A DNA stretch of 64,000 bases, from IMG/VR virus record IMGVR_UViG_3300049434_000014, positions 1 through 64,000 of that record. The stretch is one strand, 5' to 3'. Positions within the stretch are counted from its first letter, which is position 1, and every line of letters starts with the position of its first letter. The DNA is from a virus. A program made the position numbers and the translations under genes. The notes beneath the pieces are model-generated. The model searched no databases. It saw only the letters and a list, made by a program, of their open reading frames with translations, and was not told the DNA's origin. Below are positions 1 through 64,000 of the stretch, piece after piece.

Positions 1-2
1 CT

Positions 3-245
3 GTGCGCCTTCCTGCCGTGCGGATGGACTGGGTGCGTCCGTTGGTGGTCAACGAGGATCTCCATCGCCCTCAGACGCTCGTACAGGTGTTGGCTCCTGC
101 ACTGGCTATCGCCTTGCCGCTGTTCGGGCTGCTGGTCTTTATGTGGTATCAGATGTTCCCCGAGGCTGTGATCTTGATTGTGTTCGTGTTCGCTTTGGCT
201 TCGGGCTTTTTCCGAGCGATAGGTAATAGGTTCCGTCGTGACTAG
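3..245 (+). CDS. Small membrane protein, possibly 5' truncated by the window edge
   Basis: An open frame starts at a GTG two bases into the window; the true start may lie outside. The 80 residues hold two hydrophobic segments (about residues 28-48 and 52-70) and a basic C-terminus (FRAIGNRFRRD), as in a small two-pass inner-membrane protein. It overlaps the next gene by 8 nt. I do not recognise the family. Confidence 0.6.
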   Translation: MRLPAVRMDWVRPLVVNEDLHRPQTLVQVLAPALAIALPLFGLLVFMWYQMFPEAVILIVFVFALASGFFRAIGNRFRRD

Positions 246-789
246 TGCGTTGAATTTTGCGGTGATTCTTCCTTCTCTGTTGGTCGCGCATAGTGTCGCT
301 GACCATTGGATGCAGACTTCTAAGCAGATTGCGAATAAGAGTTCTCGGGATTGGGCTGGCCGTCGAGCGTGTGCGTTGCACGTGTTCACCTACACGATTG
401 TCACAGCCGCAACGGTGGGTTTCGTCTGGGGAGTGTTCGGGCTGACCTTCTCGATCTGGGGTTTTCTTACGGGTCAGGTTGTGTCTGCGGTGACGCACTA
501 TTGGGCGGATCGTCGTTTCACTCTCGAGTGGCTCGCCGCGATGCTTGGTAAGTCTGAGTTTCATGATCTCGGAGTGCCTCGTAACGTACAGGCTATTCGA
601 GTTACGTTAAATAATGGCGGCGAAATAGTGAAGTTGTTTACGAAGTCTGATTGTGCTGTTAAGGATATTGAGGATCCGTTTTCGGTGTCCTGGGATAACC
701 CTTCGCTAGGGACAGGTAAGTACGTGTTAGACCAGTCGTGGCATTGGGCTTGCTTGTTTTTCGCTGCCGTCGCGACTGTACTGATCTAA
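238..789 (+). CDS. DUF3307-like membrane protein
   Basis: A 183-residue protein starting at GTG inside the 3' end of the upstream gene. The N-terminal part has the pattern of DUF3307 phage/bacterial membrane proteins: a helix with VAHSVADHWMQTS (residues about 15-27), hydrophobic spans near 50-85, and a VTHYWADRR segment near 85-93. A final hydrophobic stretch lies near 165-182. His/Asp residues next to the membrane spans (H18, D22, H87, D90) are typical of this group. Function unknown. The family call is from memory of the motif. Confidence 0.7.
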   Translation: MTSALNFAVILPSLLVAHSVADHWMQTSKQIANKSSRDWAGRRACALHVFTYTIVTAATVGFVWGVFGLTFSIWGFLTGQVVSAVTHYWADRRFTLEWLAAMLGKSEFHDLGVPRNVQAIRVTLNNGGEIVKLFTKSDCAVKDIEDPFSVSWDNPSLGTGKYVLDQSWHWACLFFAAVATVLI

Positions 790-805
790 CGGGGTAGGAC
801 TCACT

Positions 806-1114
806 ATGGATACTTGGCTTGATCCTCAGTGGTTGATTCCTTATGCTGCGTGGTCTTTGGTTGGCGTATATCTTTTGTTCGTGTTGTACGCCGTCGTGTC
901 GAAGATTAACGATTTTCGTTTCTCTCGATGGGTTCGCGATGAGTCCGTTGAGATCAATGATGTTCATCAGCGTATGCGTTTGAACGCTGACAATTACGTT
1001 CCTGATGTAGATGAAGATTTTGAGCCTAACATCACTCTTGATGATGTCACTGCAGCTGCCATTCCTGCGCCTCGTATGCCTACGATGAGTTTGGTGGTCG
1101 ACGATGAAAGCTGA
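806..1114 (+). CDS. Small protein with one membrane anchor
   Basis: 102 residues. One hydrophobic segment (about residues 9-30, IPYAAWSLVGVYLLFVLYAVV) is followed by an acidic soluble tail (DVDEDFEPNITLDD). The start ATG follows a GGGTAGGAC element with proper ribosome-binding spacing. It overlaps the next gene by 11 nt. Family not recognised. Confidence 0.65.
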   Translation: MDTWLDPQWLIPYAAWSLVGVYLLFVLYAVVSKINDFRFSRWVRDESVEINDVHQRMRLNADNYVPDVDEDFEPNITLDDVTAAAIPAPRMPTMSLVVDDES

Positions 1115-1391
1115 AGATATCGCTGAGATGTTTCATCTTTGCGAGGACGAAGAGTGGGAGACTGTCGCGGAGTGGTGTGGTGGACGGCTTGTTAATCATG
1201 AGGTCGGCGATTCGGGTGAGTTCGAGACGGAGTTGGTAATCCCTCGCCCTGGTCGCCCAGCTCTGTCGGGTCGTCTTGACGATCTTATTGTCCGCTTAGC
1301 GTCTGGTGAGTTTATTGTCTACGAGGTTAAGCAGGGACCTGAGTTTGGAGCTTGGCCACGGATAAGGGACTCGATCTTCAAGAGCGGGTAG
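1104..1391 (+). CDS. Hypothetical acidic protein
   Basis: 95 residues, acidic at the N-terminus (EDIAEMFHLCEDEEWE) and ending FKSG at a TAG inside a GGGTAGGACT element. It is translationally coupled to the preceding gene. Not recognised. Confidence 0.6.
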   Translation: MKAEDIAEMFHLCEDEEWETVAEWCGGRLVNHEVGDSGEFETELVIPRPGRPALSGRLDDLIVRLASGEFIVYEVKQGPEFGAWPRIRDSIFKSG

Positions 1392-1427
1392 GACTCTAAC
1401 ACGATCTTCTTCTGTTAGGGGCCTACC

Positions 1428-1652
1428 ATGTGGACTTTGTTGTACCTACTTATCGGTGTCATTGTGGCTGTGTATGCTGCGCGGCCTGCCTGGCGTCGAG
1501 TATCTCCAGGGAAGCAGCGCACGCGGCTGTGGCAGGTGTGCGCGGTCATGGTGCTGGCATGGCCAGGAGTTGGCATTCTCGCCCTGTGTGATACCAAGTT
1601 GACTGTTCAGGAGTATGTCAATCAGTGGGTGTTTGAAGACAGCACGCAGTAA
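1428..1652 (+). CDS. Small two-pass membrane protein
   Basis: 74 residues with hydrophobic segments at about 2-18 (WTLLYLLIGVIVAVYAA) and 37-53 separated by a basic loop. The start follows the purine-rich stretch TTAGGGGCC. Not recognised. Confidence 0.6.
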   Translation: MWTLLYLLIGVIVAVYAARPAWRRVSPGKQRTRLWQVCAVMVLAWPGVGILALCDTKLTVQEYVNQWVFEDSTQ

Positions 1653-1683
1653 TCACAGCACTACGGAGGGGGTATGATCTTTC

Positions 1684-3165
1684 GTGTCTGAACCCTCACG
1701 TGTAGTGCTATCGGCAATGTTTACCAACGATGTGACGTTGGTTGATGAAGTATCTAGGCTCATCTCTGAAGCGCATTTCATTGATCCTACGTTGCGTAGT
1801 TTGTTTCGTGGTGCACTGGCTTTCCGTTCCATTGCTGATGGTGTGTTGACGTCTACGGCTGTGTCGGATCTTGTGTCCGGCTCGGACGCGGGCACGGCTG
1901 CGTTGGTAGTGGAGACCTTTGAGGCGTTGGTCGCTTCGCCTGCTACGGCTGCGGATGCTCGGTGGGCGGTTTCTCGGCTGAGGGCGGATCGTGAGCATTG
2001 GCTTACGCAGACTGCGTTGGCTGATGCCACCGAGATTCTTTCCGGTTCGGTGGCCGACGACAAAGCCGATCGGGTGTGGGCTGGGCCAGCGGATGCTCGG
2101 GAGTGGGCGGCTGCTCGGATTGCTGAGATTGCTACGGAGACGTCTATTGATTCGTCTCCCGCTGGTGATGTGAGTAAAGAAGCACAGGATGTCATTGCTG
2201 CCTATGTCGCGGCTCGCGATGAGGATCGGTCCCGTCGTCCTCGGTTTGGTCTAGGGGTGCTTGACGAGGTCACTGGGGGCCTCGGACCGGGTGAGCTGGT
2301 CGTTGTCGGTGCTCCGTCAGGGCTTGGCAAGTCGCACACTTGTGTGCATCTTGCTTACGAGGCTGCGGTGCGTCAGGGGCTGTCAGTTTATTTCGCTACG
2401 TCGGAGACTGTTCGTTCGGTGGTGCGCAGTCGAATCATCGCACACCATTCTCGTCACGAGAACTTCACTGAGGAACGAGAGTCGTTAGGTCTTGCATTCG
2501 GTTTGGATTCATCTTTGATTTCGCGTGGCGGTCTCGACCAATCGCACATGCCGTTTTTCGCCCGTGTCGTTTCTGATTTCTCTGCGGTGTCTGGATCCTT
2601 GTGGTTAGCTCAGGTTCCGCATGGTCAGACGGTGTCGGTGTTGTCAGCGCAGGTCGACGCGCGTGCTCGAGCGCGTTCTGTGGATTTGGTGATCGTTGAT
2701 TACTTCGCTTTGTTTTCGGGCGGTAAGAGGTTCCCGTCGAGACGTGAAGAGCTTTCGGAGATTATTCTCGCGGGTAAGCATTTCGCGGTTGATCACGCTA
2801 AGGGACGCGGCGTGCCTGTTGTTACGCCGTGGCAGTTCAATCGACAGGCTAAAGAGGAGATGTTGCGGTCGGGCTCACTAGAGCTTGACGGGCTCGCTGA
2901 GACTGCTGAGATTGTCAATACTCCTGATATGGTTTTAGCGCTGGCTCCTGATGGCGCGCGTGAGGGACGGTTCGCCAATCTAAAGCTTGGTGTGTTGAAG
3001 AATCGTTCAGGTACTGTTCTTAAAGATGGCGATGAGATTGGGTTACGTGTCGACTATGCGACGTCGCATTTCGCTCAGCGGATGGGAGTCGACGTGAATG
3101 GCGCAGCATATGTTTCCAACGGGTCAGGCGATGTTGATAACGCGCTGGCTGCGTTGCTCGGGTAG
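1684..3165 (+). CDS. dnaB: DnaB-like replicative helicase
   Basis: 493-residue RecA-fold helicase that would unwind DNA at the phage fork. Walker A is GAPSGLGKS at residues 209-217, Walker B is LVIVDY at 335-340, and the downstream VVTPWQFNRQA (379-389) sits where DnaB proteins have the SQLSR-type motif. Residues 1-150 resemble the helical DnaB N-terminal domain. It starts at GTG with GGAGGGGG upstream. It is followed 9 nt later by a MazG-like gene and lies a few kb before the primase-type zinc protein and the clamp loader, which supports a replication role. A DnaB paralogue with another job cannot be excluded. Confidence 0.9.
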   Translation: MSEPSRVVLSAMFTNDVTLVDEVSRLISEAHFIDPTLRSLFRGALAFRSIADGVLTSTAVSDLVSGSDAGTAALVVETFEALVASPATAADARWAVSRLRADREHWLTQTALADATEILSGSVADDKADRVWAGPADAREWAAARIAEIATETSIDSSPAGDVSKEAQDVIAAYVAARDEDRSRRPRFGLGVLDEVTGGLGPGELVVVGAPSGLGKSHTCVHLAYEAAVRQGLSVYFATSETVRSVVRSRIIAHHSRHENFTEERESLGLAFGLDSSLISRGGLDQSHMPFFARVVSDFSAVSGSLWLAQVPHGQTVSVLSAQVDARARARSVDLVIVDYFALFSGGKRFPSRREELSEIILAGKHFAVDHAKGRGVPVVTPWQFNRQAKEEMLRSGSLELDGLAETAEIVNTPDMVLALAPDGAREGRFANLKLGVLKNRSGTVLKDGDEIGLRVDYATSHFAQRMGVDVNGAAYVSNGSGDVDNALAALLG

Positions 3166-3173
3166 GAGTAAGT

Positions 3174-3674
3174 ATGACTGTCGACTTGCAGGTTATCGCG
3201 GCGGATATTTGCCGCAACGTGGGGCGTGAGTTTCCCGCTTCCCGTGAAGACATGGTGTTGCGTGAGCTGGCTCATCTTATGGAAGAGGTAGTCGAGCTTG
3301 ACGAGGTTCTAGAAGAGGACCATCTCGCGGGTATTAAAGATGAGTTGGCCGACACTGTCCTTACTTGTTACGTCGTTGCTCATTATCTGCCTGAAGATGT
3401 CGGACCACATTTGGGTGTGGCTGTGCTTGCGGCAGCGGTCGGCTATCTCCCCGAGGCTCCCTACCGTCCTGCTGGCCGTGCGATGAAGGCGGGCAGGCGC
3501 TATCTCGGGATCGCGCGTAGGAGCGGGCCTGCAGCGGCTGTGTTGCTGCGTCTGGCTGAGGTGGTGGTCTCTTGTCACGCCGTGGCGCATCGCATAGGCA
3601 TCGACCTAAATGAAGCGATCTTGGAGAAGACTCGTGTCGTCTTCTCTCGCGGGTGGCGCGACCCTGCTGGGTAG
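3174..3674 (+). CDS. MazG-like nucleotide pyrophosphohydrolase
   Basis: 166 residues. Helices carry the MazG metal-binding pattern: EEVVELDEVLEE (about residues 28-40) and KDELADTVL (about 45-53), that is, the EExxE followed by ExxD signature. The family hydrolyses nucleoside triphosphates to monophosphates and can clean the dNTP pool or lower alarmone levels. The second half contains a similar helical segment (LRLAEVVVSCHAVAHRIG), suggesting a duplicated or dimer-like fold. It is coupled to the helicase gene. The substrate cannot be read from sequence. Confidence 0.75.
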   Translation: MTVDLQVIAADICRNVGREFPASREDMVLRELAHLMEEVVELDEVLEEDHLAGIKDELADTVLTCYVVAHYLPEDVGPHLGVAVLAAAVGYLPEAPYRPAGRAMKAGRRYLGIARRSGPAAAVLLRLAEVVVSCHAVAHRIGIDLNEAILEKTRVVFSRGWRDPAG

Positions 3675-3717
3675 GACTTGCTAGGTTGATACGAGTTTAA
3701 TCGTTGAGGGGCGTACC

Positions 3718-4485
3718 ATGTCTGTTCGGTTGGTGGTTGGCTCTACGGCGCTGCAGGCTTATCTTGAGTTGCCTCGCCCCCCTCGGGATCTGGATCTGTT
3801 TTCCACTGAGCCCGAGCAGGGTGCGGAGACTTGCTGGCATCCGTTGCTGACGGAGTGGCTTCCTGAAGGTACGAATCGGGTAGCAACACTCGATGAGCTG
3901 TATACCATTAAGGTTTCGCATGCTTACTGGGTGCTCAAGAATGGTTCCTGGACCAAGCATATGAATGATGTTGTCCGGATGAAGCGAGCGGGTGCGCAGC
4001 TCATTCCGTGGCTGCATGATCTGTTGTACAAAGTGTGCGAGGATTTGCATGGAAAGAAGAAGGTCGATCTCAACGCTGATGCTGCGGAGTTCTTTTCCGA
4101 TACAGTGAAGCGAGTTTATGATCACGATTCTATCCATGCCTCGATTGCTTATGGCGAGCGTCCGATGTATTTGGCCACGCTTAAAGAGGGATCGACAGTT
4201 GATGTGGATCTGACAAAGCTGTGGGCGCTTTCCTGGCCGGATTTGATTAAGTACTTCCGAGAGGAGACTTATGTAATCGCTTTGGAGAGGTTTCTCATTC
4301 CGAGAGTTACTACCTCTCCTGTCGGTGCGTATAAGAAAGCGCTGTGCAAGATGATTACCTCCCTCACTAAGGGACGCAGTGCTTTGTTTATTGTGGAGAA
4401 TTACGACGTGTTTCGTCGTCCCGATATCGATTATGTGGATCGGCATCGGGCAAATGCTCATAAGTTGATTCGACTGGAAGGCTAG
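3718..4485 (+). CDS. Nucleotidyltransferase-fold protein
   Basis: 255 residues. The N-terminus has the GS...RDLDLF layout (GSTALQAY at about 8-15, RDLDLF at about 23-28) of the minimal nucleotidyltransferase fold, with two aspartates that could bind metal. Similar stand-alone proteins (DUF7275-type) occur in large phages. The target (a nucleotide, tRNA or protein) is unknown. A helical C-terminal half holds LHDLLYKVCEDLHGKKK. The stop is 3 nt from the next start. Confidence 0.6.
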   Translation: MSVRLVVGSTALQAYLELPRPPRDLDLFSTEPEQGAETCWHPLLTEWLPEGTNRVATLDELYTIKVSHAYWVLKNGSWTKHMNDVVRMKRAGAQLIPWLHDLLYKVCEDLHGKKKVDLNADAAEFFSDTVKRVYDHDSIHASIAYGERPMYLATLKEGSTVDVDLTKLWALSWPDLIKYFREETYVIALERFLIPRVTTSPVGAYKKALCKMITSLTKGRSALFIVENYDVFRRPDIDYVDRHRANAHKLIRLEG

Positions 4486-4488
4486 AAA

Positions 4489-4818
4489 ATGTTTACTCTC
4501 CCTACTTCTGAGGTGTCCGATCTGCTCGAGAACCATACGGGTGATGGCTGGAGTTTCTGGGTTTGGTTTGGCAAGAATGATTCCGAGTTTGTTCCGGGTC
4601 TGGGCACCGTTAAGGTTGTGGATACTGTCGGCGGCTCTGAGGGCGACGGCGAGTATATGCACGTTGTCGTGGAGGTTGTCTCCGCTGACGGTTCTGTCGC
4701 CTATTTCAAGAAGACGGGCACTTACGACTCTTGGGATTCCAATGATTGGGATGGCGACCTCGAGCAGGTGCAGCCGGTATCGAAGACGATCACTGTTTAC
4801 GATCCCATTGCCGTCTAA
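4489..4818 (+). CDS. Hypothetical beta-rich protein
   Basis: 109 residues, acidic, with alternating hydrophobic pattern and Gly/Asp turns suggesting a small beta protein. The stop TAA overlaps the next ATG (TAATG). Not recognised. Confidence 0.6.
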   Translation: MFTLPTSEVSDLLENHTGDGWSFWVWFGKNDSEFVPGLGTVKVVDTVGGSEGDGEYMHVVVEVVSADGSVAYFKKTGTYDSWDSNDWDGDLEQVQPVSKTITVYDPIAV

Positions 4819-5156
4819 TGTCTGGCGAGCGGGATTGGTTGTGTGACGTTTCTGTCGAGGAACTGAAGCGGCGCCTTCGTGCTGTTATGGGCGAATCGAT
4901 GGAGATCGAGTGCATTCTCGCGGACGCTCTCGGATATGGACGCGGCGAAGAGGATGGTCCGTGTCCGGGAGCGCCTGTCACTGGTGATCACACGGCTGTG
5001 ACGTTGGCTATGGAGGCTGCTGCGACGCTGCGTGCTGTGGGTTATGTCCGGCCTCCTGTCGTTGTGTCTGAGGCGCGTGAGCTTCGAGTGCCTGTGTCGG
5101 ATGAGTCTGGGTTCTTTCGTTTCATGCTTCCGTCTGAGACAGAATCGAGCGGGTAG
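4818..5156 (+). CDS. Hypothetical protein
   Basis: 112 residues counted from the ATG that overlaps the previous stop; a longer upstream in-frame reading would run through the previous gene. N-terminal VEELKRRLRAVMGESMEIECILADALGY looks helical. The gene ends in a GGGTAGGACT element. Not recognised. Confidence 0.6.
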   Translation: MSGERDWLCDVSVEELKRRLRAVMGESMEIECILADALGYGRGEEDGPCPGAPVTGDHTAVTLAMEAAATLRAVGYVRPPVVVSEARELRVPVSDESGFFRFMLPSETESSG

Positions 5157-5210
5157 GACTGAGACACGAAGCCCTTGAGGCTGTGTGCAATGAAGGGATC
5201 AGGGATCAAA

Positions 5211-5705
5211 ATGGCACGAGGTGCGATGCCGTGGACGGTGGCGATTGATAAGGCTATCGAAGATGGCGAATGGCATTCCGCAGTGGAGGTCATTGCTGCG
5301 GGTGCGGCTGAGGTTCCGCGTGAGCGGGCGTTGGAGGAAATGGGCGAGAGCCGCGCGACGACTGCTGATGAGGATCGGCGCGTTGACGCGGGTGCAAAGA
5401 CTCTGGCTCGTCAGGCGCTGATGGGAATGCGTCGTTTCGGCAAGGTCGAGTTCTCTCGGGATAAGAAAGAGGTTCGCAAGGTCACTGATCAGTCGGTGTC
5501 TCTTGGCGTACTCGCCGAGCGGGTCACTCATCTTGAGTTGCTGGTTGCTCAGCTGTCTGACAATATCGTGACTATCTCGAATGGAATGTTCCCGGCGTCT
5601 GCTCTTTCTCAGGCGCAGATGGATGAGGTTTTCGCACGGTCCTCTGGCGGCGATGTTGAGATTCAGTCTCCGGTTCAGACTGTGGATTCTGAGGTGTCGG
5701 AATGA
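5211..5705 (+). CDS. Hypothetical protein with coiled-coil segment
   Basis: 164 residues from the ATG preceded by CAGGGATCAAA; in-frame starts at 5175 (TTG) and 5190 (ATG) are possible. The N-terminal 70 residues look like a helical DNA-associated domain with many charged residues. LGVLAERVTHLELLVAQLSDNIVTI is a short predicted coiled coil. It overlaps the next gene by 4 nt (ATGA). Not recognised. Confidence 0.55.
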   Translation: MARGAMPWTVAIDKAIEDGEWHSAVEVIAAGAAEVPRERALEEMGESRATTADEDRRVDAGAKTLARQALMGMRRFGKVEFSRDKKEVRKVTDQSVSLGVLAERVTHLELLVAQLSDNIVTISNGMFPASALSQAQMDEVFARSSGGDVEIQSPVQTVDSEVSE

Positions 5706-5983
5706 CCACGGCGACGAAGGATCGGCTGCACATTCATATTGGTGTCGGTCCGGTTGCTTCGCATGTGATCAATCGCGGGACGCTGGAAGATGCGCACGGT
5801 GAGGTGCATTTCCGTTCCCCTGACGACAAGTTCGTTGTCGCTTACAAGGATGGGAAGGTGTGGGCGCGTCGCGGTGGGTTCGGTGTTTCGGAGTCTCATT
5901 ACCGTGAGGCGTTCCGTTTCCTTACCCTGGTAGGTATTCCTGGATTCGTGCGGTTCTCGAAGAACCGTATCGGCAAGCCGTAG
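5702..5983 (+). CDS. Hypothetical protein
   Basis: 93 residues, ATGA-coupled to the gene before. Basic C-terminus (VRFSKNRIGKP). The stop TAG directly precedes the AGGAGG of the next gene. Not recognised. Confidence 0.6.
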   Translation: MTTATKDRLHIHIGVGPVASHVINRGTLEDAHGEVHFRSPDDKFVVAYKDGKVWARRGGFGVSESHYREAFRFLTLVGIPGFVRFSKNRIGKP

Positions 5984-5996
5984 GAGGTGTGTCCGG

Positions 5997-6506
5997 GTGC
6001 GGAGGCTGCATCGACCAGGCGATATAGGTCGAGCGGTTGCGTCAGTGCCGATCATCGATGTGCTTGCATCGTTGGGCGTCATAGTCGAGGCAGCTCCGCT
6101 TCCCGGCACCACCCAGAAGATCTGGTGTCCGTTCTCGGATCTTCATCCTGATGGTGGTCGTCAACGTGAGATGCGTCTTTATCCTGATGGTAAGGCGCAC
6201 TGCCATATATGCGTGAAGCAATACGATTCGGTGTCGATGGCTGCCCAGGCTTGGGGAGTCTCGCAGCGGATCGCGGCGCAGCGTCTGCTCGCGGGCCAGG
6301 AGGTCATCGCTGAACGCCAGGCGGTGCGGTCGCTGTATGTGGTCCGTGCTGGCGCTGTGGCTGCGCTGGGCGTGTGGGCGGATGCTCATGACGTGGATCG
6401 GTTCGGGCCTGGGTATCGGCGCTGTCTGGCGCTTGCTGACCACATTCAGGAGCCGGGGCACGTGAAGCTGTGGCTTGCTGCGAGTAAACAATTCCTACGA
6501 GGGTAG
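5997..6506 (+). CDS. DnaG-type primase zinc-binding domain protein
   Basis: 169 residues from a GTG placed 8 nt after TAGGAGG. A CHC2-like zinc ribbon is visible: WCPF (C44), then HCHIC (residues about 69-73), matching the C..H..CxxC pattern that primases use to recognise template sequence. No catalytic TOPRIM domain follows, so it is either a zinc-domain accessory to another primase or a regulator. Lying between the DnaB helicase and the clamp-loader genes, a role in priming is reasonable. The rest of the protein is helical and unrecognised. Confidence 0.65.
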   Translation: MRRLHRPGDIGRAVASVPIIDVLASLGVIVEAAPLPGTTQKIWCPFSDLHPDGGRQREMRLYPDGKAHCHICVKQYDSVSMAAQAWGVSQRIAAQRLLAGQEVIAERQAVRSLYVVRAGAVAALGVWADAHDVDRFGPGYRRCLALADHIQEPGHVKLWLAASKQFLRG

Positions 6507-6514
6507 GACTTCTT

Positions 6515-6727
6515 ATGCCTAATCCTGATTTGTCTGTGATCGCTTGTCCTGACTGCGGCACGATTGGATCTCTCGAGTTGAAGTCGAGGTTACATGCTCG
6601 CCCGATCGGATCCTTCTCGCTTGCGGGTCAGCAGATGAAGGTTTCTGCGGTGGCCGTGCCTGTCTTAGCGTGCTCTGCTGATGACTGTGAGTTTGTGAAA
6701 TACCCCAGCGGATGGAGCCTTGAGTAA
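6515..6727 (+). CDS. Small zinc-ribbon-like protein
   Basis: 70 residues with CPDCG at 11-15 and CSADDC at about 53-58, a likely two-knuckle zinc ribbon. Start ATG follows a GGGTAGGACTT element. Not assigned. Confidence 0.6.
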   Translation: MPNPDLSVIACPDCGTIGSLELKSRLHARPIGSFSLAGQQMKVSAVAVPVLACSADDCEFVKYPSGWSLE

Positions 6728-6843
6728 TCACGTACTCGAATGGCTGTCATCTGTCCGAGTTGTCGGCGTTGGGTTGTTTACTCTTAGCTCGCATCTCGGC
6801 TGAGCACGTTGTAAGTTAGCTTCCCGTTAGGTGGACGGCTTGA

Positions 6844-6948
6844 GTGTCTGGCGTCTCCAGCGTGGCGGTGCCGAATATTTTCTTACCTGGAGACATTGTT
6901 CGACGAGGCGGTCTGGGGTCCGGTCTGCTTGTGAGTCTTCCTCGGTAG
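6844..6948 (+). CDS. Possible 34-residue small protein
   Basis: The stretch 6728-6987 has no long gene. This short frame starts at GTG 11 nt after AGGTGG and ends at a TAG embedded in CGGTAGGAC, the same ending used by many real genes here. The residues (VPNIFLPGDIVRRGG) look protein-like. No other support. Confidence 0.3.
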   Translation: MSGVSSVAVPNIFLPGDIVRRGGLGSGLLVSLPR

Positions 6949-6987
6949 GACAGCTCAACTGTTGCCTAAGAGGTTGGAGAGGTTGTT

Positions 6988-7329
6988 GTGGCTGCCCCTG
7001 TGATGGATGTTATCGCTCCGATTAATGATGCTGGTGTTGAGATTGGTCAACATAGTATCGAAGAGACGGTAGTCTGGGATGTGTACCGTGCGTTGTGCGG
7101 TGCACTTACTGGATCAGATCAACCTGAGATTTGGACGATGTTGACTCATCCGAATCTGAGAGCTTCAAGGTCGGGACACGAGACTGAAGACGAGTTGTTC
7201 CGCGCGTCTTTGTACTTGATCCTTGCTATCCGGGCTGAGGTTGCTGGGGATTCCCCGGCTGATTACCTCGCCGAAGCGCATGCCCTGATCGCTTCTGCGG
7301 TCGGGTTATCGGAGGTTCGACACTGGTGA
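6988..7329 (+). CDS. Hypothetical protein
   Basis: 113 residues from GTG after GAGGTTGTT. Helical C-terminal half (DELFRASLYLILAIRAEVAG). ATGA-type overlap with the next gene. Not recognised. Confidence 0.55.
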   Translation: MAAPVMDVIAPINDAGVEIGQHSIEETVVWDVYRALCGALTGSDQPEIWTMLTHPNLRASRSGHETEDELFRASLYLILAIRAEVAGDSPADYLAEAHALIASAVGLSEVRHW

Positions 7330-7592
7330 TCCCCTGGAGTAGTAGACGAAGACGTCCGGAGCTTTCTGAAGCTGAACGCCAGCTGCTACTCCAAATTGAC
7401 GCTGGGGAGTTTTCTGATAGTGATTACTTAATGCTACGTAGGCTAGAAGATTTAGGTGTGGTGGAGATTCCTCGACAACGTACATGGCGACCGCGTCGTA
7501 TTAATATAACACATTTAGGTAGACGTGTTGTCGTTGGTATTCGTGGTCGATTATGGGTCGAGGAGAATGGGACGATGGGGGAGACTACGTGA
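7326..7592 (+). CDS. Possible winged-helix DNA-binding protein
   Basis: 88 residues. The pattern LSEAERQLLLQI...YLMLRRLEDLGVVEI followed by RRINITHLGRRVVV resembles a short winged helix (helix, recognition helix, beta wing). It shares a 4 nt GTGA overlap with the lipoprotein nuclease gene downstream. Regulatory function is inferred only from the fold-like pattern. Confidence 0.5.
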   Translation: MIPWSSRRRRPELSEAERQLLLQIDAGEFSDSDYLMLRRLEDLGVVEIPRQRTWRPRRINITHLGRRVVVGIRGRLWVEENGTMGETT

Positions 7593-8260
7593 GGCTGTTA
7601 GGGTTGGTCCTGGGAGCGGCTGTCCTCGTAGCCGGGTGTGGACCTACCAATCATTATGAAACTCCCATCACTCCCACTCCACTTCCAGCCACGGCCTCTG
7701 CACCGATTCCTAATCCTTTACCGGTGACGGAGTCGTCGGCTCGCCCTGAGTCGCTTCTCGTTTCGAAGCCAGCTTATGACCGGAAAAAGTACTTTGGTGA
7801 TGGCTGGCGTATCGTTGAAGGTAATTGCGATACGAGAGAGATTGTTCTTTCGTATCAGGCAGTTGGTGAGCCTGTCGACAGAGATGGTGATGGTTGTAAG
7901 GATGATGCGGACATTCTTGATCCTTACACTAATACTGTGATTAATCCTCATCTCAGTCAGATCGACCATGTGCTCTCGCTGAAGCGCATGTGGGATGGCG
8001 GTGCGTGGAAGTGGTCGCAGCAGCAGCGTCTGGATGCTGCTCAGGATCGTAACAATCTCCTGGCCGTCTCGGGCGCGGGTCCTTATGGCAATGAGGCCAA
8101 GGGTGATCTCGGTCCGGACAAATGGCGTCCGCACGCTCAGTCCGGGTGGTGTCGCTACGCCACCGTCTATCGTTTCACGGCTACGAAGTATATGATCTAT
8201 CTCACTCCCAGTGAGGATGTTGCGTTGAGTGATATGTCTGCCACCTGTCCTCCTCGGTAG
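7589..8260 (+). CDS. Secreted lipoprotein HNH nuclease (DUF1524-like)
   Basis: 223 residues from the GTG at 7589, chosen because it sits after GGGGGAG and gives a clean lipoprotein signal: RLLGLVLGAAVLVAGC with the lipobox cysteine at about residue 17. A Pro/Thr-rich linker follows (residues about 20-55). The rest carries the DUF1524/GmrSD C-terminal HNH pattern: VDRDGDGCKDD, then IDHVLSL (catalytic DH), then DRNNLLAV and the N...KGD tail. Such proteins are DNA nucleases, and here the enzyme should sit on the outer face of the membrane. A role in degrading DNA injected by competing phages, or host DNA salvage, is inference. Confidence 0.8.
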   Translation: MRLLGLVLGAAVLVAGCGPTNHYETPITPTPLPATASAPIPNPLPVTESSARPESLLVSKPAYDRKKYFGDGWRIVEGNCDTREIVLSYQAVGEPVDRDGDGCKDDADILDPYTNTVINPHLSQIDHVLSLKRMWDGGAWKWSQQQRLDAAQDRNNLLAVSGAGPYGNEAKGDLGPDKWRPHAQSGWCRYATVYRFTATKYMIYLTPSEDVALSDMSATCPPR

Positions 8261-8284
8261 GATTGAGTGACCTAGGGAGGAACG

Positions 8285-8854
8285 ATGGAGACTGCTGTGG
8301 ACAATAAGGAATCTTTGGAGAAGGTATTACTTCTTGAATACGAGCAACTGAAGAAGGAACAGGTATCTCGTATTCGAGTTCGTGACAATCTTCTCTATGC
8401 GACATTGGTTTCTTTAGCAGCCGTGTTGGCTGCTGTGATCAATGAGCATGGTCAGTTTAATTTCCTACTGCTACTACCACCTGTTAGTTTGATTCTGGGT
8501 TGGACGTATCTCATCAACGATGAGAAGATCTCGGCTGTCGGCAGTTACATTCGGGTGGTGCTGACTCCACGCGTTGAAGACGTAATCGGCGGTTATGATG
8601 TGTTCGGCTGGGAGACTGCACATCGTATTGATGCACGTAGGAGGTTGCGTAAGATCTTGCAACTAGTTGTTGACCTAATGGCGTTTTGTTTTCTCCCGCT
8701 GGCTGCTTTGGTGGCCTTCATGGTGCACGGCGATCGGGCTGCTCCGTTTGTGGTGATTTGGAGTGTGGAGCTGCTGGCGATTCTTGTTCTAACGAGTATG
8801 TTCGTTGTTTATTCTGAGTTGTGGACGGTTCGCGCACAGCCTGCTGTTCGGTAG
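8285..8854 (+). CDS. Four-helix actinobacterial membrane protein
   Basis: 189 residues. An N-terminal charged helix (residues 5-37, EYEQLKKEQVSRIRVRDNLL) precedes two hydrophobic spans (about 38-53 and 58-76). A cytosolic stretch with LGWTYLINDEKISAVG follows, then two further spans (about 127-145 and 152-172). This arrangement matches a group of uncharacterised Streptomyces and other actinobacterial membrane proteins. It lies right behind the lipoprotein nuclease, so the two may act together at the membrane. The stop lies in CGGTAGGATTGAGG. Confidence 0.6.
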   Translation: METAVDNKESLEKVLLLEYEQLKKEQVSRIRVRDNLLYATLVSLAAVLAAVINEHGQFNFLLLLPPVSLILGWTYLINDEKISAVGSYIRVVLTPRVEDVIGGYDVFGWETAHRIDARRRLRKILQLVVDLMAFCFLPLAALVAFMVHGDRAAPFVVIWSVELLAILVLTSMFVVYSELWTVRAQPAVR

Positions 8855-8872
8855 GATTGAGGAGGTGTTCGG

Positions 8873-9400
8873 GTGAACGCGGACGAGATTCCTCAAGACT
8901 TAATTGACATTCTTGATGCTCGTGCTGGTAAACAGCATAGTCGTCACGGTATCGTTGTTAAGACTTTAGCAGAAATCTTGACGCGTTTTGATGATCTAAG
9001 GATGGACTCAGTGGGTAGATACGTTATGAAGGCATCGAAGGATGATGACCTGTACGTTGAGTGGTCGACTGTTGTTGACGATGCTATCTTTGTCGGCTCT
9101 CGGGTTGAGATGCTCACTCATCTTGAGTATGAGGACGCGGGTCAGCATCCGGGGTTTGCTCCGCTGCCTGGTAATCGTGCCGAGGATCGTTTGACGCGTT
9201 GTGACGAGACGGGTACTTCTTATCGGCACAAGTGGCCTTCTGGTGGCGGCCCCGAGGGGTCGTGGGATGATTCCACTATTCAGATCGGTCAGGAGGGGAC
9301 GATCGCTCGCGACAAGCTCGGTGAGTATGCTCTTGCTATCAAACGAAACGACATGAGTGCACGCGATGCGTTGATTACTCAGTTTGTGTGGGATGACTGA
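8873..9400 (+). CDS. Hypothetical protein
   Basis: 175 residues, GTG start after GAGGTGTTCGG. The N-terminal 45 residues are helical and mixed-charge. The C-terminus (RDKLGEYALAIKRNDMSARDALITQF) may be a small helical domain. The stop overlaps the next ATG (TGATG). Not recognised. Confidence 0.6.
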   Translation: MNADEIPQDLIDILDARAGKQHSRHGIVVKTLAEILTRFDDLRMDSVGRYVMKASKDDDLYVEWSTVVDDAIFVGSRVEMLTHLEYEDAGQHPGFAPLPGNRAEDRLTRCDETGTSYRHKWPSGGGPEGSWDDSTIQIGQEGTIARDKLGEYALAIKRNDMSARDALITQFVWDD

Positions 9401-9660
9401 TGATCGGTCTCATGGATTTGACTGAAGGTGAGAGTTCCTTACTGGTCAGGATCGCTGAAGGTGTTTTGCTGGATGGTTTGTACTTGCCACGTCCGTATTG
9501 GCAGCCGTCTGGGCAAGCCCTAAACTCTTTGGACTATGACGATTATTGGTCTCTCATAGAGAAGGGTTTGATTGTTCCTATTCAGGATTCTTGTCATCAG
9601 GTTATGCCTACTCGGGATGCGGTGCAGCTGATCCGCTGGTTGCAGGAACTGGATTCCTAA
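9400..9660 (+). CDS. Hypothetical protein
   Basis: 86 residues, coupled at both ends by TGATG and TAATG overlaps. LTEGESSLLVRIAEGVLLDGLY suggests a small helical fold. Not recognised. Confidence 0.6.
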   Translation: MIGLMDLTEGESSLLVRIAEGVLLDGLYLPRPYWQPSGQALNSLDYDDYWSLIEKGLIVPIQDSCHQVMPTRDAVQLIRWLQELDS

Positions 9661-9983
9661 TGCCTAGGATTGACTTCTCTATGGTCGAGGTGTGTGTTGC
9701 CGGGTCCAAGGGGAAGACCTACGTGGTGGAGATCGTAGGTGGGATGCCGGTCTCGTGCTCGTGTCCTAACTATGAACACCGTGCAGGGCCTGACGGAACT
9801 ATGTGTAAGCACATGCGTATCCGATCTGGTCGTAGAGCCGTTGGAGTGACTAGGTGTGCGCTGTGTTCGGCATGGTTGTCTCCTGCTGAGATTGAGTCTC
9901 AACCTGAGCCAGAGACTCCGGACTCTGTGTATGATCAGGCGTTTGCCAGGGCGTGCGATGCATGTCGCCTCGTAGGGTCGTGA
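9660..9983 (+). CDS. SWIM zinc-finger protein
   Basis: 107 residues from the ATG overlapping the previous stop. CSC...CKH (residues about 33-35 and 48-50) is the CxCxnCxH signature of SWIM domains, which bind DNA or protein. A second pair of motifs (CALC near 63 and CDAC near 100) could bind another zinc. No catalytic domain. Confidence 0.7.
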   Translation: MPRIDFSMVEVCVAGSKGKTYVVEIVGGMPVSCSCPNYEHRAGPDGTMCKHMRIRSGRRAVGVTRCALCSAWLSPAEIESQPEPETPDSVYDQAFARACDACRLVGS

Positions 9984-10112
9984 TTTGCTTTCACGGCGGT
10001 TAGAGGTAACATAGCTGTGCTATCCCGGCATGGTGTGCAGCAAGTGGTGGTGTTCGGGTAGTACCTTAATGTAAGTCAACTAATGTCGTTGTCGTCAAGT
10101 GTGAGGAGCAAC

Positions 10113-10538
10113 ATGGAGGTCAAGGGTTGGGCCGATCCTTCGGGTCGGCAGGCATCGAGCGGTGCTAATCAGGTCGTGGCAGACACCCTTCGGGCTGCAC
10201 CAATCGACCCTGAGACTGGTCTTCCGCACTGGGCGATCGTTGAAGAGCGATTGATTCCAGCTGATGCCGATGAGGCAAAGAATGTTCGGGCGAAGGCCAG
10301 TAACCGTGCGTCGCTGATCAAGCAGGGTCGTTTGAAGCCCTTCGCGGTTAAGGGCGTTTTCGATGCTGTCTCTCGTTCTGAGCGTCTTGAGAACGAAGAT
10401 GGCACGCCTGGTGAAGAGGTTGTGCGGGTCTACGCTCGCTACGGCGGCGAGGACCGGGAGAAGGAGCTTGTGGCTGAGGACAATGCTCGGCTTGAGGCTG
10501 AGAAGGCTGCGACTTCTGCGGTTCCTGCCAACGCGTAA
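10113..10538 (+). CDS. Hypothetical charged protein
   Basis: 141 residues from ATG four bases after GAGGAG; an upstream in-frame ATG at 10083 has no ribosome-binding site. The region 9984-10112 has no gene. Central LIKQGRLKPFAVKGVFDAVSRSERL and a Glu/Lys/Ala-rich helical end. Not recognised. Confidence 0.55.
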   Translation: MEVKGWADPSGRQASSGANQVVADTLRAAPIDPETGLPHWAIVEERLIPADADEAKNVRAKASNRASLIKQGRLKPFAVKGVFDAVSRSERLENEDGTPGEEVVRVYARYGGEDREKELVAEDNARLEAEKAATSAVPANA

Positions 10539-10574
10539 ACTGTCGACATGTCGACGGGAAACAGCGGAGGCATT

Positions 10575-11030
10575 GTGTCTGATCTTTTTCAGGCCGATGC
10601 CTCCGCTGTCGTTATTGGTGGGTGTCCTTTGTGTGCTGCTCCGGTCCTTTGGGCGTTCTCTGGCCGAGAGTCACCCGATCGGGTTCTGCTGGTGCCCGAT
10701 TCTGGTGTCAGGTTGTCGGTGGAGCCTGGTAGAACCGTGGTAGTAGCTTCGACCTCGGGCCGGTTGCAGTTAGCTGCTCCGTGGGTCTTTTGGTTGCATG
10801 TGTGTGACCCCAGAATCGTTACCAGCGAGATTGGGAGTTACACAGCAGACATTCTCGTGCATACTTGCCCCATCGATTCATGTCTTTCCCCTCCTGGTGA
10901 GCTGTGCGTCTCGCCTCGGTATGAGGTGTTGCCGAGGCCGCATGGCGCGAGGGTTGCTCTCGCAGCTGGTCGTCCCTGGAGCGACGAAGAGCTGATTAAT
11001 CCTGTGATGCAAGATCCTGATGAGGTATAG
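10575..11030 (+). CDS. Hypothetical Cys-containing protein
   Basis: 151 residues from the GTG four bases after CGGAGG; the in-frame ATG at 10548 lacks a ribosome-binding site. Contains CPLC (about residue 17-20) and a Trp-rich middle. Possibly zinc-bound but not assigned. Confidence 0.55.
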   Translation: MSDLFQADASAVVIGGCPLCAAPVLWAFSGRESPDRVLLVPDSGVRLSVEPGRTVVVASTSGRLQLAAPWVFWLHVCDPRIVTSEIGSYTADILVHTCPIDSCLSPPGELCVSPRYEVLPRPHGARVALAAGRPWSDEELINPVMQDPDEV

Positions 11031-11032
11031 AT

Positions 11033-11377
11033 ATGATGGGTCGCTGTAGCGCTTGCCCCTATGAGAGGGCTGTCGCTCACGTGTTCAAGCATCACCGGGT
11101 GTGTGAGGCTTTCGCTGCGCTGTATCAGTGTGACCCTGTGGCGGCTCTGGTCGACCCTGCCGTTGTCTACGCTGCCGCGCATCCTGCCGAGCCTGCTCCC
11201 GTGTTGGAGGCTCCCTCGGAACCGAAGCCTAAGAACCGACCTGTTCGCGCGGGTCGGCGTCCAGCTCCACCGCTTGCTCCCCCGGCGCCTCTACGCGTGT
11301 CTGGCCCGGTCACGGTGGAGTACTGGGCTTGGCAGCCTACGATGCTTGAAGAGCTACAGGCTGGCCAGAAAGTATAA
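11033..11377 (+). CDS. Hypothetical protein with N-terminal Cys/His cluster and Pro-rich middle
   Basis: 114 residues. CSACPYERAVAHVFKHHRVC near the N-terminus could be a CCHC-type zinc knuckle. Residues 55-95 are Pro/Ala/Arg-rich and probably unstructured. The gene ends just before a strong promoter. Confidence 0.5.
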   Translation: MMGRCSACPYERAVAHVFKHHRVCEAFAALYQCDPVAALVDPAVVYAAAHPAEPAPVLEAPSEPKPKNRPVRAGRRPAPPLAPPAPLRVSGPVTVEYWAWQPTMLEELQAGQKV

Positions 11378-11378
11378 C

Positions 11379-11407
11379 TTGCAAGGTCTACGAGGTCATG
11401 GTACGGT
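11379..11407 (+). promoter_or_regulatory. Sigma70-like extended -10 promoter upstream of the sigma-like gene
   Basis: TTGCAA, 17 nt, then TACGGT, with TGG directly before the -10 (extended -10). The spacer end GGTCATGG is shared with the promoters at 29390, 32355 and 34605. The leader to the start at 11460 is about 45 nt and ends in AAGGGCGAAGGG. Confidence 0.75.
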
Positions 11408-11459
11408 TTGTCTTGTCAGCCACTCCAGCAGGGGGCGGCAAGGGCGAAGGGATCACAAG

Positions 11460-12284
11460 ATGTCGACTTCAGTAGTAATGGATTCAGATCACCGTACGGA
11501 TGGCAAGCGGTCAGTGAAGTTAGTGACTGTCCGTCCCGCGAGTCGCAACGGCGATGATGACAGCTTAGAGGAGATTTACGCCACCGAGAAGACTCCTAAC
11601 GCTGGCTCCGATGTGCTTGGCCGTCCGGTGGGCCACGTGGTGGCTCCTGAAGATCGGCTGCCGATCGTGACCGACTGGTCGGGGATGAAGGACTTTGTCA
11701 ACGCTCCCCCTTCCTATGATGTCTTTTACCGCCAGTACCTTTCTTACACTAAGTGGCTCGTGACTCGGTTCGGCGTTCCCGCATCGGATCTAGATGATGT
11801 CGTGATTGATATCATCATGCGCTTCATGGAGCGCGATTCGATTGGTGTGTTCTCCGGTGAATGGTCGACGCGTAGCGCTACGGGTAAGTCGAATTTCCGT
11901 TCCTACTACTCGAGGTTCGTTGTCACCTACGCCCGTGGCAAGAATCGTAACGTGCATAAGCACAATAGCCGCAATCTTTTGATCTGTGATGCTTCTGTTG
12001 ACGATGAGGGCAGCACGTCTTGGTTGGATGTTAATGCCCCTACTTCGTCATTCGAAGACGACGCTGTCGGCTCTATGGACTTCGATGGTCTGGTGTCGTC
12101 GCTGCGGGCCAAGGTCAAGCCTGAGCTGGCCGATGCTGTTGACGCTGTGGTTGAGATGTCGATGGGCGCACCGTCTATCAAGGTCGCCGAGTTGGCTCGC
12201 AAGCTTGGCGTCTCACAGCGGGTCGCCAATGATCAGCTTGCTGCGGTCCGTTCGGTCCTGGGCGATCTGGTCGGATCCCGGTAG
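11460..12284 (+). CDS. Sigma-70-like factor
   Basis: 274 residues from the ATG after AAGGGATCACAAG. After about 80 unstructured residues comes a region-2-like segment (FYRQYLSYTKWLVTRFG, then DLDDVVIDIIMRFMER) typical of sigma region 2. A C-terminal helix-turn-helix (VAELARKLGVSQRVANDQL, about residues 243-261) fits region 4. It has its own promoter, so it is a candidate for controlling middle or late phage genes. It is distant from canonical sigma factors, and a related DNA-binding role remains possible. The stop is in CCGGTAGGATC, which serves the next gene. Confidence 0.65.
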   Translation: MSTSVVMDSDHRTDGKRSVKLVTVRPASRNGDDDSLEEIYATEKTPNAGSDVLGRPVGHVVAPEDRLPIVTDWSGMKDFVNAPPSYDVFYRQYLSYTKWLVTRFGVPASDLDDVVIDIIMRFMERDSIGVFSGEWSTRSATGKSNFRSYYSRFVVTYARGKNRNVHKHNSRNLLICDASVDDEGSTSWLDVNAPTSSFEDDAVGSMDFDGLVSSLRAKVKPELADAVDAVVEMSMGAPSIKVAELARKLGVSQRVANDQLAAVRSVLGDLVGSR

Positions 12285-12292
12285 GATCTTGC

Positions 12293-13159
12293 ATGGTTTG
12301 TCGCGAACCTAAGGGGCGACCCCAGTTTCTTTCGAGACTGGGGTCGCTTCCTGTATGTTCATTACTTCGTGCTCCGGCGTCTACGGGTAAGCGTACGACC
12401 GCTGAGTATCTCGCCGACCAGGCTGGTGTCCTTTCCATTGATCGGCGAATGATTCCGGCGCCTTATTGGAAAGACGAGACGTTCATTGAGCCCGAGTTGT
12501 CTGTGGAGATGGTTCGGGACATGATTGTGTGGGCGCGTACCGCGCCGCGCTCGCCAGCAGGCAAGGTCGCCATCATTCGCCTGGATCATGTCCGGGCTGA
12601 CGGGTCCTCCTGGCGGGCTTCGCCTCGGTGTGTCACGGCGCTGTTGAAGACCCTTGAGGAGCCTCCTGAGGGCGTGCGCTTCATCTTGCTGGCTAGTGGT
12701 CCGGTGGCCTCTACGATCGTCTCACGGGCTGTCTGTGTCTCAGCAGGGCTGTTACCTACTGAGGTGGTCGCTGAGATCCTCTACGAGGTCTCTGATCTCG
12801 ACCGCGCGGGTGCTGTTGAGGTCGCGTCGCTAGGACATGGCAGCGTCGCTGCAGCGTTGGCTGCGAAGGCTGGCGCGGTGGGTTCGCTTGAGGCAGTGTT
12901 AGGAGTGTTGGGCGATATCGCGTCTGCTGATCCTGAGGCTGCGTTTGCTCGAGCGCGGGAATGGACACATGCTCAGACGTCGTTGCTGTTGAGAGCTGCG
13001 CATGAACGTGTGACAGGAAAGTTCAGCTCATTCAGTGAGAGGGATTTATCCTCCCTGTCGTTGTCACAAGCTATGGCTGTGCTTAGTGTGGTGAGGAGAG
13101 TCGAGGGGGCACGACCTAGACTTGTATTGGGGGCGGTAGTTGCTGCTTTATCCAGCTGA
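12293..13159 (+). CDS. Clamp-loader delta-prime-like ATPase
   Basis: 288 residues. It matches the DNA polymerase III delta-prime/gamma family: P-loop APASTGKRT (about residues 27-35), then an RADGSSW segment followed by ALLKTLEEPP (about 117-126) and FILLAS...SRAV, the classic sensor region. It would help open the phage beta clamp (50148-51482) with the delta-like protein at 13945. The start is fixed by GGTAGGA six bases upstream; no other in-frame start exists before the P-loop. An 11 bp hairpin lies within codons 8-19. Confidence 0.85.
   Translation: MVCREPKGRPQFLSRLGSLPVCSLLRAPASTGKRTTAEYLADQAGVLSIDRRMIPAPYWKDETFIEPELSVEMVRDMIVWARTAPRSPAGKVAIIRLDHVRADGSSWRASPRCVTALLKTLEEPPEGVRFILLASGPVASTIVSRAVCVSAGLLPTEVVAEILYEVSDLDRAGAVEVASLGHGSVAAALAAKAGAVGSLEAVLGVLGDIASADPEAAFARAREWTHAQTSLLLRAAHERVTGKFSSFSERDLSSLSLSQAMAVLSVVRRVEGARPRLVLGAVVAALSS
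12316..12347 (+). repeat. 11 bp hairpin inside the 5' end of the delta-prime gene
   Basis: GCGACCCCAGT and ACTGGGGTCGC pair perfectly around a 10 nt loop. It has the strength of a terminator stem, without a T run, yet lies inside coding sequence 32 bases after the sigma gene stop. It could attenuate transcription into the clamp-loader gene. Confidence 0.6.
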
Positions 13160-13185
13160 CCGTAAACATAAGTGAAGGAGTCGGG

Positions 13186-13590
13186 ATGGCTGTTGACGCA
13201 GCAACCTTGGAACGAATCAAGATGGTTAAGCAGGCTTTAGAGGCTGCTGTGACCGCTGCGCTTCCGCTTGCTGATTCTGATGTTACGTTTCGTGACCAGA
13301 TGGATGTGTTGGAGAAAGCAGCTCGCGAGGGTGATGTCAATCCTGTAGATTACCTAGATCGATACAAGAAGTTAGGTGAGACATCGTCTGTTCGTGATCT
13401 CGCAGACAAGGATTTTAAGTACGCACTGACTGTTCTTGGAGTGGACCCCAATAGCGATTACGGTCTGTCTGTTATTCTTTCGGCGTCGCAAACTGCCAAT
13501 CTAGTAGTAGCTCTGGCGCGGGTGTTGGGAATCTCGCCCGAGGAGGTTTGGCAGGGTTATCTCTTTAGGGACCAAGCCACCGAGGAATAA
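13186..13590 (+). CDS. Hypothetical protein
   Basis: 134 residues, ATG after GAAGGAGTCGGG. Mostly helical with no cysteines or known motif. It lies between the two clamp-loader genes; a structural role in replication is only a guess. Confidence 0.6.
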   Translation: MAVDAATLERIKMVKQALEAAVTAALPLADSDVTFRDQMDVLEKAAREGDVNPVDYLDRYKKLGETSSVRDLADKDFKYALTVLGVDPNSDYGLSVILSASQTANLVVALARVLGISPEEVWQGYLFRDQATEE

Positions 13591-13591
13591 T

Positions 13592-13936
13592 ATGTCGTCT
13601 GGGGATCCGTCTGTGCCTGATATTAATACTGAATTAGAACAGGCTGCGGACGTTGAGAAATTAGATGCTGTTCGACGGATCAATCAGAGGAAGCTCGCTG
13701 AGATTCGTTCTCAGCGAGCTGACCTTGATCCGTTGGGTGTGTATACAAAGAGACTTGAGTTGTTCATTGGTTGTGTGTGGCCGGAGGGTTCTCCGTACCG
13801 AATCCTTTTCGAGCTTGAATACGAATCCCAGATGGCTCAGGTTCTTGATCAGGCTCTCGCGGAGATTCGTAAGGCTCGCCTTGCTGCAACCATCACTCCT
13901 CCCGATGGTTCAGGGCTGATCATTCCTAAAGGGTAG
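13592..13936 (+). CDS. Hypothetical helical protein
   Basis: 114 residues, start one base after the previous stop. Long charged helices (VRRINQRKLAEIRSQRADL and QVLDQALAEIRKARLAA). Not recognised. Confidence 0.6.
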   Translation: MSSGDPSVPDINTELEQAADVEKLDAVRRINQRKLAEIRSQRADLDPLGVYTKRLELFIGCVWPEGSPYRILFELEYESQMAQVLDQALAEIRKARLAATITPPDGSGLIIPKG

Positions 13937-13944
13937 TACCTGCT

Positions 13945-15039
13945 GTGCCTTCCGCATTGCAGTGGCTTACGAGTTCGACGAAGACCCTTCATCGCGTGTT
14001 TGACGTATTCGGACCGGACGCGACGCTACGTACCGACGTCGTGATTGAAATCGAGCGACGAGTCGCCGCGTCCGAGCGGGTGGCTCTGTCGGCTGCGGAA
14101 GTGTCCGATGACGAGATTTGGCGAGTGGTATCCACGTCGCCTCTCGCTGGCGTTGCGTCTCGACTCGTGGTCGTTTCATACGCTGATCGTATCAAGAAAT
14201 GGCACGGTCTTACGCATTTTATAAAGAACAAGGCTGCATACTCTGAGACGACGTTATTGCTTTTGTCTGAGCGTGCCGGGGCGGGTGTCCGGCAGCGTTC
14301 TACGAAGAAGGGCGGTCTTCCGGGTAAGTATGTTTGGGAGACTGTATTAACTGAGTGGGAAGATGCTGTCCGCTCCTACGCAGCAGGTTGTGCGATCTCG
14401 TGTACCACTCCGTCGATCGAGTTGCCGTCTACCGGCAACCGTGGCGGTGTGGGTGCGATGTCGTCGCTGGCGCGGTGGCTGTCGTTGCGTTTGGAGGTCT
14501 CTCAGCAGCAGGCTGAGTATCTGTGGTCTCGCACGGGTGAGCAGTCTTCGTTGGCTCGTGACGTGGTCGATCAGCTTCGGCTGTCTGGTATCCCCAGCGC
14601 ACGTTCTATTGGGATGACGGAGTTTCGTGCTGCGGTTAATGCGGTGTTGACTGCGCATGGTTCAGAGGATTTCGCCGAGCTTGTGCTGTTTGGCCGTAAA
14701 CAATTGGCATTGACTTCGCTGGCTGACCATTCTTTTTCGTCAGCAGACTGGTCTCGCATCATCGGGTATCTGTCGCAGCGTTTGGATTGGCTCGCGCCGT
14801 TGAATGTCGCGCTGGCAACTAATGAAAGACTAGATCAAGTGCAGCGACGGTTGGGTATTCACCGTAAGTACATTCTCCACTATGCACATCGTGAAGATCC
14901 TGCACATAACATTGCAAAGCATTATGACCGTGTGCGCGTGTTGCGTTGTCGTCAGTTACTTGCTGACTTAGATGCGAGTCTCGCAGCCGTTCCGGGCGTG
15001 CCTGCAGCGTTTGGCGAAGTACTCTTAGCGTCGTGGTAG
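13945..15039 (+). CDS. Clamp-loader delta-subunit-like protein (HolA type)
   Basis: 364 residues. The N-terminus follows the delta pattern: a GPDATLRTDVVIEIERR helix, a short D..IW..VS..P segment, then SRLVVVSYADRIKKW (about residues 71-85), where HolA proteins have RLVVVRNAE. A TTLLLLSE strand and a C-terminal helical collar domain follow. No P-loop, as expected for delta. With the delta-prime-like ATPase and a phage beta clamp it makes a reduced clamp-loading set. Identification rests on the N-terminal third. Confidence 0.65.
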   Translation: MPSALQWLTSSTKTLHRVFDVFGPDATLRTDVVIEIERRVAASERVALSAAEVSDDEIWRVVSTSPLAGVASRLVVVSYADRIKKWHGLTHFIKNKAAYSETTLLLLSERAGAGVRQRSTKKGGLPGKYVWETVLTEWEDAVRSYAAGCAISCTTPSIELPSTGNRGGVGAMSSLARWLSLRLEVSQQQAEYLWSRTGEQSSLARDVVDQLRLSGIPSARSIGMTEFRAAVNAVLTAHGSEDFAELVLFGRKQLALTSLADHSFSSADWSRIIGYLSQRLDWLAPLNVALATNERLDQVQRRLGIHRKYILHYAHREDPAHNIAKHYDRVRVLRCRQLLADLDASLAAVPGVPAAFGEVLLASW

Positions 15040-15048
15040 GACCGTGCC

Positions 15049-15240
15049 ATGTCTCGCCAGGGTAGTCGCGCTCGTCGGCTGGTGAGGTGCGTCCGTTGTG
15101 GACAGATGGTTTCTAAAGATACAGCTCAGCTGGGCTCTATCGGCTGGGTAGGAGGATCTTGTCTGGCATCGGAGTTGTCCAGGGCTCGTAATGAGACTCC
15201 GAATACTGGGGCAAGCGAGATCATTGTAGGGGAGGATTAA
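15049..15240 (+). CDS. Small zinc-knuckle protein
   Basis: 63 residues with CVRCGQMV near residue 14 and a later single Cys (GSCLASE). Basic N-terminus. Start is in a TGGTAGGACCGTGCC context; the stop is 3 nt before the polymerase start. Not assigned. Confidence 0.55.
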   Translation: MSRQGSRARRLVRCVRCGQMVSKDTAQLGSIGWVGGSCLASELSRARNETPNTGASEIIVGED

Positions 15241-15243
15241 TCT

Positions 15244-17271
15244 GTGGCTGTTGATTGTGGACTATTGGTCGATCTTAAGCAGATTGAGCGGTTGTATTCT
15301 CGACTTGCCACAATCGAAGACGGCTTCGGTTTTGACATTGAAGGCGGATACGATGGTCCGGCTCGGGAGAAGTTCTCATTGCATCCCGAGACTGCCACCC
15401 TTGCGGGTGTGTCTGTATCTGGGGATCCTTCGTGGGCTCGGTATACTGCGACGAAGTGGCGCGGCGGTGCAATGTCTGATCGGGTTAAGCTCGAGTACAT
15501 TCGTTTGCTGGCCGTGCTGCTCGGTTCGGGTAAGGGAATTGCACATAACTCGAAGTTCGAATTGACTCATCTTGCTCGGGAATTTCGCGATTACTTGTCG
15601 TCATCGGAGTTGCGTGAGGCTGGCCTCGAGCCTAACGGTTATTTCCCTATTTTCTCAGACTCGATGATTGAGGCTTACCTGTTAGGTGAGTTCCGTTCTC
15701 ATGGTTTGAAGTACTTGACTGAACTAGTGTTTGGTTACAAGCAAGCTGCTATCACTGACTTGTTCCCTCCTATGACGGAGAAGCAACAGAAGTCACTTCG
15801 GTTCACTGAGTTGGATTTGACTCCTGCTGTTATTTCATATGCTTGCGACGATGCTGCGTTTTCTCTCGCTTTGTCACATAGGCATCGTCCTCGTGTCGCG
15901 GGCAAGCTTCTCTATCGAGTGGAGATGGCGATCGTGCCCATCGTCGCTCAGATGGAGGACTACGGTGTTCAGTTCGACTGGGCTTCGATGGCTCGGGTTG
16001 AGGCTGAAGCGGAGCGGTTTGCTACCGCCATGCGTACAGAGATCATGCATGACTTGTCTATTACTTTGGACAAGCCTATTGACATTAACCTCAACTCGTC
16101 AGCACAAGTTTACGATGTTCTTTATAACCAGTTGAATCTTCGCACTACTAGAATGACGAAAGGTAGTGCGAAGACTCCTCCCAAGATGAGTACTGACGAG
16201 AAGGCGCTTGCTGGCTTAGCTAAGAAGCATGGTGCGGTGCGTCGCATCTTGGAGTACCGCGAGCTTAAGAAGTTGAACAGTTCATACCTCACGAAGTATC
16301 CACGTGATTTTGATTATGCTAAGGATGGTCGTACTCACCCCAGTCACGAGCAGACACGTATTGTCTCAGGTCGATTTGCTGTTTCGAGTCCTGGGTATCA
16401 ACAACTCCCGAAGAAGTATCGCTATGTGTTGTCCTCTGGCGCGGAGTTTAATCTAAAGTTCCGTGACTTCGTGATGGCTGGACCAGGCCATTACTTCATT
16501 GGATTTGACTACGCGCAGATTGAGTTGCGTGTAATTGCAGGGTTCTCACAAGAGCCTGCGATGCTTAAGGCATTCAACGAGGGTATAGATATTCACAAGA
16601 TGACCGGTTCGTTGTTGTTCGGTGTGCCTATGGATGATGTCACTGATGATCAGCGTGGTGTCGGCAAGACCCAGAACTTCGCTGTGAGCTTCGGTCAGGG
16701 TGTGAAGGGCATTGCTGATCGTCTCGGGATCTCTGTCGAGGAAGCAAAGATCTACTTTGATAAGTACTTTGATACGTTTGCGTCACTGAAATCGTGGATC
16801 AACAAGCAGACGATGGAGGGTGTGGCTAACGGTTATACGATTTCGAAGTTTGGGCGCAAGCACCCTATCTGGGAGCTGGAGTCGGAGTCGTCTGCAATCC
16901 GTGGCACGGGTGAGCGTTTGTGTGTGAACGCCCCAGTGCAGGGCTCTGCAGCGGATCTGATGAAGATCGCGATGGTCCGGGCGCAGCGCAGGCTTAAAGA
17001 AGCTGGGCTGGCTGATCGGGTTCATCTGATCATGAACATCCACGATGCTCTGGTGTGGGAAGCGGAGCTGGGTGTCTCGCCTCAGACAATCATCGATATT
17101 GTGCATCCTGAGGTCTGTCTTGACATCGAAGACTGGCCGCGTATTGAGGCTGAGTGGGAAGTCGGTTTGCGTTGGGGTTCGATGACCAAGCTTTCACTTG
17201 ATGCAAATAACAAGATCGTCGTGCCTAAACGTGAGACTGTTCAGGAGCCTCAGCTTGCGATGGCTGGGTAG
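15244..17271 (+). CDS. polA: Family A DNA polymerase with 3'-5' exonuclease domain
   Basis: 675 residues, no 5' nuclease domain, as usual in phage replicases. Exonuclease motifs: Exo I D31-x-E33 (FDIEGG), Exo II HNSKFE (N102, with Glu106 where Asp is usual), Exo III YACDD (about 199-203). Polymerase motifs: A FDYAQIELR (D422), B R471..K475..F479..F483, with Phe where the O-helix Tyr (Klenow 766) is usual, and C NIHDALVWE (H600, D601). It is the phage replicative polymerase and probably works with the phage clamp. GTG start. Neighbouring clamp-loader genes support this. Confidence 0.95.
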   Translation: MAVDCGLLVDLKQIERLYSRLATIEDGFGFDIEGGYDGPAREKFSLHPETATLAGVSVSGDPSWARYTATKWRGGAMSDRVKLEYIRLLAVLLGSGKGIAHNSKFELTHLAREFRDYLSSSELREAGLEPNGYFPIFSDSMIEAYLLGEFRSHGLKYLTELVFGYKQAAITDLFPPMTEKQQKSLRFTELDLTPAVISYACDDAAFSLALSHRHRPRVAGKLLYRVEMAIVPIVAQMEDYGVQFDWASMARVEAEAERFATAMRTEIMHDLSITLDKPIDINLNSSAQVYDVLYNQLNLRTTRMTKGSAKTPPKMSTDEKALAGLAKKHGAVRRILEYRELKKLNSSYLTKYPRDFDYAKDGRTHPSHEQTRIVSGRFAVSSPGYQQLPKKYRYVLSSGAEFNLKFRDFVMAGPGHYFIGFDYAQIELRVIAGFSQEPAMLKAFNEGIDIHKMTGSLLFGVPMDDVTDDQRGVGKTQNFAVSFGQGVKGIADRLGISVEEAKIYFDKYFDTFASLKSWINKQTMEGVANGYTISKFGRKHPIWELESESSAIRGTGERLCVNAPVQGSAADLMKIAMVRAQRRLKEAGLADRVHLIMNIHDALVWEAELGVSPQTIIDIVHPEVCLDIEDWPRIEAEWEVGLRWGSMTKLSLDANNKIVVPKRETVQEPQLAMAG

Positions 17272-17279
17272 TATTGGTT

Positions 17280-17516
17280 ATGAGTTCAGTTTCGTATACA
17301 CCACTCGAGATGAGAGAGTGGCTTCAGTCTGAAGACGTTGAAGTTGTTTCAGATACTCCCCCGTATGATCGTTTTGTGATTCTTGAGTGCGGTCGTTGGT
17401 TTCTCGAACGTGTCCCTTCGTTTAGGACTCATGGGTTTCCTGGACCTCGGGACCGAAAGTGTCCAGATTCAGACAAGGATCGTTGCAGAGTTCTGATGTA
17501 TGTTCCGTGTCGGTAA
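17280..17516 (+). CDS. Hypothetical Cys/Arg-rich protein
   Basis: 78 residues from the ATG at 17280; a TTG at 17274 is also in frame. The C-terminal third is rich in Cys, Arg and Asp (KCPDSDKDRCRVLMYVPCR). Not recognised. Confidence 0.5.
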   Translation: MSSVSYTPLEMREWLQSEDVEVVSDTPPYDRFVILECGRWFLERVPSFRTHGFPGPRDRKCPDSDKDRCRVLMYVPCR

Positions 17517-17532
17517 TCGGGTAGTACTGAGC

Positions 17533-17943
17533 ATGACTACTGAGCAACCCAAGACGGTATATCCTGTCCTCTGGAATGATAGACATGCTGATCCAGATGT
17601 GTACGTGTTCGCTAATGCCGACGATGCTGTTCGGTGGGCGAAGTCGAAGGTTCGTGAGCTGGAGCCTTCAGAGCTAGACGAAGAGTTGACTCCATCCATG
17701 GCGGCTGCGGGATGGCTCTATTACGGTCGTTACTCTCTTGAGGGTGACTACATTCGGGTTACGTCTGCTGAGGTTAAGGAATCTTTTGTAGAAGTTACTG
17801 ACGCGATGATCGACGCTGCTGCTGAGGTTTTGGGTAGCGCTGTCAGTGCTGATACTGAGTATTCTCTTACTCGGGAGCTGAGTCGTAGGGATTACCGAGA
17901 CATGATTGAGGCGGCTTTGAAGACTCAGGGAGGTAACACATGA
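17533..17943 (+). CDS. Hypothetical protein
   Basis: 136 residues from the ATG that follows the CGGGTAGTACTGAGC element; the in-frame ATG at 17500 lies inside the previous gene and has no ribosome-binding site. Acidic, mixed alpha/beta, with two halves of different character around residue 75. ATGA overlap with the next gene. Confidence 0.55.
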   Translation: MTTEQPKTVYPVLWNDRHADPDVYVFANADDAVRWAKSKVRELEPSELDEELTPSMAAAGWLYYGRYSLEGDYIRVTSAEVKESFVEVTDAMIDAAAEVLGSAVSADTEYSLTRELSRRDYRDMIEAALKTQGGNT

Positions 17944-18269
17944 TTGTTATGGAGGGCGAGTCCTTCGAGCTGACTGACGGTAAGTGGCTGAAGCTTGAGT
18001 TGTCTGTTAATGACACTGACCTTGAGCGTCAACTTGTCGACTGGGATATTCCAGATGCACTTGCAGCTGTACCCCTTCTGCCTGGCTCACTAGTTTACGA
18101 CATTCTCTCTGTGCTGGCGCAGCGGTTGCTCACCGCGCGGGCTTATGCGTCTGGTGGTTATACGAATGAAGAGGCACGGATGCGTCTAGGCGAGCTTAAT
18201 GCGCGTGCGAATAAACAATACGAAAAGGTGCAGTCTTTGATACACCTTTCGGAGCAGAAGAGTGGCTGA
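17940..18269 (+). CDS. Hypothetical protein
   Basis: 109 residues, ATG after GGGAGGTAACAC. An N-terminal beta hairpin-like part and a helical C-terminus (RMRLGELNARANKQYEKVQSL). It overlaps the next gene by 8 nt. Not recognised. Confidence 0.6.
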   Translation: MIVMEGESFELTDGKWLKLELSVNDTDLERQLVDWDIPDALAAVPLLPGSLVYDILSVLAQRLLTARAYASGGYTNEEARMRLGELNARANKQYEKVQSLIHLSEQKSG

Positions 18270-18765
18270 CATTATCGATCTCGCCTCGGATCTGGATCGC
18301 CTGATCGAGGAGGCGCTACGGCTGCGTCAGAGCGAAGCTCTGCCCTCGATCGATCAGGGGCCTGCTGAGGTACTGGCGCAGCTCGCTCTGGTCCGTACGA
18401 GGCTAGACAGGCTTGAAGAGCTGTTGTCTATCGCGGTGCGGTTCCGTGGTCGCATTCGAGAAGCGCTCAAGGCGGCGAACGCGTCGGTCGAGGATCGCTG
18501 GGCTGAGGTCGTCTCGGCTCCTAGCCGTCGTCCTCGCGCGGGCTCGGACGGGTGGTCCGGGTCAGCGCCACGTGAGCGATATGCCGAAGCTGATTTAGCT
18601 ACGTTAGATCAGAAGCGTGTACAGCGTCGTGTAGAGAAGTCTTCTGATTTGGCTAACGATGCAGTTGACTTGATTAGACAAGCTCATCGTGGATTGGATT
18701 CTACGCGTCTTGACTTGCATTTGATCCTGCGTGCGATGAGTGTCGAATCCTTTCTTGAGCGGTGA
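18262..18765 (+). CDS. Coiled-coil protein
   Basis: 167 residues from GTG. Two long heptad-like helices (about 1-80 and 115-165) separated by a basic, Ser/Arg-rich linker. It sits between replication genes; function unknown. Confidence 0.55.
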   Translation: MADIIDLASDLDRLIEEALRLRQSEALPSIDQGPAEVLAQLALVRTRLDRLEELLSIAVRFRGRIREALKAANASVEDRWAEVVSAPSRRPRAGSDGWSGSAPRERYAEADLATLDQKRVQRRVEKSSDLANDAVDLIRQAHRGLDSTRLDLHLILRAMSVESFLER

Positions 18766-18881
18766 GTCTGTCGGGGCTATTCGGTAGGACTGAACAGCAC
18801 AATCCGCTCGGGAGTGTGCAAGCGACGTTGGCCACACAGTGATGGTGGTTGTCGCACCTAACAAGAGAGAATGAGAGAAAA

Positions 18882-19880
18882 ATGCCTCAGACTACGTTCC
18901 ATACGGACAATGTTCGGACTTCAGCTACTGGGTTTCCGAAGCTGAAGCTTGATCACGGACAGATTGTTCGACTGGTTTGTATTGAGCAAGGCCCCACTTT
19001 TGAGTGGGTGCATCAGCTGCAGAAGCCTCGCAAGTCTCCGGTCACCGGTAAGGCTGTTATGGTGACGCGGAAGCGTAAGAGTGGCGAGGAGTATCAGGAT
19101 TACGATCAGGAATTCGTGGGTGCACCTATCTGTCTGGGTGACCCTGATATCCTGGCTGAGAAGGGCGTCGACCCGGATCACTGCCCGCTGTGTGAGGCTT
19201 CTACGGGTGATGAGGCTTTCCGTGGGCCGCAGCGTCGGTTCGCTATCCACGTTCTGAAGTACTCGACTAAGACCGGCTCCGGTACTATCACCGAACCGTT
19301 TAGTGTTGAGACTTTGGTGTGGGTGCTTAGTGATAATCGTTTCTCTGCGTTGGCTTCCATCTTCACGGAGCACGCTCCTGACGGTGAGCAGCCTGATCCG
19401 CGCAAGGTTGACCTCGTACTGGGACCGTGCACGAATGCGAGTTTCCAGAACTACGAGATCAAGGCGGGTGCGAAGTGCGAGATGCTGCAGTCGCAGGAGC
19501 GCTTGCAGCGGGCGATGACCACCTATCAGGAAAACCACGCTCCGGATCTCACCCCTTACTGCGGGCGTGTGACCGAGCGTCGGTGGATTGAGCAGATGAT
19601 CGAGGAGATTCAGGAACGCTACGCCGAGATCCGCGCGGGTGGTGCTCCGGTTTCCATTCCTGATGTGTCGACTACGTTGGATTCTTCGCTGTTGGATTCG
19701 ACTCCGTCTACGGTCTCTCCTACTAGCTCCACTCCGAAGACTTCTGCAGCTACGGCTGAGTTGGCGACGGCTGTGGAGACGGTGGTAACGGCGGATGAGG
19801 CTCCTGCTCAGGAGGCGGATCCTAAGGGTGAAGACACTTCATTCGAAGATCTGCTCGCGTCGCTTACCCCTTCGAAGTAA
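18882..19880 (+). CDS. SSB-like single-strand DNA-binding protein (gp32-like layout)
   Basis: 332 residues from ATG; in-frame TTG at 18849 is less likely. A beta-rich core with PKLKLDHGQIVRLVCIEQGP is followed by a CPLCEAS knuckle and then RRFAIHVLKYS; the RFAIHV and zinc-knuckle placement is seen in phage gp32-like binding proteins. The last 70 residues are Ser/Thr/Ala/Glu-rich and end in an acidic-hydrophobic tip (EDTSFEDLLASLTPSK), the usual partner-recruiting tail of SSBs. It lies just before RusA and RecA. The family call is inferred from layout. Confidence 0.65.
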   Translation: MPQTTFHTDNVRTSATGFPKLKLDHGQIVRLVCIEQGPTFEWVHQLQKPRKSPVTGKAVMVTRKRKSGEEYQDYDQEFVGAPICLGDPDILAEKGVDPDHCPLCEASTGDEAFRGPQRRFAIHVLKYSTKTGSGTITEPFSVETLVWVLSDNRFSALASIFTEHAPDGEQPDPRKVDLVLGPCTNASFQNYEIKAGAKCEMLQSQERLQRAMTTYQENHAPDLTPYCGRVTERRWIEQMIEEIQERYAEIRAGGAPVSIPDVSTTLDSSLLDSTPSTVSPTSSTPKTSAATAELATAVETVVTADEAPAQEADPKGEDTSFEDLLASLTPSK

Positions 19881-19906
19881 ATGACTGAGAGCGATCGGGT
19901 CGAGAA

Positions 19907-20458
19907 ATGACTAGTTCACTAGCGTGGCGGGATCTTCCCGATCCGGTCGCTCTCATTCGGGATTGCTGGCCTCGCCCAGCTGCGCATTTCGAGATCGTGG
20001 TCGTGGGGATGCCTGCTCCACAGGGTTCCAAGGTTCCGATGGGTCGTAATAATGCTGGTCGGATCCTTATGCGGGAATCATCTAAGGCTGTGGCTCCGTG
20101 GCGGGAGTCTGTGGAGCGGGCAACCCTTCGTTTGATTTCACCGGATGGTGAGGGTCGTACGATTTATCCTGGTTTTCCGTTGAAGGGTCCGCTGGTTGCG
20201 GAGATGGTTTTCACCATGCCTAAGCCAGCGGCTGCTTCTAAGCGGAGACGGTCCTGGCCTGCAACAGCGCGAAATGACACCAGTAAGCTTACGAGATCTA
20301 CTGAAGACGCTTTGAAGATCGCTCAGGCGATTAAAGACGATGGACTGATTGTCGAGTACGTAAGGTTGGCCAAGGTCTTTCCTAGTGAAGATCGAGACGC
20401 GCTTGCCGTGACGGGCGCTGTGATTCGCATCTGGTCAGTGGATCTACTGACGGAATAG
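19907..20458 (+). CDS. rusA: RusA-like Holliday-junction resolvase
   Basis: 183 residues. RusA-type features: GMPAPQGSKVPMG near residue 34, MVFTMPKPAAASKRRR, then DTSKLTRSTEDALK (about 125-138) and IKDDGLIVEYVRLAKVFP (about 143-160), which supply the acidic residues and the Lys needed for metal-dependent junction cutting. It would resolve recombination or replication intermediates made by the downstream RecA. Confidence 0.85.
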   Translation: MTSSLAWRDLPDPVALIRDCWPRPAAHFEIVVVGMPAPQGSKVPMGRNNAGRILMRESSKAVAPWRESVERATLRLISPDGEGRTIYPGFPLKGPLVAEMVFTMPKPAAASKRRRSWPATARNDTSKLTRSTEDALKIAQAIKDDGLIVEYVRLAKVFPSEDRDALAVTGAVIRIWSVDLLTE

Positions 20459-20486
20459 CTCGGGCGCCGGGTATGTTTGGAGTAGG

Positions 20487-20562
20487 CACGGTCGGTGTGT
20501 TCGACACCATTCGCTCCTTGATCCCGGCGAATTGGTAGTGACACATCGGCCGTGTTCTTTTT
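20487..20562 (+). terminator. Large two-part terminator between rusA and recA
   Basis: An outer 13 bp stem (CACGGTCGGTGTG with CACATCGGCCGTG, two G-U pairs) encloses an inner hairpin (ACCATTCGC with GCGAATTGGT, one bulge). The T run TTCTTTTT follows at once. It is the best intrinsic terminator in the left half of the window. Confidence 0.75.
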
Positions 20563-20574
20563 GTAGGAGGAATT

Positions 20575-21846
20575 GTGGCGACTGCTACTCTTGATGATAT
20601 CCTCAGTAAAGCTTACGAAGATGCTGGTCTCGAAGAGGCTGACGTTTTATCGGATAAGGGCTACATTCCTTCAGGCAATCTTGCTCTCGACTTCATTCTG
20701 GGCGGGCAGGGGTTCCCTCGAGGCCGCTCCATTGAGCTTTACGGATTGTCCCAGTCTGGTAAGACAACTACGGCTGCGATGGTCGCTGCTCAAGCGCAGA
20801 AACTCGGGCTACGGGTTCTGTACCTAGACTTTGAGCAGGCACTGGATGAGCCGTATCTTAACGCGCTGGGCGTTAACACGCGGGATCGTCGGCTGTTCGT
20901 GCCCTTCCCTGCGTCCTCGCTCGAGCACGGCGCGGAGGTGGCGACTCAGGTGGCCAGGACGGGCGATGTGGGGCTGATCGTCTTTGACAGCGTGCCCGCC
21001 ATGGTTCCGCGTTCGTCTGCAGAAGAAGACAAGGACTCGCGGACGCTGGCGATGGAGCGGGCTCGGCTGTTGGGCAACCTGCTCGCCAAGCTCAATCCCA
21101 TTCTGGCTAAGACTGGCACGTGTGCCATTTTCATTAACCACATTCGTGATGTTATTGAGACTGGTCCTACGCGTCCTGGTATGCCTAAACGAACCACCAC
21201 TCCAGGTGGCACGGCGCTGAAGTTTTATTCATCGGTGCGTGTGAAGTTCTCTGTCGTGAAGACATGGAAAGCCGATCGTGAAGATCCGTTGACTGGTGAG
21301 AGAGTTTCTGATGCACACTCTGTCACTTCAAAGGCAGAGGTGACGAAGAATAAGCTTGCGGCTCCTTATCAGACTGCTGAGTTGTATTTGGTGTTGGGTA
21401 AGGGATTCAATCAGACGTGGTCTGCGATGCAGGTGTTGGTTGGGAACAAGGTTGTCAAGAAAGCCGGTGCTTACTTCCAGTTCCCACAAGATCTTTACCA
21501 TGCCAACATGACTACGGGCGCTAAGGGTCCGTCCATGCAGGGGTTGCAATCTGTACTTGATTTGGCTGAGTCTTTCCCGGAGTGGGGCGAGTTGTTGGTG
21601 TCTCGCGCTCTTGCTGTCTTGCCTTCGGAGAAGGTGACGATTGCTCTGCCGGATCTCGAGTCGGGTGGGGAGGTTCCTACTCCGTCTGATGAAGACATCA
21701 GCCTAGTTGGCGAACCTTCACCTCAGGAGCCTGTTGTCTCGGATCCCGAGCCAACGGTTCAGTTGCCTGTTCCTGCACCGCCCGTGGTGTCGGGGAATGG
21801 ACAGACAATTCGGTTCCTTCGTCCTCCTAGCGGTGTGAGCCGGTAG
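20575..21846 (+). CDS. recA: RecA-like recombinase
   Basis: 423 residues from GTG after GTAGGAGGAATT. Walker A is GLSQSGKTT (57-65); the Walker B-like strand LIVFDS lies near residue 137-142, followed by an L1-like AEEDKDSRTLAMERARLLGNLL segment and INHIRDVI. It catalyses strand exchange. The C-terminal 70 residues are Pro/Glu/Ser-rich and unstructured, unlike bacterial RecA. RusA upstream and SbcCD-like proteins downstream make a recombination set. Confidence 0.85.
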   Translation: MATATLDDILSKAYEDAGLEEADVLSDKGYIPSGNLALDFILGGQGFPRGRSIELYGLSQSGKTTTAAMVAAQAQKLGLRVLYLDFEQALDEPYLNALGVNTRDRRLFVPFPASSLEHGAEVATQVARTGDVGLIVFDSVPAMVPRSSAEEDKDSRTLAMERARLLGNLLAKLNPILAKTGTCAIFINHIRDVIETGPTRPGMPKRTTTPGGTALKFYSSVRVKFSVVKTWKADREDPLTGERVSDAHSVTSKAEVTKNKLAAPYQTAELYLVLGKGFNQTWSAMQVLVGNKVVKKAGAYFQFPQDLYHANMTTGAKGPSMQGLQSVLDLAESFPEWGELLVSRALAVLPSEKVTIALPDLESGGEVPTPSDEDISLVGEPSPQEPVVSDPEPTVQLPVPAPPVVSGNGQTIRFLRPPSGVSR

Positions 21847-21900
21847 GACTTGGTGTGGTTATGTTGAAGACAAGTAGTCTTCCCAACGAGAGAGGTTGCC

Positions 21901-23079
21901 GTGACTACTGCTGCTCTGCCTGACGTGATGAATCTGAGCGGTCGGGGTGCTCCCGTCACCGTTCAAGACATGCTTGATCGAGACAAACTGATTCCTGTGG
22001 AGCGTGGCATTCAGCTTCTGCAGACGACTGAGCCTCTGGCGTTTGTGGACTTCCAGACCGGTCCGTCACTTCGGTTCCGGCTCGAAGACGAGTGGAACAA
22101 AGATGTTGAAGGTATGCATGGTACTGAGCCTGTCGACGCGTGGGTGAACATTCAGCATGGTCAGAATGACGGAACTGAATACCGTCTCTCCCTTGATGCT
22201 GTTCGCGAGGCCACCAAGCAGTTTGGTATGTCTGCGAAGTACATTGAGAAGGCCCCCGGTTTCCTTACCGCTGATGCGCTGAACTACTGGTATCGCTCTG
22301 GTTTGGATAAGGAGCTTCGCCTGATGGTTGTTGGCGAGGATCAGCTCGGGATGGCGATCACTCGCGGGACGGTGCAGCCGTTCTCGAACCTTGATCTGCT
22401 CGAGCGGGCCATCGCGACGATCAACTCTCGTTATCCGGGTCTGGACATTTACCTGGATGCATCGAAGATGTCTCACTCGCTGCGTAAGACTTTCATGCAG
22501 CTTGTGGTTCCGGCACTCGGTCGCGAGATGAACGATACTGGCGAGGCAAATGATCAGTGGTGGGGCGGCGTTCAGCTTTCCAATAGCCTTACTGCTGAGA
22601 TCCAGACGGGCGTTAGTGGTTTCATGTATCGGATGTTGTGCACCAATGGCATGATCGATGTGTCGGCTTCAGCGGATTCGTGGTCTCGACGCTCTGGCGG
22701 ACAGGAATCCGAAGAGGTTTACGCGTGGGCACAGGAAGCTGTCGATAATGTTCTCGGCGGCCTGGAGTCCTCTTTCGATCAGGTACAGGCTCTGACTAAT
22801 ATGCCACTCGAAGGCGAGGTTGGGGCTGCGGCTCGCGACGTTTTCGAGCAGCACCGGGTGCCGATGCGGGCTCGGGAGCGCATCATCAATGAGCTTGTCG
22901 AGACTGACAACCTCACGATGTACGGATTGATGAATGCAATCACCGCTGCAGCGAATGGTGATGTTCGTCCCGAGGAGCAGCAGTTGCTGATGTCGGTCGG
23001 CGGCGAGATCGTTCAGCACGCTGAGCGTTGCGATGCTTGCCATCGCATTTTGCCTGAGGGTCTGGTCATCTCCGAGTAA
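21901..23079 (+). CDS. DUF932-like protein
   Basis: 392 residues. The central block (GGVQLSNSLTAEIQTGVSGF and then YRMLCTNGMI) matches the DUF932 phage/plasmid family, whose function is unknown but which often travels with recombination genes. The C-terminus has a CDACHRILPEG knuckle. The leader has a short inverted repeat (GAAGAC, 5 nt, GTCTTC). Confidence 0.7.
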   Translation: MTTAALPDVMNLSGRGAPVTVQDMLDRDKLIPVERGIQLLQTTEPLAFVDFQTGPSLRFRLEDEWNKDVEGMHGTEPVDAWVNIQHGQNDGTEYRLSLDAVREATKQFGMSAKYIEKAPGFLTADALNYWYRSGLDKELRLMVVGEDQLGMAITRGTVQPFSNLDLLERAIATINSRYPGLDIYLDASKMSHSLRKTFMQLVVPALGREMNDTGEANDQWWGGVQLSNSLTAEIQTGVSGFMYRMLCTNGMIDVSASADSWSRRSGGQESEEVYAWAQEAVDNVLGGLESSFDQVQALTNMPLEGEVGAAARDVFEQHRVPMRARERIINELVETDNLTMYGLMNAITAAANGDVRPEEQQLLMSVGGEIVQHAERCDACHRILPEGLVISE

Positions 23080-23093
23080 TACATGTCAGTTCC

Positions 23094-23131
23094 CAACAGG
23101 GAGCATGCCCTTCCGGGTGTGCTCCCTGTTG
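23094..23131 (+). terminator. Hairpin terminator after the DUF932 gene
   Basis: CAACAGGGAGCA pairs with TGCTCCCTGTTG (12 bp, 14 nt loop) 15 nt past the stop codon. No strong T run. Confidence 0.65.
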
Positions 23132-23183
23132 CTATTCCTGGGTAGGACTGATCTGACTTGGAAAATTGAAGGGGGATGAAGTC

Positions 23184-23393
23184 TTGAGTAATGACTCCAG
23201 TTCCGTGGGGCGAGGAGAGGTTGCAGTTAATGATATGCGTGCACGGATTGAAGCAGGATGGACCTTTGATCAGCTTTGGGACCGCTTTGCGTTTGCTGTG
23301 GCTGGAGCGGGGTTTACGTACGACTACGCATGCACTCGATTGGAGACTCATTCTGAAGTCGACAATTTCGACACCGCATACCAAGTTGCTTGA
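23184..23393 (+). CDS. Hypothetical small protein
   Basis: 69 residues from a TTG 10 nt after AAGGGGG. GWTFDQLWDRFAFAVAGAGFTYDYA gives a plausible helix. A longer frame on the same strand (23191-23424) was judged a shadow. Confidence 0.45.
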   Translation: MSNDSSSVGRGEVAVNDMRARIEAGWTFDQLWDRFAFAVAGAGFTYDYACTRLETHSEVDNFDTAYQVA

Positions 23394-23436
23394 GCATCGT
23401 CTTCATGTAATAGAGATTGATTAAGGAAGGGTGATT

Positions 23437-24228
23437 GTGAACTGGCCCCGGTTGCGCGAACGAGCACCGTGGATCGCTCGCGATGTGTTGTGGGGCGGGC
23501 AGGGTGTCGTCCTCACCACCGTGAGTGCGTATTACTCGCTGAAGTGGGCGCTGGCGCACGGGTTTCCTTCGGTGATAGCGGGATCGCTGTTCGTGGCTCT
23601 GGAGCTGTCTGCTCTGTTGGGCCTGGTGGTGACGGCGCACCCTCGTGATCAGCGCGCTCACGGGCATGCTGTGGCTTTGGTGATCGGGTCTGCTGCGTTG
23701 GCTGCAATCGTCAACGGGCTGCAGCACGCTATGGATCGTGGATTGGTTTCTGTAACCACTCCAGGTGTCCTTCTCACGGGATCGGTAGTACCGATCATGC
23801 TCGCTTGGTCATCGCACGTTGCTCGTGGGATGGCTTCTCGACCTAGTCGCGAACAGGCGAGTGTTTTAGAACCGGTGGTGTTGGATTCTCAGCCGATTTT
23901 TCCTGAGGTTGTACTTGCCGAGTCAATCTCTGTCGGATCTGATGTCCCGCTGTTTCCCACCGTTTCTGCTCCGGAGCCAACTCCCGTAGATAAGATCGAG
24001 ACTTCAAATGAGGAGATGTCTCCAGCGGAGTATCTGCTCAATGCGTGGCGTTTCGGTAGGAGAGTTGAAGCACAAGAGCTTTACGCTCAATTCCCGAATC
24101 GGAGACGAGAATCACTGAGATCGGTGATGTCTACCACGCGGAAGAAGAACCCCGAGCTGGAGCCTCCGGTTCGGATCGTAAAGGAGGGCCAGAATGGCAG
24201 GGACGCAGAGCGCGGGCAAGCTGGCTGA
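23437..24228 (+). CDS. Membrane protein of the FtsK/TraB-like module
   Basis: 263 residues from the GTG six bases after AAGGAAGG (an in-frame GTG at 23431 is too close). Three to four hydrophobic spans in residues 20-130, then a Pro/Glu-rich linker, then a C-terminal helical domain (PAEYLLNAWRFGRRVEAQELYAQFPNR, broken here by Pro) that looks like a small winged helix. The layout recalls the SpdB/DUF2637-type membrane proteins next to tra genes in actinobacterial plasmids; this is inference. It overlaps the next gene by 35 nt. Confidence 0.6.
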   Translation: MNWPRLRERAPWIARDVLWGGQGVVLTTVSAYYSLKWALAHGFPSVIAGSLFVALELSALLGLVVTAHPRDQRAHGHAVALVIGSAALAAIVNGLQHAMDRGLVSVTTPGVLLTGSVVPIMLAWSSHVARGMASRPSREQASVLEPVVLDSQPIFPEVVLAESISVGSDVPLFPTVSAPEPTPVDKIETSNEEMSPAEYLLNAWRFGRRVEAQELYAQFPNRRRESLRSVMSTTRKKNPELEPPVRIVKEGQNGRDAERGQAG

Positions 24229-24622
24229 GATTGGCCAGTTTGACTTCATGGAGGAAGACGACTACCGAAACTGGACTAAGGCTGTCCTCGACTTGCAGAA
24301 GAATCTCATACGAGAGTTGGAGATTTCTCGTATGAACTTGAAGAGTCTTCTGGAGCACACTCCCACCGCTACTGATGGTAAGTCCATCAAGAATATCGGT
24401 GCGAGTAAGCGTGCTGCGCGGGCGACTGATGCGAAGTTGGGTCGTGCGTCTCAGGCCATGGCTACGTCGATGGGCCAGATCCGGGGTGCGTTTGCTGCTT
24501 TCGAGAAGAACTACCTCGGTGAGGTGCCTGCAGCTAAGGGTGGTAGCGCTAATCAGGGTATGCGCCTGAATCGCAATCAGCGTACGCGACGTACCTCCAC
24601 CAATTCGAATTCCACTCCGTAG
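24194..24622 (+). CDS. Helical protein upstream of FtsK-like translocase
   Basis: 142 residues, ATG after AAGGAGGGCCAGA. Helical, basic, with a heptad-like stretch (DLQKNLIRELEISRMNLKSL) and an Arg/Asn/Thr-rich C-terminus. Probably part of the translocase module by position only. Confidence 0.6.
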   Translation: MAGTQSAGKLAEIGQFDFMEEDDYRNWTKAVLDLQKNLIRELEISRMNLKSLLEHTPTATDGKSIKNIGASKRAARATDAKLGRASQAMATSMGQIRGAFAAFEKNYLGEVPAAKGGSANQGMRLNRNQRTRRTSTNSNSTP

Positions 24623-24648
24623 TACTAGAGAAAGGTATGTGAGCAGCA

Positions 24649-26925
24649 GTGGGCCAGACGGCAAGTAAGATTCGGTCGGGTGCGTCAGCGGCTCGGTCGA
24701 GGCGTAAGTCTGCGTCTACTGCTGCGCATACCGAAGCACAGAATGCACTGTATGTGGCCCCGTGGGCTGTGTTGGTGCTGATCGGGATCCTCGGGTCGAT
24801 CCTGCATGTGATGTGGGGCGGTTCGTCGTGGGAGTTGCTGGCTGATCTCGGGATGGCCCTTGCGACTGCCTGTGTGGCCTACGCCGGGTATCTAAACACT
24901 CGGGCGCGTACTTCTCTCGCCTTGGGTCATACGATGGCTACGATCGTTCTGACGGGCGGTTGGCTGATTCTGTGCTCAGCTACGGGTCTGGTGCATCTTG
25001 AGGCGGTGTCGTGGGCGTGGTGGCGGATGCCGATGCCCTCGCGTCCTACGCTTGATCTGTACGTGTTGGGCGGCATCTCGCTGTGCGTGGCTTGGAATAT
25101 GCGCCAGGGTGTGCACGCCAAGGAGGCTAGGGACCGCGCCGCGCTCGGTGATGTGATGGACGAATGGGGCGAGGCCGGCCATCCGGGTGTGCGCGGCAAG
25201 CTGAAGAACAAGAATGAGTACTTTGACGAGGGCACGCTAATCATACCTCGTGGCGATACTTTGCAATCATTGCAGAGCAGCATTAAAGCTATTGAGTCCG
25301 CTCACGATTGGCCTCCAGGTTCTCTTACCTTGCTTCCTAAGGGGCGCGGGGTGTCGTCTCGGTTGGTGACGGCTCGTAGGATGAAGCGTGACCCGCTAGC
25401 TGACGCTGTGCACTGGACTGGTGTAGAGACGAAGCCTAAGCTCAATTTGTTTAGTCCCATTAAAGAAGGGATGCGAGCTGACGGCGTTGTCTCTGAGCTT
25501 TACGTTGCGACGTCTACTGGTACGAAGCACTGGCTTGTTCAGGGAATGAGTGGTTCCGGTAAGACTTCTGGACAGGCTCCAATACTTCTCGAGTGCGCGA
25601 ATCGCGGAGCTGTCCAGATCGTTCTGGATACTGTTTCTGCTATTCAGATGTTCGGCTCGCTGGCTCCTGCTCTGCAGTGGTTGATCCCCGACAACGGGTT
25701 GGCCAACGCGGTGCTTAAGCGACTGGCTGATGTGGTGTTGACGGCACGGATGGAGCAGCTGGCTCGTGAGCGCAAGATGGTCTGGGATCCGTCTTCGAGT
25801 TTGAAGCTGTTGCGGATCCACATTGAGGAGGCGTGGGATCTTCTTGATGCTGATGAGCTGATGGCTATCGCGGTGACGGCTCGTAAGGCTGGTGTGCAGC
25901 TTCTCATCTCGCTGCAGCGCGCTTCGCACGATCAGCTGAACACGACGGTTCGTGAGCAGTTGGGTACGCGGTTGTGTTACGGGTTGGGCGGTCAGTTCGG
26001 AACGATGATCCTCGATGATGAGGTTCTTGATGCTGGCGCTAATCCGGTGCAGTGGAAAGACGAGCAGCCTGGGATGCATTATCTGACTCGCGGCGGTTTG
26101 TCGATCTCGGAGAAGGCAACGCCTACGCGTTCGTTCTTTGATGGTGGCAGGGTGAAGTTTGCTGACGTCGCGGAACAGGTCGCACCACGCATCTCTGAGA
26201 TGGATGAGATTACGGCTAACGCGTTCGGTCAGTTGTGGGTGCAGCGGATTGCTCCGGTGGATCTGGTTGCACAAGCTCAGGGTGTTCCGGCTCCACGGAG
26301 CAGCAGCGGATTGCTTGTGCCAGCGTCGGCTGTTGCTGCGCCTACCCCAACGCATCCGGCTCGCCAGATGGCCACGGTGGGTGTTGCTGGTGGTGCAGCT
26401 TTGCGGGTTGTCTCAGCGATGCTTGATGACGATGATCCGGATGACGTTGATCCGGATGGCGTTGATGGTGTGGACCTTACGGGTATTAATGATGAGATTG
26501 ATGAACTAGGTGAGGAGGAATTGACGGTGTGCATTAGTCAAGATGGGAGGGTGGTGACGTTCTCGGGCGACGGGCTCCCTGATGAGCACATCGTTTATAC
26601 CGATATCCTTCCTGCTGAAGACGAGGATGCTGAGTTTGACGATCCTGATCTCCCGATCTCGGATCGTCCTGATGGGCGTCCTCCGCTGAAGTTGGGTGAT
26701 GGTACGAAGATCCCACGTGAGCATTTGACGCTTGCGATGGAGCAGAAGCTCGCGGAGATACTTGCTTCAAGTCAGTCAATCATTAATGGTACTGACTTCA
26801 TCGATGTCATCACTGCGTCCGGGTGGGCACGTTCGAATATGTATAAGTACTTCGAGCAGTGGACGCAAGAAGCGAAGTTGCACAAGCTCGGTGATAACAG
26901 CGGATGGTTGATTGTTCGTAGCTAG
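24649..26925 (+). CDS. FtsK/SpoIIIE/TraB-like DNA translocase
   Basis: 758 residues. Membrane spans lie at about 35-53, 64-80, 95-110 and 135-150. The motor has Walker A GMSGSGKTS (299-307), Walker B LLRIHIEEAWDLL (387-399), and then LLISLQRAS. The C-terminal 200 residues are acidic, ending in a winged-helix-like segment (VITASGWARSNMYKYFEQW). Enzymes of this type pump double-stranded DNA across septa or, in Streptomyces plasmids, between cells. In a phage it could move phage or host DNA. It follows two small genes in one operon and precedes a terminator. Confidence 0.8.
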   Translation: MGQTASKIRSGASAARSRRKSASTAAHTEAQNALYVAPWAVLVLIGILGSILHVMWGGSSWELLADLGMALATACVAYAGYLNTRARTSLALGHTMATIVLTGGWLILCSATGLVHLEAVSWAWWRMPMPSRPTLDLYVLGGISLCVAWNMRQGVHAKEARDRAALGDVMDEWGEAGHPGVRGKLKNKNEYFDEGTLIIPRGDTLQSLQSSIKAIESAHDWPPGSLTLLPKGRGVSSRLVTARRMKRDPLADAVHWTGVETKPKLNLFSPIKEGMRADGVVSELYVATSTGTKHWLVQGMSGSGKTSGQAPILLECANRGAVQIVLDTVSAIQMFGSLAPALQWLIPDNGLANAVLKRLADVVLTARMEQLARERKMVWDPSSSLKLLRIHIEEAWDLLDADELMAIAVTARKAGVQLLISLQRASHDQLNTTVREQLGTRLCYGLGGQFGTMILDDEVLDAGANPVQWKDEQPGMHYLTRGGLSISEKATPTRSFFDGGRVKFADVAEQVAPRISEMDEITANAFGQLWVQRIAPVDLVAQAQGVPAPRSSSGLLVPASAVAAPTPTHPARQMATVGVAGGAALRVVSAMLDDDDPDDVDPDGVDGVDLTGINDEIDELGEEELTVCISQDGRVVTFSGDGLPDEHIVYTDILPAEDEDAEFDDPDLPISDRPDGRPPLKLGDGTKIPREHLTLAMEQKLAEILASSQSIINGTDFIDVITASGWARSNMYKYFEQWTQEAKLHKLGDNSGWLIVRS

Positions 26926-26938
26926 TTTTCCAAACGAA

Positions 26939-26970
26939 AGCCGGACATGGGGCGGTTGACCTGTCCGGCT
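26939..26970 (+). terminator. Terminator hairpin after the translocase
   Basis: AGCCGGACA and TGTCCGGCT (9 bp) around a 14 nt loop, 13 nt past the stop. The stretch 26971-27117 has no gene; it contains one copy of TGTGACAG near 27025. Confidence 0.65.
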
Positions 26971-27117
26971 ATCGTCTGTCAAGGCGCTTGCATGAACGTG
27001 CAAACAGATCATGAATCGGGAGCTGTGACAGTAACAATCAGGGTTTGAGTGGGTGGGTAGGAATTGGTGTGTATCCGGTATGACTACGTCGCTATTCCAT
27101 CCTCCCTAGGAGTTTTC

Positions 27118-27237
27118 ATGTTAACTCAAATTCTCTCTGTCGCCACGTACGTCCTCCCTCTCGGGACAGCTGTTTGCCAGTGTGTTGCTGCCTGGCTTCG
27201 ACGTTCTGATAGGCCGAAGAAACGGGTAGTACGGTGA
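27118..27237 (+). CDS. 39-residue single-span membrane protein
   Basis: ATG five bases after TAGGAG. One hydrophobic segment (about 5-27) and a strongly basic tail (RRSDRPKKRVVR). The stop TGA abuts the next GTG. Short but with a good ribosome-binding site and signal-anchor-like composition. Confidence 0.5.
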   Translation: MLTQILSVATYVLPLGTAVCQCVAAWLRRSDRPKKRVVR

Positions 27238-27846
27238 GTGACGAAACCTAAGCCTTTTGATACCTCTTTGTGCGGTACCCACTCAGGTGCTAAACGACAC
27301 TATCGGTTTGGACAGAAACCTTGTGATCCTTGTCGTGTAGCACATAACGAATATACACGTAAGCACATGTCTTCTAAGACTGTAAATATTAGATCTAAGA
27401 GATGTTGTACCTGTGAAAAGATGAAGTTGATTGATCAATTTACACTTCGTCGTGATGTTTATACTAGTACTTGTATAGAGTGTTCTGATAAGAGTAAGGT
27501 TGGTAGTAGAGCACGTTGGTTACTAAAACGATATGGCCTTACTGAGGAAGAGTTTGAGGATATTTTAATTGCTCAAGACTATAAATGCGGTTTGTGTAGA
27601 CGTGCGTTTTCTGAAGACTTCAAGCCTCATGTTGATCATGATCATCGCACTTTAGTGGTTCGTGGCGCTCTGTGCGCGGGCTGCAACAGTGCTCTTGGTC
27701 GTTTGGGAGATGATGAGGCTGGTCTTCAAGCAGCACTTGATTATGTACTTTTTTCTGTACGAGGTCGCTTAATAAACCCGTCTGTGACGGCGTCTAGTTT
27801 CGCTCTGTCACCCCTAGTCGAGGGTTGTGACAGCGTGACAACGTGA
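27238..27846 (+). CDS. Endonuclease VII-type HNH nuclease (likely homing endonuclease)
   Basis: 202 residues. N-terminal CxxC pairs (CDPC, CCTCEKMK, CIEC) form zinc knuckles. The C-terminal domain has the recombination endonuclease VII layout: YKCGLCRRAF, VDHDHRT (catalytic His-Asp-His), ALCAGCNSALG. Codons are A/T-richer than in neighbouring genes, a sign of recent arrival. It sits directly before the TGACAG repeat cluster. In phages such free-standing enzymes usually act as homing endonucleases; a Holliday-junction role is also possible. Confidence 0.8.
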   Translation: MTKPKPFDTSLCGTHSGAKRHYRFGQKPCDPCRVAHNEYTRKHMSSKTVNIRSKRCCTCEKMKLIDQFTLRRDVYTSTCIECSDKSKVGSRARWLLKRYGLTEEEFEDILIAQDYKCGLCRRAFSEDFKPHVDHDHRTLVVRGALCAGCNSALGRLGDDEAGLQAALDYVLFSVRGRLINPSVTASSFALSPLVEGCDSVTT

Positions 27847-28028
27847 TCTTGTTTCGCGTCTCGTCAAAGATCATGCTGTCATGACAAGTTTGATCTTGTG
27901 ACAGCCTGTCATAGGGCCTCTGACCTGCGTGTGACACCGTGACAGCAAAGTAGCGCTGTCACGGCGGGATATCGCCTTGACCTGGGAGACTAAATCTGTC
28001 ACGGCCAGGGCGCCACAGGCTCTGACAG
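27805..28028. repeat. Cluster of TGACAG / CTGTCA repeats (candidate origin or operator array)
   Basis: In about 220 nt there are at least ten copies in both orientations: CTGTCA at 27805, TGACAG at 27828, GTGACA at 27835, CTGTCATGACA at 27875, TGACAG at 27899, CTGTCA at 27906, GTGACA at 27931, GTGACAG at 27939, CTGTCA at 27956, CTGTCAC at 27996, CTGACAG at 28022. The region 27847-28105 has no gene. Density this high suggests protein-binding iterons, either an initiator-bound origin or a regulator array. Similar pairs occur again near 30587 and 30630. Confidence 0.6.
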
Positions 28029-28105
28029 TTGCGCTAAGAGGGGCGGTAGGACGATGCAGGCCGCTGCATGGCGGCTGCCGCCAGCTGGAGGGCTGTGACG
28101 CTGAA

Positions 28106-28978
28106 ATGATGGGCCGCACGCATGTGAAGTTCGGTGCCGTGCTGGCTCTGGGCGTCGCAGCGGCGGCGTCTCAGGTAGCGGGTGTGCTGTATGCACCAGA
28201 TATATTACTGGCTGTGTGCGAGGCGTCTGGCTTCGCTCTGCTGCCTGACATTGACTCGCGCAGCGCGCTGGCCACCAAGGCTTTCCCTCCTGTGACGCTG
28301 CCGCTGCATCATATTGTGACATGGATTCATCGCATGATTTATGCTGCGACTCGACGTGCTCACGATGAGCCGTCACGCACGGGCGGTCGGCTGAAGCCTC
28401 GGGTGAAGCGTGTTTTCGGATCGGCTCGAGTCGCTCAGGCTGTGTTTGGCGTCTCGCGCGGGTGGCGGTCTGCGCATCGCGGTATCACGCACTCGATCAT
28501 AACAGCATTCATTTGCTCAGCAGTATTGGTCGGACTGTCCTACTTCAGTCCGTGGCTACCGGTTGTGGTCATTCTCGCGGGCGTGCTGTTAGGGGGTGCT
28601 CTGGTATTTGCCGTACCGATCTTGATTATATATTCGATTGCTGCACTGGTGTCGTTTGGTTATGAGGGCATCCTTCCGCATTTAGTAGACATGGCTCCGT
28701 TGTGGGGATCGGCCATGTTCATTGGTTTGGTGTCTCACGATCTCGGTGATGGTTGTACGACGCACGGTGCTCCGCTTTGGGCACCTATCACTTGGGAGGA
28801 CTATCGCGCACCGATGCATTTCGGGACAAACGATTGGTTCGAGAAGAACGTCCTGAAGTGGATCTTTTACGTGATGATGGCTTACTTTATCGGTGTGCTT
28901 GTCTCGACGTGGTACCCCGATCTCCTGCCCGCCATCCTGCGTCTGGTGGTCGGCTTGCTGAGCGGGTTCACCGGGTAG
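28106..28978 (+). CDS. YdjM/DUF457-like membrane-bound metal-dependent hydrolase
   Basis: 290 residues; start at ATG 28106 (or 28109) after GGAGGG. Features of the YdjM family: HVKFGAVLALG at the N-terminus, LLPDIDS (about residue 49-55), HRGITHS (about 128-134) and LVSHDLGDGCTTHG (about 208-221), giving the conserved His/Asp set, with several membrane spans. Bacterial relatives are SOS-induced membrane proteins; the reaction is unknown. An upstream in-frame start at 27977 would run into the repeat cluster and is rejected. Confidence 0.8.
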   Translation: MMGRTHVKFGAVLALGVAAAASQVAGVLYAPDILLAVCEASGFALLPDIDSRSALATKAFPPVTLPLHHIVTWIHRMIYAATRRAHDEPSRTGGRLKPRVKRVFGSARVAQAVFGVSRGWRSAHRGITHSIITAFICSAVLVGLSYFSPWLPVVVILAGVLLGGALVFAVPILIIYSIAALVSFGYEGILPHLVDMAPLWGSAMFIGLVSHDLGDGCTTHGAPLWAPITWEDYRAPMHFGTNDWFEKNVLKWIFYVMMAYFIGVLVSTWYPDLLPAILRLVVGLLSGFTG

Positions 28979-29014
28979 GACTAGCTAACGTGATTCATTA
29001 GAATGGAGTATGAC

Positions 29015-29203
29015 ATGGGTCTACCAACAGTTTTGTTTCTGATTTTCATGGTGCTCAAGTTGACGCATACCATCACGTGGTCGTGGTGGTGGGTATTCGC
29101 TCCCGTCCTCATCGACGCCGGGATAGGTTTCGTGCTCATCACGTTCCGGGTGGAGATTCTTGCTTGGATGAGGCGTCGCGTGACTCAAAAGTGGCGGCCG
29201 TGA
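29015..29203 (+). CDS. Small two-pass membrane protein with SWWWV motif
   Basis: 62 residues from ATG six bases after GGAG. Two spans, with LKLTHTITWSWWWVFAPVLID. The LKL..ITWSWWWV.AP pattern is common in small phage membrane proteins, often annotated transmembrane Fragile-X-F protein. The stop overlaps the next ATG, and that gene is a diverged copy. Confidence 0.6.
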   Translation: MGLPTVLFLIFMVLKLTHTITWSWWWVFAPVLIDAGIGFVLITFRVEILAWMRRRVTQKWRP

Positions 29204-29367
29204 TGGGAGGGATGGCAGCGCTTATGCTGCTGTTCGTCTGGCTCAAGGTTGGACACGTGTTCGACCTGTCTTGGTGGTGGATCTTGACTCCACCTCTGGT
29301 GTGTCTAGCTGATGGTTTCTGGACTGGGATGTTCGATGAGTGGAATAAGTCCAGGTACCGGCTCTAG
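29203..29367 (+). CDS. Second SWWW small membrane protein
   Basis: 54 residues from the ATG overlapping the previous stop (TGATG). LKVGHVFDLSWWWILTPPLV aligns with the preceding protein, so the pair is a tandem duplication. Function unknown; a holin-like or envelope role is possible. Confidence 0.55.
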   Translation: MGGMAALMLLFVWLKVGHVFDLSWWWILTPPLVCLADGFWTGMFDEWNKSRYRL

Positions 29368-29389
29368 TAAAGATTCATGGTCTGCAGAC

Positions 29390-29418
29390 TTGCAAGGTGT
29401 GCAGGGTCATGGTACGGT
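29390..29418 (+). promoter_or_regulatory. Extended -10 promoter of cassette 1
   Basis: TTGCAA, 17 nt ending in TGG, TACGGT. Upstream ATTCATGGTCTGCAGACTTG is nearly repeated before the promoters at 30734 and 34605. The downstream ACCCGATCAAGGGAGC block supplies the ribosome-binding site. Confidence 0.8.
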
Positions 29419-29460
29419 TCTTCTACAAGGTCAATGAACACCCGATCAAGGGAGCAAGTC

Positions 29461-30090
29461 ATGCCACATGCAGTGCGTCGCACCGTAGTCGCCAAGGACT
29501 TACAAGACGGTGATCTCATCGGAACGGTTGATGGTTCTGATAATCACTTGCTGTGTGGTTCTATGATTGACGGTCGTGTGAGTGATAAAACCAAGTTGGC
29601 TCACTTTCAGGTTCGCGGCTGGCCCAAGGTTATGACGCTTCCGCGCACCACTCCTGTTCTCGTTTCTCGCATGGAGCCCACCGACGAAGAGAGAGCTGTC
29701 GAGCGTCGTTCGTACATGCTTTCTTCTATCGTTTCGATGATTGCTACTGCTGAGCCTGAAATGGATTCGGCTCGTGAGAAGTTGCTAGCTGACTTGAAGT
29801 ATCGTCCAGACTATCACTACAACGCTTACGAGGATTTCATCGAGGCTCAGGTGCGTTTCACTCTTTGGGAAGACGTGAGGAAGACTGCGCTGGGAATCGC
29901 GGAACGCGATAGTGCGGAACCTGACTACATCGCGGCTACGAGGATCGTTCGTGATGAGGTGCTGGAGACTTTGGTTGAGGCTCGCCACGCGTCTCGGAGC
30001 ACATCGGTGATGATCAATGCCACTGAAGACGTGATTCTCGAGGCAAAGAGTCGCTGGCTTCGTCGCCTGAAGTACACGCTAGCTGACTGA
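29461..30090 (+). CDS. Hypothetical accessory protein
   Basis: 209 residues, ATG after AAGGGAGCAAGTC. The N-terminal 60 residues look beta-rich (VVAKDLQDGDLIGTVDGSDN), and the rest is helical. It is alone between its own promoter and a 14 bp terminator, the layout of a moron. Not recognised. Confidence 0.65.
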   Translation: MPHAVRRTVVAKDLQDGDLIGTVDGSDNHLLCGSMIDGRVSDKTKLAHFQVRGWPKVMTLPRTTPVLVSRMEPTDEERAVERRSYMLSSIVSMIATAEPEMDSAREKLLADLKYRPDYHYNAYEDFIEAQVRFTLWEDVRKTALGIAERDSAEPDYIAATRIVRDEVLETLVEARHASRSTSVMINATEDVILEAKSRWLRRLKYTLAD

Positions 30091-30094
30091 TCTT

Positions 30095-30138
30095 GTGACC
30101 GCTCCGAGCCTTTCGCGGGCGAGTCTCGGAGCGGTCAC
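30095..30138 (+). terminator. Terminator of cassette 1
   Basis: A perfect 14 bp stem (GTGACCGCTCCGAG with CTCGGAGCGGTCAC), 16 nt loop, starting 5 nt after the stop codon. Confidence 0.75.
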
Positions 30139-30155
30139 TTCCCCCGGAGGTTGTG

Positions 30156-30242
30156 ATGATGTTTGTTTACGGTCTTTTGACAGGTGGCGTTAGCATTCTC
30201 GTATTGGATTTGTTGATGGACAAATACTTTGGAGGATGGTGA
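30156..30242 (+). CDS. 28-residue membrane peptide
   Basis: ATG five bases after CCGGAGG. MMFVYGLLTGGVSILVLDLL is one membrane span. The stop overlaps the next start (TGATG). Translation signals are good; function unknown. Confidence 0.5.
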   Translation: MMFVYGLLTGGVSILVLDLLMDKYFGGW

Positions 30243-30319
30243 TGATTTGGATCGCTTACAGTTTGGTGTCATTTGTTGCACTGTCTTTAACGATAGAGAT
30301 TTTTAGAAGGTGGTTTTGA
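30242..30319 (+). CDS. 25-residue membrane peptide
   Basis: Starts in the stop of the preceding peptide, with GGAGGATGGTG as ribosome-binding site. IWIAYSLVSFVALSLTI forms a span and FRRWF a basic end. The stop again overlaps the next ATG. Confidence 0.5.
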   Translation: MIWIAYSLVSFVALSLTIEIFRRWF

Positions 30320-30564
30320 TGGCTGAGTTAAGTTTGGATGACGACATAGAGCGCGAGTATGCTATATGGGTTCGGCAGTCTATCGGTAGTGGGTGGAGCC
30401 GGTTTTCACGGTTTTCTGTTGACTTCAATTACTTACGGGAAATCTTGATCCGCATGGCAACGGAGAGTCCTAATGTTGACTGGGCGATCCTGTTTGGACC
30501 TAAGGCTTCAGATGGTCTTTACCCCGACACCACGATGGCCGTGATTCCGGCGTTGCACGGGTAG
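30319..30564 (+). CDS. Hypothetical acidic protein
   Basis: 81 residues, coupled to two tiny membrane peptides. It ends at TAG in CGGGTAGGACTG. Not recognised. Confidence 0.55.
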   Translation: MAELSLDDDIEREYAIWVRQSIGSGWSRFSRFSVDFNYLREILIRMATESPNVDWAILFGPKASDGLYPDTTMAVIPALHG

Positions 30565-30585
30565 GACTGATCACAACTAAATCTT

Positions 30586-30634
30586 GACAGCGACCGAGGG
30601 TACTGTGGCGGCTCCCCTCGATCACGCTGTCAGC
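30586..30634 (+). repeat. Nested inverted repeat in an intergenic region
   Basis: TTGACAGCG and CGCTGTCAG flank an inner pair CCGAGGG/CCCTCG, a 49 nt folded element of unknown role. The gap 30565-30806 has no gene and holds this element, a terminator-like stem and a promoter. Confidence 0.45.
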
Positions 30635-30668
30635 GCTGGGCAGGACGCGTCGCGAAGTGTCCAGCACT

Positions 30669-30711
30669 GAGGGTGGTCTGAGCCTTGATCGGTCAGGTTC
30701 AGACCACCCTC
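30669..30711 (+). terminator. 13 bp hairpin terminator
   Basis: GAGGGTGGTCTGA with TCAGACCACCCTC, 17 nt loop, just upstream of the promoter of the next cassette. Confidence 0.7.
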
Positions 30712-30733
30712 TCAAAATTCATGGTCTGCAGGG

Positions 30734-30763
30734 TTGCGATGTCTTGTACGTGCATGGTATAGT
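30734..30763 (+). promoter_or_regulatory. Extended -10 promoter of the DUF6011 cassette
   Basis: TTGCGA, 18 nt ending in CATGG, TATAGT. Preceded by the shared ATTCATGGTCTGCAG, followed by CTACTACAAG and the CACCCGATAAAGGGAGC ribosome-binding block. Confidence 0.75.
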
Positions 30764-30806
30764 TCTACTACAAGTTCAAGGAATCACCCGATAAAGGGAG
30801 CCAGTC

Positions 30807-31364
30807 ATGCGCACCACCGCACTCGCCAGGAACACCGCCACCCCCGCTCAGAATGACTACGTCAAGAACTTGCTTGCTCGCCTGGATGCTGTGAACGCCA
30901 GGCTCGACGCGAGCCAACGTGATGGTCTCGGTCTTCGTGAAGAGTTCCGTGGTGTGTGGATGCGGGGGAACTTCAGCCGTCAGTTTGCTTCGCAGACGAT
31001 CGCTGAGTTGCTCGCTCTGGTTTCCTCGCTCGAGGGCAAGGTTGCTAAGCCTGCTGTCGCGATCTCTGTCCCTGATGGCCGCTACGCGGTCCGTACGGAC
31101 GCCGAGGATGAGCACTACGCCTTCTACCGCGTGTGGAATGGTGACCGGGCGACGCTGGTCTTCTTGATGGTCTCGGATAACGAGATGCGGGTTAGCCGCG
31201 ACATGGCTCGCACGATCCTTGCCAAGATCGATTCTGTTGGTTCTCTGGAAGCTGCCAAGGCTTACGGGCGCGAGATCGGCGTCTGTGGTGTCTGTAACAG
31301 GACGCTTACGAATCCTGATTCGATCAATGCTGGTATTGGTCCTGTTTGCGCTGGCAAGTTCTGA
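30807..31364 (+). CDS. DUF6011-domain protein
   Basis: 185 residues. The C-terminal 30 residues have the DUF6011 zinc pattern: CGVCNRTLTNPDSINAGIGP followed by VCAGKF (three to four Cys plus the fixed GIGPVC). The middle (DGRYAVRTDAEDEHYAFYRV) is a beta domain often found with it in actinophages, and the N-terminal 80 residues are helical. Function unknown. Single-gene cassette with own promoter and terminator. Confidence 0.75.
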   Translation: MRTTALARNTATPAQNDYVKNLLARLDAVNARLDASQRDGLGLREEFRGVWMRGNFSRQFASQTIAELLALVSSLEGKVAKPAVAISVPDGRYAVRTDAEDEHYAFYRVWNGDRATLVFLMVSDNEMRVSRDMARTILAKIDSVGSLEAAKAYGREIGVCGVCNRTLTNPDSINAGIGPVCAGKF

Positions 31365-31373
31365 TCGGTTGGT

Positions 31374-31401
31374 AGGTGGCTCACCACGCCGGGGGCCACC
31401 T
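31374..31401 (+). terminator. Short terminator hairpin
   Basis: AGGTGGC with GCCACCT (7 bp) followed by CCCTTT, 9 nt after the DUF6011 stop. Confidence 0.5.
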
Positions 31402-31420
31402 CCCTTTCGGAGGGGTTGTT

Positions 31421-31495
31421 ATGATTCATTACTGGCCTACGATTGCGTTCATTATTTTACTGGCGATCCTTTCTCTCTGGAGACGCTTCGGGTAG
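31421..31495 (+). CDS. 24-residue membrane peptide
   Basis: ATG five bases after GGAGGGG. PTIAFIILLAILSLW spans the membrane, ending RRFG at the TAG of a GGGTAGGACTT element. Good translation signals. Confidence 0.5.
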   Translation: MIHYWPTIAFIILLAILSLWRRFG

Positions 31496-31536
31496 GACTT
31501 GTCAAGTTCTGATCTGTGATATGAGGAGTGTGTGTT

Positions 31537-32019
31537 GTGTTTACAGAGTTGCCTCACGTTTTTCTAGGTGGAGAGTGTGGTAAGTCTACGTACCGACAAA
31601 GAATTGCTATCCCACGACTTAGGGAAGCGGGCATTACGTTTTTCAATCCTCAGGTTGCTGTAGGAGACTGGCACCACGGATTGATCGAGCTTGAGGCCGT
31701 TGCCAAAGACAATGCTGTTCAGATCTTGATTGTCATTGGTGGCGCCACTCGCGCTGGCGCTTCTATCCTCGAGGCTGAGGAATATGTTTGTTACGGGAGC
31801 TTTGTACATCTCGTAATAGATAACATGCCTGACGGAACTGTCATTGATGGGCACGTTATTACTGGACGTGAGTTGGAAGACGTTAACAGAATGCGTGAGT
31901 ACTTGCGTAGTGTGGTTAAGCGACGTCGTCCTCACCTTCCTATTCACAATACTGTTGATGATGCTGTTACTGCCATCATTAAGATTGCGGCTGCGTATGG
32001 GTTTGGAGGTGGGTCATGA
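31537..32019 (+). CDS. Nucleoside 2-deoxyribosyltransferase-like protein
   Basis: 160 residues from the GTG eight bases after GAGGAG. It matches the Nuc_deoxyri_tr2 pattern: VFLGGECGKSTYRQ (about 8-21), FFNPQVAVGDW (about 34-44), then VIGGATRAGASILEAEEYVC (about 69-88) with the likely catalytic Glu. The family exchanges bases between deoxyribonucleosides; related folds also cleave nucleotides or NAD. In a phage it may serve nucleotide salvage or defence/counter-defence. ATGA overlap with the next gene. Confidence 0.75.
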   Translation: MFTELPHVFLGGECGKSTYRQRIAIPRLREAGITFFNPQVAVGDWHHGLIELEAVAKDNAVQILIVIGGATRAGASILEAEEYVCYGSFVHLVIDNMPDGTVIDGHVITGRELEDVNRMREYLRSVVKRRRPHLPIHNTVDDAVTAIIKIAAAYGFGGGS

Positions 32020-32345
32020 CAAAGGTTTGGCAGATGCCTGATGGCACGGTGCGTGTTCTCTACGCTCCTGAAGATGAAGAGATCGCTCGCGCTGAGCGCG
32101 CGGGTGGCGTTGAGATGAGGGCGGTCCGTCCAGCTCGCCCAGCGCGGGAATTTCTCAAGGCGTTGGGCCACAGCGATGCGGACATGGCGCTCGCCATCCG
32201 GGCTGGCGTTCGTGCTGAGGACTTCAACGTCTCGCCTGGCACGCGACGAGCCTTCGAAGACTGCTTCGTTTTGTATCGGGCTTATCACCGGGCGTTCTCG
32301 GACTTCTGGTCTATCGCCAACGCTGCGCATACGGATGACAGGTAG
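32016..32345 (+). CDS. Hypothetical protein
   Basis: 109 residues, ATGA-coupled to the deoxyribosyltransferase-like gene, so possibly functionally linked. An N-terminal beta part and a helical C-terminus. Not recognised. Confidence 0.6.
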   Translation: MTKVWQMPDGTVRVLYAPEDEEIARAERAGGVEMRAVRPARPAREFLKALGHSDADMALAIRAGVRAEDFNVSPGTRRAFEDCFVLYRAYHRAFSDFWSIANAAHTDDR

Positions 32346-32354
32346 AATTATAGT

Positions 32355-32383
32355 TTGACGTGCTTGCAGGGTCATGGTACGGT
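32355..32383 (+). promoter_or_regulatory. Extended -10 promoter
   Basis: TTGACG, 17 nt ending in CATGG, TACGGT. Followed by CTACTACAAG and CCCGATCAAGGGAGC. Confidence 0.8.
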
Positions 32384-32423
32384 TCTACTACAAGTTCAGC
32401 CAACCCGATCAAGGGAGCCTCAA

Positions 32424-32969
32424 ATGTCAGTCACGTTCGCACCCCAGTACTTTGATGGTGACGTCGCTGGCTACGAGGTTATCTGTGATGGTTGTGTTGT
32501 CGCGGAGGCGGATTCCTACGTCGAGGCCAAGCGGTTTGCTGGCTTGCACGAGAAGGTTTGCCGTGGAGAGTGTGTCGGCGTCGGGCCGGAGATTCGTGAG
32601 ATCACTGACGTTCCGTCTGTGAATCTGAACAACTCTAATGCGCACTTCATTCTTGACTTGCTCGGTTCGCTCCCTGAGGGCGATGACGGGTTGGATCGTG
32701 GTCCGTTTGATTGTGGCGACATGTCCGGCGAGTGCTCTGCCGAGAGTTTCCTAGGTCGGGTACTGTTGGCTCAGGCTTTGGGTGGCTCAGATGTGGGCAG
32801 GCCAGCTTCTGTGCTGGATCAGGATTCTGAGCTGCGTCCAGGTTGGGTGGGCGGTGCGCGGGTGATCGATTGTGGTCGGCCTGAGGGCTATGCCGACGAG
32901 CGGTTGGCTCAGCTGGCTGTGGTTGCGGAGTGGGCCATGCGTGCGGGACGCTCTGTTACGTGGGCTTAG
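32424..32969 (+). CDS. Hypothetical accessory protein with Cys-rich N-terminus
   Basis: 181 residues, ATG after AAGGGAGCCTCAA. A small N-terminal domain with ICDGCVVAEADSY and HEKVCRGEC may bind zinc; the remainder is acidic. Single-gene cassette with promoter and T-run terminator. Confidence 0.65.
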   Translation: MSVTFAPQYFDGDVAGYEVICDGCVVAEADSYVEAKRFAGLHEKVCRGECVGVGPEIREITDVPSVNLNNSNAHFILDLLGSLPEGDDGLDRGPFDCGDMSGECSAESFLGRVLLAQALGGSDVGRPASVLDQDSELRPGWVGGARVIDCGRPEGYADERLAQLAVVAEWAMRAGRSVTWA

Positions 32970-32999
32970 TTGGGTATGACCAACTAGAGACTATTTTTT
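32967..32999 (+). terminator. Intrinsic terminator with T run
   Basis: TAGTTGG with CCAACTA (7 bp, 6 nt loop), then GAGACTATTTTTT. It begins in the stop codon of the preceding gene. Confidence 0.75.
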
Positions 33000-33024
33000 A
33001 CTCCCCTTGGAGGGGTGATTCGCT

Positions 33025-33834
33025 ATGTCCAGATCGACAGTTTTAGATCCTGCCAAGCGTGTGATGATGGTTCTGCTTTCCATCGCGATGATGCTTGGCG
33101 TTGGCGCTTCACTGGCTTCGTGCTCGAGCGACGATGATGCACAGACTGTTGCTCCGTCTGCGTTTGTTTCCCCAGCTGACGGTAAGACTTACTGTCGTTG
33201 GGTAAATATCCGCAGTGAGTGTGAGGGTTCTCCGTATCCGGCAGCGGTTTATCCAATGCCGCAGGATCAGCCGGTCCGCGATCCTGGTATGTCTGCTATG
33301 GACTTCCTGGTACTGAATGCTTTGTTCCAGGATAGTTTGATGTATCATTCCTACTACTACCGTCCGTGGTATTACAATAATTACATTGGTCCGGCGTGGT
33401 CTCGCCACCCGGGTTATGTCGAGTATGGTTATGGACATCGTCCAGTCACTCGAATCACCACGGTGAACAATTACAACACCACGATCAATCACGTTAATAC
33501 GAAGTATGGGTCACAGGAAAGGTCTGCCGAATCTAAGGCTGTTTACAAGACTGCCAACGGCAAGACGTATAAGGGAAATACGGTTCCCTCTAATGCTTTC
33601 AAGGGTACCAACGTTCCTGTCAACTCTCCTGCAGCTAAGAATGCTCCAACCAAGGCGACTACGCCTTCTAATACGACTCCTTCTGGGAAGAAGATTAACA
33701 GCGGTTCCAGTACTCCCTCAGGCAAGTCGTATTCAGGTTCTAGTTCGTCTAGTCGTTCCAGCGGTTCTAGTTCGTCTAGCAGCTCTAGTCGTTCCAGCGG
33801 CGGTTCTAGTTCGTCGTCTCGGTCAGGGAAGTAG
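33025..33834 (+). CDS. Lipoprotein with Tyr-rich middle and Ser-rich tail
   Basis: 269 residues. N-terminal signal (VMMVLLSIAMMLGVGASLASC) with lipobox LASC and the modified Cys at about 33. Two extracellular cysteines follow. Residues 110-150 are rich in Tyr/Trp/His, and the last 60 are almost only Ser/Gly/Arg (SGSSSSSRSSG repeats). It should be anchored outside the cell. A cell-surface role such as receptor masking is inference. Its ribosome-binding site GGAGGGG lies in a small hairpin (CCCCTTGGAGGGG). Confidence 0.7.
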   Translation: MSRSTVLDPAKRVMMVLLSIAMMLGVGASLASCSSDDDAQTVAPSAFVSPADGKTYCRWVNIRSECEGSPYPAAVYPMPQDQPVRDPGMSAMDFLVLNALFQDSLMYHSYYYRPWYYNNYIGPAWSRHPGYVEYGYGHRPVTRITTVNNYNTTINHVNTKYGSQERSAESKAVYKTANGKTYKGNTVPSNAFKGTNVPVNSPAAKNAPTKATTPSNTTPSGKKINSGSSTPSGKSYSGSSSSSRSSGSSSSSSSSRSSGGSSSSSRSGK

Positions 33835-33839
33835 CCGTC

Positions 33840-34376
33840 ATGGCTCTGCCATATTCGATCTGTGGGTTGCTTGCTGAAGAGGGTGTCGAACCCTACGCCT
33901 GGCAGACAGGATTCTATTGGCAAGATTTGGTTGAGCCTGATCCTGCGGTTGCTGTGGAGTTTGTTGAGCACGAGATGGACAGGGAAGGTTTGGATGTTGG
34001 CCACACGTTAGTCACCTTCCTTGCCGCTCGTGTGCATTCTGGAAACATACAAAGATGTGATGGCATTCCTAATGCCGACTTCGAGGTGGATGGAGACGAG
34101 GAGTTTCGTCTCCATCCCGAGCCGTCCCTTCACACTGTGTGCGGGATGATTTATCCCACGGGTAAGCCTTATTGCGATTTGTGGATGTCACATGGGCCAC
34201 GTGTCGCTTACGTTGATGCTTGGCAGTGCATTCGAGATGAAGGACAAACGTTGTTAGTCGCTTGTGTACATACTGGCGACGAGACTGAAGATGGCTTACA
34301 GTTTGATTTCGCTCTGCCTGCAATCAAGAATGCAGACGAGATGGAGCAGGTTCTTAAGGAGATATGGACGCCATGA
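33840..34376 (+). CDS. Hypothetical acidic protein
   Basis: 178 residues, start 5 nt after the lipoprotein stop. Rich in Asp/Glu with scattered Trp and Cys. Not recognised. ATGA overlap with the next gene. Confidence 0.6.
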   Translation: MALPYSICGLLAEEGVEPYAWQTGFYWQDLVEPDPAVAVEFVEHEMDREGLDVGHTLVTFLAARVHSGNIQRCDGIPNADFEVDGDEEFRLHPEPSLHTVCGMIYPTGKPYCDLWMSHGPRVAYVDAWQCIRDEGQTLLVACVHTGDETEDGLQFDFALPAIKNADEMEQVLKEIWTP

Positions 34377-34585
34377 TTTCTGCAACTACACCTAAGACCA
34401 AGTCTCTTGCTGAGACACGACAAATGGTTTCTTTCATGTTTGTTGTTTCGATGGTTGGTTTCTTTATTCTTGGCGTTTGTGCTTTCTTGAAATCAGATGC
34501 ATGGGCTTTGGTTATGTTGGGTTCGGCATCCATGATTGCTTTGTGTTTCGGGTTGCTCATCTGGGCTCAGGACACGCTCAAGTAA
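34373..34585 (+). CDS. Small two-pass membrane protein
   Basis: 70 residues from the ATG in the ATGA overlap; an in-frame ATG at 34364 sits too close to AAGGAG. Two spans at about 20-38 and 46-65. Confidence 0.6.
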   Translation: MISATTPKTKSLAETRQMVSFMFVVSMVGFFILGVCAFLKSDAWALVMLGSASMIALCFGLLIWAQDTLK

Positions 34586-34604
34586 AGATTCATGGTCTGA
34601 TGAC

Positions 34605-34633
34605 TTGACCTGTTTGCATGGTCATGGTATGGT
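34605..34633 (+). promoter_or_regulatory. Extended -10 promoter of the ardC cassette
   Basis: TTGACC, 17 nt ending in CATGG, TATGGT: the best -35 and -10 of the family. Preceded by AAAGATTCATGGTCTG as at 29371, followed by CTACTACAAG and ACCCGATCAAGGGAGC. Confidence 0.85.
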
Positions 34634-34677
34634 TCTACTACAAGTTCACGAACCACCCGATCAAGGGAGCAGGAATC

Positions 34678-35658
34678 ATGGCCAGTCGTACCGCCACTCG
34701 CAAGCCGCGTCAGACTGACGAGGAGCGCGATGCGAAGGTTGCCGCACTGAAGGCTCAGCTGGACGAGACGGTTGCCTCGCTCGACAGCGAGGAGCGGTGG
34801 GAAGAAATGCTCCGCACCGTGGCTCAGTTCGGGACTAAGTATTCCTGGGGTAACCAGCTTCTGATCATGGCTCAGGCCGCTCAGCGCAACTTCGATCCCC
34901 AGCTGGTCATGGGGTTCAGTGCCTGGAAAGCCAAGGGTCGGATGGTTATCAAGGGCCAGACTGGAATCAAGATCTGGGCTCCTAACTTCCGCTACCCGAC
35001 CGAGGCTGAGATCGCTCGCGCCGCCGCTGAGGGCAAGCCGGTGCGTCGCGACTCTGAGGGTCGCCCAGCGAAGATCCTGGTTGGCTATCGCATTGAGCAC
35101 GTCTTCGATGTCTGCCAGACGGAGGGTGCTGAGGTTGAGATCCCGGCTCCCGTCATTGAGCGGATCCGCATCCGGGTGAGTGGTCCTTCCCCTGAGTTGC
35201 TGACTGGTGACGATGTCTCGGGTGCGTGGGATGCGGTGCAGGGCCTCATTGAGGCGCACGGCTACCGGGTCGAGCGCGGCTCGTGTGTCGGTGCGAACGG
35301 CTACACCGATCCTCGCACGATGGTTGTCAAGGTCCGTGACGATGTCTCTCCTGCTCAGGCGTTGAAGACCTTGATTCATGAGCTGGCGCACATTGAGTGC
35401 CTGCACGTTGAGGACATGACGTCCTACCTGCTCCACCAGGGTCGCCAGGAAACCGAGGCTGAGTCGGTTGCGTACGTTGTCTGCGGTGCGTTAGGACTCG
35501 ACTCAGGGGCCTACTCGGCCCCTTACGTGCGGGGATGGTCGAACGGTGATGCCACCGTGCTGGCCGCTGCAGCTGAGCTTGTGATCCGCTCTGCGGGTCG
35601 GATCCTTAAGGGCCTCGAGGCTGCTGGCGTCGAGGAGCGCGAGCTAGTCGCTGCCTGA
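34678..35658 (+). CDS. ardC: ArdC-like antirestriction protein with metallopeptidase domain
   Basis: 326 residues. The N-terminal ArdC domain (DUF1738-like) shows YSWGNQLLI (about 55-63), GFSAWKAKGRMVIKGQTGIK (79-98) and IWAP. The C-terminal zinc-peptidase domain has HELAH at 234-238 and a downstream Glu in QETEAESVAY (258-267), the HExxH...E arrangement of the ImmA/IrrE clan. Plasmid ArdC protects incoming DNA from type I/II restriction; here it would protect phage DNA. It has its own promoter and terminator, as expected of an early-expressed anti-defence gene. Confidence 0.85.
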   Translation: MASRTATRKPRQTDEERDAKVAALKAQLDETVASLDSEERWEEMLRTVAQFGTKYSWGNQLLIMAQAAQRNFDPQLVMGFSAWKAKGRMVIKGQTGIKIWAPNFRYPTEAEIARAAAEGKPVRRDSEGRPAKILVGYRIEHVFDVCQTEGAEVEIPAPVIERIRIRVSGPSPELLTGDDVSGAWDAVQGLIEAHGYRVERGSCVGANGYTDPRTMVVKVRDDVSPAQALKTLIHELAHIECLHVEDMTSYLLHQGRQETEAESVAYVVCGALGLDSGAYSAPYVRGWSNGDATVLAAAAELVIRSAGRILKGLEAAGVEERELVAA

Positions 35659-35674
35659 CCGGTAGGACTGAAGT

Positions 35675-35713
35675 GGAGGATCCCAGCTCTCGACGCGGGC
35701 GCTGGGATCCTCC
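35675..35713 (+). terminator. Terminator of the ardC cassette
   Basis: A perfect 13 bp stem (GGAGGATCCCAGC with GCTGGGATCCTCC) around a 13 nt loop, 17 nt past the stop. Confidence 0.75.
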
Positions 35714-35728
35714 CTCCAATTTACCTAC

Positions 35729-35757
35729 TTGTATGGTTTGCAGGGTTATGGTAGTGT
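35729..35757 (+). promoter_or_regulatory. Extended -10 promoter
   Basis: TTGTAT, 17 nt ending in TATGG, TAGTGT; a weaker member of the family. Followed by ATTACAAGGTCAAG and ACCCGATCAAGGGAGC. Confidence 0.65.
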
Positions 35758-35799
35758 TTCATTACAAGGTCAAGTTACACCCGATCAAGGGAGCGTTCG

Positions 35800-36003
35800 A
35801 TGTATGAGGCGACAGGCAATATGAACAATGTAGCCGCTCTGTCTGAGGCTGAGCTGGCCATCGAGCTGGCGGGAGCCAAGGCTCGATTGAAGTGGGCTCG
35901 CGAGAATCGCATCCCTCAGTCGTCGGACTTCTATTACATGGCCAAGACCGGAATTCGTATTTTCAGTGACGAGACGCGTGCGCGTAGTTTGGTCGGTGTG
36001 TGA
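35800..36003 (+). CDS. Hypothetical small protein
   Basis: 67 residues, ATG after AAGGGAGCGTTCG. Helical (LSEAELAIELAGAKARLKWA). The stop overlaps the next ATG (TGATG). Confidence 0.6.
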   Translation: MYEATGNMNNVAALSEAELAIELAGAKARLKWARENRIPQSSDFYYMAKTGIRIFSDETRARSLVGV

Positions 36004-36953
36004 TGGGTAAGCCTCGCCCGATCGATACTTTCAGACATGAGTTGACAAGTGCTATTGCTGAGCAGTTCGAATCGCTTTCGCATCCTGTTGACCGTGAGGT
36101 GCTTAAGGGTGTTATTCGACGCATCACTGATGCTTGGCGTGTGGAACGGGAAGATTCTATGTCTTCCATTCCTGGCGAAGAGGGTAAAGTCTGGGGATAC
36201 GAGTTTGAGGTCACGCTGCCGTGGCGTCCTGAGTCTGAGCAAGAGACTGAGGCTCGTGAGGCCCGCTGGGCGGCTATGGTTTGGGATCCTGAGGATGGGC
36301 CTCCTATGCCGGGTGTGACGATGCTTCAGTTGCTACGTCAAGATACGTGGTGGATGTATCATCCGAAGCCTTACTGGGAGGGTTCGTCTCCCTTGCTGTC
36401 TGTGCGTGTTGAAAACATGACGCATTCTCATCGGATGGCTGTATTGGCGTGGCTGCGCTCTCGCGCGAATGAGTTGCACGCTCAGGTTGCTGGCGAGTTG
36501 TTGGGTGCTCCCGATGACGTGTGGTCGTCTTACGATGTGGAGCTTCCGGAGGAATGGCTCGAAGAGCAAGAGCTTGTTTGGGCTTTGGATCGCTGGACCA
36601 CTCCGTGGGCTGAGTCTCCATTGACGTGGAAGCCAATTACTGAGGCTCCGTGTGATGGCACCGTTATTATGGCTGCGGATATGCAGGCTAACGATGCATT
36701 TCGTATAAAGTGGGATTCATACTGGCGTGGATGGATCATTGTTGATGATGGTCCTCTGTACGGTACTCCACCTTCTTGTGTTATCTATAGGTGGCGTGAT
36801 CTTCGTGAGGATGAGAAACCTGCTCCTGTTCTCGCTTGCGAGCATTACGGATATGATGAGACTGATTGTGGTTCATGTGGAGCTGTTTGGTATCCGTGCG
36901 ATCACGGCGGTGTGCATGGTTCCGCTGAGTGTTCTGCTTGTGATCAGGAATAG
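36003..36953 (+). CDS. Hypothetical protein with C-terminal zinc-binding cluster
   Basis: 316 residues from the ATG in the TGATG overlap (GTG at 36000 also in frame). Trp-rich middle (TWWMYHPKPYWEG). Residues 225-275 resemble a DUF551-like segment (WKPITEAPCDGTVIMA). The last 40 residues hold CEHYGYDETDCGSCG and further Cys/His, likely two zinc sites. Function unknown. Confidence 0.6.
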   Translation: MGKPRPIDTFRHELTSAIAEQFESLSHPVDREVLKGVIRRITDAWRVEREDSMSSIPGEEGKVWGYEFEVTLPWRPESEQETEAREARWAAMVWDPEDGPPMPGVTMLQLLRQDTWWMYHPKPYWEGSSPLLSVRVENMTHSHRMAVLAWLRSRANELHAQVAGELLGAPDDVWSSYDVELPEEWLEEQELVWALDRWTTPWAESPLTWKPITEAPCDGTVIMAADMQANDAFRIKWDSYWRGWIIVDDGPLYGTPPSCVIYRWRDLREDEKPAPVLACEHYGYDETDCGSCGAVWYPCDHGGVHGSAECSACDQE

Positions 36954-36956
36954 ACG

Positions 36957-37067
36957 ATGTTTGATTGGCTGTTCATAGAGATACCGTGGTGGTGGCTAAT
37001 CATCGCAGGTTTGGGCAGTTGGGTGGTCGGAGCTGTACTCACTTTTTGTTTATTCACGAGGCGGTAG
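36957..37067 (+). CDS. 36-residue membrane protein
   Basis: ATG three nt after the previous stop. Nearly all hydrophobic (PWWWLIIAGLGSWVVGAVLT), ending FTRR. One or two spans. Too small for automated calling but well placed in the operon. Confidence 0.5.
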   Translation: MFDWLFIEIPWWWLIIAGLGSWVVGAVLTFCLFTRR

Positions 37068-37069
37068 AA

Positions 37070-37390
37070 ATGCCTAGGACCGTAGACGGGATTGTCGAGG
37101 CTCATCGCATTGCGGGTCAGCGTCGTGCGGAGGGTCGTCGGGTATGGGATCTGACGCTGGATGTGTCGGTGTGGTGGGGCAATGAGGAGATGTCTTTCGA
37201 GCAGCGTCGAGACGCGATTGTTCGGAAGATTCGTAAGTCTTCGTGGCCAAAGCACAATGAAGAGGTTGATGAGCTATTGGACGAGCTTTCCGAGGTGGAA
37301 ACCGAAGAGGCGTTTAATAAGGTTTGGGATGATCTGTATGACATCGCAGATCTTGATTCGGAGTATCGTGTTTGGATTAGGGTTCGGTAG
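37070..37390 (+). CDS. Hypothetical charged protein
   Basis: 106 residues, starting 2 nt after the previous stop. Highly charged helices (EEVDELLDELSEVETEEAF). Not recognised. Confidence 0.6.
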   Translation: MPRTVDGIVEAHRIAGQRRAEGRRVWDLTLDVSVWWGNEEMSFEQRRDAIVRKIRKSSWPKHNEEVDELLDELSEVETEEAFNKVWDDLYDIADLDSEYRVWIRVR

Positions 37391-37398
37391 GATTGGTC

Positions 37399-37800
37399 AT
37401 GGGATATAACAGTCGGTTACGCGGACGGATTGAGATCGATCCTCCGTTGACGTGGTCCGAGGTTCTTGACACGGGATTTGATCCTGAGCGCGCGGAGCAG
37501 GATGATAGACTGATTATGATTGAGGTCGAGACTGAGACTCACGATGTTGAGGAAGGTATCCTTACGTTGAAGAGAGGGGTTGCCATTGTTCCAATCACAG
37601 ATGAAGATTTGCGAGCTTACTCTTTTGATGTCGATCTTAAGGGTTTGATTGAGCATCCTGTGTTTCATACTCACACGCTGTCCGGCTGTATAGTCCGGAT
37701 AGGTGAAAACCAGGGAGACGTGGAGCGGATTAATAGTCTTGGCTGGTCTGAGAAAGCTAAGCTTCGCTGGCCGGACGGCACCCTGGTAGAGGACTTCTAA
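37399..37800 (+). CDS. DUF6205-like hypothetical protein
   Basis: 133 residues. MGYNSRLRGRIEIDPPLTW at the N-terminus resembles the MGY..R..G.I.I.PPL.W opening of small actinobacterial/phage proteins (DUF6205-type). ATG follows a GGTAGGATTGGTC element. Function unknown. Confidence 0.55.
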   Translation: MGYNSRLRGRIEIDPPLTWSEVLDTGFDPERAEQDDRLIMIEVETETHDVEEGILTLKRGVAIVPITDEDLRAYSFDVDLKGLIEHPVFHTHTLSGCIVRIGENQGDVERINSLGWSEKAKLRWPDGTLVEDF

Positions 37801-37809
37801 CCATCCGAA

Positions 37810-37835
37810 TACCTCCTATGAGATAAGGGGAGGTA
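37810..37835 (+). promoter_or_regulatory. Hairpin covering a ribosome-binding site
   Basis: TACCTCC (37810-37816) pairs with GGAGGTA (37829-37835), which is the ribosome-binding site of the gene starting at 37838. Translation is probably held down until the hairpin opens. Confidence 0.5.
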
Positions 37836-37837
37836 CG

Positions 37838-38254
37838 ATGGCAGGCTGTTCTCTCAATAAGAGTAGCAAGCATAATTGGATTGAGAATGAGGGCGGTCTG
37901 CCGGAATACATTTGTGAGATAGCTCGCGCTATCGCACGTGGTGGTAAGGATTTGGAGTCTGCGATTCCCATTGCTATCTCACGATGTAAGGTGTGGGCAT
38001 CCGGTAAGGGTGTGAACAAAAAGACTCAGGCTAAGGCTGCGGGCGCCGTGGCTGAGTGGGAGAGAAAGAAAGCCTCCGCGAAGGCTAAGAAGACTTCGAA
38101 GGTCGCTGCTTCTGTGATCGATCTGTCTGAGGTCGAAGACGAGAAGCTATCGAGGGGTGAAGAGGTTTTGCTGGTGCTGTCTGTACGGGGCTACGATCCC
38201 CATCCTGGGCTTGTGCGAGTGCTGGCGCGGGTTGGTGGGAGGTCTGGTGTCTGA
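37838..38254 (+). CDS. Small phage protein with KHNW...AVAEWE region
   Basis: 138 residues. The first 80 residues (KHNWIENEGGLPEYICEIAR, then SAIPIAISRCKVWASG and AGAVAEWERKKA) match a segment common in phage proteins near head protease or portal genes; here it stands alone. Lys/Ala-rich linker, then a short C-terminal domain. It overlaps the methyltransferase by 8 nt. Confidence 0.55.
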   Translation: MAGCSLNKSSKHNWIENEGGLPEYICEIARAIARGGKDLESAIPIAISRCKVWASGKGVNKKTQAKAAGAVAEWERKKASAKAKKTSKVAASVIDLSEVEDEKLSRGEEVLLVLSVRGYDPHPGLVRVLARVGGRSGV

Positions 38255-38888
38255 TCTCGGACGGTTGGTCTCTGAGGCTCCTGTGGATCCTCCTGAGATC
38301 GATCGCATCCTCACGCAGTTTCGAGGTGACTTAGCTTTCGATGTTGGCGCCAACATTGGGCGCACCGTCGACGTGTTGGCTAAGCAGTTCTCTCGGGTGA
38401 TTGCTTTGGAGCCTTCCGAGGAATCTTTCGACGTGCTCTCCTCACGGTGTGCTCATCTGGAGAATGTGCTGTGTCTTCCGCACGCGGTCTCTGATCGCTG
38501 CGACGACATCGAGCTGGTTGTGTGCACAGACAAGATCACGACTGGTCAGCTGGTAACGGAAAGCTGGCCTGAGTGGGGACGCCAGATTGAGCTTCGTCGT
38601 GTTCCTGCAGTGACTATTGATGCAATGTCTGATACGTTTGACGATCCTGATTTCATTAAGGTCGACGTTGAAGGGCATGAAGTCCTAGTAATCCAGGGTG
38701 GAATGCGAGCCATTCCTCGGTCTCGCCCAGCTTTGTACATTGAAGTACATCGTGAATCGTTAGGTAAAACGCTTTACGATATGCTGAGTCCTCTCTATCC
38801 TGACTTGCATGCTGTTCGGCATCCTCACTATGGAGTCAATGACTGGGGACATGCCAATCATTACTGGCTAGTTGCTTCACATGGCTGA
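38247..38888 (+). CDS. FkbM-family methyltransferase
   Basis: 213 residues from the GTG four bases after GGGAGG. SAM-binding motif FDVGANIGRTVDVLA (about 32-46), an acidic second strand end (ALEPSEESF), and the FkbM signature FIKVDVEGHEVLVIQGG (about 138-154). FkbM enzymes usually O-methylate sugars, glycolipids or polyketides, so this could alter host surface glycans. The phage context makes the substrate unknown. Confidence 0.8.
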   Translation: MSDLGRLVSEAPVDPPEIDRILTQFRGDLAFDVGANIGRTVDVLAKQFSRVIALEPSEESFDVLSSRCAHLENVLCLPHAVSDRCDDIELVVCTDKITTGQLVTESWPEWGRQIELRRVPAVTIDAMSDTFDDPDFIKVDVEGHEVLVIQGGMRAIPRSRPALYIEVHRESLGKTLYDMLSPLYPDLHAVRHPHYGVNDWGHANHYWLVASHG

Positions 38889-39261
38889 GTTGTCATTGTT
38901 TGACAAGTTTGCCACTCAGGTCAGTACTTATGTTTCACGGGCGTGGTTCTTTGCCGCTTGCGTGATTACTGTATTGCTTTGGGCACCGTCGTTCTATTTG
39001 TTTAGTAATGTCGATACGTGGCAACTGATTATTAATACGCTCACTACCATTGTGACTTTCCTTCTGGTAGCTCTTTTGCAGAACACGCAAAAGCGAGCGG
39101 ACGCGTCGACGCAGATCAAGCTAAACGCCATCGCTGCGGGCCTAGACGAGGTGATGGGTCAGTTCGTCTCGGATCCTCGCGTGTCGATCTCACAGGATGC
39201 TCGAGCTGCTCTGCGTGCGTCGGTAGGGCTTGAGGATCGACAGGGTTCGCAAGAGTGTTGA
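38881..39261 (+). CDS. Low-affinity iron permease-like (Fet4 domain) membrane protein
   Basis: 126 residues from ATG overlapping the methyltransferase stop. FDKFATQVSTYVSRAWFFAA, two membrane spans (about 24-42 and 52-68) and TWQLIINTLTTIVTFLLVAL with LQNTQKRA and KLNAIA match the family PF04120 closely. Host relatives are cytoplasmic-membrane proteins of uncertain substrate. Horizontal acquisition from an actinobacterium is likely. Confidence 0.75.
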   Translation: MAELSLFDKFATQVSTYVSRAWFFAACVITVLLWAPSFYLFSNVDTWQLIINTLTTIVTFLLVALLQNTQKRADASTQIKLNAIAAGLDEVMGQFVSDPRVSISQDARAALRASVGLEDRQGSQEC

Positions 39262-39277
39262 CTGGGTAGTATTATAT

Positions 39278-39454
39278 ATGCCTACTCTTATAGAGGTTCT
39301 TAAAGTTTCTGCTCAGTTTGTCTTGTGCTTAGTTGGGTTCGCTTTGGTCTTTGGGGCGGCTGGTCTCGCGCTTTCCTTTTTTCTCCAACATCTAGCTACT
39401 CAGCCTTACTACCCTGATCGTGTCCTGCATTGCATAAATGATGTGTGTAAGTAA
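39278..39454 (+). CDS. Small single-span membrane protein
   Basis: 58 residues from ATG after a GGGTAGTATTATAT element. One long hydrophobic span (residues 9-35) and a Cys-containing C-terminus (HCINDVCK). Confidence 0.5.
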   Translation: MPTLIEVLKVSAQFVLCLVGFALVFGAAGLALSFFLQHLATQPYYPDRVLHCINDVCK

Positions 39455-39460
39455 CTACCC

Positions 39461-39510
39461 ATAAGGGTGAACGTACGAGCTTGCATGTCGTACTTCCTGC
39501 ATGGTAGTTT
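39461..39510 (+). promoter_or_regulatory. Promoter with upstream direct repeat, leaderless gene 1
   Basis: TTGCAT (39481), 18 nt ending in CATGG, TAGTTT (39505-39510). The ATG at 39517 begins 6 nt after the -10, where transcription should start, so the mRNA is probably leaderless. The 28 bp at 39461-39488 (ATAAGGGTGAACGTACGAGC and on) recur exactly at 39970-39997. Confidence 0.75.
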
Positions 39511-39516
39511 ACCTAC

Positions 39517-39897
39517 ATGACATCCACCGTGAACGTTCACCAGGCCGACCTTGAGGCCAGGTTCTGTCCCTCCCGCTTCCAGATGGCCACCGCTGCAGCG
39601 ATGCTGGCTGCGAATCCCGGTGCGCACTCTGTTGTCGTGCCGATCGCTCTGCCTGGGAAGGATCCGGGTTGGTGGGAAGCTGGCCAGGCCGTCGAGTACC
39701 CTCCCGGCTACTTCCTGGCCATCACGAATGACTGGGATGGTCCTGAGTCCTACGCTGCCGCGCGCAACGAGGCCGAGGCTGTCTCGGAACGGCACATGGT
39801 TGCCGTGACCGGCACGACTGCTTACGCGTCGATTCGTCCTGATGGCACGTTCGCTGTCTACGAGGGTTCGTGTGTGTCGAGTCTCCGCAAGCGGTAG
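39517..39897 (+). CDS. Hypothetical protein, probably leaderless
   Basis: 126 residues. No ribosome-binding site: the start codon coincides with the predicted transcription start. Mixed alpha/beta with Trp/Pro-rich middle (DPGWWEAGQAVEYPPGYF). Followed by a hairpin terminator. Not recognised. Confidence 0.65.
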   Translation: MTSTVNVHQADLEARFCPSRFQMATAAAMLAANPGAHSVVVPIALPGKDPGWWEAGQAVEYPPGYFLAITNDWDGPESYAAARNEAEAVSERHMVAVTGTTAYASIRPDGTFAVYEGSCVSSLRKR

Positions 39898-39913
39898 GTC
39901 TGTGCTTGAGCGG

Positions 39914-39938
39914 CGCGAGAGCGATGGCAGCTCTCGCG
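39914..39938 (+). terminator. Hairpin terminator
   Basis: CGCGAGAGC with GCTCTCGCG (9 bp, 7 nt loop), followed by TCGTTCTCGT, 16 nt past the stop. Confidence 0.6.
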
Positions 39939-39969
39939 TCGTTCTCGTATGTCACCTGTAAGGGTACCT

Positions 39970-40018
39970 ATAAGGGTGAACGTACGAGCTTGCATGTTGT
40001 ACTAGCCCGTGCTATCTT
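39970..40018 (+). promoter_or_regulatory. Promoter with upstream direct repeat, leaderless gene 2
   Basis: TTGCAT (39990), 17 nt ending in TGC, TATCTT (40013-40018); ATG at 40025 lies 6 nt downstream. The 28 bp exact repeat 39970-39997 covers the -35 and upstream sequence, so a shared regulator is likely. Confidence 0.75.
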
Positions 40019-40024
40019 ATGTAC

Positions 40025-47611: not shown

Positions 47612-48399
47612 CGTTGGCTCTTGAGATTGAGCCTGATGAGAGCGGGGTGTATTGGATTACACCCCGCTCTCAGTGTTATAAGTTTTGTGAGATTTGTGAT
47701 GGAAGAATTACTGGTTATCCAGGCACTCTTAAGAGTCGAAAGTATTGTACTCGTATTTGCGGTGGTGTTGGAAGAAGTCGTATAGGAGCTACGGACAAGA
47801 CATGTTCATCTTGTAAAGTTACCAAGCCTTTGTCTGCATTCAGTAAGAATGCATCGTCTAAAGGTGATGGTTGTTACAGTGTTTGTCGTGTTTGCGTGTA
47901 TGAGCGGAATACTTCGAGACTTGTTGAGCTTGCTCCGTTAGGACATCGCACTTGTAAAGTATGTAATGAGATAAAGCCTTTGTCTGAGTTTTTAACTGCT
48001 ACTGATGCACGCCTTCGTCCTGTTACGTGTGAGTTGTGCGCACGACCACAAATGCTAGCTAAACATGCAGCTTACTATGCTGCGAATGCAGAACGTGAGT
48101 GTGCGAAGAATCGAGCACGTTACGCAGCTAACCCAATGCCTGTACTGGTTCGATCACGTGCGCATAGACTTGGCATAACAGAGAAAGAATACAATCGTAT
48201 ACTTCTGGCTCAGAACGGCGTGTGCAGTCTCTGTGGGCTTCCAGAGCGTGCTATGAGAAACGGTGAGCTTCTGAGTTTGGCTGTAGATCACTGTCATGAA
48301 ACTGACGTAATTCGAGGTCTTCTCTGTCTTTCTTGTAATACCATGCTAGGCAAGGTTGAGGCGTTAGGGGTTGAGAAGATATATGATTACCTCAACTGA
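47608..48399 (+). CDS. Endonuclease VII-type HNH nuclease with zinc knuckles (likely homing)
   Basis: 263 residues from GTG after AAGGAGAAAGA. Four CxxC knuckles in the first 150 residues (FCEICDG, CSSCK, CKVCN, CELC), then the endonuclease VII core NGVCSLCGLPERA, VDHCHETD, LLCLSCNTMLG. More A/T-rich than neighbours. It is a larger relative of the gene at 27238. A 14 bp perfect hairpin lies in codons 11-22. Confidence 0.8.
   Translation: MTLALEIEPDESGVYWITPRSQCYKFCEICDGRITGYPGTLKSRKYCTRICGGVGRSRIGATDKTCSSCKVTKPLSAFSKNASSKGDGCYSVCRVCVYERNTSRLVELAPLGHRTCKVCNEIKPLSEFLTATDARLRPVTCELCARPQMLAKHAAYYAANAERECAKNRARYAANPMPVLVRSRAHRLGITEKEYNRILLAQNGVCSLCGLPERAMRNGELLSLAVDHCHETDVIRGLLCLSCNTMLGKVEALGVEKIYDYLN
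47638..47671 (+). repeat. 14 bp perfect hairpin inside the endonuclease 5' coding region
   Basis: GAGAGCGGGGTGTA and TACACCCCGCTCTC around TTGGAT. It could act as a terminator or a translation brake on the endonuclease, or be a leftover from the insertion of the gene next to an older terminator. Confidence 0.65.
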
Positions 48400-49270
48400 T
48401 GCTGAATGTGCTTCTGAGTTACATCGACTCAAAATCTCATGGAGTCAATTACAGGCTCATACCATTTGTAAGCAGCGTGCGATGCTTCAGCGTCGTGGTG
48501 GTCGCTCTCCGGTCACTGATATCCGTAACTTCTTTCACGGCACAGTTTGTGATCGGGTAATGCGGGCGTGGCTGGAGAGCGACGCTCAGCTCGCGGGCCA
48601 GATGCCTCAAATGGTTGATGACTATATGGAGCGCTGTCTGGATGAGGCAAAGGAAAACGGCGAGGGTGTTGTTCGGTGGAAGTCTCGCTCGGACAAGAAA
48701 GAAGTAGCTATTTTTTGTAAGGCGCTTCTGACTCGCCTTGAGCCGATGCTGCAGCGGCTTGTACTTCCTTATGAATACCAGCCTGAGTTGCGGTTTAAGG
48801 TACCGATTCGTATTCCGTATCTTGACGGTCATCCTGCTGAGATTGATTTGGTTGGCGGGATTGATATCGCGGTGCGTCGCTCTGTGAATCCGGCCAGGTG
48901 GTTTGCTTATGACCTCAAGGCCACTCGCAATCCTGACTATGTGCGCAAGACTTTAGGTCAGGGGATTTTCTATGACATTGCGATGCTCGCAATGTTTGGG
49001 AAGAGTCCAGAGGAGTTTGCTTTCCTACAACCTGCCGTTGACTCGAATCCCATCGTTCCTATCCGGGTATCCAATGATGATCGTGTTTCCATGCTGGCTC
49101 GGATCAAAGAAGTTGCTCACGATCGCTGGCGTGGTGATGATGCACCAACTAAGAATGTCTCAGCGTGTTCGTGGTGTCCGGTAAAGTTTTCGTGCATTCG
49201 TTTCTCGCCACAGGCTTCTGTTTTTACCCCCGTGCGTGGCCGTAGCGCCGCGCTCCGCTCGGCTGGGTAG
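48383..49270 (+). CDS. Cas4/RecB-like PD-(D/E)XK exonuclease
   Basis: 295 residues from ATG after GGTTGAGAAGATAT. An active-site pattern of the PD-(D/E)XK fold: HGTVCDRVM (His near 51), EIDLVGGIDI (Asp, about 154-163), AYDLKATRN (D-L-K, about 174-182), then QGIFYDIAML. Cysteines CSWCPVKFSC near 258-267 plus C29 (HTICKQRAM) could hold an iron-sulphur cluster as in Cas4. It would resect DNA ends for recombination with RecA and SbcCD. Confidence 0.8.
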   Translation: MITSTDAECASELHRLKISWSQLQAHTICKQRAMLQRRGGRSPVTDIRNFFHGTVCDRVMRAWLESDAQLAGQMPQMVDDYMERCLDEAKENGEGVVRWKSRSDKKEVAIFCKALLTRLEPMLQRLVLPYEYQPELRFKVPIRIPYLDGHPAEIDLVGGIDIAVRRSVNPARWFAYDLKATRNPDYVRKTLGQGIFYDIAMLAMFGKSPEEFAFLQPAVDSNPIVPIRVSNDDRVSMLARIKEVAHDRWRGDDAPTKNVSACSWCPVKFSCIRFSPQASVFTPVRGRSAALRSAG

Positions 49271-49278
49271 GACTTACT

Positions 49279-49545
49279 ATGACTGACGTTTCCACACGAG
49301 ATTTGTCTGCTGAGGTTGCTGCTGCGTCTGCTGATGTGGAGCGGTTGAAGACGGCTCAAATGCGAGCTGAGGCTGCCGCTGAGGCTGCCGACGCCGAGTA
49401 TGCGCGGGCTTTGGCAAAGCTGAAGGATGAGTTCGATGTTGACACGGTAGAGAGCGCTGCTGTTCTCTTGCGAGAGCTAGATGGTCGTGTGAATGCTGAG
49501 TTGGATATCGTGCAAGCCAAGCTAGCTGAGGCGAATGGGTCATGA
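49279..49545 (+). CDS. Coiled-coil protein
   Basis: 88 residues, nearly one long Ala/Glu-rich helix with heptads (SAEVAAASADVERLKTAQMR). ATG after GGGTAGGACTTACT. ATGA overlap with the next gene. Confidence 0.6.
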   Translation: MTDVSTRDLSAEVAAASADVERLKTAQMRAEAAAEAADAEYARALAKLKDEFDVDTVESAAVLLRELDGRVNAELDIVQAKLAEANGS

Positions 49546-49757
49546 GTGAAATTTTGTGCACTAGACATTGGATTGCAGATTGCGATTCTTTAGACTTTGG
49601 TGTTGCTGCTACTGAATCTGTTCCTGGGCAATTTGATGGTATACCTCATGAGTCGTATGAGGCGTCTTGTGTTGTTAGTTCCCACGGCAGGCATACTATG
49701 TATCCTGTGTCTAAGCAGCAGTACGATGACATCATGGCAGATGATATTGATGGCTAA
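49542..49757 (+). CDS. Hypothetical small acidic protein
   Basis: 71 residues, ATGA-coupled. Contains several Cys/His (CTRHWIADC). Overlaps the next start by 8 nt. Not recognised. Confidence 0.55.
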   Translation: MSEILCTRHWIADCDSLDFGVAATESVPGQFDGIPHESYEASCVVSSHGRHTMYPVSKQQYDDIMADDIDG

Positions 49758-49995
49758 TTACTCGCAGCGAACAATAACCACTACTGTTGTCGAGTTTTCT
49801 ATCCCGCTTACGATTGGTTTCGGCGCTTGTTGGGTTGAGGTAACGAAAGCCATTCGCGCAGCTCATACTGAGTTGTGGGATCTCGGCAGGGTAGAGCACG
49901 GTAGAGATGCCCCTGATGATGTGATTCGTCTTACCACTGGTGACGATGAAATCATTGTTTTCTACGAACGGCATAGGGTCGAGACTAATGAGTAA
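49750..49995 (+). CDS. Hypothetical protein
   Basis: 81 residues from ATG 49750 (in-frame ATG 49741 possible). Beta-rich N-terminus. Overlaps neighbours on both sides. Not recognised. Confidence 0.55.
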   Translation: MANYSQRTITTTVVEFSIPLTIGFGACWVEVTKAIRAAHTELWDLGRVEHGRDAPDDVIRLTTGDDEIIVFYERHRVETNE

Positions 49996-50158
49996 ATACT
50001 GTGAGTGCACTGGTAGTGCACGCGAGCGTGGCTTTACGAATATCGGACCTAAGGATTCTCCGTGGTGGGTGTGTTCCGGGTGTATGTTGCCCACTCGCGC
50101 ATACGCTATGGCCATGCTCCACCCGTTAAAGCAGGAGCCTACTTATAATGAGCGATGA
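49988..50158 (+). CDS. Small zinc-finger-like protein
   Basis: 56 residues with CEC near residue 5 and CSGCM near 30, a likely zinc ribbon. Overlaps the sliding clamp start by 11 nt. Confidence 0.55.
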   Translation: MSKYCECTGSARERGFTNIGPKDSPWWVCSGCMLPTRAYAMAMLHPLKQEPTYNER

Positions 50159-51482
50159 TGCAGGTATGCAGATGCTTGCTGATCTCGGCATTGCTCTGCA
50201 GGACCCTTCGCTGACTGAGATTAGTTCTGTGGGTGGCACAGAGATCTCTGATGAGCAGTTGCTTGATCCTGTCGCCGAGCCTGACTCTCCTCCTATCTTT
50301 ACGTTGCAGCGTATGGTTTTCGCTTCGATGATGAAGCAGGTAATGCAGGTGGTTCCGCTGCGTGACTTCTACCCTCAGCTTAAGAACGTGTTGATTGAGG
50401 TCACTGATGGTCGGCTGTCCTTGACGGGCTCGGACTCGACGTCGTCTGTGGTGTCTTCGACTACGGCTGTTCGTGTGGATAATCCTGGCCGTGTGTTGGT
50501 GGGCGCTAATCGCTTCGCTGCGGTGATTGCTCGAGCTGCGGGTGCGGAGGTCACCATTCGGTGTGAGGGTGCGTCTGTGCTCATCTCATCGGGCGCGGCG
50601 TCGTGGTCGCTGCGGGTGGCGTCTGTTCAGGACTATCCTCCGTTGCCTGATCTCGGAGATATCTCCTGGTACGATGTTGACCGGTCTGCGTTTGCTCGCG
50701 CGATCGGCGGCACTCGTTATGCTGCTTCTAAAGACGATAACAAAGATCACATCATGCAGCTTGATATTGCTGGCGGTGTTGTGACGGCAACGGATGATCA
50801 GCGTTTCGCTCAGGTCCGGGAGAGTTTGCCTGTTGAGTTCGGGTGTCAGCTTCCTGCGTCTGGTGCGGATCTGTTGATTAAGATGCTTGAAAACAATGAT
50901 GCTGCACAGTTCCGTATGGCTGATACGGACTTTCACATTGTTGCAGAGATTGGTCCTGTGCATGCTCCTGACCGTGTAATCATTGCTCATTTGATGCGTC
51001 CGTTCCCTCCGGAAGCTCGGACGGCTCTCGCTGCTCCGCAGGCCGACAATCGTGATGTCCTCACGGTGGCTGCTGACGATCTGATCGAGGTGTTGCGCCG
51101 CGCTGCTCCTACGGCTGATGAGGAGACGGCAGCGGTCGCTCTGCGGATCGGTTCGCCTGAGCCTGGCAAAGTGACGGTCGCCTCGCGCAATCGCTACGGC
51201 GATTTGAGCACTGAGGTGATTGAGGCTGCGTTCGTCGTCGCTGGCTCGGAGCGGGTCGCTGAGGCGCGCACGGTGGTGGTGAGCCACGTTCATCTGCTCC
51301 AAGCCGTCAGGGCGTCTGTGGAGGCGTCTCCGTTGGGCGACGAGGAGGCTGGCGCTGGGATGGTTCAGCTCTTGCTTGGCCAGCCTCGGTCGCGCTCCCG
51401 TCCTGCGTACGTGATGGTCACCGACGCCGGTAGGACCGTGCAGGCCGTGCTCTCGCAGGTCCGTTCGGACTGGATATCTTGA
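50148..51482 (+). CDS. dnaN: Beta sliding clamp (DnaN-like)
   Basis: 444 residues. Typical clamp segments in order: LKNVLIEVTDGRLSLTGSD (domain 1), VLVGANRFAAVIARA, ASVQDYPPLPDL (the domain 2 entry), GGVVTATDDQRFAQVRE and, in domain 3, RNRYGD and QAVLSQVRSDW near the C-terminus. It would ring the DNA and hold the phage family A polymerase, loaded by delta and delta-prime. A phage-coded DnaN with a family A polymerase is uncommon. It starts inside the previous gene. Confidence 0.85.
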   Translation: MSDDAGMQMLADLGIALQDPSLTEISSVGGTEISDEQLLDPVAEPDSPPIFTLQRMVFASMMKQVMQVVPLRDFYPQLKNVLIEVTDGRLSLTGSDSTSSVVSSTTAVRVDNPGRVLVGANRFAAVIARAAGAEVTIRCEGASVLISSGAASWSLRVASVQDYPPLPDLGDISWYDVDRSAFARAIGGTRYAASKDDNKDHIMQLDIAGGVVTATDDQRFAQVRESLPVEFGCQLPASGADLLIKMLENNDAAQFRMADTDFHIVAEIGPVHAPDRVIIAHLMRPFPPEARTALAAPQADNRDVLTVAADDLIEVLRRAAPTADEETAAVALRIGSPEPGKVTVASRNRYGDLSTEVIEAAFVVAGSERVAEARTVVVSHVHLLQAVRASVEASPLGDEEAGAGMVQLLLGQPRSRSRPAYVMVTDAGRTVQAVLSQVRSDWIS

Positions 51483-51507
51483 CATGGTTTCATGGTCATG
51501 CTATGTT
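51479..51507 (+). promoter_or_regulatory. Extended -10 promoter overlapping the dnaN stop
   Basis: TTGACA, 17 nt ending in ATGC, TATGTT; a consensus -35. Downstream CCGTTAAAGGAGG (51525-51537) is a ribosome-binding block repeated at 51813 and 57718. Confidence 0.8.
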
Positions 51508-51541
51508 GACATGACATGCAGGATCCGTTAAAGGAGGCAGG

Positions 51542-51802
51542 ATGTTTAGACCGAAGCGTTATTGGTTTCAGAGTGAAGACGGTACTTACTATCGTAATGG
51601 TCCGTTGGTTATAGCGGAGATGGATGATTATTGGTATCGTCCACGTTTATACGCTGAACTAGAGCAAGAGTTGCGTGATATTCGACGTGTTGGAGTCACC
51701 ACTAAGACTGAGTTAGAAGATGGTGATGTCGTTGCACGACGTTTGCCGTTTTCTGTGTCTCATCCTCACATGCCGGATCTTTCTCGTTTTTTAGATAAGT
51801 GA
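51542..51802 (+). CDS. Hypothetical Tyr-rich protein
   Basis: 86 residues, many Tyr/Trp/Arg (RPKRYWFQSEDGTYYRNG). First gene behind a strong promoter. Not recognised. Confidence 0.6.
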   Translation: MFRPKRYWFQSEDGTYYRNGPLVIAEMDDYWYRPRLYAELEQELRDIRRVGVTTKTELEDGDVVARRLPFSVSHPHMPDLSRFLDK

Positions 51803-51830
51803 TCATACAGTTCCGTTAAAGGAGGCAGGG

Positions 51831-52139
51831 ATGTATCCGCATCAGGTTGCTGGCTTAGGGATGATGTCTAGACAGCTCGGTGATGCTCTCCGGATGTCTG
51901 TGGAGCAAGAGCGTCAGGCCGCACGTATGCGTCAGATGATTGATGCTTCGCTTCGTCCGCGTCGTACTGTTCGTATTACCTATTTCCGTGGTGCTGATTT
52001 GTATTACGTGAATCTCGTTATAGGTGATGACGTGATCAGCAATACTGTCGGCACTAACAATGAGGATACTGCCGAAGAAATGGCAGATCGGTTCTCCAGG
52101 TACTACGGTGTCGACATTACTCGAAAGGATGTTCCTTAA
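51831..52139 (+). CDS. Hypothetical protein
   Basis: 102 residues, ATG after CCGTTAAAGGAGGCAGGG. A helical N-terminus rich in Met/Arg/Gln and a beta C-terminus. The stop overlaps the next ATG. Confidence 0.6.
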   Translation: MYPHQVAGLGMMSRQLGDALRMSVEQERQAARMRQMIDASLRPRRTVRITYFRGADLYYVNLVIGDDVISNTVGTNNEDTAEEMADRFSRYYGVDITRKDVP

Positions 52140-52453
52140 TGACTGCACCCATGCGTCACGTGTGGGTGATGACTCGGGATCGTAATCGTAACTATCGTCA
52201 CGCGACGTGGGTTGCTGCGACTCCCTTGGCCATGACTCAAATGGCGGATTCTTTGAGTAGGGCGATGGGTATCCGTCGTGCTGCTGCTATCAATCAAGGT
52301 GTCGAGTCGTGGACCGACACGGGTGCGCCTAAGATCATTTTCGCTGTGGACGAGGGAATCGATATTGGTTCTCTTGCCGACGAGATTGTTCGGCATGGTA
52401 AGGCTGCTGGTGTCGAGTTACGTATCGAGCATGCTTCCGAGGATGGATTGTGA
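52139..52453 (+). CDS. Hypothetical protein
   Basis: 104 residues. HVWVMTRDRNRNYRHATWVAA suggests a beta sheet; it is similar in length and layout to the preceding protein but shows no clear identity. GTGA overlap with the next gene. Confidence 0.6.
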   Translation: MTAPMRHVWVMTRDRNRNYRHATWVAATPLAMTQMADSLSRAMGIRRAAAINQGVESWTDTGAPKIIFAVDEGIDIGSLADEIVRHGKAAGVELRIEHASEDGL

Positions 52454-52899
52454 GTAACATTGGAATCACCGGTACAAGGTTTGGTCTTGCGATACCGCAA
52501 TCTAAGAGATTATTTGAAGTTCTTAGGCGCCTTTTTGTACCTGATTCTGTTTTACATCATGGTGACTGTAAAGGAGTGGATGAGCAAGGCGCGGCTTTAG
52601 CTCGAGCGATGGGTTATGAGCTTTGTTCACATCCACCGAGCGACGATAAGTTACGAGCGTTTGTGCCGTCACGGTTTTTGATGTGGCCGTTGCCTTACAT
52701 GGAGCGTAATCGCGCGATCGTTTTGCAGTCGAGCGTGCTTGTTGCTTGTCCTGACAGCCAGGTGGAGACTCTGCGGTCGGGAACGTGGTCTACGGTGCGC
52801 ATCGCACGCGAGCTGGTACTACCTGTGGTGCTGGTGTTCCCTGACGGGCGAGCCTCGCTGGAAGTTGGCAACTTGCAAGCTGAGGTACCGGTATGCTAG
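52450..52899 (+). CDS. SLOG-family nucleotide-binding protein (DUF2493/YspA-like)
   Basis: 149 residues. GITGTRFG at 4-11, HHGDCKGVDEQGAALAR (about 36-52) and MERNRAIVLQSSVLVACPDS (about 80-99) give the SLOG/DprA-like Rossmann pattern. The family binds nucleotides or their derivatives; in bacteria it appears in stress and defence contexts. Specific ligand unknown. Confidence 0.65.
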   Translation: MSNIGITGTRFGLAIPQSKRLFEVLRRLFVPDSVLHHGDCKGVDEQGAALARAMGYELCSHPPSDDKLRAFVPSRFLMWPLPYMERNRAIVLQSSVLVACPDSQVETLRSGTWSTVRIARELVLPVVLVFPDGRASLEVGNLQAEVPVC

Positions 52900-52942
52900 T
52901 TTGTGTTCACGTTCAACGGAGATAAATCCAAGGAGGATGACC

Positions 52943-54835
52943 ATGGCTATTCAGCCATTTGTCACGAGGGAACAAGCCGCAGCCCTTCGAGCTGCGCAGT
53001 CTGGCTCTAGGCTCGGCAACTCACCGGGGTTGGGCAATGGTCGTGGTGGAAGCGCTCAGATGGCGTTTGCTCCCACCCAGGAGCAGGAAGCTATCCGCGA
53101 CGGGTATCGTACTGGCCAAGACATTGTGATTCGCGCCCTCGCGGGTACTGGTAAGACTACGTCGCTGGAGATGCTTGCTCGCGACGATCTTCTCAAGCGG
53201 ATGACTTATGTTGCTTTCAACCGCTCTATTGCCGACGAGGCCAGTCGGCGTTTCCCTTCCAACGTCACCGCAAAGACTATGCATTCTTTCGCGTTTGGTG
53301 CGGTGGGTCGCCATTTTGCTGATCGGCTGAATGGTCCGCGTGTGGAGGCTTGGAAGGTCGCAAACATCCTCGGGATCCCTGAGCGTTTTGAGTTCGGTGC
53401 GTTCTCGCTCCGCTCGCATCAGCTTGCTCGGCTGGTCATGGAGGCTGTCTCGCGGTTTTGTCATTCTGATGCTTCCGAGCCCAGTGCAAGCAATATCCCC
53501 AAGGTTCCGGGGTTGGCTTCGGACGATGCGCGTCGGGAGTTGACTCGGATGCTTTATCCGTTCGTCGTGCGGGCGTGGGAGGATCTGTCTGCGCATCAAG
53601 GTCAGCTTCGTTTCTCGCACGATATTTACCTTAAGCTGTGGGCGATGACTGATCCTCAGTTGCCCGGTGATGTTGTGCTGGCCGATGAGGCTCAAGACTT
53701 CGATCCGGTGATTAAGCAGATCGTTAGCAATCAACGGAATGCACAGCTCATCTACGTGGGCGATAGCAATCAGCAGATCTATGAGTGGAGGGGTGCGGTC
53801 GACGCTCTTGCTTCCATTCCCAACGCGTTGTCTTTCCCGCTGCAGAAGTCGTTTCGTTTCGGGCCGGTCATCGCAGCTGAGGCTAATCGGATTCTCGAGG
53901 TGCTGGGCTCGCCTCTGCGTTTGGAGGGACATGAGCCTGTTGACTCAAAGCTGGCATTCCTTCTGGATCGTGGTGCTGCAGATTGCGTATTGACTCGAAC
54001 CAATGCCGAGGCTATCGCACGCCTGATGAATGCTCAGATGGATGGCGTGCGGGCTGGGTTGGTCGGCGGAACGGCTCAGGTCGAGGCTCTCGCTAAGGCT
54101 GCTCTGGATTTGTCGGAAGGTCGCAAGACTACGCATCCTGAGTTGGTTGCTTTCAATTCGTGGAATCAGGTTCGGGAGTATGCCGCCGAGGATCCTGATG
54201 CCAAGGAGATCCAGGTGCTGGTTAAGCTGGTCGATCGACATGGCCCTTACGCGCTCCTGGAGGCCGTGCAGCGGGCTGTTCCTGAGCAGTCTGCGGACTT
54301 GCTCCTGTCAACGGCTCACAAGGGCAAAGGCAGGGAATGGAACCGTGTCCTGATCGCTGGTGACTTCTCTGATCCTCGTGATGAGGATACGGGTGAGTGG
54401 GTTCCCGGTGAGCTTCGTCTTGCCTACGTTGCGGTGACGCGGGCGAAGAAGTTTCTCGATTGTTCCAATCTTTCCTGGCTAACTGAGCTGGCGCATTTCA
54501 ATCGGAATGAAGACGATCCTCAGCGGTATTTCTTGACTCCTGAGGAGGTCCCTGAGCGTGAGGTTATTGAGGTCGCGGCTGACTCGGCTCCTTCCGAGCA
54601 GGTCATTCCTGATCCTGAAGACGCGACTCGCTTGATGTTCCGAGGGACGAAGTATGATCCTGAATTGGTAGTTGCTCAGCGCACGCTCCCTCGCAGTAAG
54701 TATTACGGTATTTACTGTGGGCACGAGAAAGTGCGTGTTGTGCTCGCCACCGCTCAGGCGTTGGCTGTTGCTGAACGGTTCGGATTGACGGTAAGTCAGG
54801 CAGCCCGCGAACGGGTCGCTGAGCTTGCCGGGTAG
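52943..54835 (+). CDS. UvrD/Rep-like superfamily 1 helicase
   Basis: 630 residues from the ATG six bases after AGGAGG. Q-motif-like PTQEQEAIRDG (44-54), Walker A ALAGTGKTT (65-73), motif II LADEAQDFDP, motif III VGDSNQQIYEWRGA, motif V STAHKGKGREW, motif VI AYVAVTRAKK. It unwinds DNA 3' to 5' and would serve repair or replication restart. A C-terminal 70-residue extension is unique. Confidence 0.9.
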   Translation: MAIQPFVTREQAAALRAAQSGSRLGNSPGLGNGRGGSAQMAFAPTQEQEAIRDGYRTGQDIVIRALAGTGKTTSLEMLARDDLLKRMTYVAFNRSIADEASRRFPSNVTAKTMHSFAFGAVGRHFADRLNGPRVEAWKVANILGIPERFEFGAFSLRSHQLARLVMEAVSRFCHSDASEPSASNIPKVPGLASDDARRELTRMLYPFVVRAWEDLSAHQGQLRFSHDIYLKLWAMTDPQLPGDVVLADEAQDFDPVIKQIVSNQRNAQLIYVGDSNQQIYEWRGAVDALASIPNALSFPLQKSFRFGPVIAAEANRILEVLGSPLRLEGHEPVDSKLAFLLDRGAADCVLTRTNAEAIARLMNAQMDGVRAGLVGGTAQVEALAKAALDLSEGRKTTHPELVAFNSWNQVREYAAEDPDAKEIQVLVKLVDRHGPYALLEAVQRAVPEQSADLLLSTAHKGKGREWNRVLIAGDFSDPRDEDTGEWVPGELRLAYVAVTRAKKFLDCSNLSWLTELAHFNRNEDDPQRYFLTPEEVPEREVIEVAADSAPSEQVIPDPEDATRLMFRGTKYDPELVVAQRTLPRSKYYGIYCGHEKVRVVLATAQALAVAERFGLTVSQAARERVAELAG

Positions 54836-54844
54836 AATAAGAGT

Positions 54845-54884
54845 GCGGGGGTCGGGTTCCTACCAGATGCGCACCGGCCCCCGC
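54845..54884 (+). terminator. Terminator after the helicase
   Basis: GCGGGGGTCGG with CCGGCCCCCGC (11 bp, one G-U), 18 nt loop, immediately upstream of the first tRNA gene. Confidence 0.7.
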
Positions 54885-54898
54885 TGATAACTAAATAT

Positions 54899-54970
54899 GC
54901 GTCGGTAGCTCAGAGGAAGAGCAGCTGCCTCTTAAGCAGCGGGTCGGGATATCGTAATTCCCTCGACGCA
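54899..54970 (+). tRNA. tRNA-Lys (CUU)
   Basis: Acceptor GCGTCGG with TCGACGC (one G-U), D-arm GCTC/GAGC, anticodon arm GCTGC-CTCTTAA-GCAGC with anticodon CTT, variable GGGTC. The T-arm is irregular (GGGA/TCCC around a 9-base loop). No encoded CCA. Confidence 0.75.
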
Positions 54971-54997
54971 CGGGAGACCTGGACATGTCCTACCCCA

Positions 54998-55015
54998 TAC
55001 TAAACTGATCCCGTG
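54998..55015 (+). repeat. TACTAAACTGNNCCCGTG element, copy 1
   Basis: The same element recurs at 55440 and, slightly changed, at 55577. Each is followed within 40-70 nt by a strong hairpin. The TAAACT part fits a -10 hexamer, but no consistent -35 is seen. Confidence 0.5.
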
Positions 55016-55052
55016 AGATATTGGGCCGATCCATGGTTCCTCTCTACACGTT

Positions 55053-55094
55053 CTGATGCTTAGGGTTGATCGCACGATTGGCCCTAAGCATCAG
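55053..55094 (+). terminator. 13 bp hairpin between the two tRNA genes
   Basis: CTGATGCTTAGGG with CCCTAAGCATCAG, 16 nt loop, ending 9 nt before the second tRNA. Could be a terminator or a processing signal. Confidence 0.55.
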
Positions 55095-55103
55095 GAAATG
55101 CAA

Positions 55104-55179
55104 GCCTCGATAGCTCAGCCTGGACGAGAGCAGATGCCTTTTAAGCATCGGGTCGTTGGTTCAAATCCAACTCGGGGTA
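55104..55179 (+). tRNA. tRNA-Lys (UUU)
   Basis: Acceptor GCCTCGA with TCGGGGT, D-arm GCTC/GAGC with GG in the loop, anticodon arm GATGC-CTTTTAA-GCATC with anticodon TTT, canonical T-arm GTTGG-TTCAAAT-CCAAC. No encoded CCA. Confidence 0.9.
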
Positions 55180-55180
55180 C

Positions 55181-55393
55181 GTGAAATTATATAGAACCCC
55201 TTCTGAGGTGCAATCCGCGCAGTTACGTTTTCGCTGGAGTTCTGAGAAAGCAGCTAGAGTTATTTCCCGACATCGGGAATACTATATTCCAGTTGTAGAT
55301 TTTGTTAAACCTAATTGGTTCCCGTTGGCAACACTCAGTTTGAGTGTAGTTACGAATTGTGTAACAATTTTAGTTGCTTTGCTGATAAAATAA
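55181..55393 (+). CDS. Possible small membrane-anchored protein
   Basis: 70 residues from GTG two bases after the tRNA, with no good ribosome-binding site. The C-terminal 22 residues (TLSLSVVTNCVTILVALLIK) could span the membrane. A/T-rich codons. Uncertain. Confidence 0.35.
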   Translation: MKLYRTPSEVQSAQLRFRWSSEKAARVISRHREYYIPVVDFVKPNWFPLATLSLSVVTNCVTILVALLIK

Positions 55394-55439
55394 ACTGTAT
55401 TGGTGACCAGGCACATGTCACTGATTCCTTCACCGGGTC

Positions 55440-55457
55440 TACTAAACTGTACCCGTG
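55440..55457 (+). repeat. TACTAAACTGNNCCCGTG element, copy 2
   Basis: Preceded by TAAACTGTATTGGTGACC at 55391 and followed by GCACGTTAAATGGTT at 55488 and the palindrome at 55506. Confidence 0.5.
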
Positions 55458-55505
55458 CTGCCAAGTCCCTTCCTCGGACATCGCCAAGCACGTTAAATGG
55501 TTATG

Positions 55506-55535
55506 CCTCCTCGGTAAGGCGCCTTACCGAGGAGG
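55506..55535. repeat. Perfect 30 bp palindrome
   Basis: CCTCCTCGGTAAGGC followed at once by its exact reverse complement. No loop, so it could serve as a cruciform, a dimer binding site, or a terminator stem. It lies in a region (55394-55912) with no convincing gene. Confidence 0.75.
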
Positions 55536-55576
55536 TAACATAAATTAAACTGTATTGGGGGACCTGGAGTAAGTCC

Positions 55577-55593
55577 GCTAAACTACTCCCGTG
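55577..55593 (+). repeat. CTAAACT..CCCGTG element, copy 3
   Basis: Preceded by TAAACTGTATTGGGGGACC at 55546 and followed by GCACGTTAAACAGTT at 55598 and the hairpin at 55610, the same order as copy 2. Confidence 0.5.
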
Positions 55594-55609
55594 TTTTGCA
55601 CGTTAAACA

Positions 55610-55664
55610 GTTCCCGACAGGATCGTTATGGAGGGTGCACCTTTCGGATGATCCTGTCGGGAAC
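55610..55664 (+). repeat. 15 bp hairpin with 25 nt loop
   Basis: GTTCCCGACAGGATC pairs perfectly with GATCCTGTCGGGAAC. The loop itself holds AGGGTGCACCTT, a near palindrome. It looks like the body of a short structured RNA or an operator. Confidence 0.65.
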
Positions 55665-55912
55665 GCTAATGACGAATACTAATCTCGGTCGTCGGGAGTC
55701 AAGGCTGTCTTTCGCAGATCCACGGGTATTAGTCATCACCGGAGAGTTAAGGTTCGTTCGGCCGGTTTTTATTGCGATACTTCCTTACCGGCTGCATCTT
55801 CATCTTGATGAACGTTCCTGCTCCCGACGACCTTCGACTTGACATGCATGGTCGTGTATGGTTGGGTAGTACTAGACAAGGTTGCAAGGTCGAGCGAGAA
55901 GGCGGTAAAGCC

Positions 55913-57139
55913 ATGCAGGTTACGGAGTTGTTCTCCAATGAGGCGCTTGGGGAGATGGTTGCTGCGGGTTATGTGCGTATGCAGCGGCATCCTCGTTTCC
56001 ACGATGGCGTCCCTTACGTCATCTTCAATTACACGGAGACCGCTGCTTACGAGCGTGTGTGGAATCCGGTCACTGAGGTGTGTCGTGGCTTGATTGTGAA
56101 CAACGCGACGCTCGAGGTTGTCGCACGTCCGTTCCGTAAGTTCTTTAATTACGGTGAGCCTGGCTCTCCTGTTCTCCATATGGATGAGGGTGCGGACGTC
56201 TATGACAAACTAGACGGCTCGCTCGGCATTCTTTACCAGCTTCCTGATGGCGAATATGCGATTGCCACGCGCGGTTCGTTTGATTCCGAGCAGGCTCGCC
56301 ACGCCACAAAGGTGTGGCAGGATCGCTACGCGGGCAAGTTCACTCCCTATCCTGGCGGCACTTATCTGTTTGAGATCATCTATCGTGCCAATCGCATTGT
56401 CTGCGACTATGGGGACATGGACGATCTCGTGTTGCTCGGTGCTGTCGACATTGAGACTGGTGTTTCTTTTACGCCTCACGAGGGTGAGGCGATTGGTGAG
56501 TGGCCTGGCCCTAAGGCTGAGATGTTTCAGTACTGGTCGCTGGCAGCTGCTCTGGCAGCGCCTCCCCGTCCGGGTAAGGAGGGCTTCGTCCTTCGGCGTT
56601 GGCATTCCGAGGATCGCATTAAGATCAAGCAGGATGATTACGTTGCGTTGCACCGGATCATTACGAATTGCACGGCGCGTCGGATCTGGGAATACCTCGC
56701 GGTGTTCGCTTGCCAACCTTATGCGACAACGGGCGTTGAGTTCTTAGTGCGTAAGTTGATGATGGGTCCTGCTGACATTAATCGGATCCTCGCGGTTGGC
56801 TCTAACTGGCTGGAGACTTTCCTGGTTGGTACTCCGGAGGAGTTTCGTGATTGGGTGCAGGACAAGGTGTGGGAATTCCTTAGGGCTCGCACGTCGCGTT
56901 TGCAGGATCTGGAGTTGTCTTTGCATCTGATGTTGGCTACAGCGGATGTCCCTCGCTCTGCGGTCGGCGGTCCGTCTCGTGAAGAGGCTAAGGCGTTCGC
57001 CGCAGCGGGTCGGTCTCATCCTGATTTTCAGCTGCTTATGACCATGCTTCGTGGCCATGAGATCGAGTCGACTATTTGGCGTGAGCTGCGCCCTGCCCAC
57101 GAGCTTCCTTACCGGGCAGTGGATGAGTCTGTGGCTTAG
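55913..57139 (+). CDS. rnlA: T4 Rnl1-like RNA ligase
   Basis: 408 residues from ATG after GGCGGTAAAGCC. Nucleotidyltransferase motif I is KLDGS with Lys99, preceded by CRGLIVNN and ARPFRKFFNYGE, the order seen in T4 RNA ligase 1; later motifs include YLFEIIYRANRIVCDY, EGFVLR (IV) and RIKIKQDDY (V, lysine pair). It seals broken RNA, classically the anticodon loop of tRNA-Lys. Two phage tRNA-Lys genes lie upstream and the end-healing kinase/phosphatase 1.3 kb downstream. Confidence 0.9.
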   Translation: MQVTELFSNEALGEMVAAGYVRMQRHPRFHDGVPYVIFNYTETAAYERVWNPVTEVCRGLIVNNATLEVVARPFRKFFNYGEPGSPVLHMDEGADVYDKLDGSLGILYQLPDGEYAIATRGSFDSEQARHATKVWQDRYAGKFTPYPGGTYLFEIIYRANRIVCDYGDMDDLVLLGAVDIETGVSFTPHEGEAIGEWPGPKAEMFQYWSLAAALAAPPRPGKEGFVLRRWHSEDRIKIKQDDYVALHRIITNCTARRIWEYLAVFACQPYATTGVEFLVRKLMMGPADINRILAVGSNWLETFLVGTPEEFRDWVQDKVWEFLRARTSRLQDLELSLHLMLATADVPRSAVGGPSREEAKAFAAAGRSHPDFQLLMTMLRGHEIESTIWRELRPAHELPYRAVDESVA

Positions 57140-57545
57140 GGGATCGGTGACGGGTGGAGCGTCGCTCAGGCGCTCTGCCCCTCGCTGTCTTTCCCCATGG
57201 TTTGGCCACAGAAATACCAATCACGATTACCAGCAATGCTAATCCTATTGACTTCGCTTCTACGCTTTGTATGTTAAGTATTGTTAGTGTTGCTCCTGCC
57301 GCAGCAATACCTAGTGAGATTGTGCATTTCACTGCAATCCACCAGTGTTTGGTTATTCCCCACGGTGTTCCTAGTGTTAGAATGAATCCTGTTAGTAGCG
57401 TTGTTGACACAACAGGAATGAGAAGAATGTACGTGACGTTGTTGTTTAGTTGAACGAGTTGTCGAGTCGTTAGGGATTCACTCAAAGCAATGTAAATTGA
57501 GACAGTGAGGATTCCCAACCACGCCGATGCGAATACTATGTGCAC
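57072..57545 (-). CDS. DUF2269-like membrane protein, the only minus-strand gene
   Basis: 157 residues from GTG on the minus strand. Four spans; VHIVFASAWLGI near the N-terminus and TGFILTLGTPWGITKHWWIA in the middle match actinobacterial DUF2269-type membrane proteins (AWLG and LGTPWGL..H.W). Residues continuing the family upstream of the GTG (RRIRTALLT) are in frame, so a rare start further up is possible. The basic tail overlaps the RNA ligase 3' end by 68 nt antisense. Probably a host-derived insertion. Confidence 0.7.
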   Translation of the reverse strand: MHIVFASAWLGILTVSIYIALSESLTTRQLVQLNNNVTYILLIPVVSTTLLTGFILTLGTPWGITKHWWIAVKCTISLGIAAAGATLTILNIQSVEAKSIGLALLVIVIGISVAKPWGKTARGRAPERRSTRHRSPKPQTHPLPGKEARGQGAAHAK

Positions 57546-57678
57546 TGTTAATAGTGCTGTTCTGATGCGGCGTGGAAGTTTTGGTTTGGCGAGAGGCCCG
57601 AGAATGTGAGCAGCTCATACCTGCAGAGCGTGACTTGTCAAGTGCGCAGCGTGGTCGCAAGTTTCGGGTAGGACTGTG

Positions 57679-57707
57679 TTGCATGGTTGTACGGCTTATG
57701 GTACGGT
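57679..57707 (+). promoter_or_regulatory. Extended -10 promoter
   Basis: TTGCAT, 17 nt ending in TATGG, TACGGT, followed by CCGTTAAAGGAGG at 57718. It is fed by a CGGGTAGGACT element just upstream. Confidence 0.8.
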
Positions 57708-57734
57708 TGTACCAGTTCCGTTAAAGGAGGAAGC

Positions 57735-58001
57735 ATGAATACTCGTAAAGCTCGTGATCCGAAGGTTGATCCGTCTCGCCAGGACAACGATCGAGCCCTT
57801 GCTGCAGCCATGCTCGCAGTCTGGGATGAAGACACAATTAAAGCTGTGTTGAGTGCTGTTCGTTCTGACGCGCGGTTGGGTGAGGCGTTCAGCGATCGGT
57901 ACGATGTTCCGGCAATCAGGCGCAATGTTTGCCGTTTGAATATGGTTGACTCGTTTTTGAGTGGTGTGCTTGAGGCTAGTGTCTTCCTGCGTCAGGATTG
58001 A
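57735..58001 (+). CDS. Hypothetical protein
   Basis: 88 residues, ATG after AAAGGAGGAAGC. Helical, mixed-charge. Possibly the leader gene of the RNA-repair operon with the kinase/phosphatase. Not recognised. Confidence 0.6.
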   Translation: MNTRKARDPKVDPSRQDNDRALAAAMLAVWDEDTIKAVLSAVRSDARLGEAFSDRYDVPAIRRNVCRLNMVDSFLSGVLEASVFLRQD

Positions 58002-58004
58002 GTT

Positions 58005-58033
58005 TTCTTACGTGGTGTTTCGTGTGGTATGAA
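58005..58033 (+). promoter_or_regulatory. Candidate promoter
   Basis: TTCTTA, 17 nt ending in TGTGG, TATGAA. The -10 side resembles the other promoters; the -35 is weak. Confidence 0.4.
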
Positions 58034-58073
58034 TGTCTTTCCTAGCACCTATCAGGAAGGGCATTTAACGGAC

Positions 58074-58445
58074 ATGAAGGTTATTGACATCACGAGCATT
58101 CCGCGCAAGTGGCTCTCTTGTCGTGCGTGGCAGCATGCCTGGGATCACGGGCCTGCTCCGCTGCAAGAGGATCGAAGTGTGCAGCCGGTGGTGTGGGTGA
58201 CTCGCGCACATTGTGTGTCGTGTGCAACGAAGCGGTGGCGCTATTTCCGGGTGGGAGATGCTTTACCTATTAGTGGATGGGATTACGAGCATCCTGCAGA
58301 TTGGCGTTGGGCTATGCATGGTGTGACGCAAATGGAGGCCCGCGCGGAGCTTGCTCGCCGAGACATTGCTGGCGAAAAAGAGGGTAATAAGATTGCCTCG
58401 ATTCGCAAGACTGTAAAGAAGACTTCACGGGCTATCGCTGGGTAG
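58074..58445 (+). CDS. Hypothetical protein
   Basis: 123 residues from ATG 58074; ATG 58029 lies inside a candidate -10 box. DITSIPRKWLSCRAWQHAWD and HCVSCATKRWRYFRVGD suggest a small zinc-containing or HTH-like fold: actinophage proteins of this type are unassigned. Ends in GGGTAGGACC. Confidence 0.55.
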   Translation: MKVIDITSIPRKWLSCRAWQHAWDHGPAPLQEDRSVQPVVWVTRAHCVSCATKRWRYFRVGDALPISGWDYEHPADWRWAMHGVTQMEARAELARRDIAGEKEGNKIASIRKTVKKTSRAIAG

Positions 58446-58481
58446 GACCACAGCGACCCCACCGATAAAGGGAGCTGTGAG

Positions 58482-59516
58482 ATGCACGAGGATATGGTGT
58501 CTGCGATGCAGCCGGTCGAGGCTGATGTCGAGTCTTTGCCTGACTTCCCTACTGAGTTGATCCTGACGCGTGGCCTTCCCGGTTGCGGTAAGACAACGTG
58601 GGCTCGCTTGATTCTGGAAGTGGAGCGCTCCAAGGGTCGACGGATTGTTCGGGTTAATCGCGATGACTTGCGTCGCATGGCTTTGCCTTCCGGGTATGGC
58701 AAGCCTGACTTCGCGACGGAAAAGGAGATCTCTGCGATTCGGGATGCCGCGCTCGAGCATTGGTTGTCGGCTGGCGTTTCGGTCATTGTTGATGACACCA
58801 ATCTTCGTATGCGTTTTGCTCGTGATCTGGCTGATCTCGCGGAGCGGTTGGGTGTGGAGTTGGTTGTCGTTGACTTCTTTGAAGTCGATCTCGACACTTG
58901 CCTTGCACGCAATGAGGATCGTCATGGTACTGAAAGCTACGTGCCTCCGTGGGTGATCAAAGATATGTATGGTCGTTACCTGGCTGGCTCTAAGCCGGGT
59001 CCTGTTCTCCCTCGCCCGACAGCGTGGCAGTCTGCGGTCGTGCCTTACGAGCCTGTTTACGGTGCTCCTGAGATTGCGCTGGTTGATCTCGACGGCACGG
59101 TTGCTTTGCTCAATGGGCGAGGTGCTTACGATGAGTCTTGCGTTTCAGAAGACTTGCCCAATCACCCAGTGATTGAAGCTGTGCAGGCAATGGCTGGTCT
59201 CGGTCGGTGGGAACGAATGAGTCAACATGATCGGACGATCGGTTTGGTATTCATGTCTGGTCGTACTGAGGCGTGTCGTGTGAGTACTACTGATTGGCTT
59301 TCCACGCATCTCGGTATTGCTCCCGAAGATGTCGTGTTGCACATGCGCGATATCGGCGATCAGCGTCCTGACCGTGAGGTAAAGTTGGAGCTGTTCAATA
59401 AGCACATTCGTCATCGGTTCGAGGTTCGTTGCGTTTTTGATGATCGTGTGAGCGTTGTTGAATTGTGGCGCCAGCTCGGGCTAGTGTGTTTCCAGGTGGC
59501 TGATGGGAAATTCTAA
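58482..59516 (+). CDS. pseT: T4 PseT-like polynucleotide 5'-kinase / 3'-phosphatase
   Basis: 344 residues. N-terminal kinase: P-loop GLPGCGKTT (31-39), RVNRDDLRR, VIVDDTN, and the lid region. C-terminal HAD phosphatase: LVDLDGT with D202 and D204, MSGRTE (about 265-270), and FDDR near residue 312. Together these heal broken RNA ends by removing the 2',3'-cyclic phosphate and adding a 5' phosphate, so that RNA ligase can seal them. ATG after AAAGGGAGCTGTGAG. Confidence 0.9.
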   Translation: MHEDMVSAMQPVEADVESLPDFPTELILTRGLPGCGKTTWARLILEVERSKGRRIVRVNRDDLRRMALPSGYGKPDFATEKEISAIRDAALEHWLSAGVSVIVDDTNLRMRFARDLADLAERLGVELVVVDFFEVDLDTCLARNEDRHGTESYVPPWVIKDMYGRYLAGSKPGPVLPRPTAWQSAVVPYEPVYGAPEIALVDLDGTVALLNGRGAYDESCVSEDLPNHPVIEAVQAMAGLGRWERMSQHDRTIGLVFMSGRTEACRVSTTDWLSTHLGIAPEDVVLHMRDIGDQRPDREVKLELFNKHIRHRFEVRCVFDDRVSVVELWRQLGLVCFQVADGKF

Positions 59517-59736
59517 GGGAAGGACAGCCAGCTTGGATCTGATGACGGCTTCGATTGGTATTGTCAGAGATGAGCTAGACGATCCTCCTAAGGCAGCTAT
59601 GGTGTTGGCTCGAATGGCTAAGCGTGCGAAGGTGAAGCCTTCTGACGATGAGCTGTTAGAGTTGTTCAACATGCTGGGTCTTGACATCAATGATGTACCT
59701 CGCCGACCTCCAACAGAGGAGGGTGTTTCGTTGTAG
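59503..59736 (+). CDS. Hypothetical small protein
   Basis: 77 residues, overlapping the kinase gene by 14 nt. Helical (LDLMTASIGIVRDELDD and LARMAKRAKVKPSDDELLEL). May begin the structural block. Not recognised. Confidence 0.55.
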   Translation: MGNSKGRTASLDLMTASIGIVRDELDDPPKAAMVLARMAKRAKVKPSDDELLELFNMLGLDINDVPRRPPTEEGVSL

Positions 59737-60184
59737 CGCGGCGGTTGCGCGGCAACGTGAGTTGGAGCGTCGAAGTTCTGAGTTGATGTTTGATCTAGAA
59801 CAGCCCGCGATCGGCGGCACTTTCTTTGAAGAGGAGTGTGCGCTGATTGCGGGCTGTTTGCCGTCGTCATGGCGTGCGATGGTGTCTCGCCACGGTGCTC
59901 CCCCTTCCCGTGGCTTTTGTTCTGAGACAGGCCGTCGTGTCTGGGATGCTCCTGAGGTCTTGCGTTGGCAGGCGTCGCGTCCGGGCTCAGGCAACTGGTC
60001 GCGCGGGCATGCCCGTTCCCAGCCTTCTACGCGGTTACGGGCCTATGCTTTGGGCAACGAGCCTGCCTGGCGCCTACCTACTCCTCGCGTCCGTACGCGG
60101 GCTTCTAGGCCGCGTCGACGTCCATGGTTGACCCCACGCGTTCCTTCTCTGTCTAGCCGGGTGGCGTCGAATACTGAGGAGTGA
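59723..60184 (+). CDS. Hypothetical basic protein
   Basis: 153 residues from GTG at 59723, with in-frame ATGs at 59690 and 59693 as alternatives; the start is uncertain. Strongly basic second half (TRASRPRRRPWLTPR). Overlaps the preceding gene. Not recognised. Confidence 0.45.
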   Translation: MFRCSAAVARQRELERRSSELMFDLEQPAIGGTFFEEECALIAGCLPSSWRAMVSRHGAPPSRGFCSETGRRVWDAPEVLRWQASRPGSGNWSRGHARSQPSTRLRAYALGNEPAWRLPTPRVRTRASRPRRRPWLTPRVPSLSSRVASNTEE

Positions 60185-60212
60185 GTGACGCACGCGCAGG
60201 GTGGTGTGTGTC

Positions 60213-60560
60213 ATGACCGTGCTCGTGATACCGGCTGGCACGACGTGGGCATGGGCCTTCCCTATTACTAATCCCAGCGGCGGTCCGGTGGATCTGACCG
60301 GCTGGTCTGCTCGCGCTCAGGTTCGTGCGAATAAATGGGTTCGTGACTTGCCTGTCCTTCATGAATGGACAACTGCCGGTCCTTCACCCAATGCGTCATT
60401 AGCTGATTCGCAGCTCATTCTCATTGTTGATGGCGCGACTTCATCTGCCTGGACGTGGTGGGCTGGCGTTTATGACATTGAGCTGACTGATGATACTGGT
60501 CGTGTCGCTCGTTTGGATCAAGACGATGTATTAGTCACTCCTGAGGTGACTCATGACTAG
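60213..60560 (+). CDS. Small virion protein near tail fibres
   Basis: 115 residues from ATG after AGGGTGGTGTGTGTC. IPAGTTWAWAFPITNPSGGP and a repeated Asp/Gly beta pattern (YDIELTDDTGRVARLDQ) are typical of small baseplate/fibre-region structural proteins of siphophages. Overlaps the next gene by 8 nt. Confidence 0.6.
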   Translation: MTVLVIPAGTTWAWAFPITNPSGGPVDLTGWSARAQVRANKWVRDLPVLHEWTTAGPSPNASLADSQLILIVDGATSSAWTWWAGVYDIELTDDTGRVARLDQDDVLVTPEVTHD

Positions 60561-61023
60561 TCCTCCGTCTGTGATTGAGTTTGTAAAGGTCGGCGGTCCA
60601 CACGTTGTGAGTTTCGTTGTGGAAGGATCGCCGCTATCTCTTGATTGGGTGCATCACGAGCCTCCTGTGTTCGTTGGCGACCCTCCTCCTGCTCCTGAGG
60701 TGCTGTCTTTGGACGCGCTCACGGACGTCGACGGGGCAGCGCTTGCCCCGGTCGGTGATGTGCTTGCGAAGGCTTCTGACGGCCAATGGCGTCCGGTCGC
60801 TCCGTTGGTTGGAGCTGCTCCGGAGAGCTTTCGCTTTAACCAGCTCATCCCTGCAGCGGTGTGGACGATTAGCCACAATCTCGGTCGTTTCCCAGTGACG
60901 GTCACATTACATAGTGCTGACTTGTCTGTTGAATATGATGAGTTTCTTGTTCAGCATTTAAGCATTAATTCATTGCGAGTGTCGATGGATACTCCTACTG
61001 CCGGTGCTGCGCTACTGATTTAA
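60553..61023 (+). CDS. Tail-fibre accessory protein
   Basis: 156 residues. After a Pro-rich middle, the C-terminal 55 residues (VWTISHNLGRFPVTVTLHSA) form a beta domain also found at the C-terminus of the next protein (TWTVTHNLGSRYVLAQVARV). Such domains occur in phage receptor-binding modules. Confidence 0.65.
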   Translation: MTSPPSVIEFVKVGGPHVVSFVVEGSPLSLDWVHHEPPVFVGDPPPAPEVLSLDALTDVDGAALAPVGDVLAKASDGQWRPVAPLVGAAPESFRFNQLIPAAVWTISHNLGRFPVTVTLHSADLSVEYDEFLVQHLSINSLRVSMDTPTAGAALLI

Positions 61024-61033
61024 GGAGTATTCA

Positions 61034-61930
61034 GTGACTGCTGGACCGAAGGCCATCAGCCATAAGGATATGGGTGGCCTCCAGATTAAGAATCTGGCTG
61101 ACGGCACCTTATCGACTGACGGTTACACCAAAGGTCAGGGTGACACTGCTTATACGAATGCAATCTCGCGAGCCAATCATACGGGTACGCAGCTTGCTGC
61201 CACTATCTCTGACTTTGATACTCAGGTTCGGACGTCTCGCCTGGATCAGATGTCTGCGCCGACTGGTGCATTGTCTGTTAACAACCAGCGGATCACCAAT
61301 GCTGGCTCAGCGACAACGGATACGGATGCTGCGCAATGGGGTCAGGTTAAAGACCTGATCTCTGGTCTGCGTAAGACTGACGTCCGCATTGTCACCACGA
61401 CTAACGATACGCTGAATGGTCTTGCTGCTCGGGATGGCATTACTCCTATCGCTGGCGATCGTGTGTTGGCTACAGGTCAGACTGCTGCTACGGCAAATGG
61501 TATTTATGTCGCCGCTGCGGGTGCGTGGTCTCGAGCCACAGATGCTGATGTGGCAGCGGAATTTGCTACTCAATGGTTGGTGACGGTTCGTGAAGGAACT
61601 GTCAATGGTGATACGTTGTGGCAGCATAACACTGATGGTGTTGTGACGCTTGGCACCACTTCTCTTGTGTTCAATAAGATTGGTCCTATCTCAGCCCCAT
61701 CTGCCACGGGTTATACAACTACTTCTCCTGTTGTCACGGCTGGCGGAACGTGGACAGTCACACATAATCTAGGTTCTCGTTATGTGTTGGCTCAGGTTGC
61801 ACGAGTCGCTTCTCCGTATGACATTGTCGATGTTCGTATGGAACGAACCACCACCAATACTGTTTCTGTGCTTCCTGATGTTGCGATGGCGAGTGGTGAG
61901 TACGAGATAATGGTTCAGAAGGTTGCCTGA
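61034..61930 (+). CDS. Tail fibre / minor tail protein
   Basis: 298 residues from GTG. N-terminal GGLQIKNLADGT, a beta-helix-like middle with NNQRITNAGSATTDTDAAQW (the usual phage fibre repeat), DRVLATGQTAATANGIYV, and the shared HNLG beta domain at the end. Probably binds or shapes the host-recognition tip. Confidence 0.75.
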   Translation: MTAGPKAISHKDMGGLQIKNLADGTLSTDGYTKGQGDTAYTNAISRANHTGTQLAATISDFDTQVRTSRLDQMSAPTGALSVNNQRITNAGSATTDTDAAQWGQVKDLISGLRKTDVRIVTTTNDTLNGLAARDGITPIAGDRVLATGQTAATANGIYVAAAGAWSRATDADVAAEFATQWLVTVREGTVNGDTLWQHNTDGVVTLGTTSLVFNKIGPISAPSATGYTTTSPVVTAGGTWTVTHNLGSRYVLAQVARVASPYDIVDVRMERTTTNTVSVLPDVAMASGEYEIMVQKVA

Positions 61931-61951
61931 TTCCTGTAAGGAGATAGTGAC

Positions 61952-62098
61952 ATGGGGCTCATTGTTGGCTTGTTAGTGCTATGGCTGATTCTTGTCATCG
62001 TCGGATTTACGGTGAAGACACTGCTTTGGCTTGCAATTATCGGTGCAGTGTTGTTTGTCATCACTGGAGTCTTTGGCGCCATGCATTCTCGACACTAA
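61952..62098 (+). CDS. 48-residue hydrophobic membrane protein
   Basis: ATG after AAGGAGATAGTGAC. Two spans (residues 2-19 and 24-42) and a short polar end (GAMHSRH). It lies among tail-fibre genes, so it may be a holin; similar small hydrophobic proteins are common in actinobacteria. Confidence 0.5.
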   Translation: MGLIVGLLVLWLILVIVGFTVKTLLWLAIIGAVLFVITGVFGAMHSRH

Positions 62099-62106
62099 GG
62101 TAGTTT

Positions 62107-64000: not shown

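Follow-up and report, generated by a model that had tools for sequence, protein, structure and literature searches.

Repeated promoter and leader modules with a GNUNAA mini-hairpin at gene starts of a phage genome

Five promoter copies and the genes behind them

The window analysed comprises 64,000 nt of the 153 kb genome of an uncultured phage (positions 1 to 64,000 of IMG/VR record IMGVR_UViG_3300049434_000014), and five predicted promoters, each followed by a leader and one or more genes, lie between 29 and 36 kb, with the following features:

29373-29387, +, upstream block ATTCATGGTCTGCAG, copy 1
29390-29418, +, promoter 1, TTGCAA-17-TACGGT, with extended -10 (TGG)
29441-29452, +, leader mini-hairpin CCC-GATCAA-GGG, which overlaps the ribosome-binding site
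29461-30090, +, gene 1 behind promoter 1, encoding 209 aa, unmatched in phage records
30095-30138, +, hairpin behind gene 1 (-32.4 kcal/mol), which may be a terminator or a processing site
30669-30711, +, strong hairpin adjoining promoter 2, -38.4 kcal/mol, z -8.3
30717-30731, +, upstream block ATTCATGGTCTGCAG, copy 2
30734-30763, +, promoter 2, TTGCGA-18-TATAGT
30787-30798, +, leader mini-hairpin CCC-GATAAA-GGG
30807-31364, +, gene 2 behind promoter 2, DUF6011 protein, 185 aa
31370-31405, +, hairpin after gene 2 (limits approximate)
32355-32383, +, promoter 3, TTGACG-17-TACGGT
32404-32415, +, leader mini-hairpin CCC-GATCAA-GGG
32424-32969, +, gene 3 behind promoter 3, 181 aa; 42% identical to a homologue in the relative G001, promoter-headed there too
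32966-32987, +, weak stem-loop, then a U-run, after gene 3
34588-34602, +, upstream block, copy 4, two mismatches
34605-34633, +, promoter 4, TTGACC-17-TATGGT
34656-34667, +, leader mini-hairpin CCC-GATCAA-GGG
34678-35658, +, gene 4 behind promoter 4, ArdC N-terminal domain plus M78 metallopeptidase-like (anti-restriction family)
35676-35715, +, hairpin after gene 4, adjoining promoter 5
35729-35757, +, promoter 5, TTGTAT-17-TAGTGT
35780-35791, +, leader mini-hairpin CCC-GATCAA-GGG
35800-36003, +, gene of 67 aa, the first behind promoter 5

The promoters at 29390, 30734, 32355, 34605 and 35729 are found where the initial annotation had placed them, all of them intergenic, and the design described for them (TTGNNN, 17-18 nt, TGG, TANNNT) is borne out, with TGG preceding the -10 hexamer in 5/5 copies. 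The flanking blocks that had been reported as shared are only partly so: the upstream block ATTCATGGTCTGCAG is present in three copies (exact at 29390 and 30734, with two mismatches at 34605) and absent from the other two, CTACAAG is present in four while the fifth reads ATTACAAG, and four copies have the leader block ACCCGATCAAGGGAGC exactly, the copy at 30734 having one mismatch. A blastn comparison of copy 1 with its own genome recovered the other four copies at E values of 3e-20 to 3e-13, far beyond chance, and the homologous stretches among the repeats measure 44-96 nt.

Four of the copies head one gene and then a hairpin, three of these hairpins being strong, while the fifth heads a longer run, in which the gene at 36003-36953 comes next after 35800-36003 without a hairpin between the two. 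A strong hairpin after one or two genes, as originally proposed, is present behind copies 1, 2 and 4 (-32.4, -24.6 and -34.5 kcal/mol, ranking 10, 21 and 5 among 218 gene ends); copy 3 has only the weak stem, and no hairpin was found after the genes behind copy 5. Transcripts may end at these downstream hairpins, but the strong ones lack U-tracts, so the role of terminator is unproven.

Promoters beyond the interval and the question of gene gain

The promoter class is not limited to the 29-36 kb interval. The pattern TTG-N17/18(TGG)-TANNNT has nine plus-strand matches in the genome against 2.2 expected under a Markov model, and none on the minus strand; a laxer pattern with TGN gives 13 matches, 13/13 of them intergenic and none on the other strand. 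The members have the marks of sigma70-type (sigmaA) extended -10 promoters, that is, a -35 TTG, a spacer of 16-18 nt and TGN before TANNNT. Further copies, termed class A, were located both in the window and beyond it:

11379-11407, +, class-A promoter before the sigma-factor-like gene 11460-12284
11460-12284, +, putative phage sigma factor; top matches in structure search are sigma factors (low-confidence model)
39481 and 39990 (window), 90287 and 94590 (beyond the window), starts of class-A promoters
51479-51507, +, class-A promoter
52873-52902, +, class-A promoter heading gene 52943 (UvrD-type helicase), present in G001 too
57679-57707, +, class-A promoter

The product of 11460 is described as a putative sigma-factor-like protein from a model with a mean pLDDT of 48; neither Pfam nor PHROGs yielded a sigma match for it, and a genome-wide search with Sigma70_r2 returned only a 12-bit match located elsewhere. 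The leader also recurs at 70.7-72.1 kb behind an unrelated promoter core, so that one leader is served by two promoter cores.

Relatives were identified by capsid-protein alignment. They carry repeated promoter or leader families of their own, with 18 copies in G001, about 14-20 in Magritte, 12 in G017, eight in G012 and six in G004; among named phages the nearest is Magritte, which grows on Microbacterium foliorum. G002 duplicates part of G001 (99.995% identity) and contributes no further information. G001, the nearest relative, has leaderless promoter-start cassettes, which add their own first codons to genes. No DNA-level close relatives were found among annotated phages, none by the leader pattern in viral contigs, none with ArdC or DNA polymerase as single queries, and none in genome contigs. 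Gap-tolerant pairwise promoter identities were discarded as too permissive (null 0.44 +/- 0.17).

The interval had been interpreted as a modular accessory region for rapid gene gain, and it is unlikely, though it deserves more weight than any other alternative, that each promoter-gene-hairpin unit is a self-contained foreign insertion and the interval a landing pad. As far as the account in PMC1524935 goes, the units resemble lambdoid morons under the definition cited there: each gene appears, from its sequence, to stand behind its own promoter, and a hairpin follows in the four units noted above, several genes being absent from the nearest relative. Genes 1, 2, 4 and 5 have no counterpart in G001 and gene 3 has one, in a comparison where the capsid protein of G001 is itself just 79% identical; over the interval, 1/12 genes have a G001 homologue against 60/153 of the other non-structural genes (p = 0.058). 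Homologues of the genes behind promoters 2, 3 and 4 are scattered among unrelated phages, and GC3 is higher in promoter-headed genes than in other non-structural genes (0.686 vs 0.542, p 7e-6), both of which would suit foreign insertion.

However, across the genome the promoter-headed genes (A+B) are no more accessory than the rest, since 6/17 are conserved in G001 against 55/148 of the others (p = 1); for the D genes of G001, 4/16 have a homologue against 62/164. Conserved core genes, namely those of the sigma-like factor at 11460 and the UvrD-type helicase at 52943, are headed by class-A promoters and keep them in G001, and 32424, the only interval gene with a G001 homologue, is preceded by a promoter cassette in each of the two phages. 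The G+C percentiles of the five promoter-headed genes are mixed (42, 85, 89, 97 and 60), and promoter-headed genes do not stand apart from others in their codon adaptation to structural genes (p 0.99). Orthologous genes in G001 bear a different promoter class, which indicates that promoters are swapped independently of genes. No PF00589-family integrase was found, so a moron expressed from a prophage is not indicated. Set against the lambdoid morons, again within the account of PMC1524935, the phage thus differs in having near-identical promoter repeats that also head conserved genes, inconsistent G+C deviation and no PF00589 integrase among the genes searched. What stands of the proposed accessory region is the set of promoter/leader modules, mostly with single genes, in an interval with few G001 homologues.

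A hairpin with a fixed loop and covarying arms at ribosome-binding sites

The leader block ACCCGATCAAGGGAGC belongs to a hairpin class, N3-GNUNAA-N3', which is located at ribosome-binding sites and had been overlooked in the initial annotation. Besides the five leaders listed above, the members include:

40360-40371, +, mini-hairpin GGG-GATCAA-CCC, arms inverted, then AGGAGG
51524-51535, +, mini-hairpin TCC-GTTAAA-GGA
51812-51823, +, mini-hairpin TCC-GTTAAA-GGA
52918-52929, +, mini-hairpin GGA-GATAAA-TCC; the orthologous G001 leader has GGG-GATAAA-CCC
57717-57728, +, mini-hairpin TCC-GTTAAA-GGA

With gene starts taken from a home-made caller, 20/50 GNTNAA loops upstream of starts are flanked by Watson-Crick 3-nt arms, compared with 5/507 elsewhere, and GNTNAA is the best of the 3840 four-of-six loop patterns scanned (p 2e-23). 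The paired mini-hairpins have seven arm types, a reversed-loop control gave 1, and the 3' arm mostly ends 6-16 nt before the start codon. There are 20 mini-hairpins in the studied phage, of which two or three at unusual distances (e.g., 41577 and 55901) may be due to chance (about 0.8 expected), and four in G001; none was detected in the more distant relatives searched. In the 64-kb window, Rfam 15 gave no match above the gathering score except two tRNA genes. The mini-hairpin is also present at internal genes without a promoter of their own, such as that at 51812.

A simpler account, in which the leader block is merely an extended Shine-Dalgarno sequence copied along with the promoter and the CCC/GGG complementarity has no function, was judged improbable. 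The 3' arm of the CCC/GGG and TCC/GGA types does form part of a good Shine-Dalgarno sequence (AAGGGAG, AAAGGAGG), and the counts are inflated by identical copies. Yet with copies collapsed 12/42 distinct 12-mers are still paired (p 1.5e-12), and two leaders, GGG-GATCAA-CCC-AGGAGG and GGA-GATAAA-TCC-AAGGAGG, have inverted arms and a separate Shine-Dalgarno sequence further downstream, with pairing and loop both kept. Between orthologous leaders a compensatory change was also observed, from GGA/TCC at 52943 to GGG/CCC at G001 27239, with the loop GATAAA retained. Since the stem varies in matched pairs while the loop is fixed, a shared, previously unrecognised control signal is indicated rather than freshly inserted genes.

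The GNUNAA hexaloop is compatible with the U-turn (UNR) pattern. A stem of 3 bp is weak alone, so a special loop fold or a binder would be needed for the mini-hairpin to matter. We tentatively suggest, with somewhat less than even confidence, that it represents a new class of cis-acting RNA, the hexaloop of which would be read by an RNA-binding factor of the phage or the host; about 20 early mRNAs would thereby be controlled together in their translation or decay, forming a single post-transcriptional regulon regardless of the promoter from which they were transcribed.

Proposed function and comparison with known repeats

Taken with the ArdC-type anti-restriction gene behind promoter 4, the results are probably best explained by a private early-expression module, made up of a promoter and an RNA mini-hairpin, that serves accessory genes and conserved ones alike. 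The mRNA would start near the conserved CTACAAG block, from an extended -10 promoter of the host sigma70/sigmaA type, and the leader of about 38 nt would then present the 3-bp mini-hairpin with its GNUNAA hexaloop over the ribosome-binding site, usually ahead of one gene; start sites, the use of sigmaA and early timing are all predicted from sequence features. A factor binding the mini-hairpin may act on translation or on mRNA stability. About 13 promoters and about 20 RNA hairpins probably co-ordinate the early expression of genes for host takeover, anti-defence and regulation, and the sigma-like factor gene, being one of the module-driven set, could turn on promoters of later classes. Each phage of the lineage keeps its modules alike, as a private promoter family.

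In phage lambda, the boxB/nut sites of early leaders are tiny hairpins whose loop is short and rich in purines. It is quite unlikely that the mini-hairpin is a boxB-like antitermination site allowing early transcripts to pass the hairpins that follow the first genes, although it too is a short hairpin with a purine-rich loop in several early-type leaders, and other hairpins follow 0.5-1 kb further on. An N-like protein was not identified, and the boxB loop is a GNRNA pentaloop, unlike the GNUNAA hexaloop described here, which is locked to the ribosome-binding site and has no known partner. The element keeps its place at the start codon even at internal promoterless genes, which fits translation better than nut sites. 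Still less credible is that the repeats are sites of recombination or replication and not expression signals: homologous repeats of 44-96 nt could recombine and gene content differs between relatives, but the strict orientation with transcription, fixed distance to the start codon, promoter-like core and purely intergenic placement argue against it.

Private repeats at gene starts with no known role, such as SAS/ESAS and others, are common in phage genomes. The present repeat is divisible into a promoter core and, independent of it, an RNA hairpin with a covarying stem and fixed loop, so that the GNUNAA hairpin is a definite molecule that can be sought and tested. The lineage, in which each phage keeps the members of its own promoter/leader family alike and swaps the family before orthologous genes, is a useful example of concerted evolution in phage control signals. 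Under the private-module reading the RNA element is new; the possession by each related phage of a repeated promoter/leader family of its own is paralleled by SAS/ESAS in Cluster K mycobacteriophages.

In Cluster K mycobacteriophages, many near-identical SAS/ESAS copies lie upstream of the starts of unrelated genes in the non-structural half of the genome; SAS, which overlap the ribosome-binding site, carry outer triplets complementary to each other (GGG...CCC), and the ESAS consensus varies between subclusters (PMC3203893). The ESAS carry SigA-like -35 and -10 hexamers with 17-18 bp spacing (PMC11373665). The repeats studied here are likewise multi-copy, in one orientation, in the non-structural half, next to start codons and provided with SigA-like hexamers. 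They differ in that SAS is a fixed 13-mer with only a potential hairpin, while the present element combines a fixed GNUNAA loop with covarying arms. The two are also unrelated in sequence: the SAS sequence GGGATAGGAGCCC is at chance level, with three matches (≤2 mismatches) in the 64 kb against 1.1 expected, none at these starts. As a counterpart of the imperfect 17-bp inverted repeat of ESAS, no inverted repeat of at least 8 bp (exact seed 6) was found at the five sites, a search that very imperfect repeats could escape. Each genome of the Cluster O mycobacteriophages has several SigA-like promoters that are strongly predicted, and some of them are leaderless, but these are not described as one repeated family with a shared leader, unlike those of the studied phage, and the 17-bp repeat of Cluster O is palindromic and located mostly away from promoters (PMC4351075). 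The leaderless promoter-start cassettes of G001 resemble the Cluster O arrangement (PMC4351075).

Promoter-leader copies and the genes behind them

The record belongs to an uncultured virus and is 153,455 bases long (window, bases 1-64000), with gene products in the window including a DnaB helicase, a clamp loader, DNA polymerase I, UvsX and a TROVE protein. The sole close named relative, Microbacterium phage Magritte, shares 58% identity in the capsid protein and also matches in terminase and portal. The nearest relative found, G001 (IMG/VR 3300049324_000002, 146 kb), is colinear in gene order, with a capsid protein 79% identical, a distance that limits comparisons. The promoter-leader copies are in the non-structural half, outside the structural gene region at about 102-138 kb.

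Five such copies were confirmed where the initial annotation had placed them (29390, 30734, 32355, 34605 and 35729), copy 1 matching the other four at E-values of 3e-20 to 3e-13. Their promoters are of class A, a sigma70-type extended -10 form. The pattern TTG-N3-N17/18-TANNNT with TGN before the -10 gave 13 plus-strand and no minus-strand matches in the genome, all 13 intergenic and upstream of genes, and the stricter TGG form was found nine times against 2.2 expected. Since eight sites lie outside 29371-35800, the class is not peculiar to that interval.

Further class-A promoters (pattern matches)
11379, 39481, 39990, 51479, 52873, 57679, 90287 and 94590, plus strand

A 39-nt block with ACCCATAAGGGT/ACCTATAAGGGT, present at 39456-39494 and 39965-40003 in 95% identical copies, stands immediately upstream of two class-A promoters and appears operator-like from its sequence.

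The proposed order of gene and then strong hairpin was found after genes 1, 2 and 4 (starting at 29461, 30807 and 34678), while a weak hairpin with a U-run follows gene 3 (32424) and none follows gene 5 (35800). The suggestion of a gene-gain region was likewise borne out in part: of the 12 genes in the interval, only one has a homologue in G001 (p = 0.058 in comparison with the remaining non-structural genes), as would suit a plastic stretch. Taken as a class, however, promoter-headed genes are conserved in G001 no less often than others (6/17 versus 55/148). The sole conserved gene of the interval (32424) carries a promoter at its head in both phages. GC3 is higher in promoter-headed genes (0.686 versus 0.542, p 7e-6), which may reflect either a foreign source or a host-like codon choice suited to strong early expression; their similarity to structural-gene codon use was not higher.

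The leader mini-hairpin

Within the genome, the same leader place holds CCC-GATCAA-GGG, TCC-GTTAAA-GGA, GGG-GATCAA-CCC, GGA-GATAAA-TCC and others. Among the 3840 possible hexaloop patterns that fix four of the six bases, all scanned within 40 nt upstream of starts, GNTNAA ranked first, with perfectly complementary 3-base arms at 20/50 upstream sites (binomial p 2e-23 against 1/64) versus 5/507 elsewhere. With identical copies collapsed, 12/42 distinct upstream 12-mers were paired (p 1.5e-12) versus 5/500 elsewhere, and the reversed loop pattern, used as a control, gave one upstream. The paired hairpins fall into seven arm types; three pair types occur at two arm positions and two at the third, in rows preselected for pairing, so the loop scan and the collapsed count form the independent test. 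By a simple gene caller, the start codon lies mostly 6-16 nt downstream of the 3' arm end, most commonly 8. In pyrimidine-first types the Shine-Dalgarno includes the 3' arm, whereas purine-first types have a separate one downstream of the hairpin, so arm pairing is no by-product of Shine-Dalgarno conservation.

Four further mini-hairpins were observed in G001, at gene starts, and the orthologous helicase leaders read GGA-GATAAA-TCC in the studied genome and GGG-GATAAA-CCC in G001, by sequence a compensatory change with the loop unchanged. None was seen in Magritte or in the related genomes G003-G005, G007, G008, G011, G012 and G017, and Rfam gave no match to the leader hairpin. On this evidence the leaders make up a family of RNA hairpins, the loop fixed and the arms covarying; the GNUNAA loop presumably fits the U-turn (UNR) pattern.

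The leader was found behind two unrelated cores, so core and leader are separable. One is class A; the other, class B, has the sequence TAACGTT...CGATATAC and about eight copies between 70.6 and 73.0 kb, each serving a single small gene. About eight small genes stand in tandem at 70.6-73.1 kb, and most are headed by a class-B promoter of their own; the TAA of this promoter frequently doubles as the stop codon of the preceding gene.

The nearest known kind is the SAS/ESAS of Cluster K mycobacteriophages (PMC3203893), where SigA-like promoters lie inside ESAS (PMC11373665). The module appears to work like these but is distinguished by its fixed loop and covarying arms; the SAS 13-mer and the inverted repeats of SAS/ESAS were not found here, so it is not a member.

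Predicted expression and promoter families of relatives

The host-type promoters would be predicted to fire early, the mini-hairpin at the ribosome-binding site would add common translational or stability control, and the module would usually serve one gene, often then a hairpin. Judging by its family, the ArdC-type gene that follows promoter 4 would suit an anti-defence role early in infection. The gene at 11460-12284 stands behind a class-A promoter kept in G001; its low-confidence model has bacterial sigma factors as top Foldseek matches (best E 1.5e-3), which makes a cascade from it to class B or the GGGTAG(G/T)ACT repeats plausible, though speculative. This gene adjoins the clamp-loader gene and is conserved in G001, G008, G012 and Magritte (gp60).

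Private promoter families were also found in the relatives.

G001: TTGCGT...TATGCT + 6 nt + ATGACGAACA; start sequence ATGACGAACA in 18 copies, reversed coordinates 17-58 kb, most behind the TTGCGT-TATGCT promoter
Magritte: TTGTGCGTTAGCGCGT..., leader CCCCACGAAGGGAATCA
G017: CTTGACTCTAGTCAAG, 12 copies
G012: TTGACAGTTG, 8 copies
G004: TTGACTTAGG, 6 copies

In most G001 copies the -10 is spaced exactly for a predicted leaderless mRNA, and the cassettes encode common first codons M-T-N-(T/I), through which many unrelated proteins share the first residues MTN(T/I). The promoter class is swapped between orthologues (studied genome/G001: 72703/43398, 67068/44996 and 90358/57477). We read these patterns, which carry no dated history, as modules probably evolving in concert within each phage.

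Other repeats and elements

Across the whole record, gene junctions carry 59 plus-strand copies of GGTAG(G/T)AC (minus strand, 3 + 2). Of the 59, 30 sit 5-6 nt upstream of ATG or GTG, and the motif is rare among structural genes.

GGTAG(G/T)AC examples in the window
793, 1387, 3670, 5152, 21842, 28974, 30560, 31491, 35661 and 49266

As its GGTAGTAC form is without a Shine-Dalgarno core, this form may represent either a promoter -10 or a start-associated repeat. In a leaderless G001 cassette (reversed 49495) it stands exactly at the -10 position.

At 54899-59516, two tRNA-Lys genes (CTT, TTT), a T4-type RNA ligase (55913) and a polynucleotide kinase/phosphatase (58482) adjoin, an arrangement reminiscent of a repair kit that counters a host nuclease cutting tRNA-Lys. 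Upstream of the TROVE (Ro-like) gene, the non-coding stretch 41400-41590 shows strong folding (z -3.6) and contains a T-arm like that of a tRNA, TTGGGTTCGATATCCCAA; it has no Rfam match and is a candidate Y RNA. About 4-5 kb at about 145.6-150.9 kb is nearly without called genes and holds many GACAAGTC and CGACTACTC repeats, CGACTACTC being enriched in G001 too.
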